Shown here piece by piece: positions 1 through 64,000 of a stretch of DNA of 64,000 nucleotides (position 1 is its first letter; every line of letters starts with the position of its first letter). Location of the stretch: positions 72,604,008 to 72,668,007 of the forward strand of contig OZ024869.1 of assembly GCA_964017185.1 (NCBI GenBank), written 5' to 3'. Origin of the DNA: Rugalucina vietnamica (taxonomy: Eukaryota > Mollusca > Bivalvia > Lucinida > Lucinidae). The position numbers were made by a program, and so were the translations under genes. The notes below the pieces were generated by a model. That model was given only the letters and a program-made list of their open reading frames with translations, did no database searches and had not been told where the DNA came from.

Positions 1-190
1 TCAGGAACCGATCCAGGGGTGAACAGATGCACTGAAATTATTTCTCATGGGGGCGATCACGGACATGTTATTCGTTCGAGGCAATTAATTTATACCGCAG
101 GACTTAGTTTGAGAAAAGATTAGATAGATCTATTGTTTTAGTCTAAAGCAAAATCCGGTTTTTTGCTTTAACCATACAAGTTCAACACTA

Positions 191-484
191 TTGGCTGATT
201 CATTACGCGTATGTTACGCGTATTCTTTGCGTAAGACTGTTTCACTCCCGATTGGTTACAAAAATACGCGTATATACTTAAATATGCGTAATGACTGGCT
301 TTATGAATTGCCAGCTTATTTGTTAAAATCATTAAGCGTAATGTACGCACGTTACGGGCATCATACGTGTAAGAGGAATTGAATTATGATTGGCTATTGA
401 AACATACGCGTATGAATAAGGTGCGTATTACGTGCGTAATAAGCGCGTACGTTACGCGTAATCAATGAGTACATTTACGCAAGC
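191..484. other. Cluster of TACGCGTA-like motifs
   Basis: Within about 290 bases the strings TACGCGTA, GCGTAA and TACGTGCG recur about a dozen times, for example near 206, 217, 263, 336, 408, 431 and 455. The rest of the window is AT-rich and CpG-poor, so this density of intact CpG is unusual. No reading frame makes a recognisable protein. It could be a regulatory cluster or a decayed short tandem repeat. Confidence 0.5.
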
Positions 485-664
485 GGGAATGTACCTAACT
501 AATGATTGTCTTCGTAGCAATTACCAAGATTTTGCTTATCCTTACAACTATTTCACCCCGGGGTTCTCCAGTCTTTCGGGTGAGACTATAAACCGAGGTC
601 CCGTCTCCATATGACCTTAGCTCTTGGTGGGACGTTAAACCTCAAGTCAACCAACTTACAGTCG

Positions 665-893
665 AGCCGACGCATGAGAAAACCAACAACTTACATCTAG
701 GCGAAACCAAAGGCTCAGATCAGCTGTGCAGTAACTGCACAGCTGATCAACGCCTTTGTTTTCGCCCCATAGACAGTACAATGTATCTTCTTTCTAATCT
801 GAAATGTCAAGCTTCTAGCCTGCTTCTGTGGCTGTACAGGCCGGTTTGTACCAGACCTGGTCGGGAACCAAAATTGTTGGTTTTCTCATGCTA
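665..893. mobile_element. MITE family M1, copy 1 (near complete)
   Basis: The copy begins GAGCCGACGCATGAGAAAACC and ends with the inverse, TTGTTGGTTTTCTCATGC. A central palindrome (GATCAGCTGTGCAG then CTGCACAGCTGATC) sits near 718-748. At about 225 bp with terminal inverted repeats and no coding capacity it fits a MITE. Related copies lie near 8757, 17831, 18250, 18808 and 24293. Confidence 0.7.
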
Positions 894-985
894 AATGTCA
901 ATTATTTCTGTGTAATTTCTGTGGTCCTGAACACGCTCAAGTAGTGGCGTTTTGCGACTTACTAGTTTATCCGCCATTTTTTTAG

Positions 986-1188
986 ATCAAGCAGGCATAG
1001 TACCTGAAGACGTGGTCACCACAGGCTGTACGGTATCCGCTCCTTTCCTGCTCGCCTGTCAGTCCACGCCAGCCAAACCAGCCTGCATTGCAGCCGGAAC
1101 AGCATGCGCGGTTTACTCTGCTGGGAAGTGGGCTTGGGACAAGGTTAAGGAACTAGGTCATATTTTCCCGCCGGGTGTCGGTCGCTAA
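986..1188 (+). CDS. Terminal exon of a small Cys-containing protein (unrecognised)
   Basis: An open frame follows a good splice acceptor (pyrimidine tract then TTTTTTTAG, ending at 985) and runs about 67 codons to TAA at 1186-1188. There is no ATG in the exon, so earlier exons must lie to the left, probably outside the window. The peptide has four cysteines (in the contexts TGCTV, LACQ, PACIA and TACAV), is rich in Ala, Gly and Pro, and has a Trp/Lys-rich segment near the end (GKWAWDKVKELG). The exon is clearly more GC-rich than its surroundings, as real coding DNA would be. Two AATAAA signals follow within 60 bases. The length, cysteines and amphipathic tail would suit a secreted or antimicrobial peptide precursor, but I recognise no family and the function is open. 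Confidence 0.5.
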
Positions 1189-1222
1189 TCATGATGCCAA
1201 GAAACCACATTTAGAACTGTGA

Positions 1223-1249
1223 AATAAATGGGTAGAAATACAGAATAAA
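1223..1249 (+). promoter_or_regulatory. Two polyadenylation signals
   Basis: AATAAA occurs at 1223-1228 and 1244-1249, 35-60 bases after the stop of the exon at 986-1188. This supports the exon being the last one of a plus-strand gene. Confidence 0.5.
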
Positions 1250-1794
1250 ACTAACTGAAATGTCAAGCAGTCTATTGTGTCAGCATTCAACACGTGTTGT
1301 TTGCTCTTTATCCTTTGTTTGTTTGTTTGATTTTTAGCTTAGCGTCCCAGTCATCAGCAATGGTCATGTCTGGACGTTGCCTCCATTTTATGTGAACTCT
1401 ACCAAACATAAGGTTGTCATGACACCTAAAATTTGCTCAAGTATGGTTTGACTTGAACCACTTTTAATCAGATGGTCAGTTAGTATTTATATAACAACAT
1501 ATTTATGCATATTTACGCACATGTTTATATGCGATCCAGTTCTTTCTCATGACCCAACATTTCCCACAGACGAACATTTCTCACGGCCTCAATCTAAAGA
1601 AAGGAGCGCGGTGGCCCAGTGGATTGTGCTTCTCTAGAGTAAATCCCTTATCGGAAATAGTTTTGATGGTTTGGCTGTAATATACATACAGTAGACCACC
1701 CAAATGTAAGACGGGTTCAACCTCAAAGAAAAATAAAACGTGGAAATGTCATCAGCGAGAAACATGCACAAAAAGTATTATCCTAATTCACCTA
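1250..1794. other. No gene seen
   Basis: AT-rich DNA without a supported exon. A GGTGGCCCAGTGGATTGTGC stretch near 1611 faintly resembles the A box of a tRNA-derived SINE, but no B box follows. Confidence 0.4.
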
Positions 1795-2786
1795 AGCCGA
1801 AGACACTAAGGTGAGTTTATAGTGCAAGCATGCACCCGGCGTCAGTCGGTCCGTCGTCCGTCCATCGTCCGTCCATCGTCCACTATTTTGCAAAGTTCTT
1901 CTCTGAAGCCCCTTGGCCAATCAAAGCCAAATTTTACATGAAACATCTATAGGAAGGAGGAACCATAAATGATCCCGGTCACATGCCCAAGATGGCCGCC
2001 ATCTGTTTCGGAACTGGTGGTCCGATTTCAATTAAACTTGGCATGTAGCATCAATGATCAGAGTACTTCAATATGTTTATACATCATACCACTTGACCTA
2101 TTTTTGACAAGGTCACCATATGTCGCCTATGCTTTTGAATAAGGAAAACAGTTAAAATGTCATTTTGAAAGTGAAAACTTGCAGGAAATGGGCAAATGGA
2201 CTAAAGATACGTGATTTTGAGAAAACTTGGATCCCCGGAGCTTAGTCTGCTCCCGCCCTGCAATATACGTGTATATTACAATATTAGTCAAAGATGTTCT
2301 TCTCTGAAACTGCTTGGCCAATCAAAGCAAAATTTAATATGAAGCTTCTATACAAAGGGGGCCTCAATGTTAATTAAAAATCCAGGTGGCCGCCATGCCC
2401 TTATATGGTATAAACCCTTCAAACATAATCTCAGTCCGTAACCTGTGACCCGATTTCAAGGAAACTTGGCATGTAATATCAGGGACTATAGTGCGACAAT
2501 GTGTTTATAAATGGTGGCCCTATTATGACATTGACCTATTTTACAGCAAGGTCAACATTGTTGCCAATGCACTGGAATGTGGGGAAAACTGTTGAAATGT
2601 CATTTGAAGGGAAAAACCTGAAGGAAATGGGCAAATGGACAGAGTATTGATCATTCTAACACATATGACACCAGGGCTTCATCCGTCCCGGCATTGAGGT
2701 TATAGTCCATTATATTCAAACATATTTATTGGTATATATAGCGGATCTCAGGTGAGCTTTTACAGGTCAATTGTCCTCTGGTTATT
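1795..2786. repeat. Dispersed repeat R1 (CGTCCGTC / GGTGAGCTTTTACAGG ends)
   Basis: It starts with a degenerate copy of the GAGCC..GGTGAG border and runs of CGTCCGTC (1840-1880), and ends with CTCAGGTGAGCTTTTACAGG (2747-2766). Inside are two diverged units of about 400 bp, each with CTTCTCTGAA, CTTGGCCAATCAAAGC, a GATGGCCGCC or GGTGGCCGCC motif and TTGACCTATTTT followed by AAGGTCA. The same units occur at 47770-49094. Non-coding and probably a mobile-element derivative. Confidence 0.65.
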
Positions 2787-2884
2787 TTTATCATAATCCC
2801 AACATTTTCTCATTATATATATTTATCATTAACCACTCAATATAAATCTGGAATATCTTTGAAATCATCCAGTTCAAATGCTTT

Positions 2885-3706
2885 TCAAATTGTTTGCATT
2901 TTCCGCTCCTTAATCATTGTTTTCTTTTGTATTCGTTTCCCATTCTCATTTGTTAATTTCGTTATCTTCCTGATAATTATTAATCGCATTTGCATTTTCC
3001 ACGTCTTGTCCATTCGCCACATCAATAGCATAAGATATTTCTTTATTATCTTACTCATTTTTCGCATTTGCATTTCTCTTGATAGTATCCGTTTCGTCAT
3101 TTTCATGTTACGAACCATTTTCACCAGTTCCATCCTTCCATTTTTCGGCCTATCGCTTATTTGCTTTAGTGTTGGCGTTGTAACCGTTTTTCGGATAATA
3201 GTTGTAGAGCAGTTGAAATTATCCCAGTGATAGAGACCAGAATCCGTGCATTTTACTCCTGAACACCATTTGCTATCGGACGGAATAACATCTCCAAGAC
3301 TGAGAACACGTCCTTTATAGTGACAGAGCGGGATGCGCATTGGTGGAGTTGTAGTTTCTACTGGTGTTCCATGTGTTGTCGTTTGCGGTGCGTTTTCGGG
3401 CGTAGCTATTTTATGAACACAGATGGAATTGTCCTTAATTGTCATATGGCAGTTTTCGTCAATTATCGCAACTGAACACCGTTTGCTACTGGCCTTATAA
3501 CCGAGAGTAAAGTTACTGTTGCGAAGATACACGTGTCCGTTGATGAAGCATAGGTCCGGGATTGGGGTAGCCGTGATTATGGGACGTTTGGTAGCGGTTG
3601 ATGCTAGAACCGATATGTCGACGCCAGAGATACTCTTCGCTAGACCCCTCTGGCAATTCAACCAGTATGTCAAGAGTAAAATTACATGACCAGCCCGATG
3701 TCTCAT
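2885..3706 (-). CDS. Secreted protein with two SVWC-like cysteine modules
   Basis: The 273-codon frame starts at an ATG directly after a splice acceptor (TTTTTTCAG at 3707-3715 on the minus strand), which suggests a 5' UTR exon upstream. Residues 1-24 (with VILLLTYWL) form a likely signal peptide, so the product should be secreted. Residues 53-96 and 128-166 are two Cys modules; the second has C-x3-G, WC-x4-C and a final Cys at about 39 residues, matching the single-domain von Willebrand factor C (SVWC) pattern known from secreted invertebrate proteins, some linked to immunity. A Thr/Pro linker joins them. From about residue 187 the frame turns into a Met/Lys/Arg-rich run, while a neighbouring frame reads as an Asn/Asp/Glu-rich tail with stops. 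The real C-terminus may therefore be spliced or frameshifted. AATAAA on this strand lies near 2725. Confidence 0.65.
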   Translation of the reverse strand: MRHRAGHVILLLTYWLNCQRGLAKSISGVDISVLASTATKRPIITATPIPDLCFINGHVYLRNSNFTLGYKASSKRCSVAIIDENCHMTIKDNSICVHKIATPENAPQTTTHGTPVETTTPPMRIPLCHYKGRVLSLGDVIPSDSKWCSGVKCTDSGLYHWDNFNCSTTIIRKTVTTPTLKQISDRPKNGRMELVKMVRNMKMTKRILSREMQMRKMSKIIKKYLMLLMWRMDKTWKMQMRLIIIRKITKLTNENGKRIQKKTMIKERKMQTI

Positions 3707-4548
3707 CTGAAAAAAGCAGACCAGTTCAAAGTAAGATTTTCACAAAGAGCCACGTTCATTCCAATCAAGTTGAATTAAAATTCACCCAAATTTTACACAC
3801 TGCTTGGCCTATACAATACTAGTTCTAGTCATTCAGATGGAATTATCGCGCCTCTTTGTTCACAATCAGTGTTAAAAACATGTCAAGTCAATATTTCCAA
3901 TGTTTCTTTGTCCTGACATTTTATGCGGTAAGTGAAAACAATGTTAATAAGACTTGTGATTTTTAGTTAAAAGTTCTCCATAAACGAGGGTCTGGATGGG
4001 GTATAATGCTTAATGAATAATGGCCTAAATCTTTTAATGAGAGTGAATAAAGAGCAAAACATTTAATGATTAGTGAATAATGAGGTCCTAAAGAATAATG
4101 AATAAATGTAAATTTTTAATGAATAGCAGAGTAATATAATGAATGGTGAATAATAACATTTTAAATAATAATGAATATGCTAAAATTTGGCTATGGAATT
4201 GTCTAAGATGGCCTCCCTGACATTCCAGAATTTCATTTTTTCTTTGGTCTTGACGCCCCAGACCCGCTTTAGTTCAAATGATGTATACATGTACATATTT
4301 CAGAAATCCTTGACTGTTTTGGAAAGACATGTGTCTGGAAGCCGAGCAAGGGCTCACCTCATGGACCATTTGAAATCATTTGAGAAAAAATCATTCTGGA
4401 TGTTTACTGAGCCTGATACTATTTCACTGTTTTGTTTGCTTATGCATACACTGTATGTATTTTCTTTCCATTCTATTACCCCACTTTGTCGCTATTATGT
4501 ATGTTCCAATCCTTAATGGTAACCTTTTCTGTGGCTGGACATCATCTT

Positions 4549-6692
4549 GCTTTTTAGCTCACCCTGAGCCGAAGGCTCACAGGTGAGCTTATAGGATAGG
4601 CAGGCATCCGTCGTTCGTCGTCGTCCGTCGTCCGTCCACAATTTCAAAGAAGAATATTTCTGAAGCTAGTAGGCCGATCTTGATCAAATTTAATGTGAAC
4701 CATAATTGGGTTGGGGGATTGATGGCATTAGGTTTTGGAGCAGATTGTATCAAAATTGTGGTTTCGATGGCAACAGATAGGACTTACAATGGGAAAAACT
4801 AAAAAAATCTTTTCTCTGAAACCACTAGGCCCACAGCTTTGATATTTGGTATGTAGCAATGGCTAATGTTCCTCTACATAAATTGTGCCATTCATGCCCC
4901 TGGGGTCAAATTTGGCCACGCCCCGGGGGTCGATAGTCTCCATAGACTTTCTATGGGAAAAAAAATCAAACATCTTTTTCTCTGAAACCACAGGGCCCAC
5001 AGCTTTGATATTTTGTATGTGGCAATGGCTAATGGTCCTCTACATACATTGTGCCAGCCATGCCCCTGGGGTCAAATTTGGCCACGACCCGTGGGTCGAT
5101 AGTCTCCATAGACTTACAATGGGAAAAACTAAAAAAATCTTCTTTTCTGAAACCACTAGGCCCACAGCTTTGATATTTGGTATGTAGCAATGGCTAATGG
5201 TCCTCTACATAAATTGTGCCATTCATGCCCCTGGGGTCAAATTTGGCCACGCCCCGGGGGTCGATAGTCTCCATAGACTTACTATGGGAAAAATAAAAAA
5301 TCTTCTTCTCTGAAACCACAGGGCCCACAGTTTTGATATTTGGTATGTGGCAATGGCTAATGGTCCTCTACATAAATTATGCCAGCCATGCTCCTGGAGT
5401 CAAATTTGGCTACGCCCCGTGGGTCGATAGTCTCCATAAACTTACAATTGGAAAAACTAAAAAAATCTTCTTCTCTGAAACCACTAGGCCCACAGCTTTG
5501 ATATTTGGTATGTAGCAATGACTAATGGTCCTCTACATAAATTGTGCCATTCATGCCCCTGGGGTCCAATTTGGCCACGCCCCTGGGGTTGATAATCTCC
5601 ATAGACTTACTATGGGAAAAAACTAAAAAAATCTTCTTCTCTGAAACCACTAGGCCCACAGCTTTGATATTTGGTATGTAGCAATGACTAATGGTCCTCT
5701 ACATAAATTATGCCAGTCATGCCCCTGGGGTCAAATTTGGCCACGCCCCGGGGGTCGATAGTCTCTATAGACCTACAATAGGAAAAAAACTAAAAAAATC
5801 TTCTTCTCTGAAACCACTAGGCCAACAGCTTTGATATTTGGTATGTAGCAATGGCTGATGGTCCTCTACATAAATTGTGCCATTCATGCCCCTGGGGTCA
5901 TATTTGGCCACGCCTTTGGGTTGATAGTCTCCATAGACTTACTATGGGAAAAAATTCAAAAATCTTCTTCTCTGAAACCACAGGGCCCACAGCTTTGATA
6001 TTTTGTATGTGGCAATGGCTAATGGTCCTCTACATAAATTGTGCCAATCATGTCCCCGGGGTCAAATTTGGCAACGCCCCGGGGGTCGATAGTCTCCATA
6101 GACCTACAATAGGAAAAACTAAAAAAATCTTCTTCTCTGAAACCACTAGGCCCACAGCTTTGATATTTGGTATGTAGCAATGGCTAATGGTCCTCTACAT
6201 AAATTGTGCCATTCATGCCCCTGGGTCAAATTTGGCCAGGCCCCAGAGGTTGATAGTCTCAATAGACTTGCTATGGGAAAAAAATTCAAAAATCTTCTTC
6301 TCTAAAACCACAGGGCACACAGCTTTGATATTTTGTATGTGGCAATGGCTAATGGTCCTCTACATAAATTATGCCAGCCATGCCCCTAGGGTCAAATTTG
6401 GCCACGCCCTGGGGGTAGATAGTCAACATAGACTTACAATGGGAAAAACTAAAAAAATCTTCTTCTCTGAAACCAAAAGGCCCAGAGCTTCTATATTTTG
6501 TATGTAGCAATGTTTGGTAGTCCCCATTATAAATTGTGCCAGTCATGCCCCTGTGTCAAATTTGGCCATGCCCCGGGGGTCAATAGTGTCCATGCATAGA
6601 CTTTCATTGGTCGATTCTCAATTAATTTAAATCTCATGAGCTTACAATGTGATAATCTCTCAGGTGAGCTACAGGACCAATGGTCCTCTAGT
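4549..6692. repeat. Dispersed repeat R2 with GAGCTCACC / GGTGAGCT borders
   Basis: It begins with AGCTCACCCTGAGCC-GAA-GGCTCACAGGTGAGCT and CGTCGTCCGTCC, and ends with CTCAGGTGAGCTACAGGACC. It belongs to the same family as 1795-2786 and 47770-49094 but has a different, tandemly amplified interior (see 4770-6600). Short frames in it are repeat artefacts. Confidence 0.65.
4770..6600 (+). repeat. 165-bp tandem repeat, about 11 units
   Basis: The landmark CCCACAGCTTTGATATTT recurs at about 4831, 4997, 5162, 5325, 5490, 5656, 5822, 5987, 6152, 6317 and 6482, spacing 163-166 bp. Each unit has CTTCTCTGAAACCAC, ATGGCTAATGGTCCTCTACA and GGGGTCAAATTTGGCCACGC. Two sub-types, CACTAGGCCC and CACAGGGCCC, alternate over part of the array, pointing to a 330-bp dimer that was amplified. 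Confidence 0.85.
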
Positions 6693-7318
6693 TTTTTATA
6701 TGACAGAACATTATTATACGATGTGTCTTTTGCAATCAGAAACAAGGCAGCACTAAGAACGTTATTGAAAATCTATCTGGCAATTTATATGGCGCTACAT
6801 AATATTTTTTCCTCGCTCGCTTCGCTCGCTCGGTATTTAAGACATTAATAAAATGTATTGTACAGTCAGGCACGAGCACGAAACCATACATCACATAGTG
6901 CTCCTATGCTAACTAGTTTACTAAAATAAAAACAACAACATGTTATTATAACTTTTACCCATGAAGTTACACTTTTTCTTAAATAACCTTTGGTGTTCAT
7001 AATTGAAGAGAATGATTCAGGGTAAAACTTATGGCGTATTCAGTATTTAAGGTGGAGGGGATTATACTCCCAACAGATTTAAAAGGGGATTTGGTAAAAA
7101 AGAATCGGTATACTATTTTGAAAAGTTTCTATGAGGCTTTGTGGTCTAGCAGAGTATAATAATTATGCTTCTCTCAAGATGTTAATATCAAGGTTGCACT
7201 AAGCAGTCTACACTGATTTAATATCATAGAACTAGTCTTTGTTGCTTGAGATAAGGGATGCCTTAGGTGGGAACACCTATTTGCTTATGAATATTAGCTG
7301 GACTATAATAGTAATTAT
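6693..7318. other. No gene seen
   Basis: AT-rich sequence with a short CTCGCTCGCTTCGCTCGCTCG run near 6813. No supported exon or element end. Confidence 0.4.
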
Positions 7319-7444
7319 CATATTTTATTGAATAATCGAGCTAATTTTAATGAATAAGCCAAAATTTTAATGACAGTGAATAAATGGCTAAATGTTTAGT
7401 GATTAGTGAATACCAGGACCCCCCATCCACACCCTCATCATCAG

Positions 7445-7710
7445 GAAAACATGTCCATACAATATATACCCCCTTAAAGCCCACTTTTATATAGTAAAAC
7501 TGGGGTTTGCAGGGGTATACCTATTTTTCTTATTTTTGCTCCAAAACATAGATTGTGGGTACTCGTTAGAACCGCCTCGGCGAGGCGGTTCTAACGTGTA
7601 CCAACAATCTATGTTTTGAGCAAAAATAAGAAAAATAACAAAAATTTTCAGCTGAAAATTTTCAATTTTCAAAGCTCAAAAATCTCTGTATGTCGCATGG
7701 GCAAGTTTTC
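7445..7710. mobile_element. Palindromic MITE family M2, copy 1
   Basis: The ends are GAAAACATGTCC and the inverse GGGCAAGTTTTC. Positions 7522-7637 form a near-perfect inverted repeat of about 58 bp per arm, centred on GAACCGCCTCG-G-CGAGGCGGTTC. Transcribed or single-stranded, it would fold into one long hairpin. A second copy at 8951-9217 shares the ends and the arms; shorter relatives are near 9523 and 17520. Confidence 0.75.
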
Positions 7711-7856
7711 GTAATATAAACACCTGCTTTTCCTTGTATGTGGAAGCAAATACCATGTTTAACTTACGGCGTTGCAATCATCCAGTATTTCAAGTAAATA
7801 ATGATCGGAAATTGACAAAAAGTAAAGAAAAAAGAATCAAACGTAATGCACCCGCC

Positions 7857-8267
7857 ATTTGTATCCGCCCTATGGCCGGGGATAGCGAGGACAAAGCTGG
7901 GCTAAAGTGCTGGGATTTACCCTCTGATAAGTCCCGGCAGTGCCGGGCCGAAATGCACAGTCACATTAATTCAAATTAGATATCAGTTGTATTTTCAACA
8001 TTAGTTACTTTTATGATCCTTACTTAATTTGCAAATGTACATGTATGCAGAAAATTAAGCACCTCTCTCATATATTTTCATTTAAACAACTCTCAGCTGT
8101 TGTTCAACATTGTTGTCAGTCGTCTCTGGGAAGCCGGGACTTTTAACAGTGACTTCAGCACAAATCTGACCCCGCAGTGCCGAGCTTTTAGCGGGGCTTT
8201 AAAAACCGAAAAGTTACACCTCGACTCTAGTGGGGCAGTAGATACAAATGACTGGTACATAACTACT
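7857..8267. mobile_element. MITE family M3, copy 1
   Basis: It starts CATTTGTATCCGCCC and ends GGGCAGTAGATACAAATG, an inverted pair. The inside is GC-rich near both ends (GGCCGGGGATAGCG, AAGCCGGGACTTTTA). The reverse complement of 25187-25640 matches along its length, with the same terminal pair. Open frames here are not genes. Confidence 0.65.
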
Positions 8268-8756
8268 GGAAGTAAATGTACATATTACAATGCATATTCA
8301 GCAAGTTGCAATAGAAACATGGTAAAACGATCAAGATGCTATTTCTTAAAAGGTGGCCACTCAGCGGACTTTACCGAAGCAAATATGATACGGTCAAACA
8401 AGAGACACTGGCATTACCTCATAATGATAAAACAAAACCAGCCACAACATAACTGTCGCCTGGGAATGGCCAGTAATTAAATAATGAAATACTTTTTTTT
8501 CGAAATTCACAATGAATATTTATCGTTCTTTATCGTTCTTTTAATTGTGAACCATGTGAACTACATGTACAAAAATCAAAAATAAGCAAAATGCTCTACA
8601 GGATAAGCAAGCGTCAACACATACCATGATAATTTGAAGTGGTAGAAGAAGTCCTATATTCCAAAAAAGCTTATCTGTTTACTAGATAATCATGTATAAA
8701 ATTTAAGCCACTGTATCGAAAACTCAATACTCTACATATGCCAAAACAATGTCACA
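8268..8756. other. No gene seen
   Basis: AT-rich spacer with no splice-bounded frame or repeat end that I could support. Confidence 0.4.
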
Positions 8757-8912
8757 GATCAGCTGTGCGGTTACTGAATAACTCATCGTTGTCTTGATAA
8801 ATAGATACTGCAATTCATCTTCTAATCAAATCCGAAATTTCAGGCTCCTAACTATTTTCTGTGGCAGTTCAGTCGAAGCCCCAAATTGTTGGTTTTCTCA
8901 CGCAAAGGTCCA
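8757..8912. mobile_element. MITE family M1, truncated copy
   Basis: It holds the central CAGATCAGCTGTGCGG, the AATCCGAAATTTCAGGCTCC part and the right end TTGTTGGTTTTCTCACGC, but the left end is missing. Confidence 0.6.
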
Positions 8913-8950
8913 TTATTTTATAACGGTTGACAATCGACAGATATCATCAA

Positions 8951-9217
8951 GAAAACATGTCCGTGCAATATATACCTCCTTAAACCCCACTTTTATATAG
9001 AAAAACTGGGGTATGCAGGGGTATACCTATTTTTCTTATTTTTGCTCCAAAACATAGATTGTGGGTACTCGTTAGAACCGCCACGCCGTGGCGATTCTAA
9101 CGTGTACCCACAATCTATGTTTTGAGCAAAAATAAGAATAATATCAAACTTTTTTAGCTAAACATTTTCAATTTTTAAAGCTCAAAAATTCTCTGTATAT
9201 TGCATGGGCAAGTTTTC
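8951..9217. mobile_element. Palindromic MITE family M2, copy 2
   Basis: Same ends as 7445-7710 (GAAAACATGTCC, GGGCAAGTTTTC). The long hairpin spans 9028-9143, and its centre reads AACCGCCACGCCGTGGCGATT. Both copies are preceded by ATCATCA and followed by GTAAT, so the true ends may lie a few bases further out. Confidence 0.75.
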
Positions 9218-9522
9218 GTAATGATTGTCTTTCATCAGCAGCTGTATCTAAACATTTCGAAAACATGTTACCTTGGTCGACTGTGAAAACGGCAACGGTA
9301 ATTAATTCCTAAACAATCTATTTCGCTTGAATAAAAGAATTTAATAAATACTTTGAAAAGAGAGAGCTGTTACAAACTGTTTGGACTTGTCTGGCAAAAA
9401 TGTGTATACTCTTGTTGTCTAATGATGAACTCACCAAACATAATGAAAACATATACAGCAGAGTTTTTTGTTCCAGCTGTAGATATTGAAATATTCTCTG
9501 GAAAAGGTTCGATGTTTTAATA

Positions 9523-9675
9523 GTTTTGCTCAAACATTAATTGCAGGTACATGTAAGAACCCCCGCGCCGATTCTAATGAGTACCCACAATACATGTTTT
9601 GGAGTAAATTTTATATAAGTAAAATATGTATAATTCTACATACCCCAATTTTGCTATATAAAAGTGGGGATATTG
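9523..9675. mobile_element. Palindromic MITE family M2, degenerate copy
   Basis: A shorter inverted repeat (TTTTGCTCAAACATTAATTG with CAATACATGTTTTGGAGTAA) is followed by CCCCAATTTTGCTATATAAA, the inverse of the flank seen in the other copies. It is in opposite orientation and has lost part of the central arm. Confidence 0.55.
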
Positions 9676-9689
9676 GTGGTGTGTATTAC

Positions 9690-10494
9690 ACAGAAATATT
9701 ATCCTGATACCGAAATTTCAGCCCAAGCCATTAAAAGTTATCATCACTCATATTGCTGTTAACTTTGGTGTACAGCTGAATGGAAATTACTTTAAAAAGC
9801 CGAAGGCAAAACGTAACAGCTAGGCCTACATATATGCCATTCCTTTGTGACTTTTCGAAAATCAATGACTCAGATTAAATAGAATATTAATTGAAGGTAA
9901 GCAATGACCAGGAAGGAACACTGGTGCAGTCATAACCAAAGTTCCACTCAAATAATTAAGATGGACACCTGGCGGAATTGGGAAAAGGGAGAACATACAA
10001 TAAGCCGAGTGAGCAGCTGTATATTTGATTTAAAATATTAATAGCAAATTATTACAGATCAAATGTCTTGTTTAAGCAAATGGCATATGTATTCATTAAC
10101 TATTTCGAAGTCATCGGAAAGGTAAAAGAAAGCCATAATCAGGAATCGAAGCAACCAGAACCAAAATGACGGCTACACGTGTGTAAGAGCTACATAACTC
10201 CGTCAATAACTGTGAAATGGCAATCAAATAATTAGTTCAAATTATTTTAACATACCTCAATTGGGCTTTTCTAATGTCCCGGTAGTAAGAAACTAAGCGA
10301 AAGCGCGATTTTAATTAATATATTTTTTATCATCTTGACAGCTAGGTGTAGATTTCTTAAGGTTAACTTATATCAACGTCCCATCAATGCGTTTTATGCA
10401 ATTTGAGATATCTGCAACTTTTCTAACATGAAAAATGAGTTCTACTTGAAATGAGCCACCGCGTCGGATATGTTTCGGAAATTCTCAACAACTA
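9690..10494. other. Spacer left of the LTR element
   Basis: No exon supported. A short SINE-like piece (GCCGAGTGAGCAGCTGT near 10004) matches the inverse of sequence at 38040 and 42430. Confidence 0.4.
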
Positions 10495-10498
10495 GTAT

Positions 10499-11347
10499 TG
10501 TTATGTAGCCGTGTATTTACGTGTTCGTATAGTGTTTTATTTCTTTTATTTTAGTACTTCGCTGTTGTGTGTTCGAATAACAAATAATGTCTTTTAGAAT
10601 TTTCTAAGTTTTAATTTTTACAACCCAAAAAGGTTCGCTATATCAAAGTTCCGAAACTAAACCCAAAACTAAATCAAAACCCAAACTTAAATTCAAACTT
10701 AAAAACTGATGTGAATGGTCAGTTCCGCAGAATTTATATGCTTCAGTAATTGCGCATCCTCACGACTGCATTATTCATTTCCTAAAATTAACTGTTAAAT
10801 GCAAACTACCTGTCATATTTGATATATGCACCAAAACACATTCCTTCTAGAAGCTTCCATCTACGTGTGAGAATGCATCATGACATTCTAGAACTGCTGA
10901 CTACCAAACACGTGGTCTTGTAACCCCAAACAAGTACCCGAGTTTGATAGACATGCTATGAAAACACCCATCAGATATGACAGATTCTGCAACAATATTT
11001 ATTAAATATTTAAACAATTATGCAGTTAACAAAAACATAAACAAGTTGATATTTAAAATTATTTAACATTCCATTTTTAATTTGAATTGGTTCCAAATAA
11101 ACAATAACAATCATATGATGCTTAGTTAGAGTACATTTCTGCATTTTACAATTCTGCATTTTACAATACTTTATAGCTACTAGATTTTACTGTTATGAAA
11201 TGAGCTATTACTGTCTCTTTCTAACTGCAAGTTTCAAACTGTAAAGTACATTTATAAACCCTAAACAATATTTCAATAGCATAAGTTTTACATACATTAA
11301 ACATAAGTTAAGTCATACTGAGCAGTCGTGAGTGCAACTATGTTATA
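10499..11347 (-). repeat. 3' LTR of the retroelement
   Basis: About 849 bp, matching 29697-30523. In the element's sense it begins TATAACATAG and ends CATAACA, not the common TG...CA. Relative to the other LTR it has a 16-bp duplication (TTCTGCATTTTACAA) and a 7-bp insertion. A purine tract (AAAGGAGGTG in sense) sits directly upstream at about 11348-11357 and is the expected polypurine primer. Confidence 0.9.
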
Positions 11348-11357
11348 CACCTCCTTT

Positions 11358-11747
11358 ACCAAGAAATTTATTTATCTTAAATCAATTTCAATCACATACT
11401 CCGGACTGATCACTACATGCAAGCATTTAACATACATGTAAACATACATTAATAACAAAACAACATTAACAATTGTCAACACAATTAAAGTAATCAAACC
11501 ATAATGCACATAAATAACCAGGATTAAATCATATTCAAAATAAATGATCAGGATTATAAATTAAATTAAAATTATGTATTATAATTAACATGCATTAACT
11601 TAAAATCTTTATACATCATTTTGTGTGACCAACATTTATGCCTGACTAGAATTTGTAATTCCTTTTTCTTTACTAGAATAATACGAAAAATTGTTTACGG
11701 AATTAAATACACATTTAAAAGTCACATTTAATTGTTTTAATGTCCAT
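11358..11747 (-). other. AT-rich non-coding 3' part of the retroelement
   Basis: No open frame of note between the polypurine tract and the accessory frame. Rich in AACATTAA and ACATACAT runs. Confidence 0.5.
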
Positions 11748-12011
11748 TTAAAGTTTATCTTTCGATTGTCGTTGGACTGGCGTTTGTCCGATTGTCGCTG
11801 TACCAAAGTCAAACTTTAAGTCGATCACCATTGGAGCTTTCGGTATTGGCATCACAGGTGCTCGGTACATAACGTTTGGTCGAAAGTGAGTAACCACTGA
11901 AGATTCATCATAGTTTCTATTCATCACCATATAAGTTGGATATGGCGTTGAGATTCTATCACTGGTTAAATATGATTGTTGAATTACTGCAACATCGTCA
12001 TTCTGGAACAA
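11748..12011 (-). CDS. Accessory ORF downstream of env (unrecognised)
   Basis: An 87-codon frame between the env tail and the 3' LTR. In the element's sense a good splice acceptor (TTTTGTTCCAG) ends just after the ATG, so a spliced exon starting AATGACGATG is also possible. The product is acidic then Pro/Met-rich (PTYMVMNR, MPIPKAPMV, FDFGTATIGQ); no signal peptide, membrane span or known motif is seen. It is open over its whole length, unlike gag, pol and env. It could be the last coding exon of env or pol, or a separate small protein. Confidence 0.4.
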   Translation of the reverse strand: MFQNDDVAVIQQSYLTSDRISTPYPTYMVMNRNYDESSVVTHFRPNVMYRAPVMPIPKAPMVIDLKFDFGTATIGQTPVQRQSKDKL

Positions 12012-12039
12012 AAGTTAATTTCGTTTATTAAAATCTTCA

Positions 12040-12197
12040 CCTTGTCATAGCCTTCAGGGCTATACCAAGGACTTAATAATTAATATCTTCACCTGAGCAT
12101 GACCTTCAGGGTCATACCCAGGACTTTACTAAAATAATAAAGTCATTAACACGTTGGTAAATCTTCGTCTATGCATGTCCTTTAGGGGCATACATAG
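12040..12197 (-). other. Three related stem-loops in the retroelement 3' region
   Basis: Hairpins at 12040-12070, 12092-12122 and 12169-12197. In the element's sense each has a 12-13 bp stem and a five-base loop, CTGAA, CTGAA and CTAAA. The middle one pairs perfectly if G-T pairs count; the others have one mismatch each. Several stem positions differ between copies but keep pairing (for example GA/TC against AG/CT next to the loop). Each is followed by a GAAGAT-like tail. They lie between the env tail and the accessory frame, so they would sit in the 3' part of the genomic and env RNAs. The function is unknown; an RNA export, packaging or translation element is possible. Confidence 0.7.
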
Positions 12198-12226
12198 CAC
12201 CAATAAATACACCAATAAATACACAG
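12198..12226 (-). repeat. Leader-like GCACCAATAAATACAC duplication
   Basis: GCACCAATAAATACAC and a tandem partial copy stand next to the third hairpin. The same string is found at 29680-29694, between the primer-binding site and the 5' LTR. A leader fragment seems to have been copied into the 3' region. Confidence 0.5.
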
Positions 12227-12381
12227 TAAACATAGTGTCAAATAAGAACTTGTAATGAAGTTATTTACATATGGGTTGTCATATCTTTACATGTGCACAG
12301 TTCAATATTCAAAATACATTCTCATGATACACTGTTCATGATACACCATATGGCTTTTTATATACATAGCATATCAGGGCA

Positions 12382-14330
12382 CTACTTTGCCTTTGCCCAT
12401 GCTAATGTAGCATCTGTCCGCTTGAAGGAGGTTTGGCGTCCTTCCATATATTTCAGAATGGCGGACATCTCGATGTCTTCACCGTCAGAAGGTGAATGCT
12501 TATCATTTACCCTCTCAAAGTCATGATCATTAGTCAAGTGCTTACCAATTATTAAATTCAATCTATTACATTTAAACTTATGCAATATGAACCAAACTAT
12601 TATAACTGTACATAAAATTAATGTAACAGTAGTGGCAATAACAAGAGTTCAGTTTGTGCTGCTTTCAGCACTATCGAAATCGACGGATTTATAAATTCCA
12701 GTTTCGCGAAGGAAATTTCGCATAGGAATCTCTTTCAAGTCAAGCAGATGAGATGGCAAACCCAATGACTTTAAGTCAGTTCTGGAATCATTCCAAATAG
12801 AGAAGTGTGATATGTTGTGTAACTTCAACAGAGCTTGGTAAGGATCTGACCTTTCGAAGTGACTGTGCTTGCCAAACCATGCTGGCAGCTGTAAATATTT
12901 GTTTGAAGCTTTGCAGGTGTTGTTTAGTTTGATAATACCAAATGGAGGCATTATTTTAATGTCGTTAGCCATGGATTCGTGTGACTGGCAATTTATTGTA
13001 AATGTCAAAAGCTTGTTTGTGACAACAATCCAAATACCAAATGACAAATGTTTAGTTGTTGGCAGTTTCTGGTCCAAAACAACTATTTGTTTACATAAAG
13101 CTTTAATGTCATCCACATTTTGTCTAAACAATGCAATAACACAAAATTTGTTTACGTTTGTCTGATAGAATGCTGTCACTGGGTTACAGAACTGAAAATG
13201 ATAACTGTTACACATTTGAAAAGTACTTTCTGACAAAAGTGAAAATGGTTCTCTGTCTTTTGATACCATTAACAATTCAGTTTCAAGACTATACTTTACC
13301 AATATATCAGTCTGGTTAGGAACTACATGATGGACAGGTAATGGTAAATTATGTATTTTGTACACATCATATTCTTGTCTTGTGTTTATAAGTGGTTTCT
13401 TCAGGATAATTCTAATTTCATTATTTTCAAGGTAAGTTATATATGTTAAAGTTTTGTAAAAATACCAAATATCTTTTCTTGGATTTCTAGGTAGTTCAAA
13501 GTTATTTGGAAGTTTTGATTCAACTTCAATCAATAATTCTTTAAGATCTTTTGGAGAAATGGTGTTTGTTGACAAATGTTGCATGGACAACATGTTAAGT
13601 TCAAGATAAAACATAGCATCTTGAGTTATTAGTTTTATTTCATCCAAAATCATTTGAAACTGTAAGTATGTATGAACAAACTGTTCAAGTCGTACAAACT
13701 TTGCTGAAAAGGCTTGCTGAAGATTAACAACCTTCCTATCTAGTTTTTGTACCACTATAATTAAATACATAATTGACCTTCTATTTTCAGAGACCTGCAT
13801 TCTAGTCAAGTTCAACACTGATAAACTGATATCTAGATCATGTATTATCTGTTTCTGATTTCCAGCTAAAGCTTTGATATTTCTATTTATATTGTCAAGT
13901 TCATTTTCTGATACAGTGCCAAATAATTGACTAATTAATTGACCTACTATTGGGACTAGTGACCTCTATCGACATACATAGAGATTGACTGATATTCTGC
14001 AAAGTTATCATAGATGGAGTTGTAAGTTTCAGTCAATAAATCCACTTCAATATGCAAGCTTTTGAATGTTTCAACATACCCTGTCATATTCGAGCTTTCA
14101 TAGAAGTTGGTTATGGTTTTTACTATCTCATCTGTATGTAACAGATCATGTTTGATCTGATTGACCAGATTTTGAAATGGCCTTAGGTCATGGACAAATG
14201 TTACTGACCATTTTGCATCGTTTATGAAGACTTCATTAGTCTTTTGGAATACTACATTTTCAGATGTAAATATCCCACATGCCTGACTAATAGTCAATGA
14301 CCCTAAGATAAATGTAAACATGACATTTAT
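12382..14330 (-). pseudogene. env: Broken env-like gene (class I, F-type fusion glycoprotein)
   Basis: A splice acceptor (TTTGTTTCAG) ends at 14331, and an in-frame ATG opens a hydrophobic signal peptide (MFTFILGSL), which fits expression from a spliced env RNA. The N-terminal part runs to a stop at 13956. Another frame then carries a hydrophobic fusion-peptide-like stretch with an FGT motif, a heptad-like helix, and the 389-codon frame 12649-13818 with N-glycosylation sites and paired Cys. TGA at 12649-12651 comes just before a transmembrane segment of about 21 residues (LVIATTVTLI then IVWFIL), followed by a tail of about 65 residues ending at 12382. Overall this resembles errantivirus and baculovirus F proteins, which mediate membrane fusion. 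At least one frameshift or stop near 13960 and the TGA disable it. Confidence 0.75.
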
Positions 14331-14447
14331 CTGAAACAAATAAAAGATACATTTAAGCATTTAAATGTCATCATTGCAAATAACTTGGCAATACATAAGG
14401 TATACTTATATACAATTTACCTCATATTTATAATTGCTGAGGTCATT

Positions 14448-16140
14448 TTACATCATATTAGAAATTAACCTCAATAACTGTTTTACGTCTCCCTTCTTTT
14501 GAGACCGAGGCTCCTGATGCCTCTCCTCCTCCACTGACTTCACTGATCTCATACGAGAAGAGCTAGGTTGCAAGTGAACTTCACTTACATTTATATCTCC
14601 TTCAGGATTATTTTGATCAACAAAAGGTAAGGAACAGAGGATAACTCGTCATTTCATTCCATGTCCTTCTCTTCTGTTTCTTTGTTTTGCCTTATTTCTC
14701 TATGCTTAATCTTTTTCTTAGTTCCATTAAGGGAATATCTTCTTCATCTGAGGATGTTTCTCTTTCATGCCTATACCGCTTAGCTAATTTGGCTAAAGGT
14801 ATGTTTTCATCTGACTCAGAATCGGCATCCGATTCTGACTCAGAAGGTTGGGGTGGTATCGTATAAGCTGCGTCCCTTAAACGTCTACCTTCATCATCTT
14901 TAATTATCTGCCATTCATCTACATGTGCTAATCTTATATCTCCTGCATATACTCTGCTCACTGAACCATCTACTTGATTTTTTATTCTATAAGAAACAGG
15001 ACCTGTCTTTTCAATAATTCTGTAGTATGGTCTCCATTTATTTTCTAATTTATTTTTTTCTATGATAATTTTTATAGAAGACAGGATCCCCTACTTCGTA
15101 GTTTACTTCTTTGGTTCCCTTATTTGCATACTTGGCCTGTCTCTTTTTAGCTTTCTTAAGATGATTTCTTACAGATACAAAATCTTTATGTTGTTCTTGC
15201 AAAGCAAACTGATGATAGTCTTCACCCATGTACTTCCTCCTAGGTTTCAAAATATTATCAATTGGTAGTACAACATCTCTGTTATACAAAAGAAAGAATA
15301 GTGAATATTTTGAAGACTCACTAACATTGATCCTAATTGCTGCCAAATCCTGATTAAGATTCAAATCCCAAGTCTGTGGATCATCAGCTACTTTCTTTGA
15401 CAACACATCATGTAGAGTTCTATGGTACCTTTCAACCTTAGCATTGCTTTGAGGATGATAAACACTTGTCAAAACATGATCAATATTCAACCTTTCCAAA
15501 GTTCCCATAACAACTCTGTTGACATTTTCCGTGCCATTTTCTGTGACCAATTGTAAACAAGAGCCAAAACGTGGAAAAATCTTATCAATGATCAAATCTG
15601 CAACTGTTTCACCTGTCTTGTCAGGTACAGCAAAAGCTTCTGGCCAACCACTATACCAGTCAACAAAGGCTATGATATACTTATTGCCTGACATAGTTGT
15701 GGGATAAGGGCCTGAAAGATCAAGACTAAGCTTTGCCATAGGATATGATGGAATATCAGTTTCTTGCAATGGTTGTCTGATTTTCTGTAAAGACCTAGTT
15801 TGACATAGCACACATTCATTGACATACTTATGTATTTCCTTAAATAGATTTGGCCAATAGTACTTTTGACGTATTGAATCAAATGTTTTCTGTACACCCA
15901 TGTGCCCATTCTGATCATGGTACTGTTTCACCACAAAGATTCTAAGATGCTTAGCTATGAACAATCTCAAATATGGATCATCATTTACATTTGAGAGATA
16001 GTACACTAAGTCATCTACCAACAGATAATGTTTCTGGACATCCTTACTTTCTTTACCATTAAGAATCATTGACCTAATTTCTGAAATGTCATCATCCCTA
16101 GTTTGTTCAATTTTCATATCAAAGCCAACTTTACTGAATA
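14448..16140 (-). pseudogene. pol: Integrase and C-terminal part of pol, frameshifted
   Basis: The 355-codon frame 15050-16117 contains the HHCC zinc-binding region (HxxNGHMG with a later ECVLC) and the catalytic core. The first Asp is in LSLDLSGP and the Glu in AKVERYH, but the second Asp position reads TENG where TDNG is usual. A frameshift in the T-run near 15050 moves the GPY/F-like region to another frame, which continues in 14692-14961 with a Ser/Asp/Glu-rich tail (SESESDADSESDENIP). A further shift leads to a basic tail ending at 14448. The integrase would insert element cDNA into host DNA. This copy is probably inactive because of the frameshifts, the active-site change and the loss of continuity with RT. 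Confidence 0.85.
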
Positions 16141-16480
16141 AAAATAATTGTTAGATCCTTTGGAAGCAGTAAAACATTCAAAGCGAGAAGATGGGCCATA
16201 TTGTACAATTTCGGGAAATGAACCTTCATCAGTGACCCTTTACAAAACAGGCAGTGAAAGCCAGACATGTTTGCTGCAATTTCAATAATTTACATCTTTG
16301 TAGTCTAAATCAAAGACTCATAATCCCAAAGGGGCCAAATAATCAAAATACAGTTAAGAAGATGATTCTTAACGAACAATATATTTGGAATACTCCAAAT
16401 ATATTCACTGATCCCAAAGGATCAAAAGAAAAATATAATCTGCACTATGGATGATGTACGGGGAGACTTTTTGAAGTCTG
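16141..16480 (-). repeat. Dispersed repeat R5 inserted in pol
   Basis: On the minus strand this reads AGTCTCCCCGTACATCATCC, then ATTATATTTT, GATCCTTTGGGATCAG, AAAGGGTCACTGATGAAGG and TATGGCCCATC. The same blocks in the same order occur at 37205-37415 and 53937-54410. It lies between the end of the RNase H part and the start of integrase, holds stops in all frames, and is best read as an older insertion that broke pol. Confidence 0.55.
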
Positions 16481-16512
16481 AACAATCACATTTTTCAAAT
16501 GAATCGTGAGTA

Positions 16513-16700
16513 CAGTACAGTCCAGGGGGATTTTCACCAGCCCGCCCACCCCCGCGGACGATTTCTCAGAGCCCCCCGCAATCCCGCTCACCTGTCCGCT
16601 TATAATCCCGCCGCGGAATATTTTAATCCCGCCGCGGATTGCGGCGGATCCGCGGAGGATCCTCCCGTTACCTGTATAATTCCACCGCGGGTTTGCGGAG
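16513..16700. repeat. Left inverted repeat and subterminal CCGCGG array
   Basis: After the 46-bp repeat come at least five copies of CCGCGG or CCGCCGCGG up to 16690 (for example near 16551, 16610, 16632, 16649 and 16685). Dense short palindromes near transposon ends often bind the transposase. The right end has a matching set. Confidence 0.7.
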
Positions 16701-16719
16701 GATTTCCAATGAAAAGTTA

Positions 16720-16727
16720 TGACGTCA
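16720..16727. promoter_or_regulatory. CRE-like site TGACGTCA
   Basis: A perfect palindromic cAMP-response-element core just inside the left end of the giant element. A single site could be chance. Confidence 0.25.
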
Positions 16728-16829
16728 TAATGATTGACAGGTACAGTTATGCTAAGACGAAAGGTAACACCAAGTGCACTTGTAGTGCTCTACATGTAGT
16801 GCTCTACATTTAGACTTCATCTAGACTTC

Positions 16830-17510
16830 AAAGTTCACTACCAGTGAACGACAAAGTGCACTATAGTGCACAAGGTAGTTAACATGTAGTGAACTAGACA
16901 ATACCTAGTCTTCTCAATGTTATTACCTGGACATTGAATGTTTATTAGCGGTAGACCGACGAAAAATATAATTAAAAGGGGAATTGTCTGTATATTCATT
17001 TGTTCATTCATCATAAATTTTTTCTCTCTCCTTTCTTTCTTGCTTTCAGTCATGCTGTCATTCAAATGAAGATACAAATTTGACAGTCAATAGCAAAATT
17101 GAAACATTCATTTATTCATTCGTTCATTCTTGCTTTCTTATTCATCCATTTGTTTGTTCTTTCTATGTACATTCAATGTTCAAATCAAAATATTTAGCAT
17201 CTTTGCCTCTCTTTTTCTTTAGTTATTGTTTCCGCAAAATATATGAAGTTGGGCTTTGATGTGAAAAATTTTGTTTTCCATTCTAATATACATGATTGCA
17301 AGTGAAGAAACTTTAATTGCTTGTCGTGTCCAATAATAACTCATTGCTGACCACACATTTGCCACCTGTTAATTTAACAGGTAATACTTATAAGGACATG
17401 CCAATTTATGGCTTCTCTGTCAATAAGCTATGTAATGCACTTAATATTTTAGCATCATTTAAATATTAATTTCTAGAATCAAAACCAGTTCGTTTAACAT
17501 TTCTCACCAT
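16830..17510. other. No gene seen
   Basis: AT-rich, with ATTCATTCGTTCATTC runs near 17105-17160. No supported exon. Confidence 0.4.
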
Positions 17511-17519
17511 GGAGCATAC

Positions 17520-17670
17520 TGTCAAAAGACTTAACGCACAAATTGTGGGTACACGCGAGAACCGTCTCGCCGAGGTGGTTCTAAAGAGTACAAACAATCT
17601 GTTTTGGAGAAAAAAAAATATGTAAACCCCTGTATACCCAAGTTTTGCTACAAAAGTGGGGTATACGGGC
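17520..17670. mobile_element. Palindromic MITE family M2, degenerate copy
   Basis: CAAATTGTGGGTACACGCGA with the facing GTACAAACAATCTGTTTTGG repeats the arm seen at 7522-7637, then CCCAAGTTTTGCTACAAAAG repeats its flank. Part of the arms is lost. Confidence 0.5.
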
Positions 17671-17830
17671 CAAACATTTAATGTTTATTTTTTCCTGGTG
17701 CAAGTATACATTTTCGACATAAACATGGTAATACAGACACAAGCCTTAAAAGATATAAAATTGCGTAAATTGGTTAAACAAAATGTTTGCAATGTCGGAA
17801 TTCGTCCCAAAATTTATGAAAAATTAAAAT

Positions 17831-18050
17831 TTGAGCCGCCACATCAGAAAACTAACAATCTGCATAAGCGAGAACAAAGGCGCAGATCAGCGCAGGTGTT
17901 CAGTGCCTTTTTGTTTTCGCTACATGGATAGTACAAAAATTCGACTATTCATGCTTCTAGCCTGTTTCTGTGACTGTACAGGTTGATTTTTGTCGGACCG
18001 GTTCGGACACTTATATTGTTTGTTGGTTTTCTCATGTGCAGGCTCATTTC
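17831..18050. mobile_element. MITE family M1 copy
   Basis: The left end is GAGCCGCCACATCAGAAAAC and the right end TTGGTTTTCTCATG followed by GGCTCAT. The centre has AACAAAGGCGCAGATCAGC and TTTTTGTTTTCGC. Confidence 0.65.
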
Positions 18051-18249
18051 TTTTCTATTCTATTCGTTTTATGCTTCAACTATTTCATCAACAATGTGAT
18101 TTACAGGGGATTAGCAACTTAATGTACCTGAGCAATAAAACTTATCAATGAATGGTGTCATTATAACAGGTAATACCCCTGCCTAAGGTGTCAAACGTGT
18201 GCCTCTAAACAATATTTTACTGGACATGACTTGGCAAAAGATCTACACC

Positions 18250-18466
18250 ACTAGGGTTTCTACACAAATGCAAACCGAGCTGTGCATACACAGACGATGA
18301 CTGGAGGCTGGAAATTTTAGATTTAGAAAATAGAGAAATTGTACTATCCGTGTAACGAAAACAAGGACGATGATCGGCTTCGCAGTTACTGCGAAGTTAA
18401 CTGATCTGCGCCTTTGGTTTCGCATATGCAGATTGTTTGTTTTCTCATGCTGCGGCTCATATTACT
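18250..18466. mobile_element. MITE family M1 copy, opposite orientation
   Basis: It contains GAGGCTGGAAATTTTAGATT, a central TTCGCAGTTACTGCGAA palindrome, GATCTGCGCCTTTGGTTTCG and the end TTTTCTCATGCTGCGGCTCA. The other end is eroded. Confidence 0.6.
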
Positions 18467-18807
18467 TTCTAAAATCTGAATACGGATTATGTGCTGTGAT
18501 TGTCCCAGCATAAGATGGCTGAAGAATTTGACTTCCAGAGTGGCGATATGCTGGGCCGCCAAATTGGATCAGACTGTGCGCCTAAATCATAGTTAATAAA
18601 TTAGTGTAGGGTAGAGGAGCAGAAAGAAAGAGAGAGAGAGAGACAGTGTAACCATATACTCTGTTGTCTAGCCGTCATGTTTCAGATTCAACGATGATAC
18701 ATATTTTTCACATATGCAAATAAAATGTGTCTTTGTATGTTTCCTTTTGATTGTAAATGGTGCTTTAAGAAGTGTTGTAAAATCTTTTTTTGATTTTCAT
18801 TTGCCTT

Positions 18808-19044
18808 CGAGCCACATCATCAGAAAACCAACAATGTGGTTTGAGAATAGATTCGACACAAACCGAGCTGTACAGTCACAGAAGCAGGCTAGAGACTGGA
18901 AATTTCGGATTTAGAAAGTAGAGGAATTGTACTTTCTGTTATGCGAAAACAAAGGGATTGTTCAGCTTTGCAGTAACTGCGAAGTTGATCTGCGCTTTTG
19001 TTTTTGCATATGAACAGTTTTGGTTTTCTCATGACACGGCTCAT
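18808..19044. mobile_element. MITE family M1 copy
   Basis: Both ends are present (GAGCCACATCATCAGAAAAC; GGTTTTCTCATGACACGGCTC). The core TTTGCAGTAACTGCGAAG and the AGTCACAGAAGCAGGCTAGA arm match the copies at 18250 and 24293. Confidence 0.65.
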
Positions 19045-19099
19045 ATCAGTAGCTTCAGATAACAATTAAAATCATCGGTTTATAAAAATAATATTTTTT

Positions 19100-19169
19100 C
19101 TAAAGACACCAGCTGCCGAAGGCAGCTTCGACCGGCCAGTCGTAGGCTGGCCGGTCGAGGTGTCTTTAG
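19100..19169. repeat. Contiguous three-way-junction sequence
   Basis: An outer 11-bp stem (CTAAAGACACC at 19100-19110 with GGTGTCTTTAG at 19159-19169) encloses two hairpins that abut with no unpaired bases. The first, 19111-19127, is AGCTGCC-GAA-GGCAGCT; the second, 19128-19158, has a 12-bp stem TCGACCGGCCAG / CTGGCCGGTCGA around TCGTAGG. As DNA or RNA this folds into a complete three-way junction. Nothing coding overlaps it. Confidence 0.75.
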
Positions 19170-19229
19170 TATGTAAACACATTGTCTTTCCGAAGTGTCT
19201 TCGGCTGTTTCCGCCACATGCCGAACAAA

Positions 19230-19273
19230 TACGAACGCCGTAGGCGTTCGTAAAAACACACCGAAGGTGTTTT
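19230..19273. repeat. Two further hairpins with C-GNA-G loops
   Basis: 19230-19252 pairs TACGAACGCC with GGCGTTCGTA around GTA; 19258-19270 pairs ACACC with GGTGT around GAA. The stems differ from the neighbours, but the CC-G(A/T)A-GG core is the same. Confidence 0.7.
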
Positions 19274-19865
19274 AAAAAATGATCAAATTAAATGAATTGC
19301 ATAAAAATATGTTTTTCAAAATATTTATGTATACATTTTCAATAAATGATTTTCTAAATAAAATACGGAATCGACCGAACTGGGTGGCCATATTGTTTTG
19401 GAATGGATCCATCATATTTTTTTTTCACCAGCTTATCGAATCTCACGTTATGCGAAACGCGGGTACCATAGCGTTTCCGGGTCTCCGTAGCAACGGCAAG
19501 GTTCTAAAATTATTGAAAATCTAACGCAATGCAGCAAATGATGAACGTTTCTCGCGATTTCAAGACCTATTTGGAGTCGCTCGCTGTTGGACAGTTGTAA
19601 TTACAGATGCCGGAGACTTTAAAGTGATAACTGACGTAGAAACAAGTTGTAAAATCAGGAATTTAACTTTTAACGTGAAACAAATTCAGGAGGAAGTCGT
19701 CATTCGAAAGTGAAAGTACAGGTGTAAGTTTTAACACAATAACACAAACAAGTTTTACTCTTCATTTAACACATTTTCTACATTCACTAGCTGCCACAGC
19801 CAGCACGACCAAAGTTTTGTGTTCCTATTTTTGTTGGCGTCACTGTCTATCAAAGTGTCTTAACT

Positions 19866-20032
19866 CAGGGGCGGATCCAGGATTTTGGAAGAGGGGGTTC
19901 AGATGTTGAAAAGGGGGGTTCGTTTGCCTAATTTCACACAAAATCTCTTGAAATTCCTCATGAAAATGAAATAATGTGGGTCCAGAGGGGGGTTCGAGCG
20001 AACCCCTTGAACCCCCTCTAAATCCGCCACTG
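19866..20032. mobile_element. Short MITE with CAGGGGCGG ends, 7-bp target duplication
   Basis: The left end CAGGGGCGGATCCAG and the right end CTAAATCCGCCACTG are an imperfect inverted pair. CTTAACT is duplicated at 19859-19865 and 20033-20039. It has interrupted a unit of the tandem repeat that follows, so it is younger than the array. The duplication length is near the 8 bp of hAT elements. Confidence 0.65.
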
Positions 20033-21075
20033 CTTAACTGCCGTAGGCAGTTTTCGGTTTCTGAGATGGATGGCATCACTGCCTATCAAAGTGTCTTAAC
20101 TGCCGTAGGCAGTTTTCGGTTCCTGAGATGGATGGCTTCACTGAGACAGTTGGCGTCACTGTCTATCAAAGTGTCTTAACTGCCATAGGCAGTTTTCGGT
20201 TTCTGAGATGGATGGCATCACTCTATCAAAGTGTCTTAACTGAGTTTTCGGTTCCTGAGATGGGTGGCTTCACTGAGACAGTTGGCGTCAATGTCTATCA
20301 AAGTGTCTTAACTGCCGTAGGCAGTTTTCGGTTTCTGAGATGGCTGGCTCTCTATCAAAGTGTCTTAACTGCCGTAGGCAGTTTTCTGTTCCTGAGATGG
20401 GTGGCTTCACTGAGACAGTTGGCGTCACTGCCTATCAAAGTGTCTTAACTGCCGTAGGCAGTTTTCTGTTCCTGAGATGGATGGCATCACTGCCTATCAA
20501 AGTGTCTTGACTGCCGTAGGCAGTTTTCGGTTCCTTAGATGGGTGGCTTCACTGAGACAGTTGGCGTCACTGTCTATCAAAGTGTCTTAACTGCCATAGG
20601 CAGTTTTCGGTTTCTGAGATGGTTGGCCTCACTGTCTATCAAAGTGTTTTAACTGCCGTAAGGCAGTTTTCGGTTGCTGAGACGGTTGGCATCAATGTCT
20701 ATCAAAGTTTCTTTTAAAACTGCCGGTAGGCAGATTTCCGTTCTAAGTTTCAAAGTCAGATCCGTTCAAATTCAGATCAAAGTTTCTTAACTGCCTGTAG
20801 GCAGTTTTCGGTTTCTGAGACAGATGGCCTCACTGCCTCTGAGAGGGTTGGCGTCAGTCTTATCAGTTTTCTGTTCCCAAGAGGAATGGCCTCACTGTCT
20901 TTCATAGTGTCTTTACTACCGGTAGGCAGTTTTGGGTTCATGAGACTCATGGCTAACTAGACGGCAGTTTTCAGTTCCTGAGATGGATGTCCTCACTGTC
21001 TGTTAAAGTGTCTTTCGGTTGCTGAGACTGATGGCCTCACTGCCTATCAAAGTGTGTTAACTGCCAGAAGTCAGT
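20030..21075 (+). repeat. Irregular tandem repeat with AACTGCCGTAGGCAGTT hairpin
   Basis: Units of about 60-80 bp contain TATCAAAGTGTCTTAACTGC, the hairpin AACTGCC-GTA-GGCAGTT, TTTTCGGTTCCTGAGATGG and a variable GAGACAGTTGGCGTCACTG spacer. There are at least 12 copies, the last ones degenerate. Apparent open frames here come from the repeat. Confidence 0.8.
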
Positions 21076-21524
21076 TCTGTTTTGTTTTAACCAGTTTATC
21101 GATTCTCAAAAACTGAGTACCAGAGCGCTTCCGTGTCTCTTTAGCGACAACAAAGTTCTTAAATTCTAAAGAAGCCTGACATGCGGCAGCACAAACCCAC
21201 AAATCCATATATATATAAAGCTTTTTGCAAAGCTTTCTGTATTGAGCAGCTCGGAACCTTTTAATTTATGCATTGAAGTCCGGATATTAGTCAAACAGGA
21301 AGTGACTTAGCCTGACAGAAATACCAATGAAAGATATTCGGAAAGTGAAAGTAGAAATGTCAATGAATAATTGTGCAGAGGCTCAAACCAAAGTAAAATG
21401 CTTAACAGACTAGACAATACACAACCCAAAAGACTGTAAGTCAGTGAATCTCAAGTTTTATCAAGCAGGCAGCTCGACCAGCCAGCAGCTCCAGCCTGTG
21501 GCTGGTCTGTGTCTTAAATACTGT

Positions 21525-22200
21525 CCATACACCATCCTCCAAAAACTATGTTTTGTGTCTTTTGAAAATTTCTAAACTTTTTAAACACTAGTGATTTTTT
21601 TTCGCTATAAAACAGACTCCGGTTTTAGGAGTCGTTCCCAATGGCAAAAATTATTTTTTTTTCCCAAATGCATGGTTAAAAATTCCCAATCTGAGAAAGT
21701 TTCCCAATCAGGCTTACAACTGCAACCATAATTTAATTAAACATGTACTATTATAAGCACCAATTAATCTGATATTTGTGACATGGAATAATGCTAATTT
21801 TCATGTGTCACAGTCATATGATGTTTACTTTTAGAAAACAAATCATGGTAACACTTATCATGATATTTTTACTGGTCTTAAGATTTTCTTAATTCATGGT
21901 AAAATTAGGCAGTTTTTCCCAATTGAACCGGTACTGGTACCGTTCCCAAAATGCTGAAAAAAATCACTGGTTCACCTTTCTCCAGAAACTATGTTTTGTG
22001 TCTTTTCTAAATACCACAGGCTGGTGGGTCCCCAGGGGTGGGTCCCTGTCTTTACTGTCCATACACCATCCTCCAGTGTTTTGTGTCTTTTCTAAATACA
22101 CCAGCTGCTGCAGGCAGCTCAGCCAGCCTGTGTCTATACTGTCCATACACCATCTTCCAGAAACTATGTTTTATGTCTTTTCTAAATACCCATCTGCTAG
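21525..22200 (+). repeat. Dispersed and tandem CTGTCCATACACCATC repeat
   Basis: ATACACCATC(C/T)TCCAG followed by TTTGTGTCTTTTCTAAATAC occurs about four times (near 21530, 21980, 22050 and 22140), three of them spaced about 85 bp. Short hairpins with CAGCTGCTGCAGGCAGCT stand between units. Confidence 0.6.
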
Positions 22201-22810
22201 ACCGCAATACCAGGGCTCCACCCTATTCAATGTCTACCATACAGAGGAATCACCCATTGATTTTCTTTTTTTTTAATTAGTGGACCGATTTTCTTTTCCT
22301 TTTTTTTGCGGCTCTTTTCAACACTTTTGGGTTACAAATTGAAAAGGATGTTATAGTGATATTTTTCTTGAGGTGTTTCAGAAAAAACACGGTTTCTGAA
22401 AGATTGTGTATGGGCAGCAGTTTGTTTTCCCATTCTCTCTCCGAAGTATCTTTGTTTGTTTTTTTTTCTGCCACATGCAGAACAAATACATAGAAAAGAC
22501 ACATACTAAGGAAGATGTCACATGTATGCATTCTGACATGAGCTTTGCTGTTGACTTGGACATTAAGCAACATTATAACATACAAAGAAAACCCGGTTAG
22601 ACAAAACCACAGGCACTGGGTAGATGCCTGAAGTATAGGATTGAGTACAGTAAGCAGTGGAAATGTACTATCTTTTTGTTTAAACAAGACTTCATTGATT
22701 GTGTAGCTGTGTTTATCCTGCTGCTGCAGCTTATCTAAGTCTCGACTTTAGCATGCATGAAATGTTTTCTCATGATATGGCTCTTATTAAAAAGGTTTCC
22801 TGTCTTTATT
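22200..22810. other. No gene seen
   Basis: T-rich and A-rich runs; overlapping short frames on both strands without splice support. Confidence 0.35.
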
Positions 22811-22814
22811 TCAG

Positions 22815-22912
22815 TAAATTAATATTATGGCCAATGGTTGGGAAGGATGGTTGAAAGATGCAAAGCTGACAGCTAGCTCATCAGTTTTGTGATTCATTGA
22901 GCAGTATTTTAG
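22815..22912 (+). ncRNA. Putative exon of a spliced transcript inside the giant element
   Basis: A strong acceptor (TTTATTTCAG at 22805-22814) and donor (TTTTAG then GTATGTATG at 22913) bound 98 bases. It contains an ATG frame of about 21 codons starting MANGWEGWLKDAK that stops before the donor. It may be an untranslated exon or a broken captured coding exon. A weak likeness to profilin N-termini is not enough to name it. Confidence 0.25.
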
Positions 22913-23609
22913 GTATGTATGTAACTTTTGTATACTTCTAAATATTTTTATAGCAGTTTAATAAAGAAACTTAAATCATTTTTTAAGTTTGTAAAATAAC
23001 ACATTTGAAAAACATACTGTCACCCTCAGGCTGTGAGAATTTGATAAATAGATGGGCTGCTAGAGTGTTGACCAGCCATTACACTTACATTTTCCAAACC
23101 AAGAACCACACATGCACATTGACAGAAACCAAAATTTGGAGTTCCAAATCAGACACTTTCTTTGGTATTTATAATACATGTACCATTTTTTATCTACATT
23201 GGGAATAAACTGCAAAACTTCATGATTTTAAGCTTTGAAACTCAGTAGCAAGGGTTTGATTTGGATAAATGTAGAAGTGTGATGTACCACTGATCATAGC
23301 TCTATGAAGTTACTGTGTTGTTGAAATGTATTGATACAGTGTTTTCTGCATCTGCAAAATACACACTTTTATCATCACAGTGGCTGCTTACACGAGCTTT
23401 GTCTTCGAGGTTTGCGACAAAGAACAATTTAAACCAGGCTGCATATATATGAAATAATAAAACTTATGAAGATTATGTTAAAAAAAAGTTGTGAAATTGA
23501 TGTAGTCTGCATGAAGTGATGAAGATTGTGTTTGAAGATTGATTTATACATATAAAAATGTGCCTTCATCTCAAACACTTTCTTATGCATGATTTCTATT
23601 GTCTTTCAG

Positions 23610-23880
23610 CATAACCATGCTCAGAGGCAGGGGATGTAATCATCCATGACTCACTCCACAAACCAGAAAGCTTAAAGACGGATTATTGGTCTCTGATGAT
23701 AAATCATGAAAAACTTTATCAACTGTATAAATGAAGAAGGACACCATAACAAGCACAGCTCAACCAAGTTTAAATTTTTCTGCTTCATAAATATTGGACT
23801 AGCCAAAGTCTGTGGGACTTTCAATTTCAGATGTAAATTACCAAAGCCAGCCAGTTGTCCTAGCTGATAAATGTAATAAA
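23610..23880 (+). ncRNA. Putative last exon of the same transcript
   Basis: The acceptor TTGTCTTTCAG ends at 23609; AATAAA is at 23875-23880. No long frame. Pairing it with the exon at 22815-22912 is an inference. Confidence 0.2.
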
Positions 23881-24184
23881 CAGTACTGTTGATAAATTAA
23901 TGCTGATATTTTTATGCTCAGTTGAATTAAGAATGAAAATGGTTTTATAATGTAACCACAAAGCAAAGATCTTCTCTAGACACAGTCAGTGATTGTGAAA
24001 ACAGAAATTAATAAAAGAACAGAGCGCAATATTGTCTGTTTCATGTGAAAACATCACAGCTACACCCTACATGTACACATTTAGTATTGATGTGCATGCT
24101 TATGTTTTACACCAGGGCTTACAACCAAATAGATGCGCACAACAGGCTTTATAAAAATCACAAAGGATATGCATGGAATTTGGT

Positions 24185-24290
24185 ATTTTACGGTACAGCA
24201 ATGACCTGGTGGTAGAGTAGCCAATTCCAGAGCTAGAGGTTCTGGGTTCCATACATTTGCAGCGCAGTGTCCTTGAGCTCTAAAAATATT
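24185..24290 (+). mobile_element. tRNA-derived SINE fragment
   Basis: GACCTGGTGGTAGAGTAGCC resembles an A box and GAGGTTCTGGGTTCC a B box, followed by GTGTCCTTGAGC, a SINE body motif also seen near 49180. No tRNA stems form. Confidence 0.5.
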
Positions 24291-24292
24291 TG

Positions 24293-24531
24293 AGCCCTGG
24301 CATGAGAAAACCGGTCTTTGGAGTTTCCGACAAGGTATGGCACAAACCTGTACTGTCACAGAAGCAGGCTAGAAGCTTGAAATTTCGGATTTAGGAAGAA
24401 GAGAAATTGTACTATCTGTGTAGCGAAAACAAAGGCTCTGATCAGCTTCTCAGTTACTGTGAAGCTGATCTGCGCCTTTGTTTTCATATATATAGGCAAA
24501 AATCTGGTTTTCTCACGATGCGGCTCATTTG
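24293..24531. mobile_element. MITE family M1 copy
   Basis: Both ends are present (TGAGCCCTGGCATGAGAAAAC; TGGTTTTCTCACGATGCGGC). The inside holds GTCACAGAAGCAGGCTAGAA and a GATCAGCTTCTCAGTTACTG palindrome. Confidence 0.65.
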
Positions 24532-24817
24532 TTATATACTCAGAAATGGCTGGTCCTAACACCACATGACAGAAAATAATGATAATCTGCCATACAAAAC
24601 TAAACCAACAAAATGTTTTAAGAATAATTGTTCTGTTTATATCTTGAGGGGGTGCTATAGCTTGGATGATAGTGTCCGATTCATAATGAAATGGGCCTGA
24701 CAATCATTCCCACAGACAGCACATTTCTTTCATGAAGATCAGGTTAGAAAATAAACAAACTAAAAAGCTATGTTCTGTCTACATAATAAAAAAATAAGAT
24801 CACTTTAAAAAGGAAAC

Positions 24818-25000
24818 ATGGTGGCCTAGTGGTAGAGCATCGGGCTCTGAATCAAGAGGTCCTAGGTTAGATCCACACTTGATGTGCCATGTTTATGTCA
24901 TTGAGCAACACATTAAATCTCAAGAGTACTGGTAAATATCCAGGGAGACGGGGCTTTGCCCTGACATGATTGAAACATTGTTGACTAGGACTTTCTGCAC
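24818..25000 (+). mobile_element. tRNA-derived SINE
   Basis: GGTGGCCTAGTGGTAGAGCA (A box) and GGTCCTAGGTTAGATCC (B box) at tRNA spacing are followed by TCATTGAGCAACACATTAAA and a body of about 120 bp. The acceptor stem is absent, so this is a SINE head and not a tRNA gene. Confidence 0.6.
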
Positions 25001-25007
25001 CCATAAT

Positions 25008-25075
25008 AGCTCACCTGAGCCGTTAGGCTCACAGGGTGAGCTTTAAGTATAGCAATGATCGGGCGTCCTTGAGGA
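25008..25075. repeat. Isolated end of the R1/R2 repeat family
   Basis: AGCTCACCTGAGCC-GTTA-GGCTCACAGGGTGAGCT is the bordering hairpin of the R2 repeat, but only the first 60 bases of the element follow. Confidence 0.6.
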
Positions 25076-25186
25076 CAATCCTGCATATAGCCAACTCCAT
25101 GTGTACTTACACCTTCATATCAGTGATGAGCATACCAAATCTGATTGCTCATGCTTTAAACACTGAAATTGTTCTTATACACAAGT

Positions 25187-25640
25187 CATTTGTATCCACT
25201 GCCCCTCTGGGGCCAGGGAATAGCAAGGCATTTAATTTTTCAGTTTTTGAAGCCCAGCTAAAAGCCCGGCATTGAGGGGTCAGATTTGTGGTAAAATCCC
25301 TGCTAAAAATCCCCGCTCCCCAAAGGCTGCCAAAAATGTGGAACAACAGCTGGTAGTTGTTCTATTGAAAAAGAATATGAGAGAGGAGTTTGAATTTCTG
25401 CATGTAAATGTACAGGGTCATTCACTTTACATTAAATAAGGACCATAGAAGTAATAAAATGTTGAAATACAACTATTATCTAATTTGAATTAATGTTCAC
25501 GACTGTATTGGCGGGAAATTTTAAAACCCTGGCTTATCCTTGGCACGGCCGGGACTTATTAGAGGTTAAAACCCAGCACTTTAGCCCTGCTGTGGCCCCG
25601 CTATCCCCGGCCCTAGGGGAGCCGGGTATACAAATGACTG
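25187..25640. mobile_element. MITE family M3, copy 2
   Basis: It starts CATTTGTATCCACTGCCCC, ends GGGTATACAAATG, and aligns in reverse with 7857-8267. One copy lies inside and one outside the giant element, so this family was active apart from it. Confidence 0.65.
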
Positions 25641-25790
25641 GTGCATTAGGACTGGTGTTTCTGATACCCGTTGTTGGTTTTTGCCTAAACTCTGGAAGAA
25701 ACAGAGTATTTAAACTCCCGCAGCTTTGCTGCTTTTTCTTGTTTTTATTGTATACCAGTATGAAGTATACTTTGTGTAAGAAAATGTTTC

Positions 25791-25793
<3 letters not shown>

Positions 25794-25823
<30 letters not shown>
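25794..25823 (+). repeat. Poly(A) run
   Basis: About 30 consecutive A. It could be the tail of a retroposed sequence; no matching upstream unit was identified. Confidence 0.7.
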
Positions 25824-25826
<3 letters not shown>

Positions 25827-25979
25827 CAGAATCTGGGATTTACATGACAGAAATGCATTTACACTTTATGATCGTAAAACATGTATTTTTAATTAAGATA
25901 CATGAAACAAAAATAATAATCGAATTAGATTTAAACTCGGGTCTAAGTACAAGTATGCATTACAATAAATTGGAAACAA

Positions 25980-26220
25980 GCCCCGCCCACTTTCCTTATC
26001 CATCCTCATTCCACCGCGGGTCCGCGGTGGAAAGTTAGAGACAAAAAATACAGGTAAGCGCGGACGATAAAATTTCTACTTCTTTACCCCGCCGCGGAAA
26101 CTCCGCAATCCCGCCGACTAGGGCGTTTCCGCGGTGGATATTAAAGTTTTAATCCTTTTTCTTACAGCCCCCTCTCCGCGGGGGTGGGCGGGCTGGTGAA
26201 AATCCCCCTGGACTGTACTG
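25980..26220. repeat. Right subterminal CCGCGG array and inverted repeat
   Basis: CCACCGCGG, GTCCGCGGTGG, CCCGCCGCGG and TTTCCGCGGTGG occur between 26010 and 26135, and the perfect 46-bp inverted repeat ends at 26220. Confidence 0.7.
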
Positions 26221-26222
26221 TA

Positions 26223-28560
26223 GGCAATTCACAACTTGCAAATGTTTTGGGGTCAAATTGATTTGAATCAAGGACATTGACCTCATACAAGTTGTCATTG
26301 ACATCAAGTACAGTCTGATCTTCAACTTCTTTACTGTTCTGAATGTCTGAAGCTTTCTGAACATTGTCTGGATGTCTTGAGAGTAAATCAGCACAAGAAT
26401 TGGTTGATCCAGCAATGTATTCAATTGAACAATTGTAACCAGACATACTTAAAGCCCAAAGTTGTATTTTCTTATTTTGCATAGGACTTTCTAGTAAGTA
26501 CTTTAAAGGCTTGTGGTCTGTTCTAATGACAAACTGAGCATTGTGAAGGTAAGGTAATAATCTAACTTTTGAAGAGCAAAATGAATTCCAAAGGCCTCTT
26601 TTTCTACAACTGACCACTTACATTGTGACCTACTTAGCTTATGTGACAAATAATAAAGTGGTTTCTCTTCTCCATCACATTCCTGTGTAAGGCATGCACC
26701 TATACATGTATCACTTGCATCTGTGTACAGTACATATGGCTTATTAGTCGGGATAAACCAACAAAGGAACTGCTGTAAGACTATCTTTCAAATAATCAAA
26801 TGCTCTTTGATGTGTGTCCGACCATTTGAAGTGAGCATACTTCTTTGTCAAAGCTATTATTGGTTCAGCTATCTGACTAAAATTTGGAATAAACCTTCTG
26901 TAGTAAGAACACATGCCAATAAATGATCTTACTTCCCTGACACAAGTTGGAACTGGCAAAGATCTAATAGCTTCTATTTTCTTTGATCTGCCTTAATACC
27001 TTCTTCACTTATAACAAAGCCAAGACAGTTTGTTTATGATTTGAGAAAACTACATTTCTTAAGTTTCACTTTTAAATTATGTTGTCTTAACTTGTCAAAG
27101 ATGATACAAATATGTTTCAGATGTTCTTTCAGGGTTGGGCTAAAGATCATAATGTCATCTAGATAAGCTGTCGAGAAATCATTGCAACCTTTTAAAACAA
27201 CAGACATAAGTTCTTGGAACACAGCTAGGGAGATGGAAAGGCCAAAGGGCATTACATTGAACTCAAATAAACCCTTGTGACAGGCAAAAGCTGTCTTCTC
27301 TTTATCTTTTTCATCCATGGCAACTTGCCAATAACCACTTTTTAAATCCAATGAAGTGAAATATTTTGCCTTGCCAAGTAAAGCTAGAATATCGTCAATG
27401 AGAGGTAGTGGATCAGAGTTTTTCTTTGTAATTTTGTTCAACCTCCTAAAATCTACACAAAAGCGTTTGCTACCATCTTTCTTGTCCACAATGACAACAG
27501 GAAAATACCAAGGTGACCTAGATCTACGAATTACATTGGCATCCAACATCCCATCAATTGCTTTGTCAATAACTTCCCTATTTTTAATTGGTGTTCTGTA
27601 AGGCCTCATTTTAATTGATTCATTGTCTCCTACATCAACTTGCATTTTAACTGTTTCAGTGTGACCTAATTCTGAATCTTTATTTGCAAATAAATCTTGA
27701 TTTTGCAAAATTATTTTCTCAATCTGTGGTCTATATTGTTGTGGGACATCCAAGTCATTTAAGTTTAATTTACTTTCACATTGATTGTTTTGAATTATTG
27801 AGTTTACAGTCGACACATTATTTTTAATTCCTGCAAGTTTTGCTAGTAAACCATGTCTGTATATTTTAATAAATTTGTTAGTATTGTTTACAATTAGCAA
27901 AGGCAATGATCTATCTTTTGCCAAAGTAGATACTGTATTTATAACTTGCAAACCCGGTTGATTCACAATAAAACCTTTATCAATTTGTGAAATTCCATAC
28001 GACTGTCCTACAGGTAAGTTTGGATTTTCTCTTACTCTACCATGACATATTATTGCAGATTGAGGTTTGATTAAGCAGGTCTTTTTCACTCTTACTGTTG
28101 ATGCGATGTGAATGTCTTCCTCTAAGGTTACATAGTGTTTTCCGTTAATCCTAAGGCATTTCAAATCAACAATCCTAACATTGTGTTCTTTCAGCCAGTC
28201 CAAACCAAGTATCATATTTCTATTTAAATCTCTAACAACATAGAAATCTTGGGACATTTCGGTACCACCGATACAAATTTGTACATTGACACAACCGTCG
28301 CATTTTAATTCCGTGCCATTAGCTGATTGCAAACAGACTTTCTTGTTTCGCAATTTCGGTCTATCTTTCAGCTGATCATAAATACGCCGATGCATCAATG
28401 AGCATTCCGCTAAAGTATCCACAAGAGTTCTAATTCTTTGCTTACCAATCTTGGCTAGACATGAATTTGGACTGCCCGAAACACTGACCTTAAAAGTTTC
28501 TAGAGTTATGTTATCTTTTATGTTGTAATTTTTACTCTTTGTATCGACCTCATTATACAA
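26223..28560 (-). pseudogene. pol: Protease, reverse transcriptase and RNase H part of pol, broken
   Basis: The 508-codon frame 27034-28560 begins with an aspartic protease region (LVDTLAECS, later MILGLDWL) and continues into reverse transcriptase with FCVDFRRLN, YLDDIMIF and MPFGLS, typical of Ty3/Gypsy. The protease triad reads Asp-Thr-Leu instead of the normal Asp-Thr-Gly. TAA at 27034-27036, frameshifts near 26975 and 26745, and another before 26617 break the connection region and RNase H. The RNase H part has VIRTDHKPL and ADLLSRHPD. The giant element interrupts the region at 26221. The normal job is to process the polyprotein, copy RNA into DNA and degrade the RNA strand; this copy cannot do so intact. 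Confidence 0.9.
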
Positions 28561-28568
28561 AAAGTGTC

Positions 28569-29473
28569 CTAGTTTTCCTGATGTTCTTGTGTGTTTCGTG
28601 GGACCTGATACCTAGGTCTACCATGACCCATAGGTCTTCTTTGTTCCTCTTTCTCTTTGCATTCCCTACTTATGTACCCAAGTCTACCACAGTTCCAGCA
28701 TTTGACCTGGCGTGGTCTTTGCTGTGTATTTTCAGTACTATTTATCTTTTTGAACCTATTGAATTTTGTTTTGAACCTTTGACCTCGTGAGTGGTCAACT
28801 TCCATTGGTGTGTGACTACTAGTTGATTGATGTGACCCATGTGACATTTCAACTCTTTTCCTTAGGTTTTGCTCATTAACAGCGACACCTACAGCACGTT
28901 GCAGAGTGTCTGGTTGATCCCTCAATATTTTCATTTTCAACTGGTCATTGACCAGGCCATCTACAAATATATCAATCAATTGGCGCTCAACAGCTGCACC
29001 ACCTTGATTGTCATATGCGTCTTCTGCCAGAGACAGAATTCTTTCAGAATATACATGTACTGATTCACCAGCTTTTTGTCTAGTTTGCCTAGTAAGTAAT
29101 GACAGAGCCATTTGCGCATCTGCCACGTCTGAAAATCTAACACTTAATTGTTCTTTTAACTGGTCCCAAGTGTTATTTGGATTTGCCGTCATATATCTCT
29201 GTATGAAACCTGACACAGCACCCCCACTACATTGGTATGCGATCATTTTCTTTCTATCATCTTGTGCACCTATTAATAATGCATATTTTCAATGGACCTA
29301 ATCCATTCCCTATACTGTTTTTGGTTGCCATCAAATTTGCTTACAGACCCAGAGATCCCTTGCGCTGCGAGTGCTTGGCCTATATTTGCCACCTCTAATC
29401 TTAAATTTTGAAAAGCCTGCACACCTGGGTCAATAGGCTGTGCCTGAGCTTGTGCCTGATTCTGATTTGCCAT
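28569..29473 (-). pseudogene. gag: Gag, frameshifted, altered zinc knuckle
   Basis: The N-terminal frame 29273-29473 (Ala/Gln-rich start MANQNQAQAQAQ) is cut by a one-base shift near 29285. The rest reads on in 28569-29246 with the capsid-like part (NTWDQLKEQL, SVHVYSERI) and a basic linker. The single zinc knuckle reads CWNCGRLGYISREC: the His of CCHC is replaced by Tyr, a one-base change. Gag would form the particle and bind RNA. The stop at 28569 and the ATG of the pol frame at 28560 are adjacent, so pol was probably made by frameshift or readthrough. Confidence 0.85.
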
Positions 29474-29667
29474 TTTCTTTAATTTTTAATTCTAATTTAA
29501 TTAAATTTTGCTGTAAATTTAATTGGTAAAGCACAAAACTAATAGCACAACAAAGAAAAGGCAAAAGTAAACATCACCTACCTTCAGTTTCTGCATCTGT
29601 TCCATTTTTTTATTCCTGTGCACAACTTTCAAATTTTTGGTACTAAGGAAGATTTTCTTTTGATATA

Positions 29668-29684
29668 GCCTGCGAGCGGCACCA
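29668..29684 (-). promoter_or_regulatory. Primer-binding site
   Basis: Twelve bases inside the 5' LTR the sense strand reads TGGTGCCGCTCGCAGG. The TGG start pairs with the CCA end of a tRNA, as expected for minus-strand priming. Which tRNA I cannot say. Confidence 0.6.
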
Positions 29685-29696
29685 ATAAATACACGC

Positions 29697-30523
29697 TGTT
29701 ATGTAGCCGTGTATTTACGTGTTCGTATAGTGTTTTATTTCTTTTATTTTAGTACTTCGCTGTTGTGTGTTCGAATAACAAATACAGTCTTTTAGAATCT
29801 TCTAAGTTTTAATTTTTACAACCAAAAAAGGTTCGCTATATCAAAGTTCCGAAACTAAACCCAAAACTAAATCAAAACCCAAACTTAAACTCAAACTTAA
29901 AAACTGATGTGAATGGTCAGTCCCGCAGAATTTATATGCTTCAGTAATTGCGCATCCTCACGACTGCATTATTCATTTCCTAAAATTAACTGCTAAATGC
30001 AAACTACCTGTCATATTTGATATATGCACCAAAAACACATTCCTTCTAGACGCTTCCATCTACGTGTGAGAATGCATCATGACATTCTAGAACTGCCAAA
30101 CACGTGGTCTTGTAACCCCAAACAAAAACCCGAGTTTGATAGACATGCTATGAAAACACCCATCAGATATGACAGATTCTGCAACAATATTTATTAAATA
30201 TTTAAACAATTATGCAGTTAACAAAATATAAACAAGTTGATATTTAAAATTATTTAACATTCCATTTTTGATTTGAATTGGTTCCAAATAAACAATAACA
30301 ATCATATGATGCTTAGTTAGAGTACATTTCTGCATTTTACAATACTTTATAGCTACTAGATTTTACTGTTATGAAATGAACTATTACTGTCTCTTTCTAA
30401 CTGCAAGTTTCAAACTGTAAAGTACATTTATGAACCCTAAACAATATTTCAATGGTATAAGTTTTACATACATTAAACATAAGTTAAGTCATACTGAGCA
30501 GTCGTGAGTGCAACTATGTTATA
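29697..30523 (-). repeat. 5' LTR of the retroelement
   Basis: About 827 bp and about 98% identical to 10499-11347 by eye. It would hold the promoter. Sense-strand ends are TATAACATAG and CATAACA. Confidence 0.9.
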
Positions 30524-30737
30524 GTATCCAAATTTTGATTTTGAGTTTTCTTATGATTCGAGCTATTTACCATCGTTCGTTTTACTTTATTTAATTTTCC
30601 CAACACGTTTCTTTTGTCTCATATCTCCATTCAGTTTGACTTATTGTCAGGTTCTTTCATGATAAACTGACCAATGGGCCATCCCAATTAAATAGCGTAT
30701 ATAAGTTTGAACAATATCAAATACAAATATAAATTAC

Positions 30738-30743
30738 TTTATT
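30738..30743 (-). promoter_or_regulatory. Torsin polyadenylation signal
   Basis: AATAAA on the minus strand, about 275 bases beyond the torsin stop codon. It lies between the stop and the retroelement, so the insertion did not remove it. Confidence 0.4.
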
Positions 30744-30899
30744 AATATAGTACAGAAATATGTTATTTAGAAAAATCGAAAGGAAAAATGATCACAGACT
30801 TAATTTACCATAAATATTGTTCAAACAGCTATATATAACATACATGTAACAATTACAGAAAAAAATCACAGTAAAAATGACACTATAGAACAATCAAAT

Positions 30900-31016
30900 C
30901 ACAAATCCTCCATCATTACTAGATCAATCTTATCACAAACACGTTTGCACCCCGTTGTAGAGAATATGTTCATACCTTTAGAATAGTATGTCAGTTCATC
31001 AGCAATATCATTCAAA
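30900..31016 (-). pseudogene. Tandem duplicate of the torsin exon end
   Basis: This stretch repeats the last 110 or so bases of the torsin coding exon at an offset of 118 bp, with about ten differences, including its own stop. It lies directly after the real stop, so it would be 3' UTR. A one-step tandem duplication explains it. Confidence 0.75.
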
Positions 31017-31288
31017 TCACAAATCACCCATCATTACTAGATCAATCTTATCAGCAACACGTTTGCACCCTGTTGTTGAGAATATATTTACACCTTCAGG
31101 ATAGTATGTCAGTTCATCAGCAATGTCATTCACTTTCTGCATTGGTACATTGTGTATAGACTTGTAGTAACCCTTCTGCACGAGGCCGTATTTGATACAT
31201 TGCTTGACATGGTGTCTCTCTAGAGGGAGAAACGGTAGGTACGCTGTGATCAGATGTTTGGTTATGAGTTCGCTGTGCCACAAACCAT
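31017..31288 (-). CDS. Torsin last exon
   Basis: The acceptor TTTTATTCCAG ends at 31289. The exon codes for the C-terminal small domain: [23 protein letters not shown] and FSTTGCKRV with the Gly-Cys-Lys motif that senses nucleotide and redox state in torsins. TGA is at 31017-31019. The first codon is split with the previous exon and gives Asn. Confidence 0.92.
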
Positions 31289-34200
31289 CTGGAATAAAAT
31301 ATTAATTTATATTTTATTTGATCTGTTGTTTTACATGTACGCCGCAGTAAACAGGTATGGTAATATTGCTTATCGTCCAAATCAAAAGCTATGATAATGT
31401 TGAGACTATAACGGCAAGCTTTGGTACCATGAATTTGGAATCGTTCTTTTAAGCCAGATAAAACAATGTTGTAGAAGTTCTATTATGTTATATTAGCTGA
31501 CATTAAAACAGTGAGGAATATAAGTCCGATTTCGGAAAATTTGCTCAAAAACCACCACTTCTTGTGATTATTTTTCTAACAGTATCTGTATTGCCAAACA
31601 TTTTCCTGACAAGGCTGGTTTAATGTTTATGAGAGCATTTCAAGAGAAAGATCATTTATACAAAGTGACAAAACTGGCCAAAACTGATAAAAAGTTATAG
31701 CTAACATAATGCTATCTTCATGTGTTATAGTGTATACCCATCAAATTCAACAAATTGAAGCATTTTTGTTTCAACGCTTAGTCCTATTTATGTGTCACAA
31801 CGAATGTATACTATAAGTGAAATGTGCAGGTTTTTAATATTAAAAGTAGACATATATACAATTTAAAAGCAAGTTGTAACTTCAACATAGAGTCACTTCG
31901 CTTCTAGTATATACAATGTTTATGTTACTATGGTACTGTCCAGAGAGCATATAAACATGACTTTGCAATGCTGCAGAGATATTTTTTGATAGAGATTAAG
32001 AACCAAGATAACATATGAAGCTGGCTGAACAAATTTTGTTCAATTTCTCGCCTTTATATGCCATACTGAAAATGGGTTTTAAATGTGTGGATTTTTTAGG
32101 ATTGGCTGAGATTATTTGGCTTAACCGATATAGAAACTTACTTTTAGTGTTTAAAGCTGGCAGCTGGATTAGATTTTCCATTTCTTTCAGCGTGATTTTC
32201 TTTCGATCATAACCATCCATCCACCTTTTCAAAGTGACATCAGCTATTTCATTGCTTGCAGTGTTGCTGAAAAAAAATGTATTTAAATATTAACAACAAA
32301 TTTATGCAAAACAAAAAGACTGAACTGTCAAAATATATACATGGACTAATTCTGTTTCTTGAGTTAGTGTAGTATTTCAGATTTATTTAGATCAAACATT
32401 ATGTTTGTCCTTGCAATACTTGGAAAGACTGTTTCTAACGATAGACTGTTTCCTACTCTTTGAGTATTAGTTCCTGAATGACTATTTAGTTTTTCTCCAC
32501 CTTGTTTTTTGGAGCGGGAATTTCTTTCGCTGATTGCTCCGTTTACTCGTCATTGCCTACTTTTACCTTTCTACATCGTTCCAATCGACGGTAACCAACC
32601 TAAGGTAATGAAAAATGGCTTTCATGTAGTAGACGCCTCTGGATGATTAGTACTAGTCCAGGTCCCAAGGTTATAAAACTATTTTCACGCTCAGCTCAGC
32701 TGAGACTCAAATCTATCCTGCTCATAAATGTTAAAATGCCAACAATCGTTGGCATTTTAACATTTATTAGCAGGATAAATTACAGTCTTTGGCATTCTTA
32801 ACCTTCAATTTCAATATATTTGAGCTATTTCGGTAACTATGAGCAGTTGAAATTTCATGCTCAGCTGAGCTGAGCTTGAAAAATGTTTTATTGACCTCGG
32901 GGCCAGGTCTTACTTGATGGAATGAATCAGATCAGCTACCATCTTATACATCTTGTAACTACCAAGAATTCTATTATTCTGGTACCTAACCTAAGAAACA
33001 GAAAAGTAGCTTTCCTGTAGTCCACCCCTCTGAGAGAATCGTAGTAATCCAGGTATGGTTTGATAGTGTCAATGAGACCTGCAGGCATTTTATCCATCTC
33101 GTCAAAGATGAACAGAGAACGAGGACATGCTTTCACGGCATTTTCTATCAAATCACGTAAATACTCCTGATAACGAAAAACAAAACAAACCAGTGTATCT
33201 TAATTGAGTGATTTTTAGCCTAGTCAAAATAAAGATATGTTTGCGAAACTCGATTTGCAACACAAATGTTTCTTGCATTTTTGTTGTAAAACAACCTTCA
33301 TAAATAACATACTAAAAGTAGGATGGAATCGGAAGATACTGAATTTGATTTTTTTGGCCTTTTTTCGGAGCACCATTCGCCTCTTTGTGCTGTTTCTAAA
33401 ACTCATCAATATTGGTGTCTGTATAATTACTCAGCATTTTCTTGTCATTAAATAAGTTTAATAAGTTGATAAGAACATTATTTAGTTGCAGATGTTACTT
33501 CTAAATGCTTACTTTTCTCGAAAAAACATACAATATAAAATCGGTATAAGGTTACCCCACCCACCGTATGTTGCAATGAATTTCAATACTTCACTTTACA
33601 AATAAACAACACATTCTTTGTCTTCAGATTATAAATTGTAACCCTATTAGACAGTGTTAGTAAATTTGTTTTGAGTTTTAGCATAACCGCATTTATTAAG
33701 TTAAAGTCATGTGAAGACGACCTATTCAAGCACTCACAATGATGGCATACATTTTACCAAAAATCTTAATATGTGATGTTGATAGACTGAGAAACCATCA
33801 AATGATGCTTAGATGCTTGTAACTGAAGAATAATGAAATATATTGGACTTGAATTTTCTTTAAAAGCACAAATCTTAAGGACACTGGTAAGCTTTGTGGT
33901 GGCCTTGTTTGTGACTTTGTATCACATAGCCATATCCATGGCTGTTCTCAACACTTCAAAGCTTCCTCAGTTAACAATTATTTCCGGTCAGTTCAGTATC
34001 AGACCCTTTTCACTGGTGTCAGTTTTTTAGACGGCTAACTTTTTAACATTATCTGCACAGTTGTGAGTATGTTCACAGCACTTTCGCTGCACAGTTGCGT
34101 GCATGTAAGTTCATGTACACAACATGCACATGTACATTGTGACCTTTTGCAGTCCGTTTTTTACATTTAAATCTAACTACTTTCAGTAACTTCCCAAAAG

Positions 34201-37164
34201 ATGGGAAAGTTAATAATTTCTACCTTTCCAAAATTGAATTTGATGGTAGGACTGACATAGTTTATCGGTGCACATGTTTTAGGCAAGTTTCATATGAACA
34301 CTTGGAATATGTCAAGCTGTTGCTATATTAGAATGCAGAGAAAGCAGAATGGAAACCTGAACATCCATTCAGTGTTGAGAAAAGGCAAAGTCAATTAATC
34401 ACCTTAATACGATTTCGGTACTTTGACCCCTTTACTTAAAGATGGCCATAAAGATCATCTGTAAGATGACACTGGCAAAACACTTGCACCAGATATTGTA
34501 GCTGCGATACTGAGTCCCTTGGGGAAGCTGGAGCAAGTGAGGTCTGTGCTCTTGTCAAGGCCATATCAATGTAGTTCCATACCAACACAGACTGTCCATG
34601 GGAGCTGCAGTAGGCAAGCATTTTGGATTTGTTAAGTTTGCTTGTGATTGAATGCCCCAGACAAAACATTTTCAGTTAAGTTTCAGGACAGAGTCCCCTC
34701 TTCCTGGATATTGACCAGTACTGTGCCACGTGTAAAGTACCTTGGCTTCAGTTTGGACCATTTGGAAAAACTGAAAATGATCCCTATGTCATCTATCAGA
34801 CAGGCGTACGTGTGTGATGTCATGCCATTGTCCGTGGTGGCTATTTGTGGTGACTTCAGGTGTCAGTGAATGCCAATGTAGGAAATCCATTTTGATAACA
34901 AAACGTTGAGGCCACATTAGAATTCTGTTATCTAGGGAACATATTTTTCTGCTGGTGTTGATGGTTATCTGCCTGCTTCCACGGGTGACACACTGCAAAC
35001 CTGGTTTGATAAATGTCCATGAACTGCTCCCTATCTGTAGCCGAATGCCAGGTGTATTTTGCTTATGTGAGAAGTGTAATGCTTCATACAAAAGAAATCT
35101 GGGCCTTGACTGTAGCTACTCACAACCCCTTGAGACGTTATGATCAGTAACATTTGTCATAGCAAAGGGTGAAGTAAGTTTGGATTTCATTTTTTCCAAA
35201 GCTTCATTCCATTTGTATTTTTTGTAATGTTTTGTGCAGTCACGTCTTTCCCGCCCGGCGTCTGAATTGGGATTTTAAATTTCATTATTTCTATTCTCGT
35301 AGCTTCCGTACTTTGGACTCCATGATTGATTTTTATTCAATCATGGTGTCCCATTTAACATAATTTCATCTCAAACTAGACAGACCCATCGGTAGGCAGG
35401 GTGAAAACGTGACTATACCTAGAAGAAGCACCTGGCAAACTTAGTTTGTCTCTCATGTGTCCCATGCAGACCTCAACCCCAAAGGCTGGAATGCTCTTAT
35501 ACATATGCTAAACATTGTTGCACAGAAGCATCCCTGCCATTTTGCATATTGGCTGACCGTGCATTCAAGCAAAGCTTAATTTCATCTGACAGACCACGTA
35601 ATTTAATTACTTGTGAACCGTTTAGAAGGTCAAATTCTGCTCAAGAAAAGTGAATTGGTCAAACTATACATACATACAGCCCCTTTCACTCGAGTTTGCC
35701 TTTTGAGCATTTAGGTCAATCAAATTTTTTTTCACTCGAGTTTGCCGTTTGTTTGTAAATCAGGTAAATTTTCATAGATTTATAAAATTAAAACAATGGC
35801 TCAAGTGTCATTTCACTCCCAAGTAGCATAGCTATTAGCCCAGGCCGGATCCACATAAAATTCCTAGTGAATTCATTGTGACTGGTCACCTATCTTGACA
35901 ATATAAAGAGAGTAAACACTCGACCAGGTGCTCCCGTTGCAATATCATGAGAAAATCAATCATGCAACCAAAATTATTGAGATTTTCCTATTATTTAGCC
36001 AATATCAATGATCAACTTTCTCACAAACTCTCCACAAAATAATACCTGTAGCTGATGACTGGGTCGTAAGGCAACAAACTAAAGAACAGAAAAGATCCGA
36101 CAAACCGTTCAAAAGATGTGATAAAGACTGGTGTTGTTGGATTGCCTAAGGTTAAGGCTTGTCACTGACAGACAATCCAACCTTCCTGTAGATGACAAAG
36201 AAACTATAGAACAGATTTGATGAGAAGATGATAATTATTGTCCTTTAGTCCTAACTTTATGCCCACCTGCACATTACAAACACAATCCAGTCAGTATAAC
36301 ATGTTGGTTGTCTAAATAAATAAACATCAAATTTGCACTGGTGGGTGAGGTAAATCAATGTTTAGTTAAAATAGGGAATCACAAGTTTGGGATCCATTTC
36401 GGTATTTATGATGAATATTACTATTGTAGGTTATCATTTCCAAGCTACTTACTTCTTACCTCAAAGCGCCTCCTCAAATAATGATAGGAGCCGATTAAGA
36501 TATCAGCAGTATTTTCACAATGGAAATACATGTGGCATGGCAAATCAGTGAAAAGGTCAAATTTCATATCCTCCGATTTTGTCCTACTTTAAGTATGTTT
36601 AATCTATATGTCTCAGGAGACTGAAAATACAAAAGTGATTTGTGTTGCAAAAATTCATACTGGGTATGTTGTCCAGAATCAAGGTTCACAGATCTTGCTG
36701 GGGAGCCCATATTCAAACCGACAGCCATTTCGGCAGTTTTTGCGTCATTGCGAGGTATTGCAGTGTATACATAGCATATGTTTCTAAACAATGATATCAA
36801 AATTTTAATCTATAGTACATAAATGAAAATCAGGGGACTCTCTCGTTAGTTAGAAGAGGCCAAAGTCAGCGAAAATATACAAAAAATGGAGTAAATACTA
36901 CCTTGTATTGTGGCACCAGATGTTCGTGTTTAAACTCTCGAGTGGCGGAGATCAGATGGACATATTGACTTTCCATACCCTTCCGGTACAAATGCTCTGC
37001 AACAATTCTACTGACATAGGTCTTTCCAGTGCCTGTCCAGCCATGTAATGACAACGCAAGTGCCTTGGTCGAATTTGGCTTGGCGTGAGCTTTTAAGTGT
37101 TTGACAAGTGGTTCAATCACTAGATGTTGGCCGTATACTCTGTTGTTGAGGTCTCGATGAAGGG
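31017..37164 (-). CDS. Torsin-family AAA+ ATPase (exons 2 to last)
   Basis: Four exons with consensus splice sites join in frame: 36902-37164, 32991-33166, 32142-32266 and 31017-31288. Torsins are ATPases of the ER lumen and nuclear envelope, activated by LAP1/LULL1-type partners, with roles in nuclear envelope and membrane homeostasis. Seen here are Walker A (GWTGTGKT), Walker B (FIFDEMDK), the sensor region and the C-terminal GCK sensor-2 motif typical of torsins. The exon with signal peptide and membrane-associating segment, expected above 37164, was not found; it may be beyond repeats at 37-46 kb. No stop or frameshift is seen in the four exons, so the gene may be functional. Which torsin paralogue it is cannot be decided. 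Confidence 0.92.
32142..32266 (-). CDS. Torsin internal exon (post-Walker B helices)
   Basis: The acceptor TTTTTTTCAG and donor GTAAGTTTC bound 125 bases. It codes for [20 protein letters not shown], in the position of the region after sensor 1 in animal torsins. Phases fit both neighbours. Confidence 0.9.
32690..32885. repeat. Nested inverted repeats in a torsin intron
   Basis: TATCCTGCTCATAAATGTTA... pairs perfectly over about 30 bp with TAACATTTATTAGCAGGATA at 32713-32777. The outer pair GCTCAGCTCAGCTGAG and CTCAGCTGAGCTGAGC flanks it at about 32692 and 32860. It looks like a hairpin MITE or two nested ones. Confidence 0.65.
32991..33166 (-). CDS. Torsin internal exon (Walker B)
   Basis: The acceptor TCGTTATCAG and donor GTTAGG bound 176 bases. 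It holds the Walker [10 protein letters not shown], then KPYLDYYD and the start of the sensor-1 strand (ATFLFL). The sequence before Walker B has CPRSLF as in other torsins. Confidence 0.92.
33167..34149. other. Torsin intron, no gene seen
   Basis: AT-rich intron sequence. AACATACTAAAAGTAGGATGG near 33305 recurs inverted near 36580 and may be a small repeat. Confidence 0.4.
34150..34870 (+). pseudogene. Decayed coding sequence inside a torsin intron (unrecognised)
   Basis: Three plus-strand frames separated by stops or shifts read as ordinary protein: near 34240 ([20 protein letters not shown]), near 34440 ([20 protein letters not shown], then [11 protein letters not shown]) and near 34650 ([18 protein letters not shown]). 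The codon-like composition is unlike the AT-rich intron. There are stops at least near 34330 and 34467. It could be a processed pseudogene or a decayed transposon protein. I cannot assign a family. Confidence 0.45.
34871..36901. other. Torsin intron, no gene seen
   Basis: No supported exon. TTTCACTCGAGTTTGCC occurs twice near 35685 and 35732. Confidence 0.4.
36902..37164 (-). CDS. Torsin exon with Walker A
   Basis: The acceptor ATTATTTTACCAG and donor GTAGTA bound 263 bases. It codes for [31 protein letters not shown] (Walker A, torsin-type with Thr after GK) and HEHLVPQYK. The split first codon shows another exon upstream. Confidence 0.92.
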
Positions 37165-37204
37165 CTGGTAAAATAATGATGTACTTCAGAAACAAAAATC
37201 AGAA

Positions 37205-37415
37205 AGGTTTCGTATCTTAAAGGATCCCAGTTTTGTTTTGATTTGCTATTACTGTAGCTGATGTTGGACCGTTTTGTGGCCCTAAAAGGTCTCCCCGTAC
37301 ATCATTCATAATGTAGATTATATTTTCCTGTTGGTCCTTTGAGATCAGCGAGGGTATTCTGAGAAATCAGAAATTCATTATCGGTTTAGATTCGTTTTCT
37401 AACCAACCTTTTATG
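37205..37415 (+). repeat. Dispersed repeat R5 copy
   Basis: TTAAAGGATCCCAGTTTTG, GCTGATGTTGGACCGTTTTG, GGTCTCCCCGTACATCATTC, TTGGTCCTTTGAGATCAGC and TTTAGATTCGTTTTCTAACC match 54000-54200 and part of the insert at 16141-16480. Confidence 0.65.
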
Positions 37416-37419
37416 TATT

Positions 37420-37575
37420 TGACCAAAGAGTCGACTCCCTGACGCAGTATGTCAGAGATTGTACTTATATTATACATTGTAACGAAAAGCTGTATGTTGT
37501 TTATAAAAGCTACGCATCATGTGATCTGCCAACCCGACCTTCCAAACACGGCAGATAATCTCGAATGAATGAAAG
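37420..37575 (+). repeat. Direct repeat R6, copy 1
   Basis: CCCTGACGCAGTATGTCAGA and CTACGCATCATGTGATCTGC recur at 38193-38325 in the same order. These pieces flank the SINE-like blocks between them. Confidence 0.6.
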
Positions 37576-37744
37576 GTCCAATGCGACATAACATATCCCC
37601 ATTTCGAGAGAGTAATCATTTATGATTACGAGAAAGTCATTTTTATGACAATATGACTCAATTGGTCCATTTCCGACGGGCCCCCATCTTACGAATTTGA
37701 AAATTCGTAAATAAATAAGAAATGATGCATAGTTTGAAAAAAAA

Positions 37745-38190
37745 ACACGTTCCTGATGGGATTTGAACCCAAACCGCCGGGGTAGAAATCCAATGTCCGA
37801 AGAACTTACTAAATGTTATGAACCACTGCAGAAGCTGAGGGTGAGGTTAGGATCCTGTAAAACCGGTTTAAGCCCGCCAGTAACTTTGTGTTACTGATCG
37901 TTCCAAGGCGATACTTCTGTGGTGGTTCTTTTTGTTTTATGTCTTGGTGTTTAATTTTTTTTTGTGCTGTTGGCGCCTTATGTATGTTTTCATATTTTTA
38001 ATTAAGTTAAGGTAACTGAGTGGCCACCTATTGGGGAAATAGCTGCTCATTCGGCTTACGATATGTTTCATGGTATAAGTGCCTGATTGTTAGTTTGGTT
38101 TTTTCCCACCTCGGTTTTTGGAGTGGGAATCTCTTTCTGATTGCGCCTTTTCCTGATCTTTGCCTACTTGTACCTTTTCTTACCACTGAG
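37745..38190. mobile_element. SINE head (minus) and Penelope/SINE-like block (plus)
   Basis: 37750-37800 is a reversed tRNA-like head (GGGATTTGAACCCAAACC). From 37800 the plus strand has TTGTGAACC-like ACTGCAGAAGCTGAGGGTGA, GATCGTTCCAAGGCGATAC, GGTAACTGAGTGGCCACCTA, TTGGAGTGGGAATCTCTTTC and GATTGCGCCTTTTCCTGATC. The same blocks occur at 42390-43310, 55021-55155 and reversed at 63954-64000. Confidence 0.6.
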
Positions 38191-38192
38191 CC

Positions 38193-38325
38193 AAAGAGTC
38201 GTGTCCCTGACGCAGTATGTCAGAGATTGTACTTATATGATACATTGCATCGACAAGCTGTGCTATTTATAGAAACTACGCATCATGTGATCTGCAACAC
38301 GGTAGATAATCTCGAATAAATGAGT
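38193..38325 (+). repeat. Direct repeat R6, copy 2
   Basis: Matches 37420-37575 with small deletions. Confidence 0.6.
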
Positions 38326-38549
38326 GGTGCAATAGGTAATATTATAATAACAGGCTCATGATCGACAAAACATCGAAAGATCAAAGCGACAAATTATTAG
38401 TAGATAAGTAGATTAGTGATCATTAGTCGATGCGACATTTGATATATAACACAACATAACATAACTTTATTAAGCATTAAACATAATGCATGAATATAGC
38501 CTCCGCAAAATACATACTAAAGAGGGAGGGCAGGACCCTTTTCTGTGAC

Positions 38550-38960
38550 GTGTGATTGGCCTTTTTTTTAAAGTCTGTGATTTGTGAAAAAGCAAAATTT
38601 AACTCTGTGATTTGTGACAGAGGTATTTTCTGTGATGTGTGAAACACAAATTTAAATCCCTGTGATCTGTGATTTGTAAATTTTCAAGTCTGTGAATTGT
38701 GATTATCATCATTTCTTGTGATTGTAAAACCAATGGTCTAAAAGTGCATTAAAATCGCATCCGTGGACCCCTCCAGAATTATAAAATTTTCTCGGGGGAG
38801 ATCCCCCGAACCCCCCTTGCAACAATAAGTTTTTAGTAAAATCACAAATCACAGATTACGAAAGTTCATTGTCTGTGATGTGTGAAATCATCATTTGAAA
38901 ACTCTGTGATTTGTGATTTTGTGTTTTAAATCTCTGTGATCTGTGACCAGACCCCCCCCC
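38550..38960. repeat. TCTGTGATTTGTGA interspersed repeats
   Basis: CTGTGAT(T/C/G)TGTGA occurs about nine times at uneven spacing, two of them inverted (ATCACAAATCACAGAT near 38840). In the middle is CTCGGGGGAGATCCCCCGAA, a palindrome. A run of about 18 C ends the block. It may be the remains of a transposon with subterminal repeats. Confidence 0.5.
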
Positions 38961-40180
38961 CCCCCCCCCGCCTCTTGACCCTCTCACTAAACATGGTCTC
39001 CCTAGGTGAGAATTGAGTTTTTTCTCAAATTTAATACAACGACCAATAATAGAACGACAATTAATCGTGATTTGCTTGATTCCGGATCGAAATGACAATA
39101 ATGATGGGAAATCACTGCGATATAAGTCGCTAATAAGCTGCTGAAATTGAAACTTATATTGACTTTGAAGAGCTCGAGTCCCTGGTGCGTCTTTGTGGAC
39201 GAGGACAGAATCTCTCTCAGTTTATGGTGGGACACCGGTAAAAAATATAACCGCCGTACCCCACGAAAATAGTGCATTTTAAAAGTTCATCCACACATGT
39301 TTGATGCTGTATAGTGAGAGCATTTCCTACATTCCGTGTAAGATCTCGCATTTACTACAATGTATTGCCATAATGCGACATGTTAGTGCACAAATCACCA
39401 TGCCAAAACGGACTATATCTCATCGGGGGCTTCTGTCTGTACACTAGCCCCTACTAAAATCCGCACCATTCTAGAGTGTAAATCCACCCATAGTTATATT
39501 GCAAAATGGAATACCGGAAAATCGAGATGGTCAACCCCCCTCGGTGGCACCTTTGGGTAGGGATGTGGCTGGGCTATCAAATTAGAGAAGACCTTTTGGT
39601 GGTGCAATGTTGGGTAGTAGCTGGGAGTGTCACAAAGTGAGGGAATTTGCATTGCGGCCTATGGGAGATTTTTTTACTGGTGTTGGACCTTATCTTGCAA
39701 ATAGGACAGAATCCCACCCACTTACCACACAGAATCAACTTCTGTAATTGCCGCGCTTCGTTTGCAGTACTACTGAAGCATATCTGTACGGGCAACGTCA
39801 AGCAAAAAGTAACTTGTTGACATAAAATATACCAATTAGACCATGTGAAAACTATGTTCATCTGGATTTTGTAATACAGCACATGGACGCAAAGATCGCT
39901 GTATATAATCAAACGTTAATTGAAAGTGATGTTCATGGAAAAATATTATCGCTGAAAAATAATAATTTTCTCATGGTGTGGTTGCCATATAATTATATTG
40001 TAAATATTGTACATGTATCTATGTTTCTCATAGTTGTATGTTATCATGTTTTCTGTGTCAGATGAAAAATAAAAAATTACAAAAAACTTCTGTAATTGAG
40101 CAATCTTTAATTTAGATATTATTTAGTTGACTATAATAAATGGTGATGAGAGAAAATCAAATATGACACTTTCGTTATTA
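38961..40180. other. No gene seen
   Basis: Short frames only, none bounded by convincing splice sites. The missing torsin first exon was looked for here and not found. Confidence 0.35.
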
Positions 40181-40183
40181 TAA

Positions 40184-40321
40184 AGAAAGTAACATAAGAA
40201 ATCCCGGTTATTTCGTTTTCGCAAACACTTCAATGTTATTGTGATGGAAGAACTATATGTTCATCGGGCAGAAGTGTTTGCGAAATAACCGGAAATAACC
40301 GGGGTTCCTTATGTTACTTTC
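40184..40321. mobile_element. Inverted-repeat MITE, 138 bp
   Basis: GAAAGTAACATAAGAAATCC at the left and GGGGTTCCTTATGTTACTTT at the right pair, followed inward by CCGGTTATTTCG / CGAAATAACCGG and GCAAACACTT / AAGTGTTTGC. Only about 35 central bases are unpaired. Confidence 0.7.
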
Positions 40322-40682
40322 ATTCAATGAATGTTCAATTTCTGCATGGACTGCACCTAGTTATAAGTCAGTAGAGTAAACGCTATAGGAGATTTACATT
40401 GTGTGTCACCCGATCATTGATCGGTTTGTATGTATACAATACCCGTGATTCTCAGCTCAGTAGTGTATATGTGTGATAAAAAAAAGTACAGACAAAATCT
40501 ATTTTTTACCAACGTTTTTATTTTTATGCTTCCTTTCCATGCTTCATTACAATAAGTTGTATGTGTCTACCTACTTTCAGGTCACAGCTTTCTGTCTGGA
40601 AAATCCAGTGTTTCCACTTTTCTCATTGAAATGTGGATATATCATTTTAAATAGATCAAGGTCAACCAAAGGTTATAATATA

Positions 40683-41201
40683 CAGTCAAACCTCTATAAA
40701 AGCGCCACCTTTGGGAGTGAGCTAAGCTGGCTGTTATACACAGGTGGCTGTCTTATCAAGGTTCAGTCAGAGCGCAGTTGTCATGTAGAAAATATTCATA
40801 CTGTCACAAGAAAAATCCTTTTTAAGGAAGGACTACCTGTATGTGTTTCATAAGAAGACATCATTTCATGCTTCGTTACACAAAATATATATAAAGCCTC
40901 ATGGGTATTAACTTAATTGATTTTTTTCTGCTAATTAACTGTTTTAAATACAATAATGAATAATAATTGTCCAATTAACAGCTTGTAAATGGGAAATTTG
41001 ACTTTAGGCAAGTATGATGTGGCTGTCTTATAGAGAGTTATAAGCATTTTGGGATTGATTTTACTGGCTGCTGGTTGTCTTGTGGAGGTGGCTGTCTTAT
41101 GCAGAGATAAAATATAGTGAAAATGATTGGGAATGTTTCAGACTGGCTCTCTTATGCAGGTGGAGCTCTTATAGAGGTGGCTGATTCAGCAGGTTCAACT
41201 G
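40683..41201. mobile_element. Pogo/Tigger-like MITE
   Basis: It begins CAGTCAAACCTCTATAA and ends GCAGGTTCAACTG, flanked by TA (40681-40682, 41202-41203). The inside repeats GGCTGTCTTAT and GGTGGCTGTC near both ends. Ends of this type are typical of pogo-type MITEs in animals. Confidence 0.6.
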
Positions 41202-41566
41202 TATACAAACTATGATGGGCCAGGGTCCCTGTAACTACATATCAAGTTTCAATGAAATCAGTCTACCGGTTCTAGAAAATTGCAGGTTAAAGTAGGCAAT
41301 GGTAAGGAAACGGCGCTTTCAGAAAGAAATTCCCACTACAAAAACAGAGGTGGGAAAACTATACTTATACTAAGAAAACATATCGTAAGCCGAGTGAGCA
41401 GCTATTATCCTTATAGGATGACACTCAGTTACACAAATTTAACTAAAAATATGAAACCTCTCATAAGGAGCAAACAGCACAAAATTTCAACACCAAAACA
41501 ACGATAAGATTCAACACAGAAATATTGCATTGGAATGATCAGTGGCCATAACCTCGATAAGGTGGT
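41202..41566. other. Reversed SINE-like fragment
   Basis: 41283-41420 reads, on the minus strand, as the TTTTTGTAGTGGGAATTTC...GCCTACTT block of the Penelope/SINE-like repeat, ending at GCCGAGTGAGCAGC. Confidence 0.5.
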
Positions 41567-42950
41567 TGATCGGTCCACGTGGTGAATCTCTAACTAGTTA
41601 ATGAATCATCAAGGACAAACAGGTAAATTATGATAACCACCATGATGAATCAAAAGCGAGGATTCACAGATTCAGTAAGCTACCCGACGATGGAGATCCC
41701 TAGGCGCCCAAAAACTTACTAAAAATCCAGAGCAAAAGAAAAATCACACCAGTTGGCCAAGCACTTTATTAATTGTTACATAATATAATAAATCAACCAT
41801 AAATACTTTTGTTGATTTCAATTAACTTGTTGCTGATCTTGATATTCAAGCTAACACTCCTTAGTCTTGAGATTGTATAGATTCAAAATAACTATATCAA
41901 ACCGCCGGACATATAGTAACTGGAAATTTAAAAATAATCTCTTTCAAAATAATAACTATCTTAATTATTAACTTCCTGTCTTACTGCTTACCAATCTTAT
42001 CAAAATCAAATCAAATGCCATACGATACTGTGAGACGGTGTATGAAACTTCAAATAAAAATTGGTTTTGGTCAATAAATAATTCTGGCGAGTTGCTCAGT
42101 AAACTGAAGTGTACTTCCGGGCGACGAGCTTGTCCACATACGATTTTTCTACTCTGTAGACCACATTGCCACATAATCTGATTAAAAAAAAAATACTCGA
42201 TTTGATAGAGTGGACTTTCAAAAGAGCATTAAAAACCTATGGGTCACTTTATTTAGCCTGTAATGACAGAAAAGCTTTTTTCACTTCCTGTGACCGAAGT
42301 CGATATAGACTTTGGTCATGTCAGAATGTATGCGATGCCATATCCTATTTCCCGGATAATATCTATATCAGTATTATTTCCTTTTAGTTCAGTTCGGGTA
42401 TGGGAGTGGCAGCCTATTGGGGAATAGCTGCTCACTCGGCTATTGATGTGTTTTCTTGGTATGGATGCCTAAGTGTCATTTTGTTCCCCTAGGTTTGTGG
42501 AGTAGGAATTTCTTTCTGATTGCGCCATTTCCTGATCAATGCCTACTTGTACCTTTTTAAATTCGGAACCAAGTGTTGAAATTCTGATGGGTACAAATTC
42601 CGCTATTTTCGTAGCTGATTTATTCTTATACAGCTACGAAAGAGATTTCATGGATTCTCTTAACCATGACAATCAAGCTGATGTTATCGAGGCTTTTAAT
42701 CGACTTTTGGATACCTCGATCTTATTGACAGTCCTTATTCTGAAGGCATGGTTAATCAAATTTATAATCAACTGGTGTTTTTCTTTTGCTCCGGATTTCA
42801 GTAAGTTATTCGACGCCCAGGGATCTCCATCGTCGTGCAGCATACTGAATCTGTTGAGCCCTCGTTTTTGCTTCATCAGGGTGTTTTTCATGAATCATTT
42901 GTTTGTCCTTGATGATTCATTGACTAGTTAGAGATTCACCACAAGAACCA
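41567..42950. mobile_element. Element with about 130-bp inverted ends around an RT fragment
   Basis: GTGGTGAATCTCTAACTAGT to GACGATGGAGATCCCTAGGC (41577-41706) is matched in reverse by 42822-42945 at about 80% identity. Another single end, CGTGGTGAATCTCTAAA, is at 43885. Between the arms are an unremarkable 0.7-kb part, a SINE-like block (42390-42560) and a reverse transcriptase fragment. Inverted terminal blocks around an RT are known for Penelope-like elements. Confidence 0.5.
42587..42775 (+). pseudogene. Reverse transcriptase fragment, Penelope-like
   Basis: MGTNSAIFVADLFLYSYERD and FMDSLNHDNQADVIEAFN match the conserved block before the catalytic motif in a reverse transcriptase family common in molluscs. 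The next frame holds GYLDLIDSPYSEGMVNQIY, where YLDD would be expected, so the catalytic Asp pair is lost together with several bases. The fragment ends near 42775. Confidence 0.65.
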
Positions 42951-43310
42951 AACAACTTACGCAATGTTGTGAACCACTGCAGAAGATGAGGGTGAGGTTA
43001 TGCGCCTGTAAAATCGATTGAATCACTTAGTAATTTTATATTACTGATCGTTCCAAGGCGATACGTCTGTTGTGGTTACATTTGTTTAATGTTTTGGTGT
43101 GCTATTTGAACCTTATGTAGTACTACGTTTTCATATTTTTATTTAAGTTCGGGTAACTGAGTGGCCGCCTATTGGGAAAACTACTCACTCGGCTTACGAT
43201 ATGTTTTCTGAGTATAAGTACCTGACTGTCAATTTTGTTTTTCCACCTCGGCTTCTGGAGTGGAAATATCTTTCTGATTGCGCCTTTTCCTTATCGTTGC
43301 CTGCTTGGTC
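42951..43310 (+). mobile_element. Penelope/SINE-like block, second copy
   Basis: CTGCAGAAGATGAGGGTGAG, ACTGATCGTTCCAAGGCGAT, GGGTAACTGAGTGGCCGCC and GATTGCGCCTTTTCCTTATC repeat 37800-38190. Confidence 0.6.
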
Positions 43311-43441
43311 CTTCAAATACAGAATCTGTATTTTTAGGATAGACCATTCCGAAATAAGGGAGGTCGTTTTGTTTCATACGAACCTTCGTCGCTCGGTGCG
43401 ACAAAGGTCGTGCACTGTGCAGTTAACCGAACGCAACCATG

Positions 43442-43472
43442 TGACGTCATACTAAGCAAAACTGTGACGTCA
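43442..43472. promoter_or_regulatory. Two CRE sites 23 bp apart
   Basis: TGACGTCA at 43442-43449 and 43465-43472, in a less AT-rich stretch with several CpG (TCGTCGCTCGGTGCGACAAA near 43387). It could be a promoter, but no gene start next to it is supported. Confidence 0.35.
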
Positions 43473-43479
43473 TGTTGTC

Positions 43480-44310
43480 ATGATCTATCGGGAACAAAAA
43501 CGACAGATATGATTTAGTAAATATATTTGTTAAATTCGTCCATTTAGGGCAGCCGCAGTCGAACAAAAAGTTTGTCAACAATATTTCGAATGTTTCGACG
43601 TGAATAGTTGTTGCTATTCGCTACCCCGAATTCCGGTTCCGCCGACTGACGAAAGATTTTTTCTCTATCAATGTATCAAGAACAGAACAGAACAGAACAT
43701 TTTTACCACGTTCTACCATAAGAGCGACACAGGAGCGTCGCTATTAAAAAAGTATAAAAATAATCTTCTGAAAATGTTCAATTTTACAACTTGGGAAAAT
43801 CAGTATAAAATATATTACATGGGCATGTTTTCGTAATGACTATAAAACGTGCATAAGTTAGTAACAGTGCAGTTGTTCGGTCCTCGTGGTGAATCTCTAA
43901 ACATATTGAATTTAAACACACAAACATGTACAGTAGACTGTAGAGCAATGTGAGGTATTATCGACACCCAGTAGTTATCGACACCCCCTTATTATCTTTT
44001 CCATTTCATGATGTTCTTATGAAAATAGTGTATTGCAGTATTGTAATTTCACATATAATTATGAATTAGCGCAAAAAATCCTGGAAAGTTAGGTAGTTGG
44101 AGAAAAATGTGACATTTTGAGATTTACTTGTGAAAATTGCAGTCTATTATGCATTGTTGTAAGGGAAGATAACTCAGTCATATGGTTATTTTCACTAAAT
44201 AAAAGATGTTCATGCGGATTTTATTCATAAAATGAATCATCATACTAGACAATCACTTAAAGCAGACCTGGTTAAACTATTCTTAGTCATACATGCTATT
44301 TTGACCTCCA
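43480..44310. other. No gene seen; stray element end
   Basis: TATCGACACCCAGTAGTTATCGACACCC (43958-43985) repeats the terminal motif of the element at 44311-45705 twice, in inverse orientation. Confidence 0.45.
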
Positions 44311-45705
44311 GGGTGTCGATAACTACCTACGTGAACACGGCTAACAAACCTTTAAATGCGTAACCGCCGGTTAAGAAAGAAAATCCGATTCACGCCCTTC
44401 CGGTTCCGCATATGAAGACCAAGAAAAGGTAAACAAAAGTTTTAAACATACACTACTAGGATCGACTGATGATTATATTTTAGTACAGAAATATATCGAT
44501 TATCTATGAATGCTGTTTTGTCACTTATTTACTATGGTAACTCAGCACCAAAGTAGCTCGCAAAATAATTTGATGGTCTTTGAGTTATTTATTCCCTTCT
44601 TCGAACCTGGTGTTCCAACAAGGCCAAAGTCGGCGAAATACAACTAAAAATTGGTTAATTTGCTGGTAAATATCAAATTTTAGTGATTGTTCTACGACAA
44701 ATTTACAGATATGTATTAACTAAATTGCATCTGATGTCTGTGCCAGTATTTCGTTGTGTTAGTGCCTGTCATTATCGATTTGAAGGGAAGGAAAAGATGG
44801 GTACGCATTTAATCATTAAAATATGAAGGATATATTTCAAGATACGTTTGAAAACCTCAACCTGTTCAAGTTATGGTATTTATTTCCCTGTAAAGCGTTT
44901 TGAAAGACATAAAACCAAGAAAAAACAAATTAAAGTATACATAATGCTGTAAAATCGTCTTCATGAACGGGAATATCATGCATGTGAACTTTTGTATTAC
45001 ATGTATTTCATAGACAGTTTGTATTATTTTATATCAAACATTTTCACTGCAAATATCACAATTACACCAAATTTGAGTAAGCAACTATTAAGAAAGGACG
45101 AGAGAATGTGACAATAATCTTCAGCGTAAAACAATTAACAAAAACAAAAACTTTAATACATGTGTTCTATAATGACTATATTGCTATCATTCTAATGATT
45201 AAATTCGCAACCGAAATGTTGACACAGCTTTTAACCACATATGCATAGAATGCATTGGTCAGAGGCAACGAAACTATCACCAGACCTCACACAGTGTTAA
45301 AATCATCTGCGCACTGTATTGCTTTCCGTTAATATGGACGTAATGAGCGGAAATCTAAAAATATCCCTGCGACTGACCCACATTTTCGTCGTGTACAATG
45401 CAATCCCAACATGTGTTTTGGGGTAGGGAATAAAAAGCATGATTATAAAGAAAAATTTCTGGAAATCCTTTGGGGTCCAAATATAGCAATGTCTAAATAA
45501 TAAAATAGCATTGACAGAATTATAATATTTGTCTTCGAATCGAAATATTTTACTCGGAAACACGAGCTGCAAAAGTTTGTTTACCTTTTGTTGGTTATCT
45601 GATGCGAAACCGGAAGGACATGAATCGGATTTCTTTTCTTACCCGCGGTTACGCATTTAAAGGTTTGTTAGCCGTGGTGAATGTACCACGTGGGTAGTTA
45701 TCAAC
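44311..45705. mobile_element. DNA transposon-like element with about 135-bp inverted repeats
   Basis: The left arm starts GGGTGTCGATAACTACC and carries GGCTAACAAACCTTTAAATG, CGTAACCGC, TTCCGGTT and AAAAGGTAAACAAA. The right arm (45562-45705) has the same blocks reversed. The 1.1-kb interior has no recognised transposase; an 89-codon minus frame at 45303-45572 is unassigned. Confidence 0.6.
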
Positions 45706-46394
45706 ACCCCTAAATTAAATTTCTCTAAAATGTGCTTTGGCGATGTTTCAACATTGTGGATAACGACGGCAACAACGACGACGGCGACGTCGGATGACGG
45801 AGCATGGGTATACTATGGGTGGAACAAGAATTTTAGAAATTGATGTGACAGAACAGCTGATTTCTTAGTCAGTTCCCAATCTTTAAAAAAAGGGGTGACA
45901 GGTGTATTGTATTATTGTATGATTGACCCACAAATACTTTGTCCCAAGGTATCAAGCAAATGTTCTAAAAAGTGTATAATCTGTCCTTAAACATACATAA
46001 AATGACCAGGGCCTAGTTTTCATTTATTTCTCTACCATGCTATATAAGGTGATGAAAGGAGTTTAAGTCTTTGTTCATTTCTTTCATATTGGTAGCCAAA
46101 AGGTCATCCACAATAGTGGCTCAGCCAAAAAATATTCTGGACACCTGATGCATTGCAACTAAAATATTTAAACATGTGCAATTCTTTTTAATGACAGATT
46201 TAATCTGTCATTCTTCGCTGCAAAACGCAGTTTCGGACACGTGACGAAAGTGACTTTGACTACTTTTTACTTTCGCGGCAGAAAAGTAGTGCGATTTGAG
46301 AATGAAAACTTGTAGGCAAATATAGATCCTGACATTGTAAGACTACACGTCGCAATCATTCATTCATTCGCCTGTATTTCGTGACCATTCCTCA
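45706..46394. other. No gene seen
   Basis: Contains a 21-bp palindrome ATGACAGATTTAATCTGTCA at 46191 and a GACGACGGCGACGTCGG stretch near 45777. Confidence 0.4.
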
Positions 46395-46586
46395 TTGTCG
46401 CCGACACACGTTCTATACACTGGCCAAAAGGATCTGGGTAATTCATGCGGGATATTCTTGCTTATAGCCAAAGTCTTACAAATCAGGGCGTCAAACGAGA
46501 AAGATCACAACGATCTTGCGAAAAAGGAGCTGTTCCGATATTTTTACAAAAATGACCAAAATATAACCAACAAGGCCACAAAATAG
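46395..46586 (+). other. Possible cysteine-protease-like (Ulp1 type) coding fragment
   Basis: The frame ends KNDQNITNKATK and contains QKDLGNSCGIFLLIAKVLQI. A Gln followed 7 residues later by Cys-Gly-(I/V)-Phe is the catalytic-Cys block of C48 (Ulp1/SENP) peptidases, found in host genes and in several transposons. No His or Asp part is visible, so this may be a last exon or a coincidence. Confidence 0.25.
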
Positions 46587-46619
46587 AAAGACAACAAGTG
46601 TGAATTTGTATCTTTAATT

Positions 46620-47400
46620 ATATTCAAAGTTTAGATTTGCTGCTGCCAATATCAGAGAAGGGTCTACTTGCAACATCATTGCTGAGTACGTCCGTACCCA
46701 GTACGTTTTTATATCTCTGCCCAGTACGTTATAAGAGTTATCGTTATTTCTTAAAAAAGCTATTTTAAGCTAAATATAAATAGACTTATATATTTTTTTA
46801 ACATATTATGACAATTAGTCCTTTTTGTGGTCTAATTCATAATAAGAGTAATTCATAATAAGAATATTTTTATAGCTTAATTTTATTTGATGACGTTCAT
46901 GTGTAACATTCACGGTCTAAATATAATATTAAATCTACATGTAGTCTTCGACTTTAAACCCACCTGAATATAATAAAATTTGAAATTGAAGGGTATATAA
47001 ATTACGTGTTGAAACTTTAAAAAGCGATTTTACATTAGTCCGGCAGATTAATTTATACATATTTAACAGTCAGATAGTTTTTTGTTTATTTACGTCCCAG
47101 TAAACGATGTTTCAGTCATTGTCCTGGCGGGCGAAAGCTAATCTAGTTGTTAGATTTGGGCATGAAAGGGCACGTACATGCGACCCATTTCCTACCGAAT
47201 TTCTTTCTGATTGCATCATTTTTTTATAACCTCTCTATTATCATGATTCCAGAAACATGATCCCTGAACAACAATTTAATTAAAATGCCTTTACGAATGC
47301 AAAACTAACACTTATGATGGATATAAGTGTTGTTGTGATCATAAAAGTTCAATCGACGTTTTGGATTTACCCCCCCCCCCCCCACACACACACTTTTTTT
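46620..47400. other. No gene seen
   Basis: AT-rich; GTACGTCCGTACCCAGTACG and CCCAGTACGTT direct repeats near 46686-46730; a C14 then CACACA run near 47368-47391. Confidence 0.4.
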
Positions 47401-47404
47401 ACGG

Positions 47405-47750
47405 GAGAACCCCTAGAAAACCCACCTGGCACACCCGCAAGCAGAACTTGGTTTGTCTCACATGTGGCCAGAGCGGAGCTCGAACCCACACCATGGCGGG
47501 CCCCGTGGCCGAGCGGTTAAGAGCGCTGTTTCTTAATCATTCGATCACCTCACCGCTGTAAATGGTGTGGGTTCGAGTCCCGATCTGGCCACATGTGAGA
47601 CAAGCCAAGTTCTGCTTGCGGGTGTGCCAGGGACGTGAAAGGGACGTAAAACTGAATTAAAAAAAAAACACAACAGAGATGACATGATCGAGTTATTAAG
47701 AAACAGCGCTCTTAATCGCTCGGCCACTGGAGCCGTCATTGTATGTATCG
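47405..47750. mobile_element. Palindromic pair of tRNA-derived SINE heads
   Basis: GGCCGAGCGGTTAAGAGCGC (A box, 47509) and GGTGTGGGTTCGAGTCCC (B box, 47563) form a tRNA-like head. CACCCGCAAGCAGAACTTGG at 47432 is repeated inverted at 47605, and a reversed A box is at 47700-47730. The acceptor stem is poor, so I do not call a tRNA gene. Confidence 0.55.
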
Positions 47751-47769
47751 AGTCAACAATTATTAGCTT

Positions 47770-49094
47770 TCTGAGCCGAAGGCTCACAAAGTGAGATGGT
47801 CATGCTCCGGCGTCCGTCCGTCGTCCGTCCGTCCACATTCTCAAAGATCTTCTCCTCTCAAACCGCTTAGCCAATCAAAACCAAACTTCATGTGAAGCAT
47901 CCCTAGGAAGGGGGAACCAATGTTTATATAAATTGTCCAGGTCACATGACCAAGATGGCCGCCATGGCTATAAATCGCAAAAACCTTAAAAATATTCTTC
48001 TCCAGAACCAGAAGGCCTATAATTTTGAAACCTGGCATGAAGCATCAGGGAGAGGAGCTCTACAAAGTTTATATAAATCATGACCTTGGGATGACCTTGA
48101 CCTATTTTACAGCAAGGTCAACATAGGTCGCCCATCTATTTGAATGGGGAAAATTGTCAAAATGTCATTTGAAGGGAAAAACTTGAAGGGAAAGGGTAAA
48201 TGGACTGAACATTTATGATTCTGAAAAAATGCACCCCAGGGGCTGGTCTACCCCCACTCCGGGGCAATATACATGTATATTACCATAATATTCAAAGATC
48301 TTCTTCTCTGAAACTACTTGGTCAATCAAAGCCAAACTTCATGTGGAGCATCCTAAGGAAGTTGAAACAAAAGTTTATAATAATGGTCCAGATCACATGA
48401 CCAAGATGGCCGCCATGGCTATAAATAGAAAAAAAATATCTTTCTCCAGAACAATAAGGTCTATGATTTTGAAACTTGGCATGAAGCACAGGGAAAGGAG
48501 CTCTACATAGTTTATATAAATCATGACCCAGGAATGACCTTGACATATTTTACGGCAAGGTCAACATAGGTGGCCCATGCATTTGAAGGGGAAATTTGTC
48601 AAAAAGTCATTTGAAGAGAAAAACATTAAGGAAATGGGCAAATGGACTGAAGATAAATGATTCTTAAAAATGGACCCAATGGGCCGGTCTGCCCCCACCC
48701 TGGGGCAATATAAATGAATATCACCATAATATTCAAAGATCTTCTTCTCTGAAACCGTTTGGCCAATCAAAGCCCGGCAAATTTGATATAAAGCACATGT
48801 AGGAAGGAGAAACCAATGTGTACATAAATAATCCAGGTCACATGACCAAGATGGCCGCCATGTCTATATATGGTAAAAATCATTCTAAAATCTTTTTCTA
48901 TGGAACGGGTGGACCAATTTCAACAAAACTAGGCATGTAGCACTGTAGACTAGAGTACTATATGCGTGCATAAAATTATGACCCTGTGATGACCTTGACC
49001 TATTTTACGACAAGGTCAATATAGTTCGTCCATGACCATACTAGTCAAACAGGTTTATTGGTATATATCCCTGATCTCACCATTGGTCCTCTAG
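47770..49094. repeat. Dispersed repeat R1, second copy (three units)
   Basis: Border hairpin TGAGCC-GAA-GGCTCA at 47773, CGTCCGTCC runs, then three units of about 430 bp, each with TCTTCTCTGAAAC, GCCAATCAAAGCC, CAAGATGGCCGCCATG and TGACCTTGACCTATTTTAC followed by CAAGGTCAA. The end CCATTGGTCCTCTAGTA matches the ends of 4549-6692. Confidence 0.7.
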
Positions 49095-49179
49095 TACAGG
49101 TTTTCAGCTATGTCTGGACAAAGTCAGCGCTTTTTGAGTATTAACCATTACTGTTGTGAGTTAATGTTGTCTTGCTCAA

Positions 49180-49266
49180 GGACACGGCCCGGAAACCCCT
49201 AGTGGGAATCAAACCCAATACCTCTCGATTCGGAGGCCGGTGCTCTACCACAAGGCTATCGTGCTC
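49180..49266 (-). mobile_element. tRNA-derived SINE head
   Basis: On the minus strand: GCCTTGTGGTAGAGCACCGG (A box) and GGGTTTGATTCCC (B box), then GTGTCCTTGAGCAAGACA. The anticodon stem does not pair. Confidence 0.5.
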
Positions 49267-49378
49267 CATAAAATTCTTATAAACAGCCAAGAAACAGGCA
49301 TGTTTATGAAAGTTTTTTTACGATATATTCGTTTATCGAGATACATTAGAAAAAAAGAAAGATTATTTCTCAATCCAG

Positions 49379-49485
49379 GTATCACAAGCGCGGAAATGTT
49401 TCCAAACGCGGATGTGAACCAGTACATCGCGGAAATACACAAGGTACGAAAACATGCGGCTATAGCATTTAAGTGCTGGTTCAGA
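49379..49485 (+). CDS. Possible terminal exon (unrecognised)
   Basis: After TTATTTCTCAATCCAG the frame reads ITSAEMFPNADVNQYIAEIH and continues about 15 codons to TAA at 49483-49485, with AATAAA directly behind at 49488. The first 60 bases are GC-rich with several GCG codons, unlike the flanks. A GT at 49443 would also allow an internal exon. No family recognised. Confidence 0.3.
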
Positions 49486-49885
49486 TAAATAAATGTTTAA
49501 TTATTATAAAACACGTATTATATTACAAGTTTCAACAATAAAACGCTTTGCAATTTAATATGCATGGTTGCCATAGCAACAAACCGAACACCACTGGAGG
49601 AAAAATCTAAGATTTCCTTGTTTTAGGGGTTTTCAGATACCTTTATGTCAGAAGCTCTGCGTATCTCGGACGGTCTTACGCATAACGAATAAGTTCTACA
49701 TGCGGTAAATACGCTTTGAACGCTTTCGACGTCTTTGTATGGTCCTCGCCCATTTGTGGCCTAAATAAATAGAAGGGCTGCTTGTGCCTCCAGGCAAAGC
49801 TTCTACGCTACCGACTGACCGTCTGATCATGTCTGAGACTGCCCAAGGAAAGTGGTCAAAGTCAATCATCCATACAAAGTTTATA

Positions 49886-52418
49886 TGGGTCATTATCAAA
49901 AAATGGAGCAATCCAGAAAACTGTAAGGCAAAACGAAAAAAAAATCGTTGTCCAGTTTTTCTTTTTTAATGAGATAGTTTTATTAACAATAGCATTTAGA
50001 ATATAGAAATAAAATATGCCGAGTTTAACTGAACAAATTGTGCACCAGCATTAATCAACTGTATGGTACCCTTGAAAAAATATCAATGCTGTCACGAACA
50101 AATTTTCTTGCGTACAACGCTTATTTGATAAGACTTTCCAAATCTGTAAGTGGGGGTATATATAACTTGTCACAAACCTTAAATACTTTCAATGAATTAA
50201 CGAGGGAGAGAGCTTCAATGAAAATGCACGTACTGTGATTTGTTCTGTTTCTGAAGCGCTTTTTTCTGTAGACATAATCTTGAAGGCTTAAACCAAAATT
50301 AAGTTCTTCAAAACGTTTACTATTTTAGTATAGTATCATTACATACCAAAAGCAACTACTTTTATATGATGCGTTTTGAGTATTTTAAATAATTATGACC
50401 GTGACAGCACTGATGCTGTCGTGACAGCACTTTTAATTATCCGATCTCGCCTTTTTTATTCCAATGTGTGCGGAGTTGATTAACTGATTAATTTCTGACA
50501 ATTAACCGATGAGCTTAGGGACAGTGACTGCCTTACGGTCGCAACCAACGAAGCCTCGGCTAATGCTCGAACCAGGGACACCTTTGGGTAGATAACACAA
50601 CACGTTCGGTACACGCAAACCAAACGCGGTGTAACACGACAAGCGCAATTAGCGCTATTCAGCTTAACACTTTAAGCAGCTGCAGCATGAGAAAATGTTT
50701 TTTGGGGCTTTCGACCAGGTCTGAAACAACCAGGATTGTTCACGACAAAAGAGTGCAATTAATTTGGGACCCTATCACGGGGTTTCTGTGTAGAAGGGCC
50801 ATTAATAATAACAATAATAATCTCTATATTTATAGAGGATAACGTATTTAGCACAACGGCCAGTCTTCCATACGGCCCTCTAGTGAATACAGACATTGAT
50901 TATTTTCGGACCTCTTTTGTTATTATTCGGACATTTTCATATTAGACATGCGATGTTAGTGATGCTATATTTTGTTTTGGGAGAAGAGAAGCCAGTGCTT
51001 GCCTAATAATGCTGAGCGCCAAGCAAGGTAGCCACTGGTACCATTTTTAAAGTCTTTGGCATGACCCGGCCTGGGATCGAACCCACGACCTCCCGCTCCC
51101 GAAGCGGACGCTCTCACCATTACCCTATCGGAATCGGCAATTCGTTATCAAGGAGCTTGGGAGAACTGGAAAACATTTGAAGGGAGTTGGGGATTACTAG
51201 AAGAGAACATTTTTAGTTTTAGGAAGCTGGGAGCAAGTAAAAAAAATAGGGAGCTGGGGTCATTTTTATTTTAGTGAGCTTGGAGCTAATACCCCCTTGG
51301 AAGGTTACACTGCAGCTGAGCTGCACTTTTGCAAAATCATGTCTTCTCATGACGCGTCTGATATCTATTTTTTATGTACCCGAGTCAATAACTTTCAGTA
51401 ATGTCGGGACGAAACTACCACTTTTTTATCTTCGTAGTAACCAGCCTCATTGGGTATACCCTGGTCGACGAAGAATTTTGAATTTGCAGTTTTGTATCAC
51501 CCCCCCCCCCACACACACACACACCTCAAATGGTTTGACCTCTTCTGACTGCTACTGGTGTTAGTAGCTGAGACCCTCTCGTGAAAGGCGACCTAACTCT
51601 TTTCAGTGTAGGAAATTGCCTGAATCCACACCTGCTGACAGAAGTCAACTCAGTGCTGTCACACATCAGTACTGTCACGACCGTGACAGCACTGACCGTG
51701 ATAGTACTGAGTTTCACACATAAATTTAATTATTATGACTAACAGCAGAATGCAGGCTGAAAACTTTGCATATCTATTCAAACCGGCCCTAAGCTGAAAT
51801 TCAGTCATGGCCTTAAAATGTACGTGATATTTGCAAGAAGCGGCAAAATGCGCGTGATAGTACTGATGGCTAAAAAATTCCCACACCGATTTTGACATGT
51901 CTTTATGGAATATGAACGGAGTAATTTTCTCAAAAAGTTGTTTACCATGACTTCATCAGCTTGCTGTCGTCTACAAAAATGCGATTGTTTTGATCTGAGA
52001 AAATGATTCATAACTCTGGTCAAAATAGATGTTTTAAAACTGTGACAGCACTGATATGTTTTCCAGGGACAGCACTATAATGTGCCGCCGCTCTTAAATT
52101 GCACTTAATATACCATATGATTTTTGAATTTGACTTCAATAACATTATATGCAATAGAGGGTTACAGAAAATGTAATTTCTGTCAAGCTTCTTTTGCAAT
52201 GGAAACAAATAAAACTACTTACCCAGACCCGGGGACACGATAAAAATCTTGCATTTTTTCTTTTAAATAACATACTCGTAAACGTGAAATCCGTGTGGTT
52301 CTTGTAAAGCACGGCTGATAATAATATTATAGAAGGATGAAGCAAACCTCGGACATCGCGCTTGCGAGAAAATCATCAGGGACAAAGATTGCTCCATTTT
52401 TTGATAATGACCCATGTA
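49886..52418. mobile_element. 2.5-kb element with 28-bp inverted ends
   Basis: TGGGTCATTATCAAAAAATG plus GAGCAATC at 49886 is found exactly inverted at 52391-52418. The interior carries repeated GTGACAGCACTGA motifs (50400, 50420, 51655, 51680, 52038) and no recognised transposase. No clear target duplication, so the call is tentative. Confidence 0.45.
50955..51137 (-). mobile_element. tRNA-derived SINE
   Basis: On the minus strand: TAGGGTAATGGTGAGAGCG (A box), CCGCTTCGGGAGCGGG (anticodon-like stem), GGTCGTGGGTTCGATCCC (B box), then ACCAGTGGCTACCTTGCTTG as body. The 5' and 3' acceptor parts do not pair. Confidence 0.65.
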
Positions 52419-53936
52419 TACAATGCGTGTCTGCAGCGTAGAAGCGAAAATGGGCTATTTTGAAAATTGTACGGCATCATACCAAATATGTGATACCGGA
52501 ACGTTCCAAGTAGAGATCTACAGCGCCATACTCTACCACAACGTTCCAAGTTGAGCTCTAGAGCGCTGTATTCTACCGTAACCTCCCTAATAAAGAGCTA
52601 CAGTGCCATGCGCTACCGCAACGTCCCCAGTAGCATTCTACAATACCATACTCAACCGCAACCTCTCCAGTAGGGATATACAGTATCGTACTCTACCACA
52701 ACGTACACATTAGGATTTACAGCACCATTATTTACCGCAACGTCCCCAGCATCGATCTACAGTATCATATTCTACTGCAACGTCCCCAGTAACGATCTAC
52801 GGTTAGATACTCTACCATAACGTACTCAGTAGAGATATATAGCGCCACAGTTTACCACAAGGTCCCCAGTAGGAATCTACAGTGCCATACTCTACTGCAA
52901 CGTCCTCAGTAGAGATATACAGCCATATATTTTACCGCAACGCTATACTCTACCACAACGTACCCATTGGGGATTTACCGCAACGTCCCTAGTAGGTATC
53001 TACAGCGTCATAGTCTACCGCTGCGTTCCAAGTAGGGTTCTACAGTGTCATATTCTACCGCAACCTCCCCTACAGCTCCATACTCTGTCACAACGTACCC
53101 AGTAGAGATATACAGTGCCTTAGTTTACGAAAACGTCCCAAGTAGGTATCTTCAGAGCCATACCCTACCATAACGTCTACAGTATGGATCTTCAGCGTCC
53201 CCAGTAAAGATATACAGCACCAAACTGTTATGCAACGTCTTCAGTATGGAAATACAGTGCAATAATCTACAACAACGTACCTGTAGGCTTCTATAGTGCA
53301 ATACTCTACTACAACATCTCCAGTTCGCAACTACCGCGCCATAGTCTACCGCAACGTATCCACTTTGGTATCTGCAGTGTCATACTCTGCCTAAAAGTAC
53401 CGAGTAGAGATATACAGAGCAATATTTTACCACAAGGTCCCAATTAAGGATTTACAGTTTTTATCTATACCGCAACGTTCCCAGTAGAGACCAATAGCGC
53501 CATACTCTATCACGCAGTCTCTAGTTGAGATCTATAGCCAAATACTCTACAGAAACGTCCCCAGTAGATATCTACTTTCAACCACAACATCTGCTGTTTG
53601 GATCTTCAGCCACATACTCTATAACGTCCCATTATGGATCAACCGTGCCCTACTATACCGCAAATTTCCCAGTAGGGATCTACGTGTCCATAGTCTACCG
53701 TCACGTCCCCAGTAGGGATCTACTGTGCAATTCTCTACCGCAACGTCCCAGGTTGTGATATACAGCGCTATTTTCTACCACAACGAAACCAGTAGGGATC
53801 TTCAGCGCCATGCTGTATTATATTGTTCCAAGTACAGACATATAGCACCACACTCATCTGCAACGTACCCAGTAGAGATCTACAGCACCATACTCTACCG
53901 CGACGTTTCCAATAGGTATCTACAACGACATACTCA

Positions 53937-54410
53937 CTGACGAGGCTTGAATAGCCGAAACCGCGGTATGGCCCATCACCTTTCTGGAAAATATGCTCAC
54001 TGCTCTTAAAGGATCTCATTTTTATTTTTATTTGCTTTTACTGCAGCTGGTGTTGTGCCGTGTGGCGGCCCTAAAAAGTCTCCCCGTACATCATCCGTAG
54101 TGCAGATTATATTTTCCTTTTGGTCCTTTGAGATCAGAGAGGATATTTTGAGAAATCAGAAAATTATCATCGGTTTAGATTCATATTCTAACCAACGTTC
54201 AGTATATTTGGCCACAATTTGATTATACTAGTCTTTGTATCGACTAGCCTGCTGAAAGTTGAAAAATTACTGTAACTCTCTTTGGCTCCATGTTGCCAAA
54301 TCTAAAGGGTCACTGACGAGGCTTGAATAGCCGAAACCGTGGTATGGCCCATCACCTTTCTGGAAAATATGCTCAGGGTTCTTAAAGGATCTCAGTTTTA
54401 TTTTTATTAT
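53937..54410 (+). repeat. Dispersed repeat R5 inside the satellite
   Basis: TCACTGACGAGGCTTGAATA to TTCTTAAAGGATCTCA occurs at both ends (53937 and 54312), with the AGTCTCCCCGTACATCATCC block between. It interrupts the satellite and shares order with 37205-37415 and 16141-16480. Confidence 0.7.
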
Positions 54411-55020
54411 CTACTGCAACGTCCCCAGTAGAAATCTACAGACATAAACACTACCGCAACGCCCCAACTAGGTATCTACAGTGCCATTCTGTAGCGAAAC
54501 GTCCCCAGTAGATATCAACAGCGCCATACTCTAGTGCAACGTCTTCAGTAAGAATGTACAGTGCCGAACTCTACCACAACGTACCCAGTAGGGATATACC
54601 GCACAATTCTCTACCGCAATGTCCCCCATAGTGATAAACAGTGCCATATTCTAGCACAACGTCCCCTTGTGGATATTCAATGCCAAAATCTATCGCAAAC
54701 TCCCTGTTATGAATATACAGCGCCATACTCTACTGCTACGTCTACAGCATCTATAACGCCTTTCTCTACCGCAACCTCCCCAGTAGGGATCTACAGTGCC
54801 ATAATCTACCACATCGACCCCAGTTAATATCTACAGAGCCATACTCTACCACAACGTACCCAGTAGAGATCAACAGCGCCATACTGTACCACAACGTCTC
54901 CAGTAGGTATCTACAGCGCCATACTCTATCGCAATGTCCCCAATAGGGATCTACAATGCCGTATTCCACCACAACGTCCCCAGTAGGGATGTACATGCAG
55001 TGCCAAATTCTACAAAACGT

Positions 55021-55155
55021 TCCCACCTCGGTTTTTGGAGTGGGAATCTTTTTCTGATTGCGCCTTTATCTGATTCCCACCTCGGTTTTTGGAGTGGGAA
55101 TCTTTTTCTGATTGCGCCTTTTCCTGATCTTTGCCTACTTGTACCTTCTGTTAGG
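55021..55155 (+). mobile_element. Penelope/SINE-like block in the satellite
   Basis: CCCACCTCGGTTTTTGGAGT and GGGAATCTTTTTCTGATTGC occur twice in tandem, then GATCTTTGCCTACTTGTACC. The reversed end at 63954-64000 belongs to the same family. Confidence 0.65.
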
Positions 55156-55224
55156 GATCTACAGAGCCATACCCTACAGCAACGACCAAGTATGGTTCTA
55201 CAGTGTCATACTGTACCATAACGT

Positions 55225-55405
55225 AGACAGTAGACAGTAGCAAAACTAATCGATTGATTTTTCGATTACTTTTGCAAATCAATTGTAAATGTAATCGAAT
55301 AAAGCCAGGAAAAAATACTTTTAATCGTAATCGTTAATCGTTGAAAGTAATTGTAATCGTTAGTAATTAACTTTGAAAGTAATCGATAACAGGTCTGCCA
55401 GGCTC
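55225..55405. repeat. AATCG-rich insertion in the satellite
   Basis: TAATCGATTGATTTTTCGAT and TAATCGTAATCGTTAATCG show a short-period repeat with an inverted TAATCGATTA tendency. Non-coding. Confidence 0.5.
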
Positions 55406-55529
55406 TACCGCAATGGTCCAATAGGGATTTACAGTGCCATATTCTAATACAACATCCCCAATATGGATCTACATTGCCAAAATCTACCCAACGCCCCTAA
55501 CCACATACTAAGCAGCTATGTCCCCAGTA

Positions 55530-55680
55530 GTGTAGCCTGGGTTCCAGTCTGATCCTTTTCTTTTTTTATTTTAATTTTTCATTTTTTTCAGCCTAGCCTG
55601 GGTTCCAGTCTGATCTTTTTTCCTTTTTTTTTTAATTTTTCATTTTTTCAGCCTTGGCAACTTTGATTGCATTACTATAC
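55530..55680 (+). repeat. Tandem TAGCCTGGGTTCCAGTCTG pair
   Basis: TAGCCTGGGTTCCAGTCTGA followed by a T-rich stretch is repeated after about 64 bp (55535 and 55595). Confidence 0.6.
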
Positions 55681-56965
55681 TGCAACGACTACCCTACCCT
55701 ACCGCAACGTCCCCAGTAGGGATCAACAGTGCCATACTCTACCGCAAAGACCCCAGTACGAATCTACAGCGCTATACTCTACATCAAGTAGAGACAAACA
55801 GCGCCATACTCTAGCGCAACGTCCCAAGAAGGAATCTACAGTGCCATACTCTACCGCAACGTCCTCAGTAGAGATAATCTGTCACATATTCTACCGCAAC
55901 GTCCCCAGTAGATATCTACAGCACCAAACTCTATCGCAACGTCCCCAGTAGCCTAGCGATCTCTGTAGCGTCATACTCTACTCACCCGTCCCCAGTAGAG
56001 ATAAACAGCCACATATTCTACCGCAACGTCCCCAGTAGATATCTACAGCGCCTTACTGTATCCCAACGTCCGCAGAAGCGATCTCTACAGCGCCATATTC
56101 TACCATAACGTCCCCAGTAGGAATCTACAGCCACAGGCTGAACCGGAACGTCCCCAGTAGTGATCTACAGTACCATACTCTATCGCAACGTCTCCAGTAA
56201 GGAACTACAGTGCCATACTCTACCACAACGTACCCAGTAAGGATATAGAGCTGAACAGCGCCATAATGTATCACAACGGATTCAGCCACATACTCTACCG
56301 TAACGTATCCAGTAATGATCTAGCGTGACATACTCTTCCACAAGATCCCCAGTAGTGATCTTCAGCGCCATACTCTACCGCAACGTCCGCAGTTTGGATC
56401 AACAGTGCCATACTATATATTGCAATGTCCCCGATAGGGATCTACACTGCCATAATCCACCACAACGTCCCCAGTAGAGATATACGACACTATTCTCTAC
56501 AAAAATCTACCAAGTGATATAAACAGCTCAATTATTTCCACAAGGTCCGTAGTGGATTTTCAGTGACATACTCTTCCACATTGTTTCCAAATTAAACCTT
56601 TAATCTACAACAATGTACCCAGTGGAGGTCTACAGCGCCATAATCTGCTACAAAGTCACCAGTAGGGATATAAAGCGCCATACTCTATCGCAACCTACCA
56701 AGTAGAGATCAACATCGCCATAATCTACCGCAAGGTCCCCAGTATGTATCTTTATTCCATACTCTACCACAACGTACCAAGTTGGGATCTACAGCGACAT
56801 ACTCTGCCGCAACGTCCCCAGTAGGATTATAAGTGCCACAACTTCCCCAATACGTATCTACAGTGTCATGCTCTACCACAACGTCCCAAATAGGGATCTT
56901 CAGTGTTATATTCTACCTTAACGCCCCAAAGGAATCTACGGTGCCATACTCTACCGCAACGTTTC

Positions 56966-57475
56966 CATAACCTCAATTCTAAGTTAAATTCGTTTTGCGC
57001 AAGAAATCATGGCTGCCTTCTTGAATGACATCTTGAATACGATAATCACTGCATCTTGATAAGGCAATCTAGCTTGAGTAATGGTTCTGAAAGTTAAAGT
57101 GCTTATTGTATGAATAAAAAAGTTAAACCAAAATTACGAAAAACCTTGACTTATTTCATCTATACAGTGTTTTTTTATCCTGTCTTGAAAAGGAACTATG
57201 ATAGAATGTAAATACTTATACAAATCTGATACCTGTTCATCATTTTGTACTGAAATAACCACAGTTTTGCCAGATAAAAACAATTAGAGACCCCTGTTAA
57301 ATATTATTATATATTCTGGCCGCAATCTTAAACGCCATCTTGAAAATACAAAATTGCTCAATGATGCCAAAGTGGCATCACTCAGATTCTTGTAAGGCAA
57401 TGCCAACTGAACATAATTCAGTAAAGAAAAAAACTTAAGAACACAATTCCAGGTCAAATTTGTTTTCTGCCGGAC
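56966..57475. other. Spacer between the inverted satellite arms
   Basis: AT-rich, no satellite units. Two diverged copies of a CATCTTGAA ... GATTCTTGTAAGGCAAT-like block (near 57030 and 57340) suggest an old duplication. No gene seen. Confidence 0.6.
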
Positions 57476-60400
57476 TAAGGGGACGGTGTGGTAGATTATG
57501 GTGCTGTAGACCTCTACTGGGGACGGTGTGGTAGGATATGGCGCTGTAGATCATTCTGGGGACGGTGTGGTAGGGAATGTCGCTGTAGATCTCTACAGGG
57601 GACGTTTGGGTAGGGAATGGGGCGACAGATCTCTACTGGGGACAGAATGGTAGGGTATGGTGTTGTAGATCCCTACTTGGGAAGATGCTGAAGAGAATGA
57701 CACTGTATATCTCTACTGGGGACGGAGTGGTAGAATATGGCGCTGTTTATCTTTAATGGAGACGGTGTGGTAGACTTCCGCACTGTATATCTCTACTGGA
57801 GACGGTCCAGTAGAGTAAGGTGCTGTAGATCTCTACTGGGGACGTTGGGTAGGGAATGGGGTGATAGGTCTCTACTGGGGACGGTGTGGTAGATTATGGT
57901 GCTGTAGATCTCTACTGGGGACGGTGTGGTAGGATATGGCGCTGTGGATCTTTACTGGGGACGGTATGGTAGGATATGTCGCTGTATATCTCTACCGGGG
58001 ACGTTGTGGTAGGGAATGGGGCGATATACCTCTACTGGGGACGGAATGGTAGGGTATTGTGTTGTAAATCCCTACTGGGGACGATGCTGATCAGAATGAC
58101 TCTATATATCTCTACTGGAGACGGAGTGGAAGGGTATGTCGCTCTAGATCTCTACTGGGGACGTATTTGTAGAGTAGTTTTGTTTTATATGTCTACTCGG
58201 AACGTTGAAATATGTAGCTGTAGATCTCCACTGGGGACGTAACGGTAGGGAATTGGACGATAGATCTTTACTGGGGACGGTGTGGTAGGGTATGTCGCTG
58301 TAGATCTCTACTGGGGACGTTGTGGTAGGGAATGGGGTGATAGATCTCTACTGGGGACGGTGTGGTAGATTATGGTGCAGTAGATCTCTACTGGGGACGA
58401 CGTGGTAGGATGTGGCGCTGTAGATCTTTACTGGGGACGGTATCGTAGGAAATGTCGCTGTAGATCTCTACTGGGGACGTTGTGGTAGGGAATGGGGCGA
58501 TAGATCTTTACTGGGGACGGAATAGTAGGGTATGGTGGTTTAGATCCCTACTGGGGACGATGCTAAAGAGAATGACACTGTATATCTCTACTGGGGACGG
58601 AATGGTAGGGTATGGCGCTGTATATCTCTACTTAAGACGGTGTGGTAGACTAACTCACCGTAGATCTCTATTGGGTACGATCCAATAGAGTTTGGTGCTG
58701 TAGATCTCTACTGGGAACGGTGTGTTAGGGTATGTACCTGTAAATCTCTACTGTGAACGCATTGGTAAAGTAGTTCGCTTTAGATCTCTACTGGGGACGG
58801 TGTGATAGGGTTTGTAGCTGTAGATCTGTACTGGGGACGTTGTGGTAGGGATTGGGGCGAAATATCTCTACTGGAGACGGTGTGGTAGATTATGGTGTTG
58901 TAGATCTATACTGGGGACCGTGTGGTAGGGTATGTCGCTGAAGATCTCTACTGGGGACGATGTGGTAGGAAATGGGGCGATGGATCTCTACTGGGGACGG
59001 AACGGTAGGATATGGTGTTGTAAATCCCTACTGGGGACAATGCTAAAGAAAATGACACAGTATACCTCTTCTAGTGACGGGGTGGTAGGGTATGGCGCTG
59101 TATGACTCTTTATGTCTCTACTGGAGACAGTGTGGGAGACTACCGCACTGTATATCTCTACTGGGGACGTTGTGGTAGGGAATGGGGCAATACATATCTC
59201 TACTGGGGACGGAATGGTAGGGCATGGTGTTGTAGATACCTACTGTGAAGGATACTGAAGAGAATGATACTGTATATCTCTACTGGAGACGGTGTTTTAG
59301 GGTATGACGCTGTACAGGGTGTCCCAAAAAACGTGTCCCCTACAATACATGTTTACTGTTTACTTCAAACTCAATCAAACTTTGTTGCAGTATGCTTAAA
59401 AAGGTGTCTTTAAATATATATTAATTGCAATTATGCACTTCGCCTAATATTCGAAATGATCACCATTAGTTTAAATGACCCCTCCTGGAGCAATGAAAAT
59501 TCTACACGACACGTTTTATGGTCGTTCACTCCCCATTTTGGAATAAAGTTTCTATTCTTCACCCCATTTTGCCCTTGTTTAACGAACCCTTTTGATTTTC
59601 TGATAATAATTGTTACTTCCTCCTCTTTATAACATTTGTAAGGGAGAATAAAGGCTTGAAAATGCTTGGATATTGTATTTTGTTACTTTTTTTCAATTTT
59701 CAGCAATGCAAGTTGCAGCAGATAGCAGGAAATGACGTCATTGATTTGATATGACATCACTAGCTAATGAAGCACCACCTAGCAAAATATATATCATATT
59801 CAGAATTAATTATAACAGCACTACCACTGTGTAAAATATCTTGCTAATATCTATATTATTTAAAAAGCTATGCACTTTTTTGTAGCGGCTACGTTTTTTT
59901 GGGACACCCTGTATATCTCTACTGGAGACGGTGTGGTAGAATACCGCTATGTAGATCTCTACTGGGGACGGTCCGGTAGAATATGGTGCAGTAGATCTCT
60001 ACTGGAGACGTATTGGTAGAGTAGTTCGCTTTAGATATCTACTCGGGACAGTGTGATAGGGTATGTAGAGGTGGATCTCTACTGGGGACGTTAAGGTAGG
60101 AAATGGGGCGATAGATCTCTACTGGGACGGTGTGGGAGGGTATGTCACTGTAGATCTCTACCGGGGACGTTATGTTAGGGAAAATGTCGATAGATCTCTA
60201 CCGTGGACGGAGTGATAGGGTATGGCGCTGTAGATCTCTACTGGGGACGTTGTGGCACGGAATTGGGCGATTGATCTCTACTGGGGACGGAATGGTCGGG
60301 TATGTTGTTGTAGATCCCTACTGGGGATGATGCTGAAGAAAATGACACTGAATATCTCTACTGGATACGGAGTGGTAGGGTATGGCGCTGTATATCTCTA

Positions 60401-63400
60401 CTGGTGACGGTGTGGTTGACTACCGCATTGTAGATATCTACTGGGTATGGTCCAGTAGATAATGGTTATGTAGATCTCTACTGGGGACGGTGTGGTAGGG
60501 TATGTCGCTGGTGATCTCTACTGGGGACGTATTGGTAGAGTAGTTCGTTTTAGATGTCTGCTTGGGACTGTGTGATAGGGTATGTAGCTGTAGATCTCTA
60601 CTGGGGAAGTTGTGGTAGGGAATGGGTCGATATATCTCTACTGGGGACGGTATGGTAGATTAATGTGCTGTAGATCTCTACTTGAGACGGAATGATAGGG
60701 TATGGTGTTGTAGATCCCTACTGGGGACGATGCTAAAGAGAATGACACTGTATATCTCTACTTGGGACGGAGTGGTAGGGTATGGCGCTATATATCTATA
60801 CTGGAGACGGTGTGGTAGACTACCGCACTGTACAGTAAATCTCTACTGGGGACGCCCCAGTAGAGTATGGTGCTGTAAATCTCTACTGGGGACGGTGTGG
60901 TATGGTATGTCGCTGTAGATCTCTCTTGGGGACGTATTGGTGGAGTAGTTCGCTTAAGATGTTTACTGGGGACGGTGTGATAGGGAATGTAGCTTAAGAT
61001 CTCCACTAGGGACGATGCGGTAGGTAATTGAACGATAGATCTTTACTGGGGACGGTGTGGTAGGGTATGTCTATGTAGATCTCTACTTGGGACGTTGTGG
61101 TAGGGAATGGGTTGATATATCTCTACTTGGGACGGTGTGGTAGATTATGGTGCTGTAAATCTCTACCGGGGACGCTGTGGTAGGTTATGGCGCTGTAGAT
61201 CTTTACTGGGGACGGTGTGGTAGGGTATATCGCTGTATATCTCTACTGGGGACGTATTGGTGGAGTAGTTCGCTTAAGATGTTTACTTGGGACGGTGAGA
61301 TAGGGAATGTAGCTGTAGATCTTCACTGGGGACGTTAAGGTAGGGAATTGTACGATATTATTTTTACTGGGGACAGTGTGGTAGGGTATGTCTCTGTAGA
61401 TCTCTTCTTGGGACGTTGTTGCAGGGTATGGGTCGATATATCTCTACTGGGGACGGTGTGGTAGATTATGGTGCTGTAAATCTCTACTTGGTACGCTGTG
61501 GTAGGTTATGGCGCTGTAGATCTTTACTGGGGACGGTGTGGTAGGGTATGTCGCTGCAGATCTCTACTGGGGACGTTATGGTAGAAATGGGTCTATTTAT
61601 CGCTACTGGGGACGGTGTGGTAGATTAAGGTGCTGTAGATCTCTACTGGGGACGTTGTGGTCGGGACAGGGGCGATAGATCTCTACGGGAGAGGGAATGG
61701 TGGGGTATGGTGTTGTAGATCCCTACTGGGGGACGATGCTGAAGAGAATGACACTGTATATCCCTACTGGGGACGGAGTGGTAGGGTATGGCGCTGTATA
61801 TCTCTACTGGAGACGGTGCGGTAGACTACCGCACTGTAGAATTCTGTAGAATTGGGTATAGAGTAGAGTATCCAGTAGAGTATAGTGTTGTACATATCTA
61901 CTGAGGACGGTGTGGTAGGGTATGTCGCTGTGATCTCTACTGGGGACGTATTGGTAGAGTAGTTCGCTTTAAATGTCTACTTAGGACTGTGTGATAGGGT
62001 ATGTTGCTGTAGATCTCTACTTGGGACGTTGTGGTAGGGAATGGGGCGATAGATTTCTACTTGGGACGGTGTGGTAGGGTATGTCGCTGTAGATCTCTAC
62101 TGGGGACGTTGTGATAGGGAATGGGTCGATAGATATTTACTAGGGACGGTGTGGTAGATTATGTAGATCTCTTCTGGGGACGGTGTGGTACGGTATGTTG
62201 CTGTAAATCTTTACTGGGGACGGTGTGGTAGGGTATGTAGCTGTAGATCTCTACTGGGGACGTTGTGGTAGGGAATGGGACGATAGATCTCTACTGGGGA
62301 CGGAATGGTAGGATATGGTGCTGTAGATCCCTACTTGGGACGATGACGGAGAGAATGACACAGTACATCTCTACAAGGGACGGAGTGGTAGCGTATGGCG
62401 CTGTATATCTCTACTGGTGAGGGTGTGATAGACTACCGCACTGTAGATCTCTACGGAGGAAGGTCCAGTAGAATATGGTGCTGAAGATCTCTACTGGAGA
62501 CGGTGTGGTAGGTTATGGCTTTGTTTATCTCTACTGGGGACGGTGTGGTAGGGTATGTCGCTGTATATCTCTAATGGGGGCTATGTGGTAGAGAATAGGG
62601 CGAAATCTCTACAGGGGACGGAATGGTAGGGTATGGTGTTGTAGAACTCTACAGGGGACGATGCTGAAGAGAATGACACTGTATATCTCTACTGAGGACG
62701 GAATGGTAGGTTATGGCGCTGTATGTATGACTGGAGACGGTGTGGTAGACTACCGCAATGCAGATCTCAACTGGGGACGTTGTGGTTGGTAATGGGGCAA
62801 TAGAGCTCTACTGCGGACGCAGTGGTGGGGTATGGTGTTGTAGAACCCTACTGGAGACGATCCTGAAGATAATGACACTGCATATCTCTACTGGGGACGC
62901 TGTGGTAGGGTTTGGCGCTGTATATCTCTACTGGAGACGGTGTGGTAGAATACCGAACTGTAGATCTCTACTGTGGACGGTCCAATAGAATATGGTGCTG
63001 TTGATCTCTACTGGGAACGGAATGGTAGGGTATGTCGCTTTAGATCTCTACTGGGGACGTTGTGGTAGGAAATTGGGCGATAGATCTCTACTGGGGATGG
63101 AATGGTAGGGCATGGTGTTGTTGATCCCTACTGGGGACGATGCTGAAGAGAATGACACAGTATATCTCTACTGGAGCGGTGTTGAAGGATATGGCGTTGT
63201 ATATCTCTACTGGATACGGTGTAGTAGAAACCGCACTGTAGATCTCTACTGGGGACGGTCCAGTAAAATATGGTGCCGTAGATATCTACTTGGGACGGTG
63301 CGGTAGGTTATGGCGCTGTTGATCTTCACTGGGGACGGTGTGGTAGGGTATGTCGCTGTAGATCTCTACTGAGGACGTTGTGGTAGGGAATGGGGCGAAA

Positions 63401-63952
63401 GATCTCTATTTGGGACGAAATGGTAGGGCATGGTGTTGTAGATCCCTACTGGGGACGATGCTGAAGAGAATGACACTGTATTATCTTTCTGGGGACGGAG
63501 TGGTAGGGTATGGCGCTGTATATCTACTGGAGACGGTGTGGTACACTACTGCATTGTAGATCTCTACTGGGGACGGTCCAGTAGAATATGGTGCTGTAGA
63601 TCTCTACTGGGGACGGTGTGGTAGGGCATGTCACTGTAGATCTCTCCTGGGGACGGTGTGGTAGGAAATGGGGCGATAGATCTCTACTGTGGACGGAATG
63701 GAAGGGTATGGTGTTGTTGATCCCTACTGGGGACGATGATGAAGAGAATGACACTGTTAATCTCTACTGGGGACGGTGTGGTAGGGTATGGCGCTGTATT
63801 TCTCTACTGGAGACGGTGTGGTAGACTACCGCAATGTAGATCTCTACTGGGGACGTTGTGGTAGGGAATGGGGCAATAGATCTCTACTGGGGACGCAATT
63901 GTGGGGTATGGTGTTGTAAATCCCTACTGGGGACGATGCTGAAGAGAATGAA
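57476..63952 (+). repeat. 40-bp satellite, right arm (plus orientation)
   Basis: GGTAGGGTATGGCGCTG and AGATCTCTACTGGGGACG recur every 40 bp, about 145 copies. Distinct variants follow each other in a fixed order (for example GATGCTGAAGAGAATGACAC, then GAGTGGTAGGGTATGGCG, then GTGGTAGACTACCGCACTG, then GTCCAGTAGAATATGGTGC), giving higher-order blocks of about 200-480 bp. Opposite in orientation to 52500-56965. Confidence 0.92.
59315..59911. mobile_element. Mariner-like MITE in the satellite
   Basis: The ends CAGGGTGTCCCAAAAAA and TTTTTTTGGGACACCCTG are inverted repeats, flanked by TA (59313-59314, 59912-59913). At 597 bp and without a transposase frame it is non-autonomous. The satellite unit continues cleanly on both sides. 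Confidence 0.8.
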
Positions 63953-63953
63953 A

Positions 63954-64000
63954 AGGTACAAGTAGGCAAAGAGCAGGAAAAGGCGCAATCAGAAAAAGAT
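63954..64000 (-). mobile_element. Penelope/SINE-like block at the window edge
   Basis: Reverse of the GATTGCGCCTTTTCCTG ... TTTGCCTACTTGTACCTT block at 55021-55155. It interrupts the satellite and continues past the window. Confidence 0.65.

Follow-up and report, generated by a model that had tools for sequence, protein, structure and literature searches.

The stretch of DNA analysed here (64,000 nucleotides, hereafter the window) carries on its minus strand an LTR retroelement with both LTRs, which are 95.3% identical. Its parts, in order along that strand, are the following.

29697..30523, minus strand: 5′ LTR, from the LTR comparison
29582..29605, minus strand: putative leader mini-exon of eight codons (the ATG included), ending at a donor-like AAG/GTAGGT (29582/29581)
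28560-27034, minus strand: protease and reverse transcriptase
16117-15050, minus strand: integrase
12649..13818, minus strand: open part of the env frame, which a stop in the window copy cuts ahead of the membrane helix
12382..12648, minus strand: remainder of the env frame up to its stop, with (by eye) the membrane helix and the tail
12384-12382, minus strand: env stop codon
12158..12202, minus strand: hairpin unit H3, a CTAAA loop on a stem of 13 positions (11 paired), between a TGGT flank and a CGAAGAT tail
12082..12126, minus strand: hairpin unit H2, a CTGAA loop on a 13 bp stem, between an AAGT flank and a TGAAGAT tail
12030..12074, minus strand: hairpin unit H1, a CTGAA loop on a stem paired at 12 of 13 positions, between an AAGT flank and a TGAAGAT tail
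12003..12014, minus strand: CTTTTGTTCCAG, a putative splice acceptor
11748..12002, minus strand: accessory exon frame, 84 codons and a stop, homologous in families A and B (defined below)
10499..11347, minus strand: 3′ LTR

Among the solved structures listed, the reverse transcriptase is nearest to Ty3 (two chains at 164 and 163 bits), followed by an "Enzymatic polyprotein" (8r0s, 138 bits), with HIV and the other chains listed at 65 bits or less. It is a Ty3-like reverse transcriptase, as expected of errantivirus-like Metaviridae. The env frame of the window copy is interrupted just before its membrane helix, and open-frame homologues exist elsewhere in the genome. These env relatives differ from errantiviruses in having no Pfam family match above the cut-off (the weak rows are chance-like), and no relative of env was found among solved structures up to E 1; the structure model of env (pLDDT 45.8) is too weak for a structure search. 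The env relatives show an RxKR site ahead of a conserved hydrophobic stretch, possibly as in an F-type envelope. Between the reverse transcriptase and the integrase (16117-27034) lie about 10 kb with tandem repeats (20033-21098), and the provirus seems to hold a nested insertion there. Outside the element, at 4790-6575, there is a tandem array with a period near 165 bases.

The three hairpins sit between the env stop and the acceptor-like CTTTTGTTCCAG (12014-12003). On the minus strand, their stem-loops span 12198-12168 (H3), 12122-12092 (H2), and 12070-12040 (H1), with standard pairs at 11, 13, and 12 of the 13 stem positions, respectively. The defects are a G-A at the end position and one C-A mismatch in H3, and one G-A mismatch in H1. 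In a preliminary description of this stretch, three stem-loops in a row had been placed between the env tail and the accessory frame, each with a five-base CTGAA/CTAAA loop and a GAAGAT-like tail; all of this holds, with CTAAA in H3, CTGAA in H2 and H1, and GAAGAT one base past each of the three stems. The two strands of the window together contain 364 CTRAA sites, and H1, H2, and H3 are the only ones with at least 11 of 13 positions paired. Dinucleotide shuffles of 11400-12700 (2000 in number) produced 12 such sites in total and never more than one per shuffle, against three in the real stretch. The sense RNA 12220-12020 folds with -66.9 kcal/mol (z -6.72, with 0 of 200 shuffles as good), and the opposite strand folds with z -4.95 (again 0 of 200).

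A comparison of 11400-12700 with Rfam gave four matches with an E of at most 5; none comes near its gathering score, and the only one overlapping a hairpin is RgsA on H1 (E 3.8, other strand). No description of such hairpins was found among the titles and abstract starts listed in searches of the open-licence PMC literature.

All carriers of the units come from one genome. The hairpin interval as query returned ten matches at nine genome places, the window's own among them, and env as query returned at least 110 matches (106 of 219 candidates scored). Env relatives are also represented by 207 database proteins. Inspection of the sequence downstream of env in the fetched loci led to four carrier families.

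Family A (the window type): env 76-100% identical, one decayed piece 61%; two or three units
Family B: env 59% in L016; two units
Family C (L020-L025): env 43%; two units
Family D (L071): env 47%; two units

Relatives whose env is as little as 43% identical still have hairpin units of this form in the corresponding position after env. In L008 and L014, a second and weaker unit falls below the ten-pair screen. That screen, over 206,072 bases, gave 72 sites on the sense strand versus five on the other, overlapping loci being counted repeatedly. L018 is a B copy in which, from about 2995, another reverse-transcriptase element (likeness judged by eye) starts some 15 bases past the env stop; the hairpins of this copy are found on the far side of that element, in L089. 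L009/L010 hold two copies of the H2-type unit at a distance of 185 bases, which shows that duplication of units occurs.

No unit was seen in 14 more distant env loci (L027-L040), nor in L076 and L078-L088, where for some of L076-L088 the fetched stretch may miss part of the interval. L077 has one 10-pair site without flanks, which we take as chance. One env family without hairpins has a post-env accessory frame with, by eye, a RING-like cysteine spacing (L027:3174-3695). In an env tree of 17 stop-free stretches, chosen from 30 fetched (L011-L040) with broken, partial, and near-identical rows and family D left out, a branch with support 99/97 separates the ten carriers from all other rows; they form a clade only if the root falls on the other side of that branch. 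The hairpins first noted in the window are thus kept in the near families A, B, C, and D of the same genome and absent from the more distant env families, which places the hairpin element on one env branch. In a viral contig collection, where records near this genome are possibly absent, both the unit pattern and env gave 0 hits.

Across the genome, a pattern with the flank, the loop, and parts of the stem fixed gave 107 hits versus 15 for the reversed control. Among the 100 matches listed, 80 are exact and 11, six, and three have one, two, and three mismatches. Of the 97 listed with at most two mismatches, 96 are at places that also match the window interval, env, or the 3′ stretch of L020, the exception being C11:15679841 (F_1). 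A looser pattern, with 11 stem pairs free, gave 108 hits versus 60 for its reversed form; among the 100 listed, those beyond the known places are never within 100 bases of another on one strand, unlike the tandem units. Among the matches listed, tandem units are seen only in this element group.

The CTRAA loop is universal in the units by design of the search. In the 28 distinct units of the fetched loci, a count that excludes the chance site of L077, GAAGA follows within ten bases in 23 and GAAGA(T/C) in 22, five having no GAAGA in the tail, and AAGT precedes 20. Over 15 units, the flanks pair no better than expected by chance (mean z 0.34) and form no common outer helix; a good one is seen in B_1 only (z -2.07). 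In seven family A loci compared with the window, the units are more alike than their surroundings (0.94 versus 0.82 in L004, 0.80 versus 0.73 in L009), in alignments with cheap gaps that are left uncounted (18 gapped unit positions in L006, 38 in L007). Protein-read 3′ UTR signals such as the histone stem-loop are hairpins flanked by conserved single-stranded bases. The units have this form, without sign of an outer helix, and might accordingly be a 3′ UTR element through which a host hairpin-binding protein would act on the translation, stability, or localisation of the env or gag-pol mRNA. We consider this improbable: no Rfam family is reached at the gathering score, and the units are kept after loss of the env body (see below), which speaks against a role for env only.

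The preliminary description had taken the pairing kept under differing stem bases as a sign of selection on structure. This was examined on 19 unit sequences, 17 from the fetched loci and two from the listed pattern matches, by re-dealing the 3′ arms among the units (a test that ignores the kinship of the units, and is not R-scape). In ten representatives, the units' own arms pair at 123 of 130 positions, versus a mean of 92.4 (sd 5.3) for re-dealt arms, and 0 of 20000 deals were as good. When only the six pairs that the search pattern does not fix are counted, the result is 55 of 60 versus 30.3 (0 of 20000 deals). A stricter set of seven less related units gives 87 of 91 versus 63.0 (2 of 20000 deals) and, at the free pairs, 40 of 42 versus 20.1 (3 of 20000). 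The excess of compensatory change is there, and the proposed selection on structure is supported: at nine of the 13 stem positions, standard pair types occur with both partners changed, whereas the loop and flanks stay. Pairs 1 and 2 never switch to another standard pair, and pairs 7 and 9 change on one side only. Between A_H2 and D_2, nine pairs differ (seven on both sides, two on one) and none is broken. Broken pairs number two in D_1, one in F_1, and one to three in the H3 types; D_1 and the H3 types pair at 10-12 of 13.

Over the 19 units, there are 33 G-U pairs versus four A-C mismatches and, without the near-fixed U.G at pair 7 (present in 18 of 19 units), 15 versus four. This excess of G-U indicates that the sense RNA is the strand that folds; the same counts disfavour a DNA palindrome or an antisense RNA. 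A coding repeat was also rejected, since no frame of at least 50 codons runs over the units in L011, L016, or L071, although a 76-codon frame does cover them in family C. That the hairpins are a functionless by-product of tandem duplication, with pairing inherited from one ancestral hairpin, is very hard to credit. Units do duplicate, as L009 with its two H2-type copies illustrates, but the double changes keep the pairing to a degree that the re-dealt arms do not approach, and the loop, the wobble, and the flanks are largely fixed from A to D while the spacers drift.

A further group of copies, C′, matches L020:1-1016 (the end of pol and the first env codons) and then L020 from 2703 or 2707 on (membrane helix and tail). 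The gap between the matched parts holds bases unlike L020; 21 copies have 447-495 such bases, and one copy has 184 (in the copy at C4:53400949-53401425, for example, such bases take the place of the env body). In this subfamily, which has multiplied, either a deletion or an exchange of the ectodomain may account for the change in env. The break at 1016 is common to 22 C′ copies, and such common breakpoints suggest one event. Both units are present within two mismatches in 22 of 22. The units common to C′ differ from those of C at one of 70 bases, an A-U becoming G.U with the pair kept, and single copies have further changes. With the C′ segment 88-91% alike overall in the 22 copies, the binomial P for the units is 0.0055 at a change rate of 10% and 0.011 at 9%, and this low rate of change makes hitch-hiking of the units less likely. 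The hairpins outlived the env body in C′ and therefore need not serve Env.

Such persistence in all 22 multiplied copies without an env body is also what one would expect of a replication signal. The hairpins could then act in genome packaging or RNA trafficking, with Gag (nucleocapsid) binding them to choose the full-length RNA, and in Ty3 the localisation and packaging of RNA depend on UTR or POL sequences (excerpts of PMC4974528). The env mRNA would carry the units too, however, and the genome and the env mRNA would not be told apart by the units alone. Packaging signals of retroviruses, moreover, are mostly 5′. Packaging by Gag is one of our two main rivals to the reading favoured below, unlikely on balance but to be taken seriously; the other concerns splicing.

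The putative leader exon and its donor-like site span 29605-29576 and precede the gag-side frames. Both in the window and in L016, the accessory frame starts right past the putative acceptor, in a phase matching that of the leader exon. At the acceptor place, TTGTTCCAG is found in five of the seven family A copies and both family B copies examined, and is absent in L006 and L008. Possible splice donors at the stem ends (AG/GTGAAG in A and B) were rejected, family C having GGCAGAAGAT there. In a BLASTP comparison of five accessory frames, the A and B exons are homologous (E 6e-12), and C and D have a different accessory frame in common (E 1e-10), for which no relationship with the A/B exon was detected. 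The five frames are not basic (5-12 K+R in 78-125 residues, pI 4.4-8.5), and no family is common to all carriers. An accessory protein as binding partner of the units was rejected, the A/B and C/D frames not being detectably related.

The last stem ends 37 bases ahead of the accessory exon in the window copy and 77 bases ahead of it in L016. The GAAGA tails resemble SR-protein sites. Both observations are consistent with control of splicing only, in which the units would restrain the accessory acceptor and so set the share of accessory mRNA. In C and D, however, the accessory frame is found about 270-480 bases downstream, so that the distance from unit to acceptor is not fixed, and it has no detectable kinship with that of A and B; yet the units are alike in form. 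Splice control alone, our second main rival, appears rather unlikely.

Fly errantiviruses of the ZAM/Beagle type have, ahead of gag, a short exon that codes for a peptide and from which the env exon is spliced (excerpts of PMC12992720); the putative leader mini-exon may be compared with it. If the leader donor were used as in the flies, the hairpins would be intronic with respect to the accessory mRNA and retained in the gag-pol and env RNAs.

We lean, tentatively, towards reading the units as a tandem protein-binding cis element that would mark intron-containing RNA for export or against splicing. The hairpin units would act in cis, as RNA, within a Ty3/gypsy-like retroelement that bears env. 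Being placed after env and upstream of the accessory acceptor, they would be absent from the accessory mRNA only, that is, present in the full-length gag-pol RNA and in the env mRNA, and spliced out of the accessory mRNA. The repetition of the units, their fixed loop, the near-fixed wobble, and the single-stranded flanks lead us to infer a protein that reads loop, wobble, and flanks of each unit, the remaining stem serving as a spacer; the repeats may give cooperative binding. An export mark for intron-containing RNA, or a shield holding it back from splicing, would fit the place of the units. Against this count the splice sites, predicted from sequence, the lack of TTGTTCCAG in L006 and L008, the variable distance between unit and acceptor, the rarity of the NXF1 motif AAGACA (two of 28 units) together with the missing outer helix, the five units without GAAGA, and the broken pairs of some units. 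In favour of the export reading, some retroviral cis elements that act for unspliced RNA are likewise repeated and placed close to the 3′ end.

The CTE of MPMV sits between env and the 3′ LTR. The hairpins match this place, with the env stop at 12384-12382, the stem-loops at 12198-12040, and the 3′ LTR at 11347-10499. CTE, DR, and RRE are retroviral answers to the handling of intron-containing RNA (PMC7551171). The CTE is a long stem-loop with internal loops in twofold symmetry that hold AAGACA (PMC7551171, PMC4330393), the motif bound there by NXF1 (PMC4174252, PMC4330393). Like the CTE of MPMV/SRV and the gammaretroviral γ-CTE, the units are structured cis RNA; in the former, the structure serves intron-containing RNA. 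The units here differ in being separate hairpins with CURAA loops and without a closing outer helix, and AAGACA occurs in two of the 28 distinct units. A CTE of MPMV type was therefore rejected, no closed AAGACA internal loop being found (two of 28 units; flank pairing at mean z 0.34).

The DR elements that flank src in RSV are repeated cis elements like the units; they bind NXF1 and DDX5 and serve the export of unspliced RNA (excerpts of PMC7551171). In the units here, by comparison, structure is kept more than sequence. The RRE, which works with Rev, is a structured RNA with several stem-loops and several binders, located in intron-containing RNA, and the tandem units may be likened to this arrangement (PMC7551171). 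A Rev-like arginine-rich partner was not found among the five accessory frames, which are not basic and differ between A/B and C/D. The words "stem-loop" and "export" are absent from the main text of the ZAM/Beagle errantivirus paper (PMC12992720).

A broader proposal is held with more reserve. The tandem hairpin element (AAGU, a 13 bp stem with a central U.G, a CURAA loop, and a GAAGA tail) may possibly be a new class, by which a clade of animal env-bearing Metaviridae would export or shield intron-containing RNA without a viral adaptor; it would then be an independently evolved counterpart of CTE and RRE, read by a host protein or by Gag. To our knowledge, the nuclear exit of unspliced RNA in env-bearing gypsy-type elements has been little studied. 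A compact covarying motif, together with natural descendants without the env body, makes the question of nuclear export testable, and the units are also a structural marker for one branch of env-bearing retroelements.

One further observation concerns the primer-binding area beside the 5′ LTR. The 16 bases GTGTATTTATTGGTGC (29679-29694, minus strand) recur exactly at the 5′ edge of H3 (12197-12212). In Ty3, parts of the PBS sit at both ends of the RNA (excerpts of PMC4974528).
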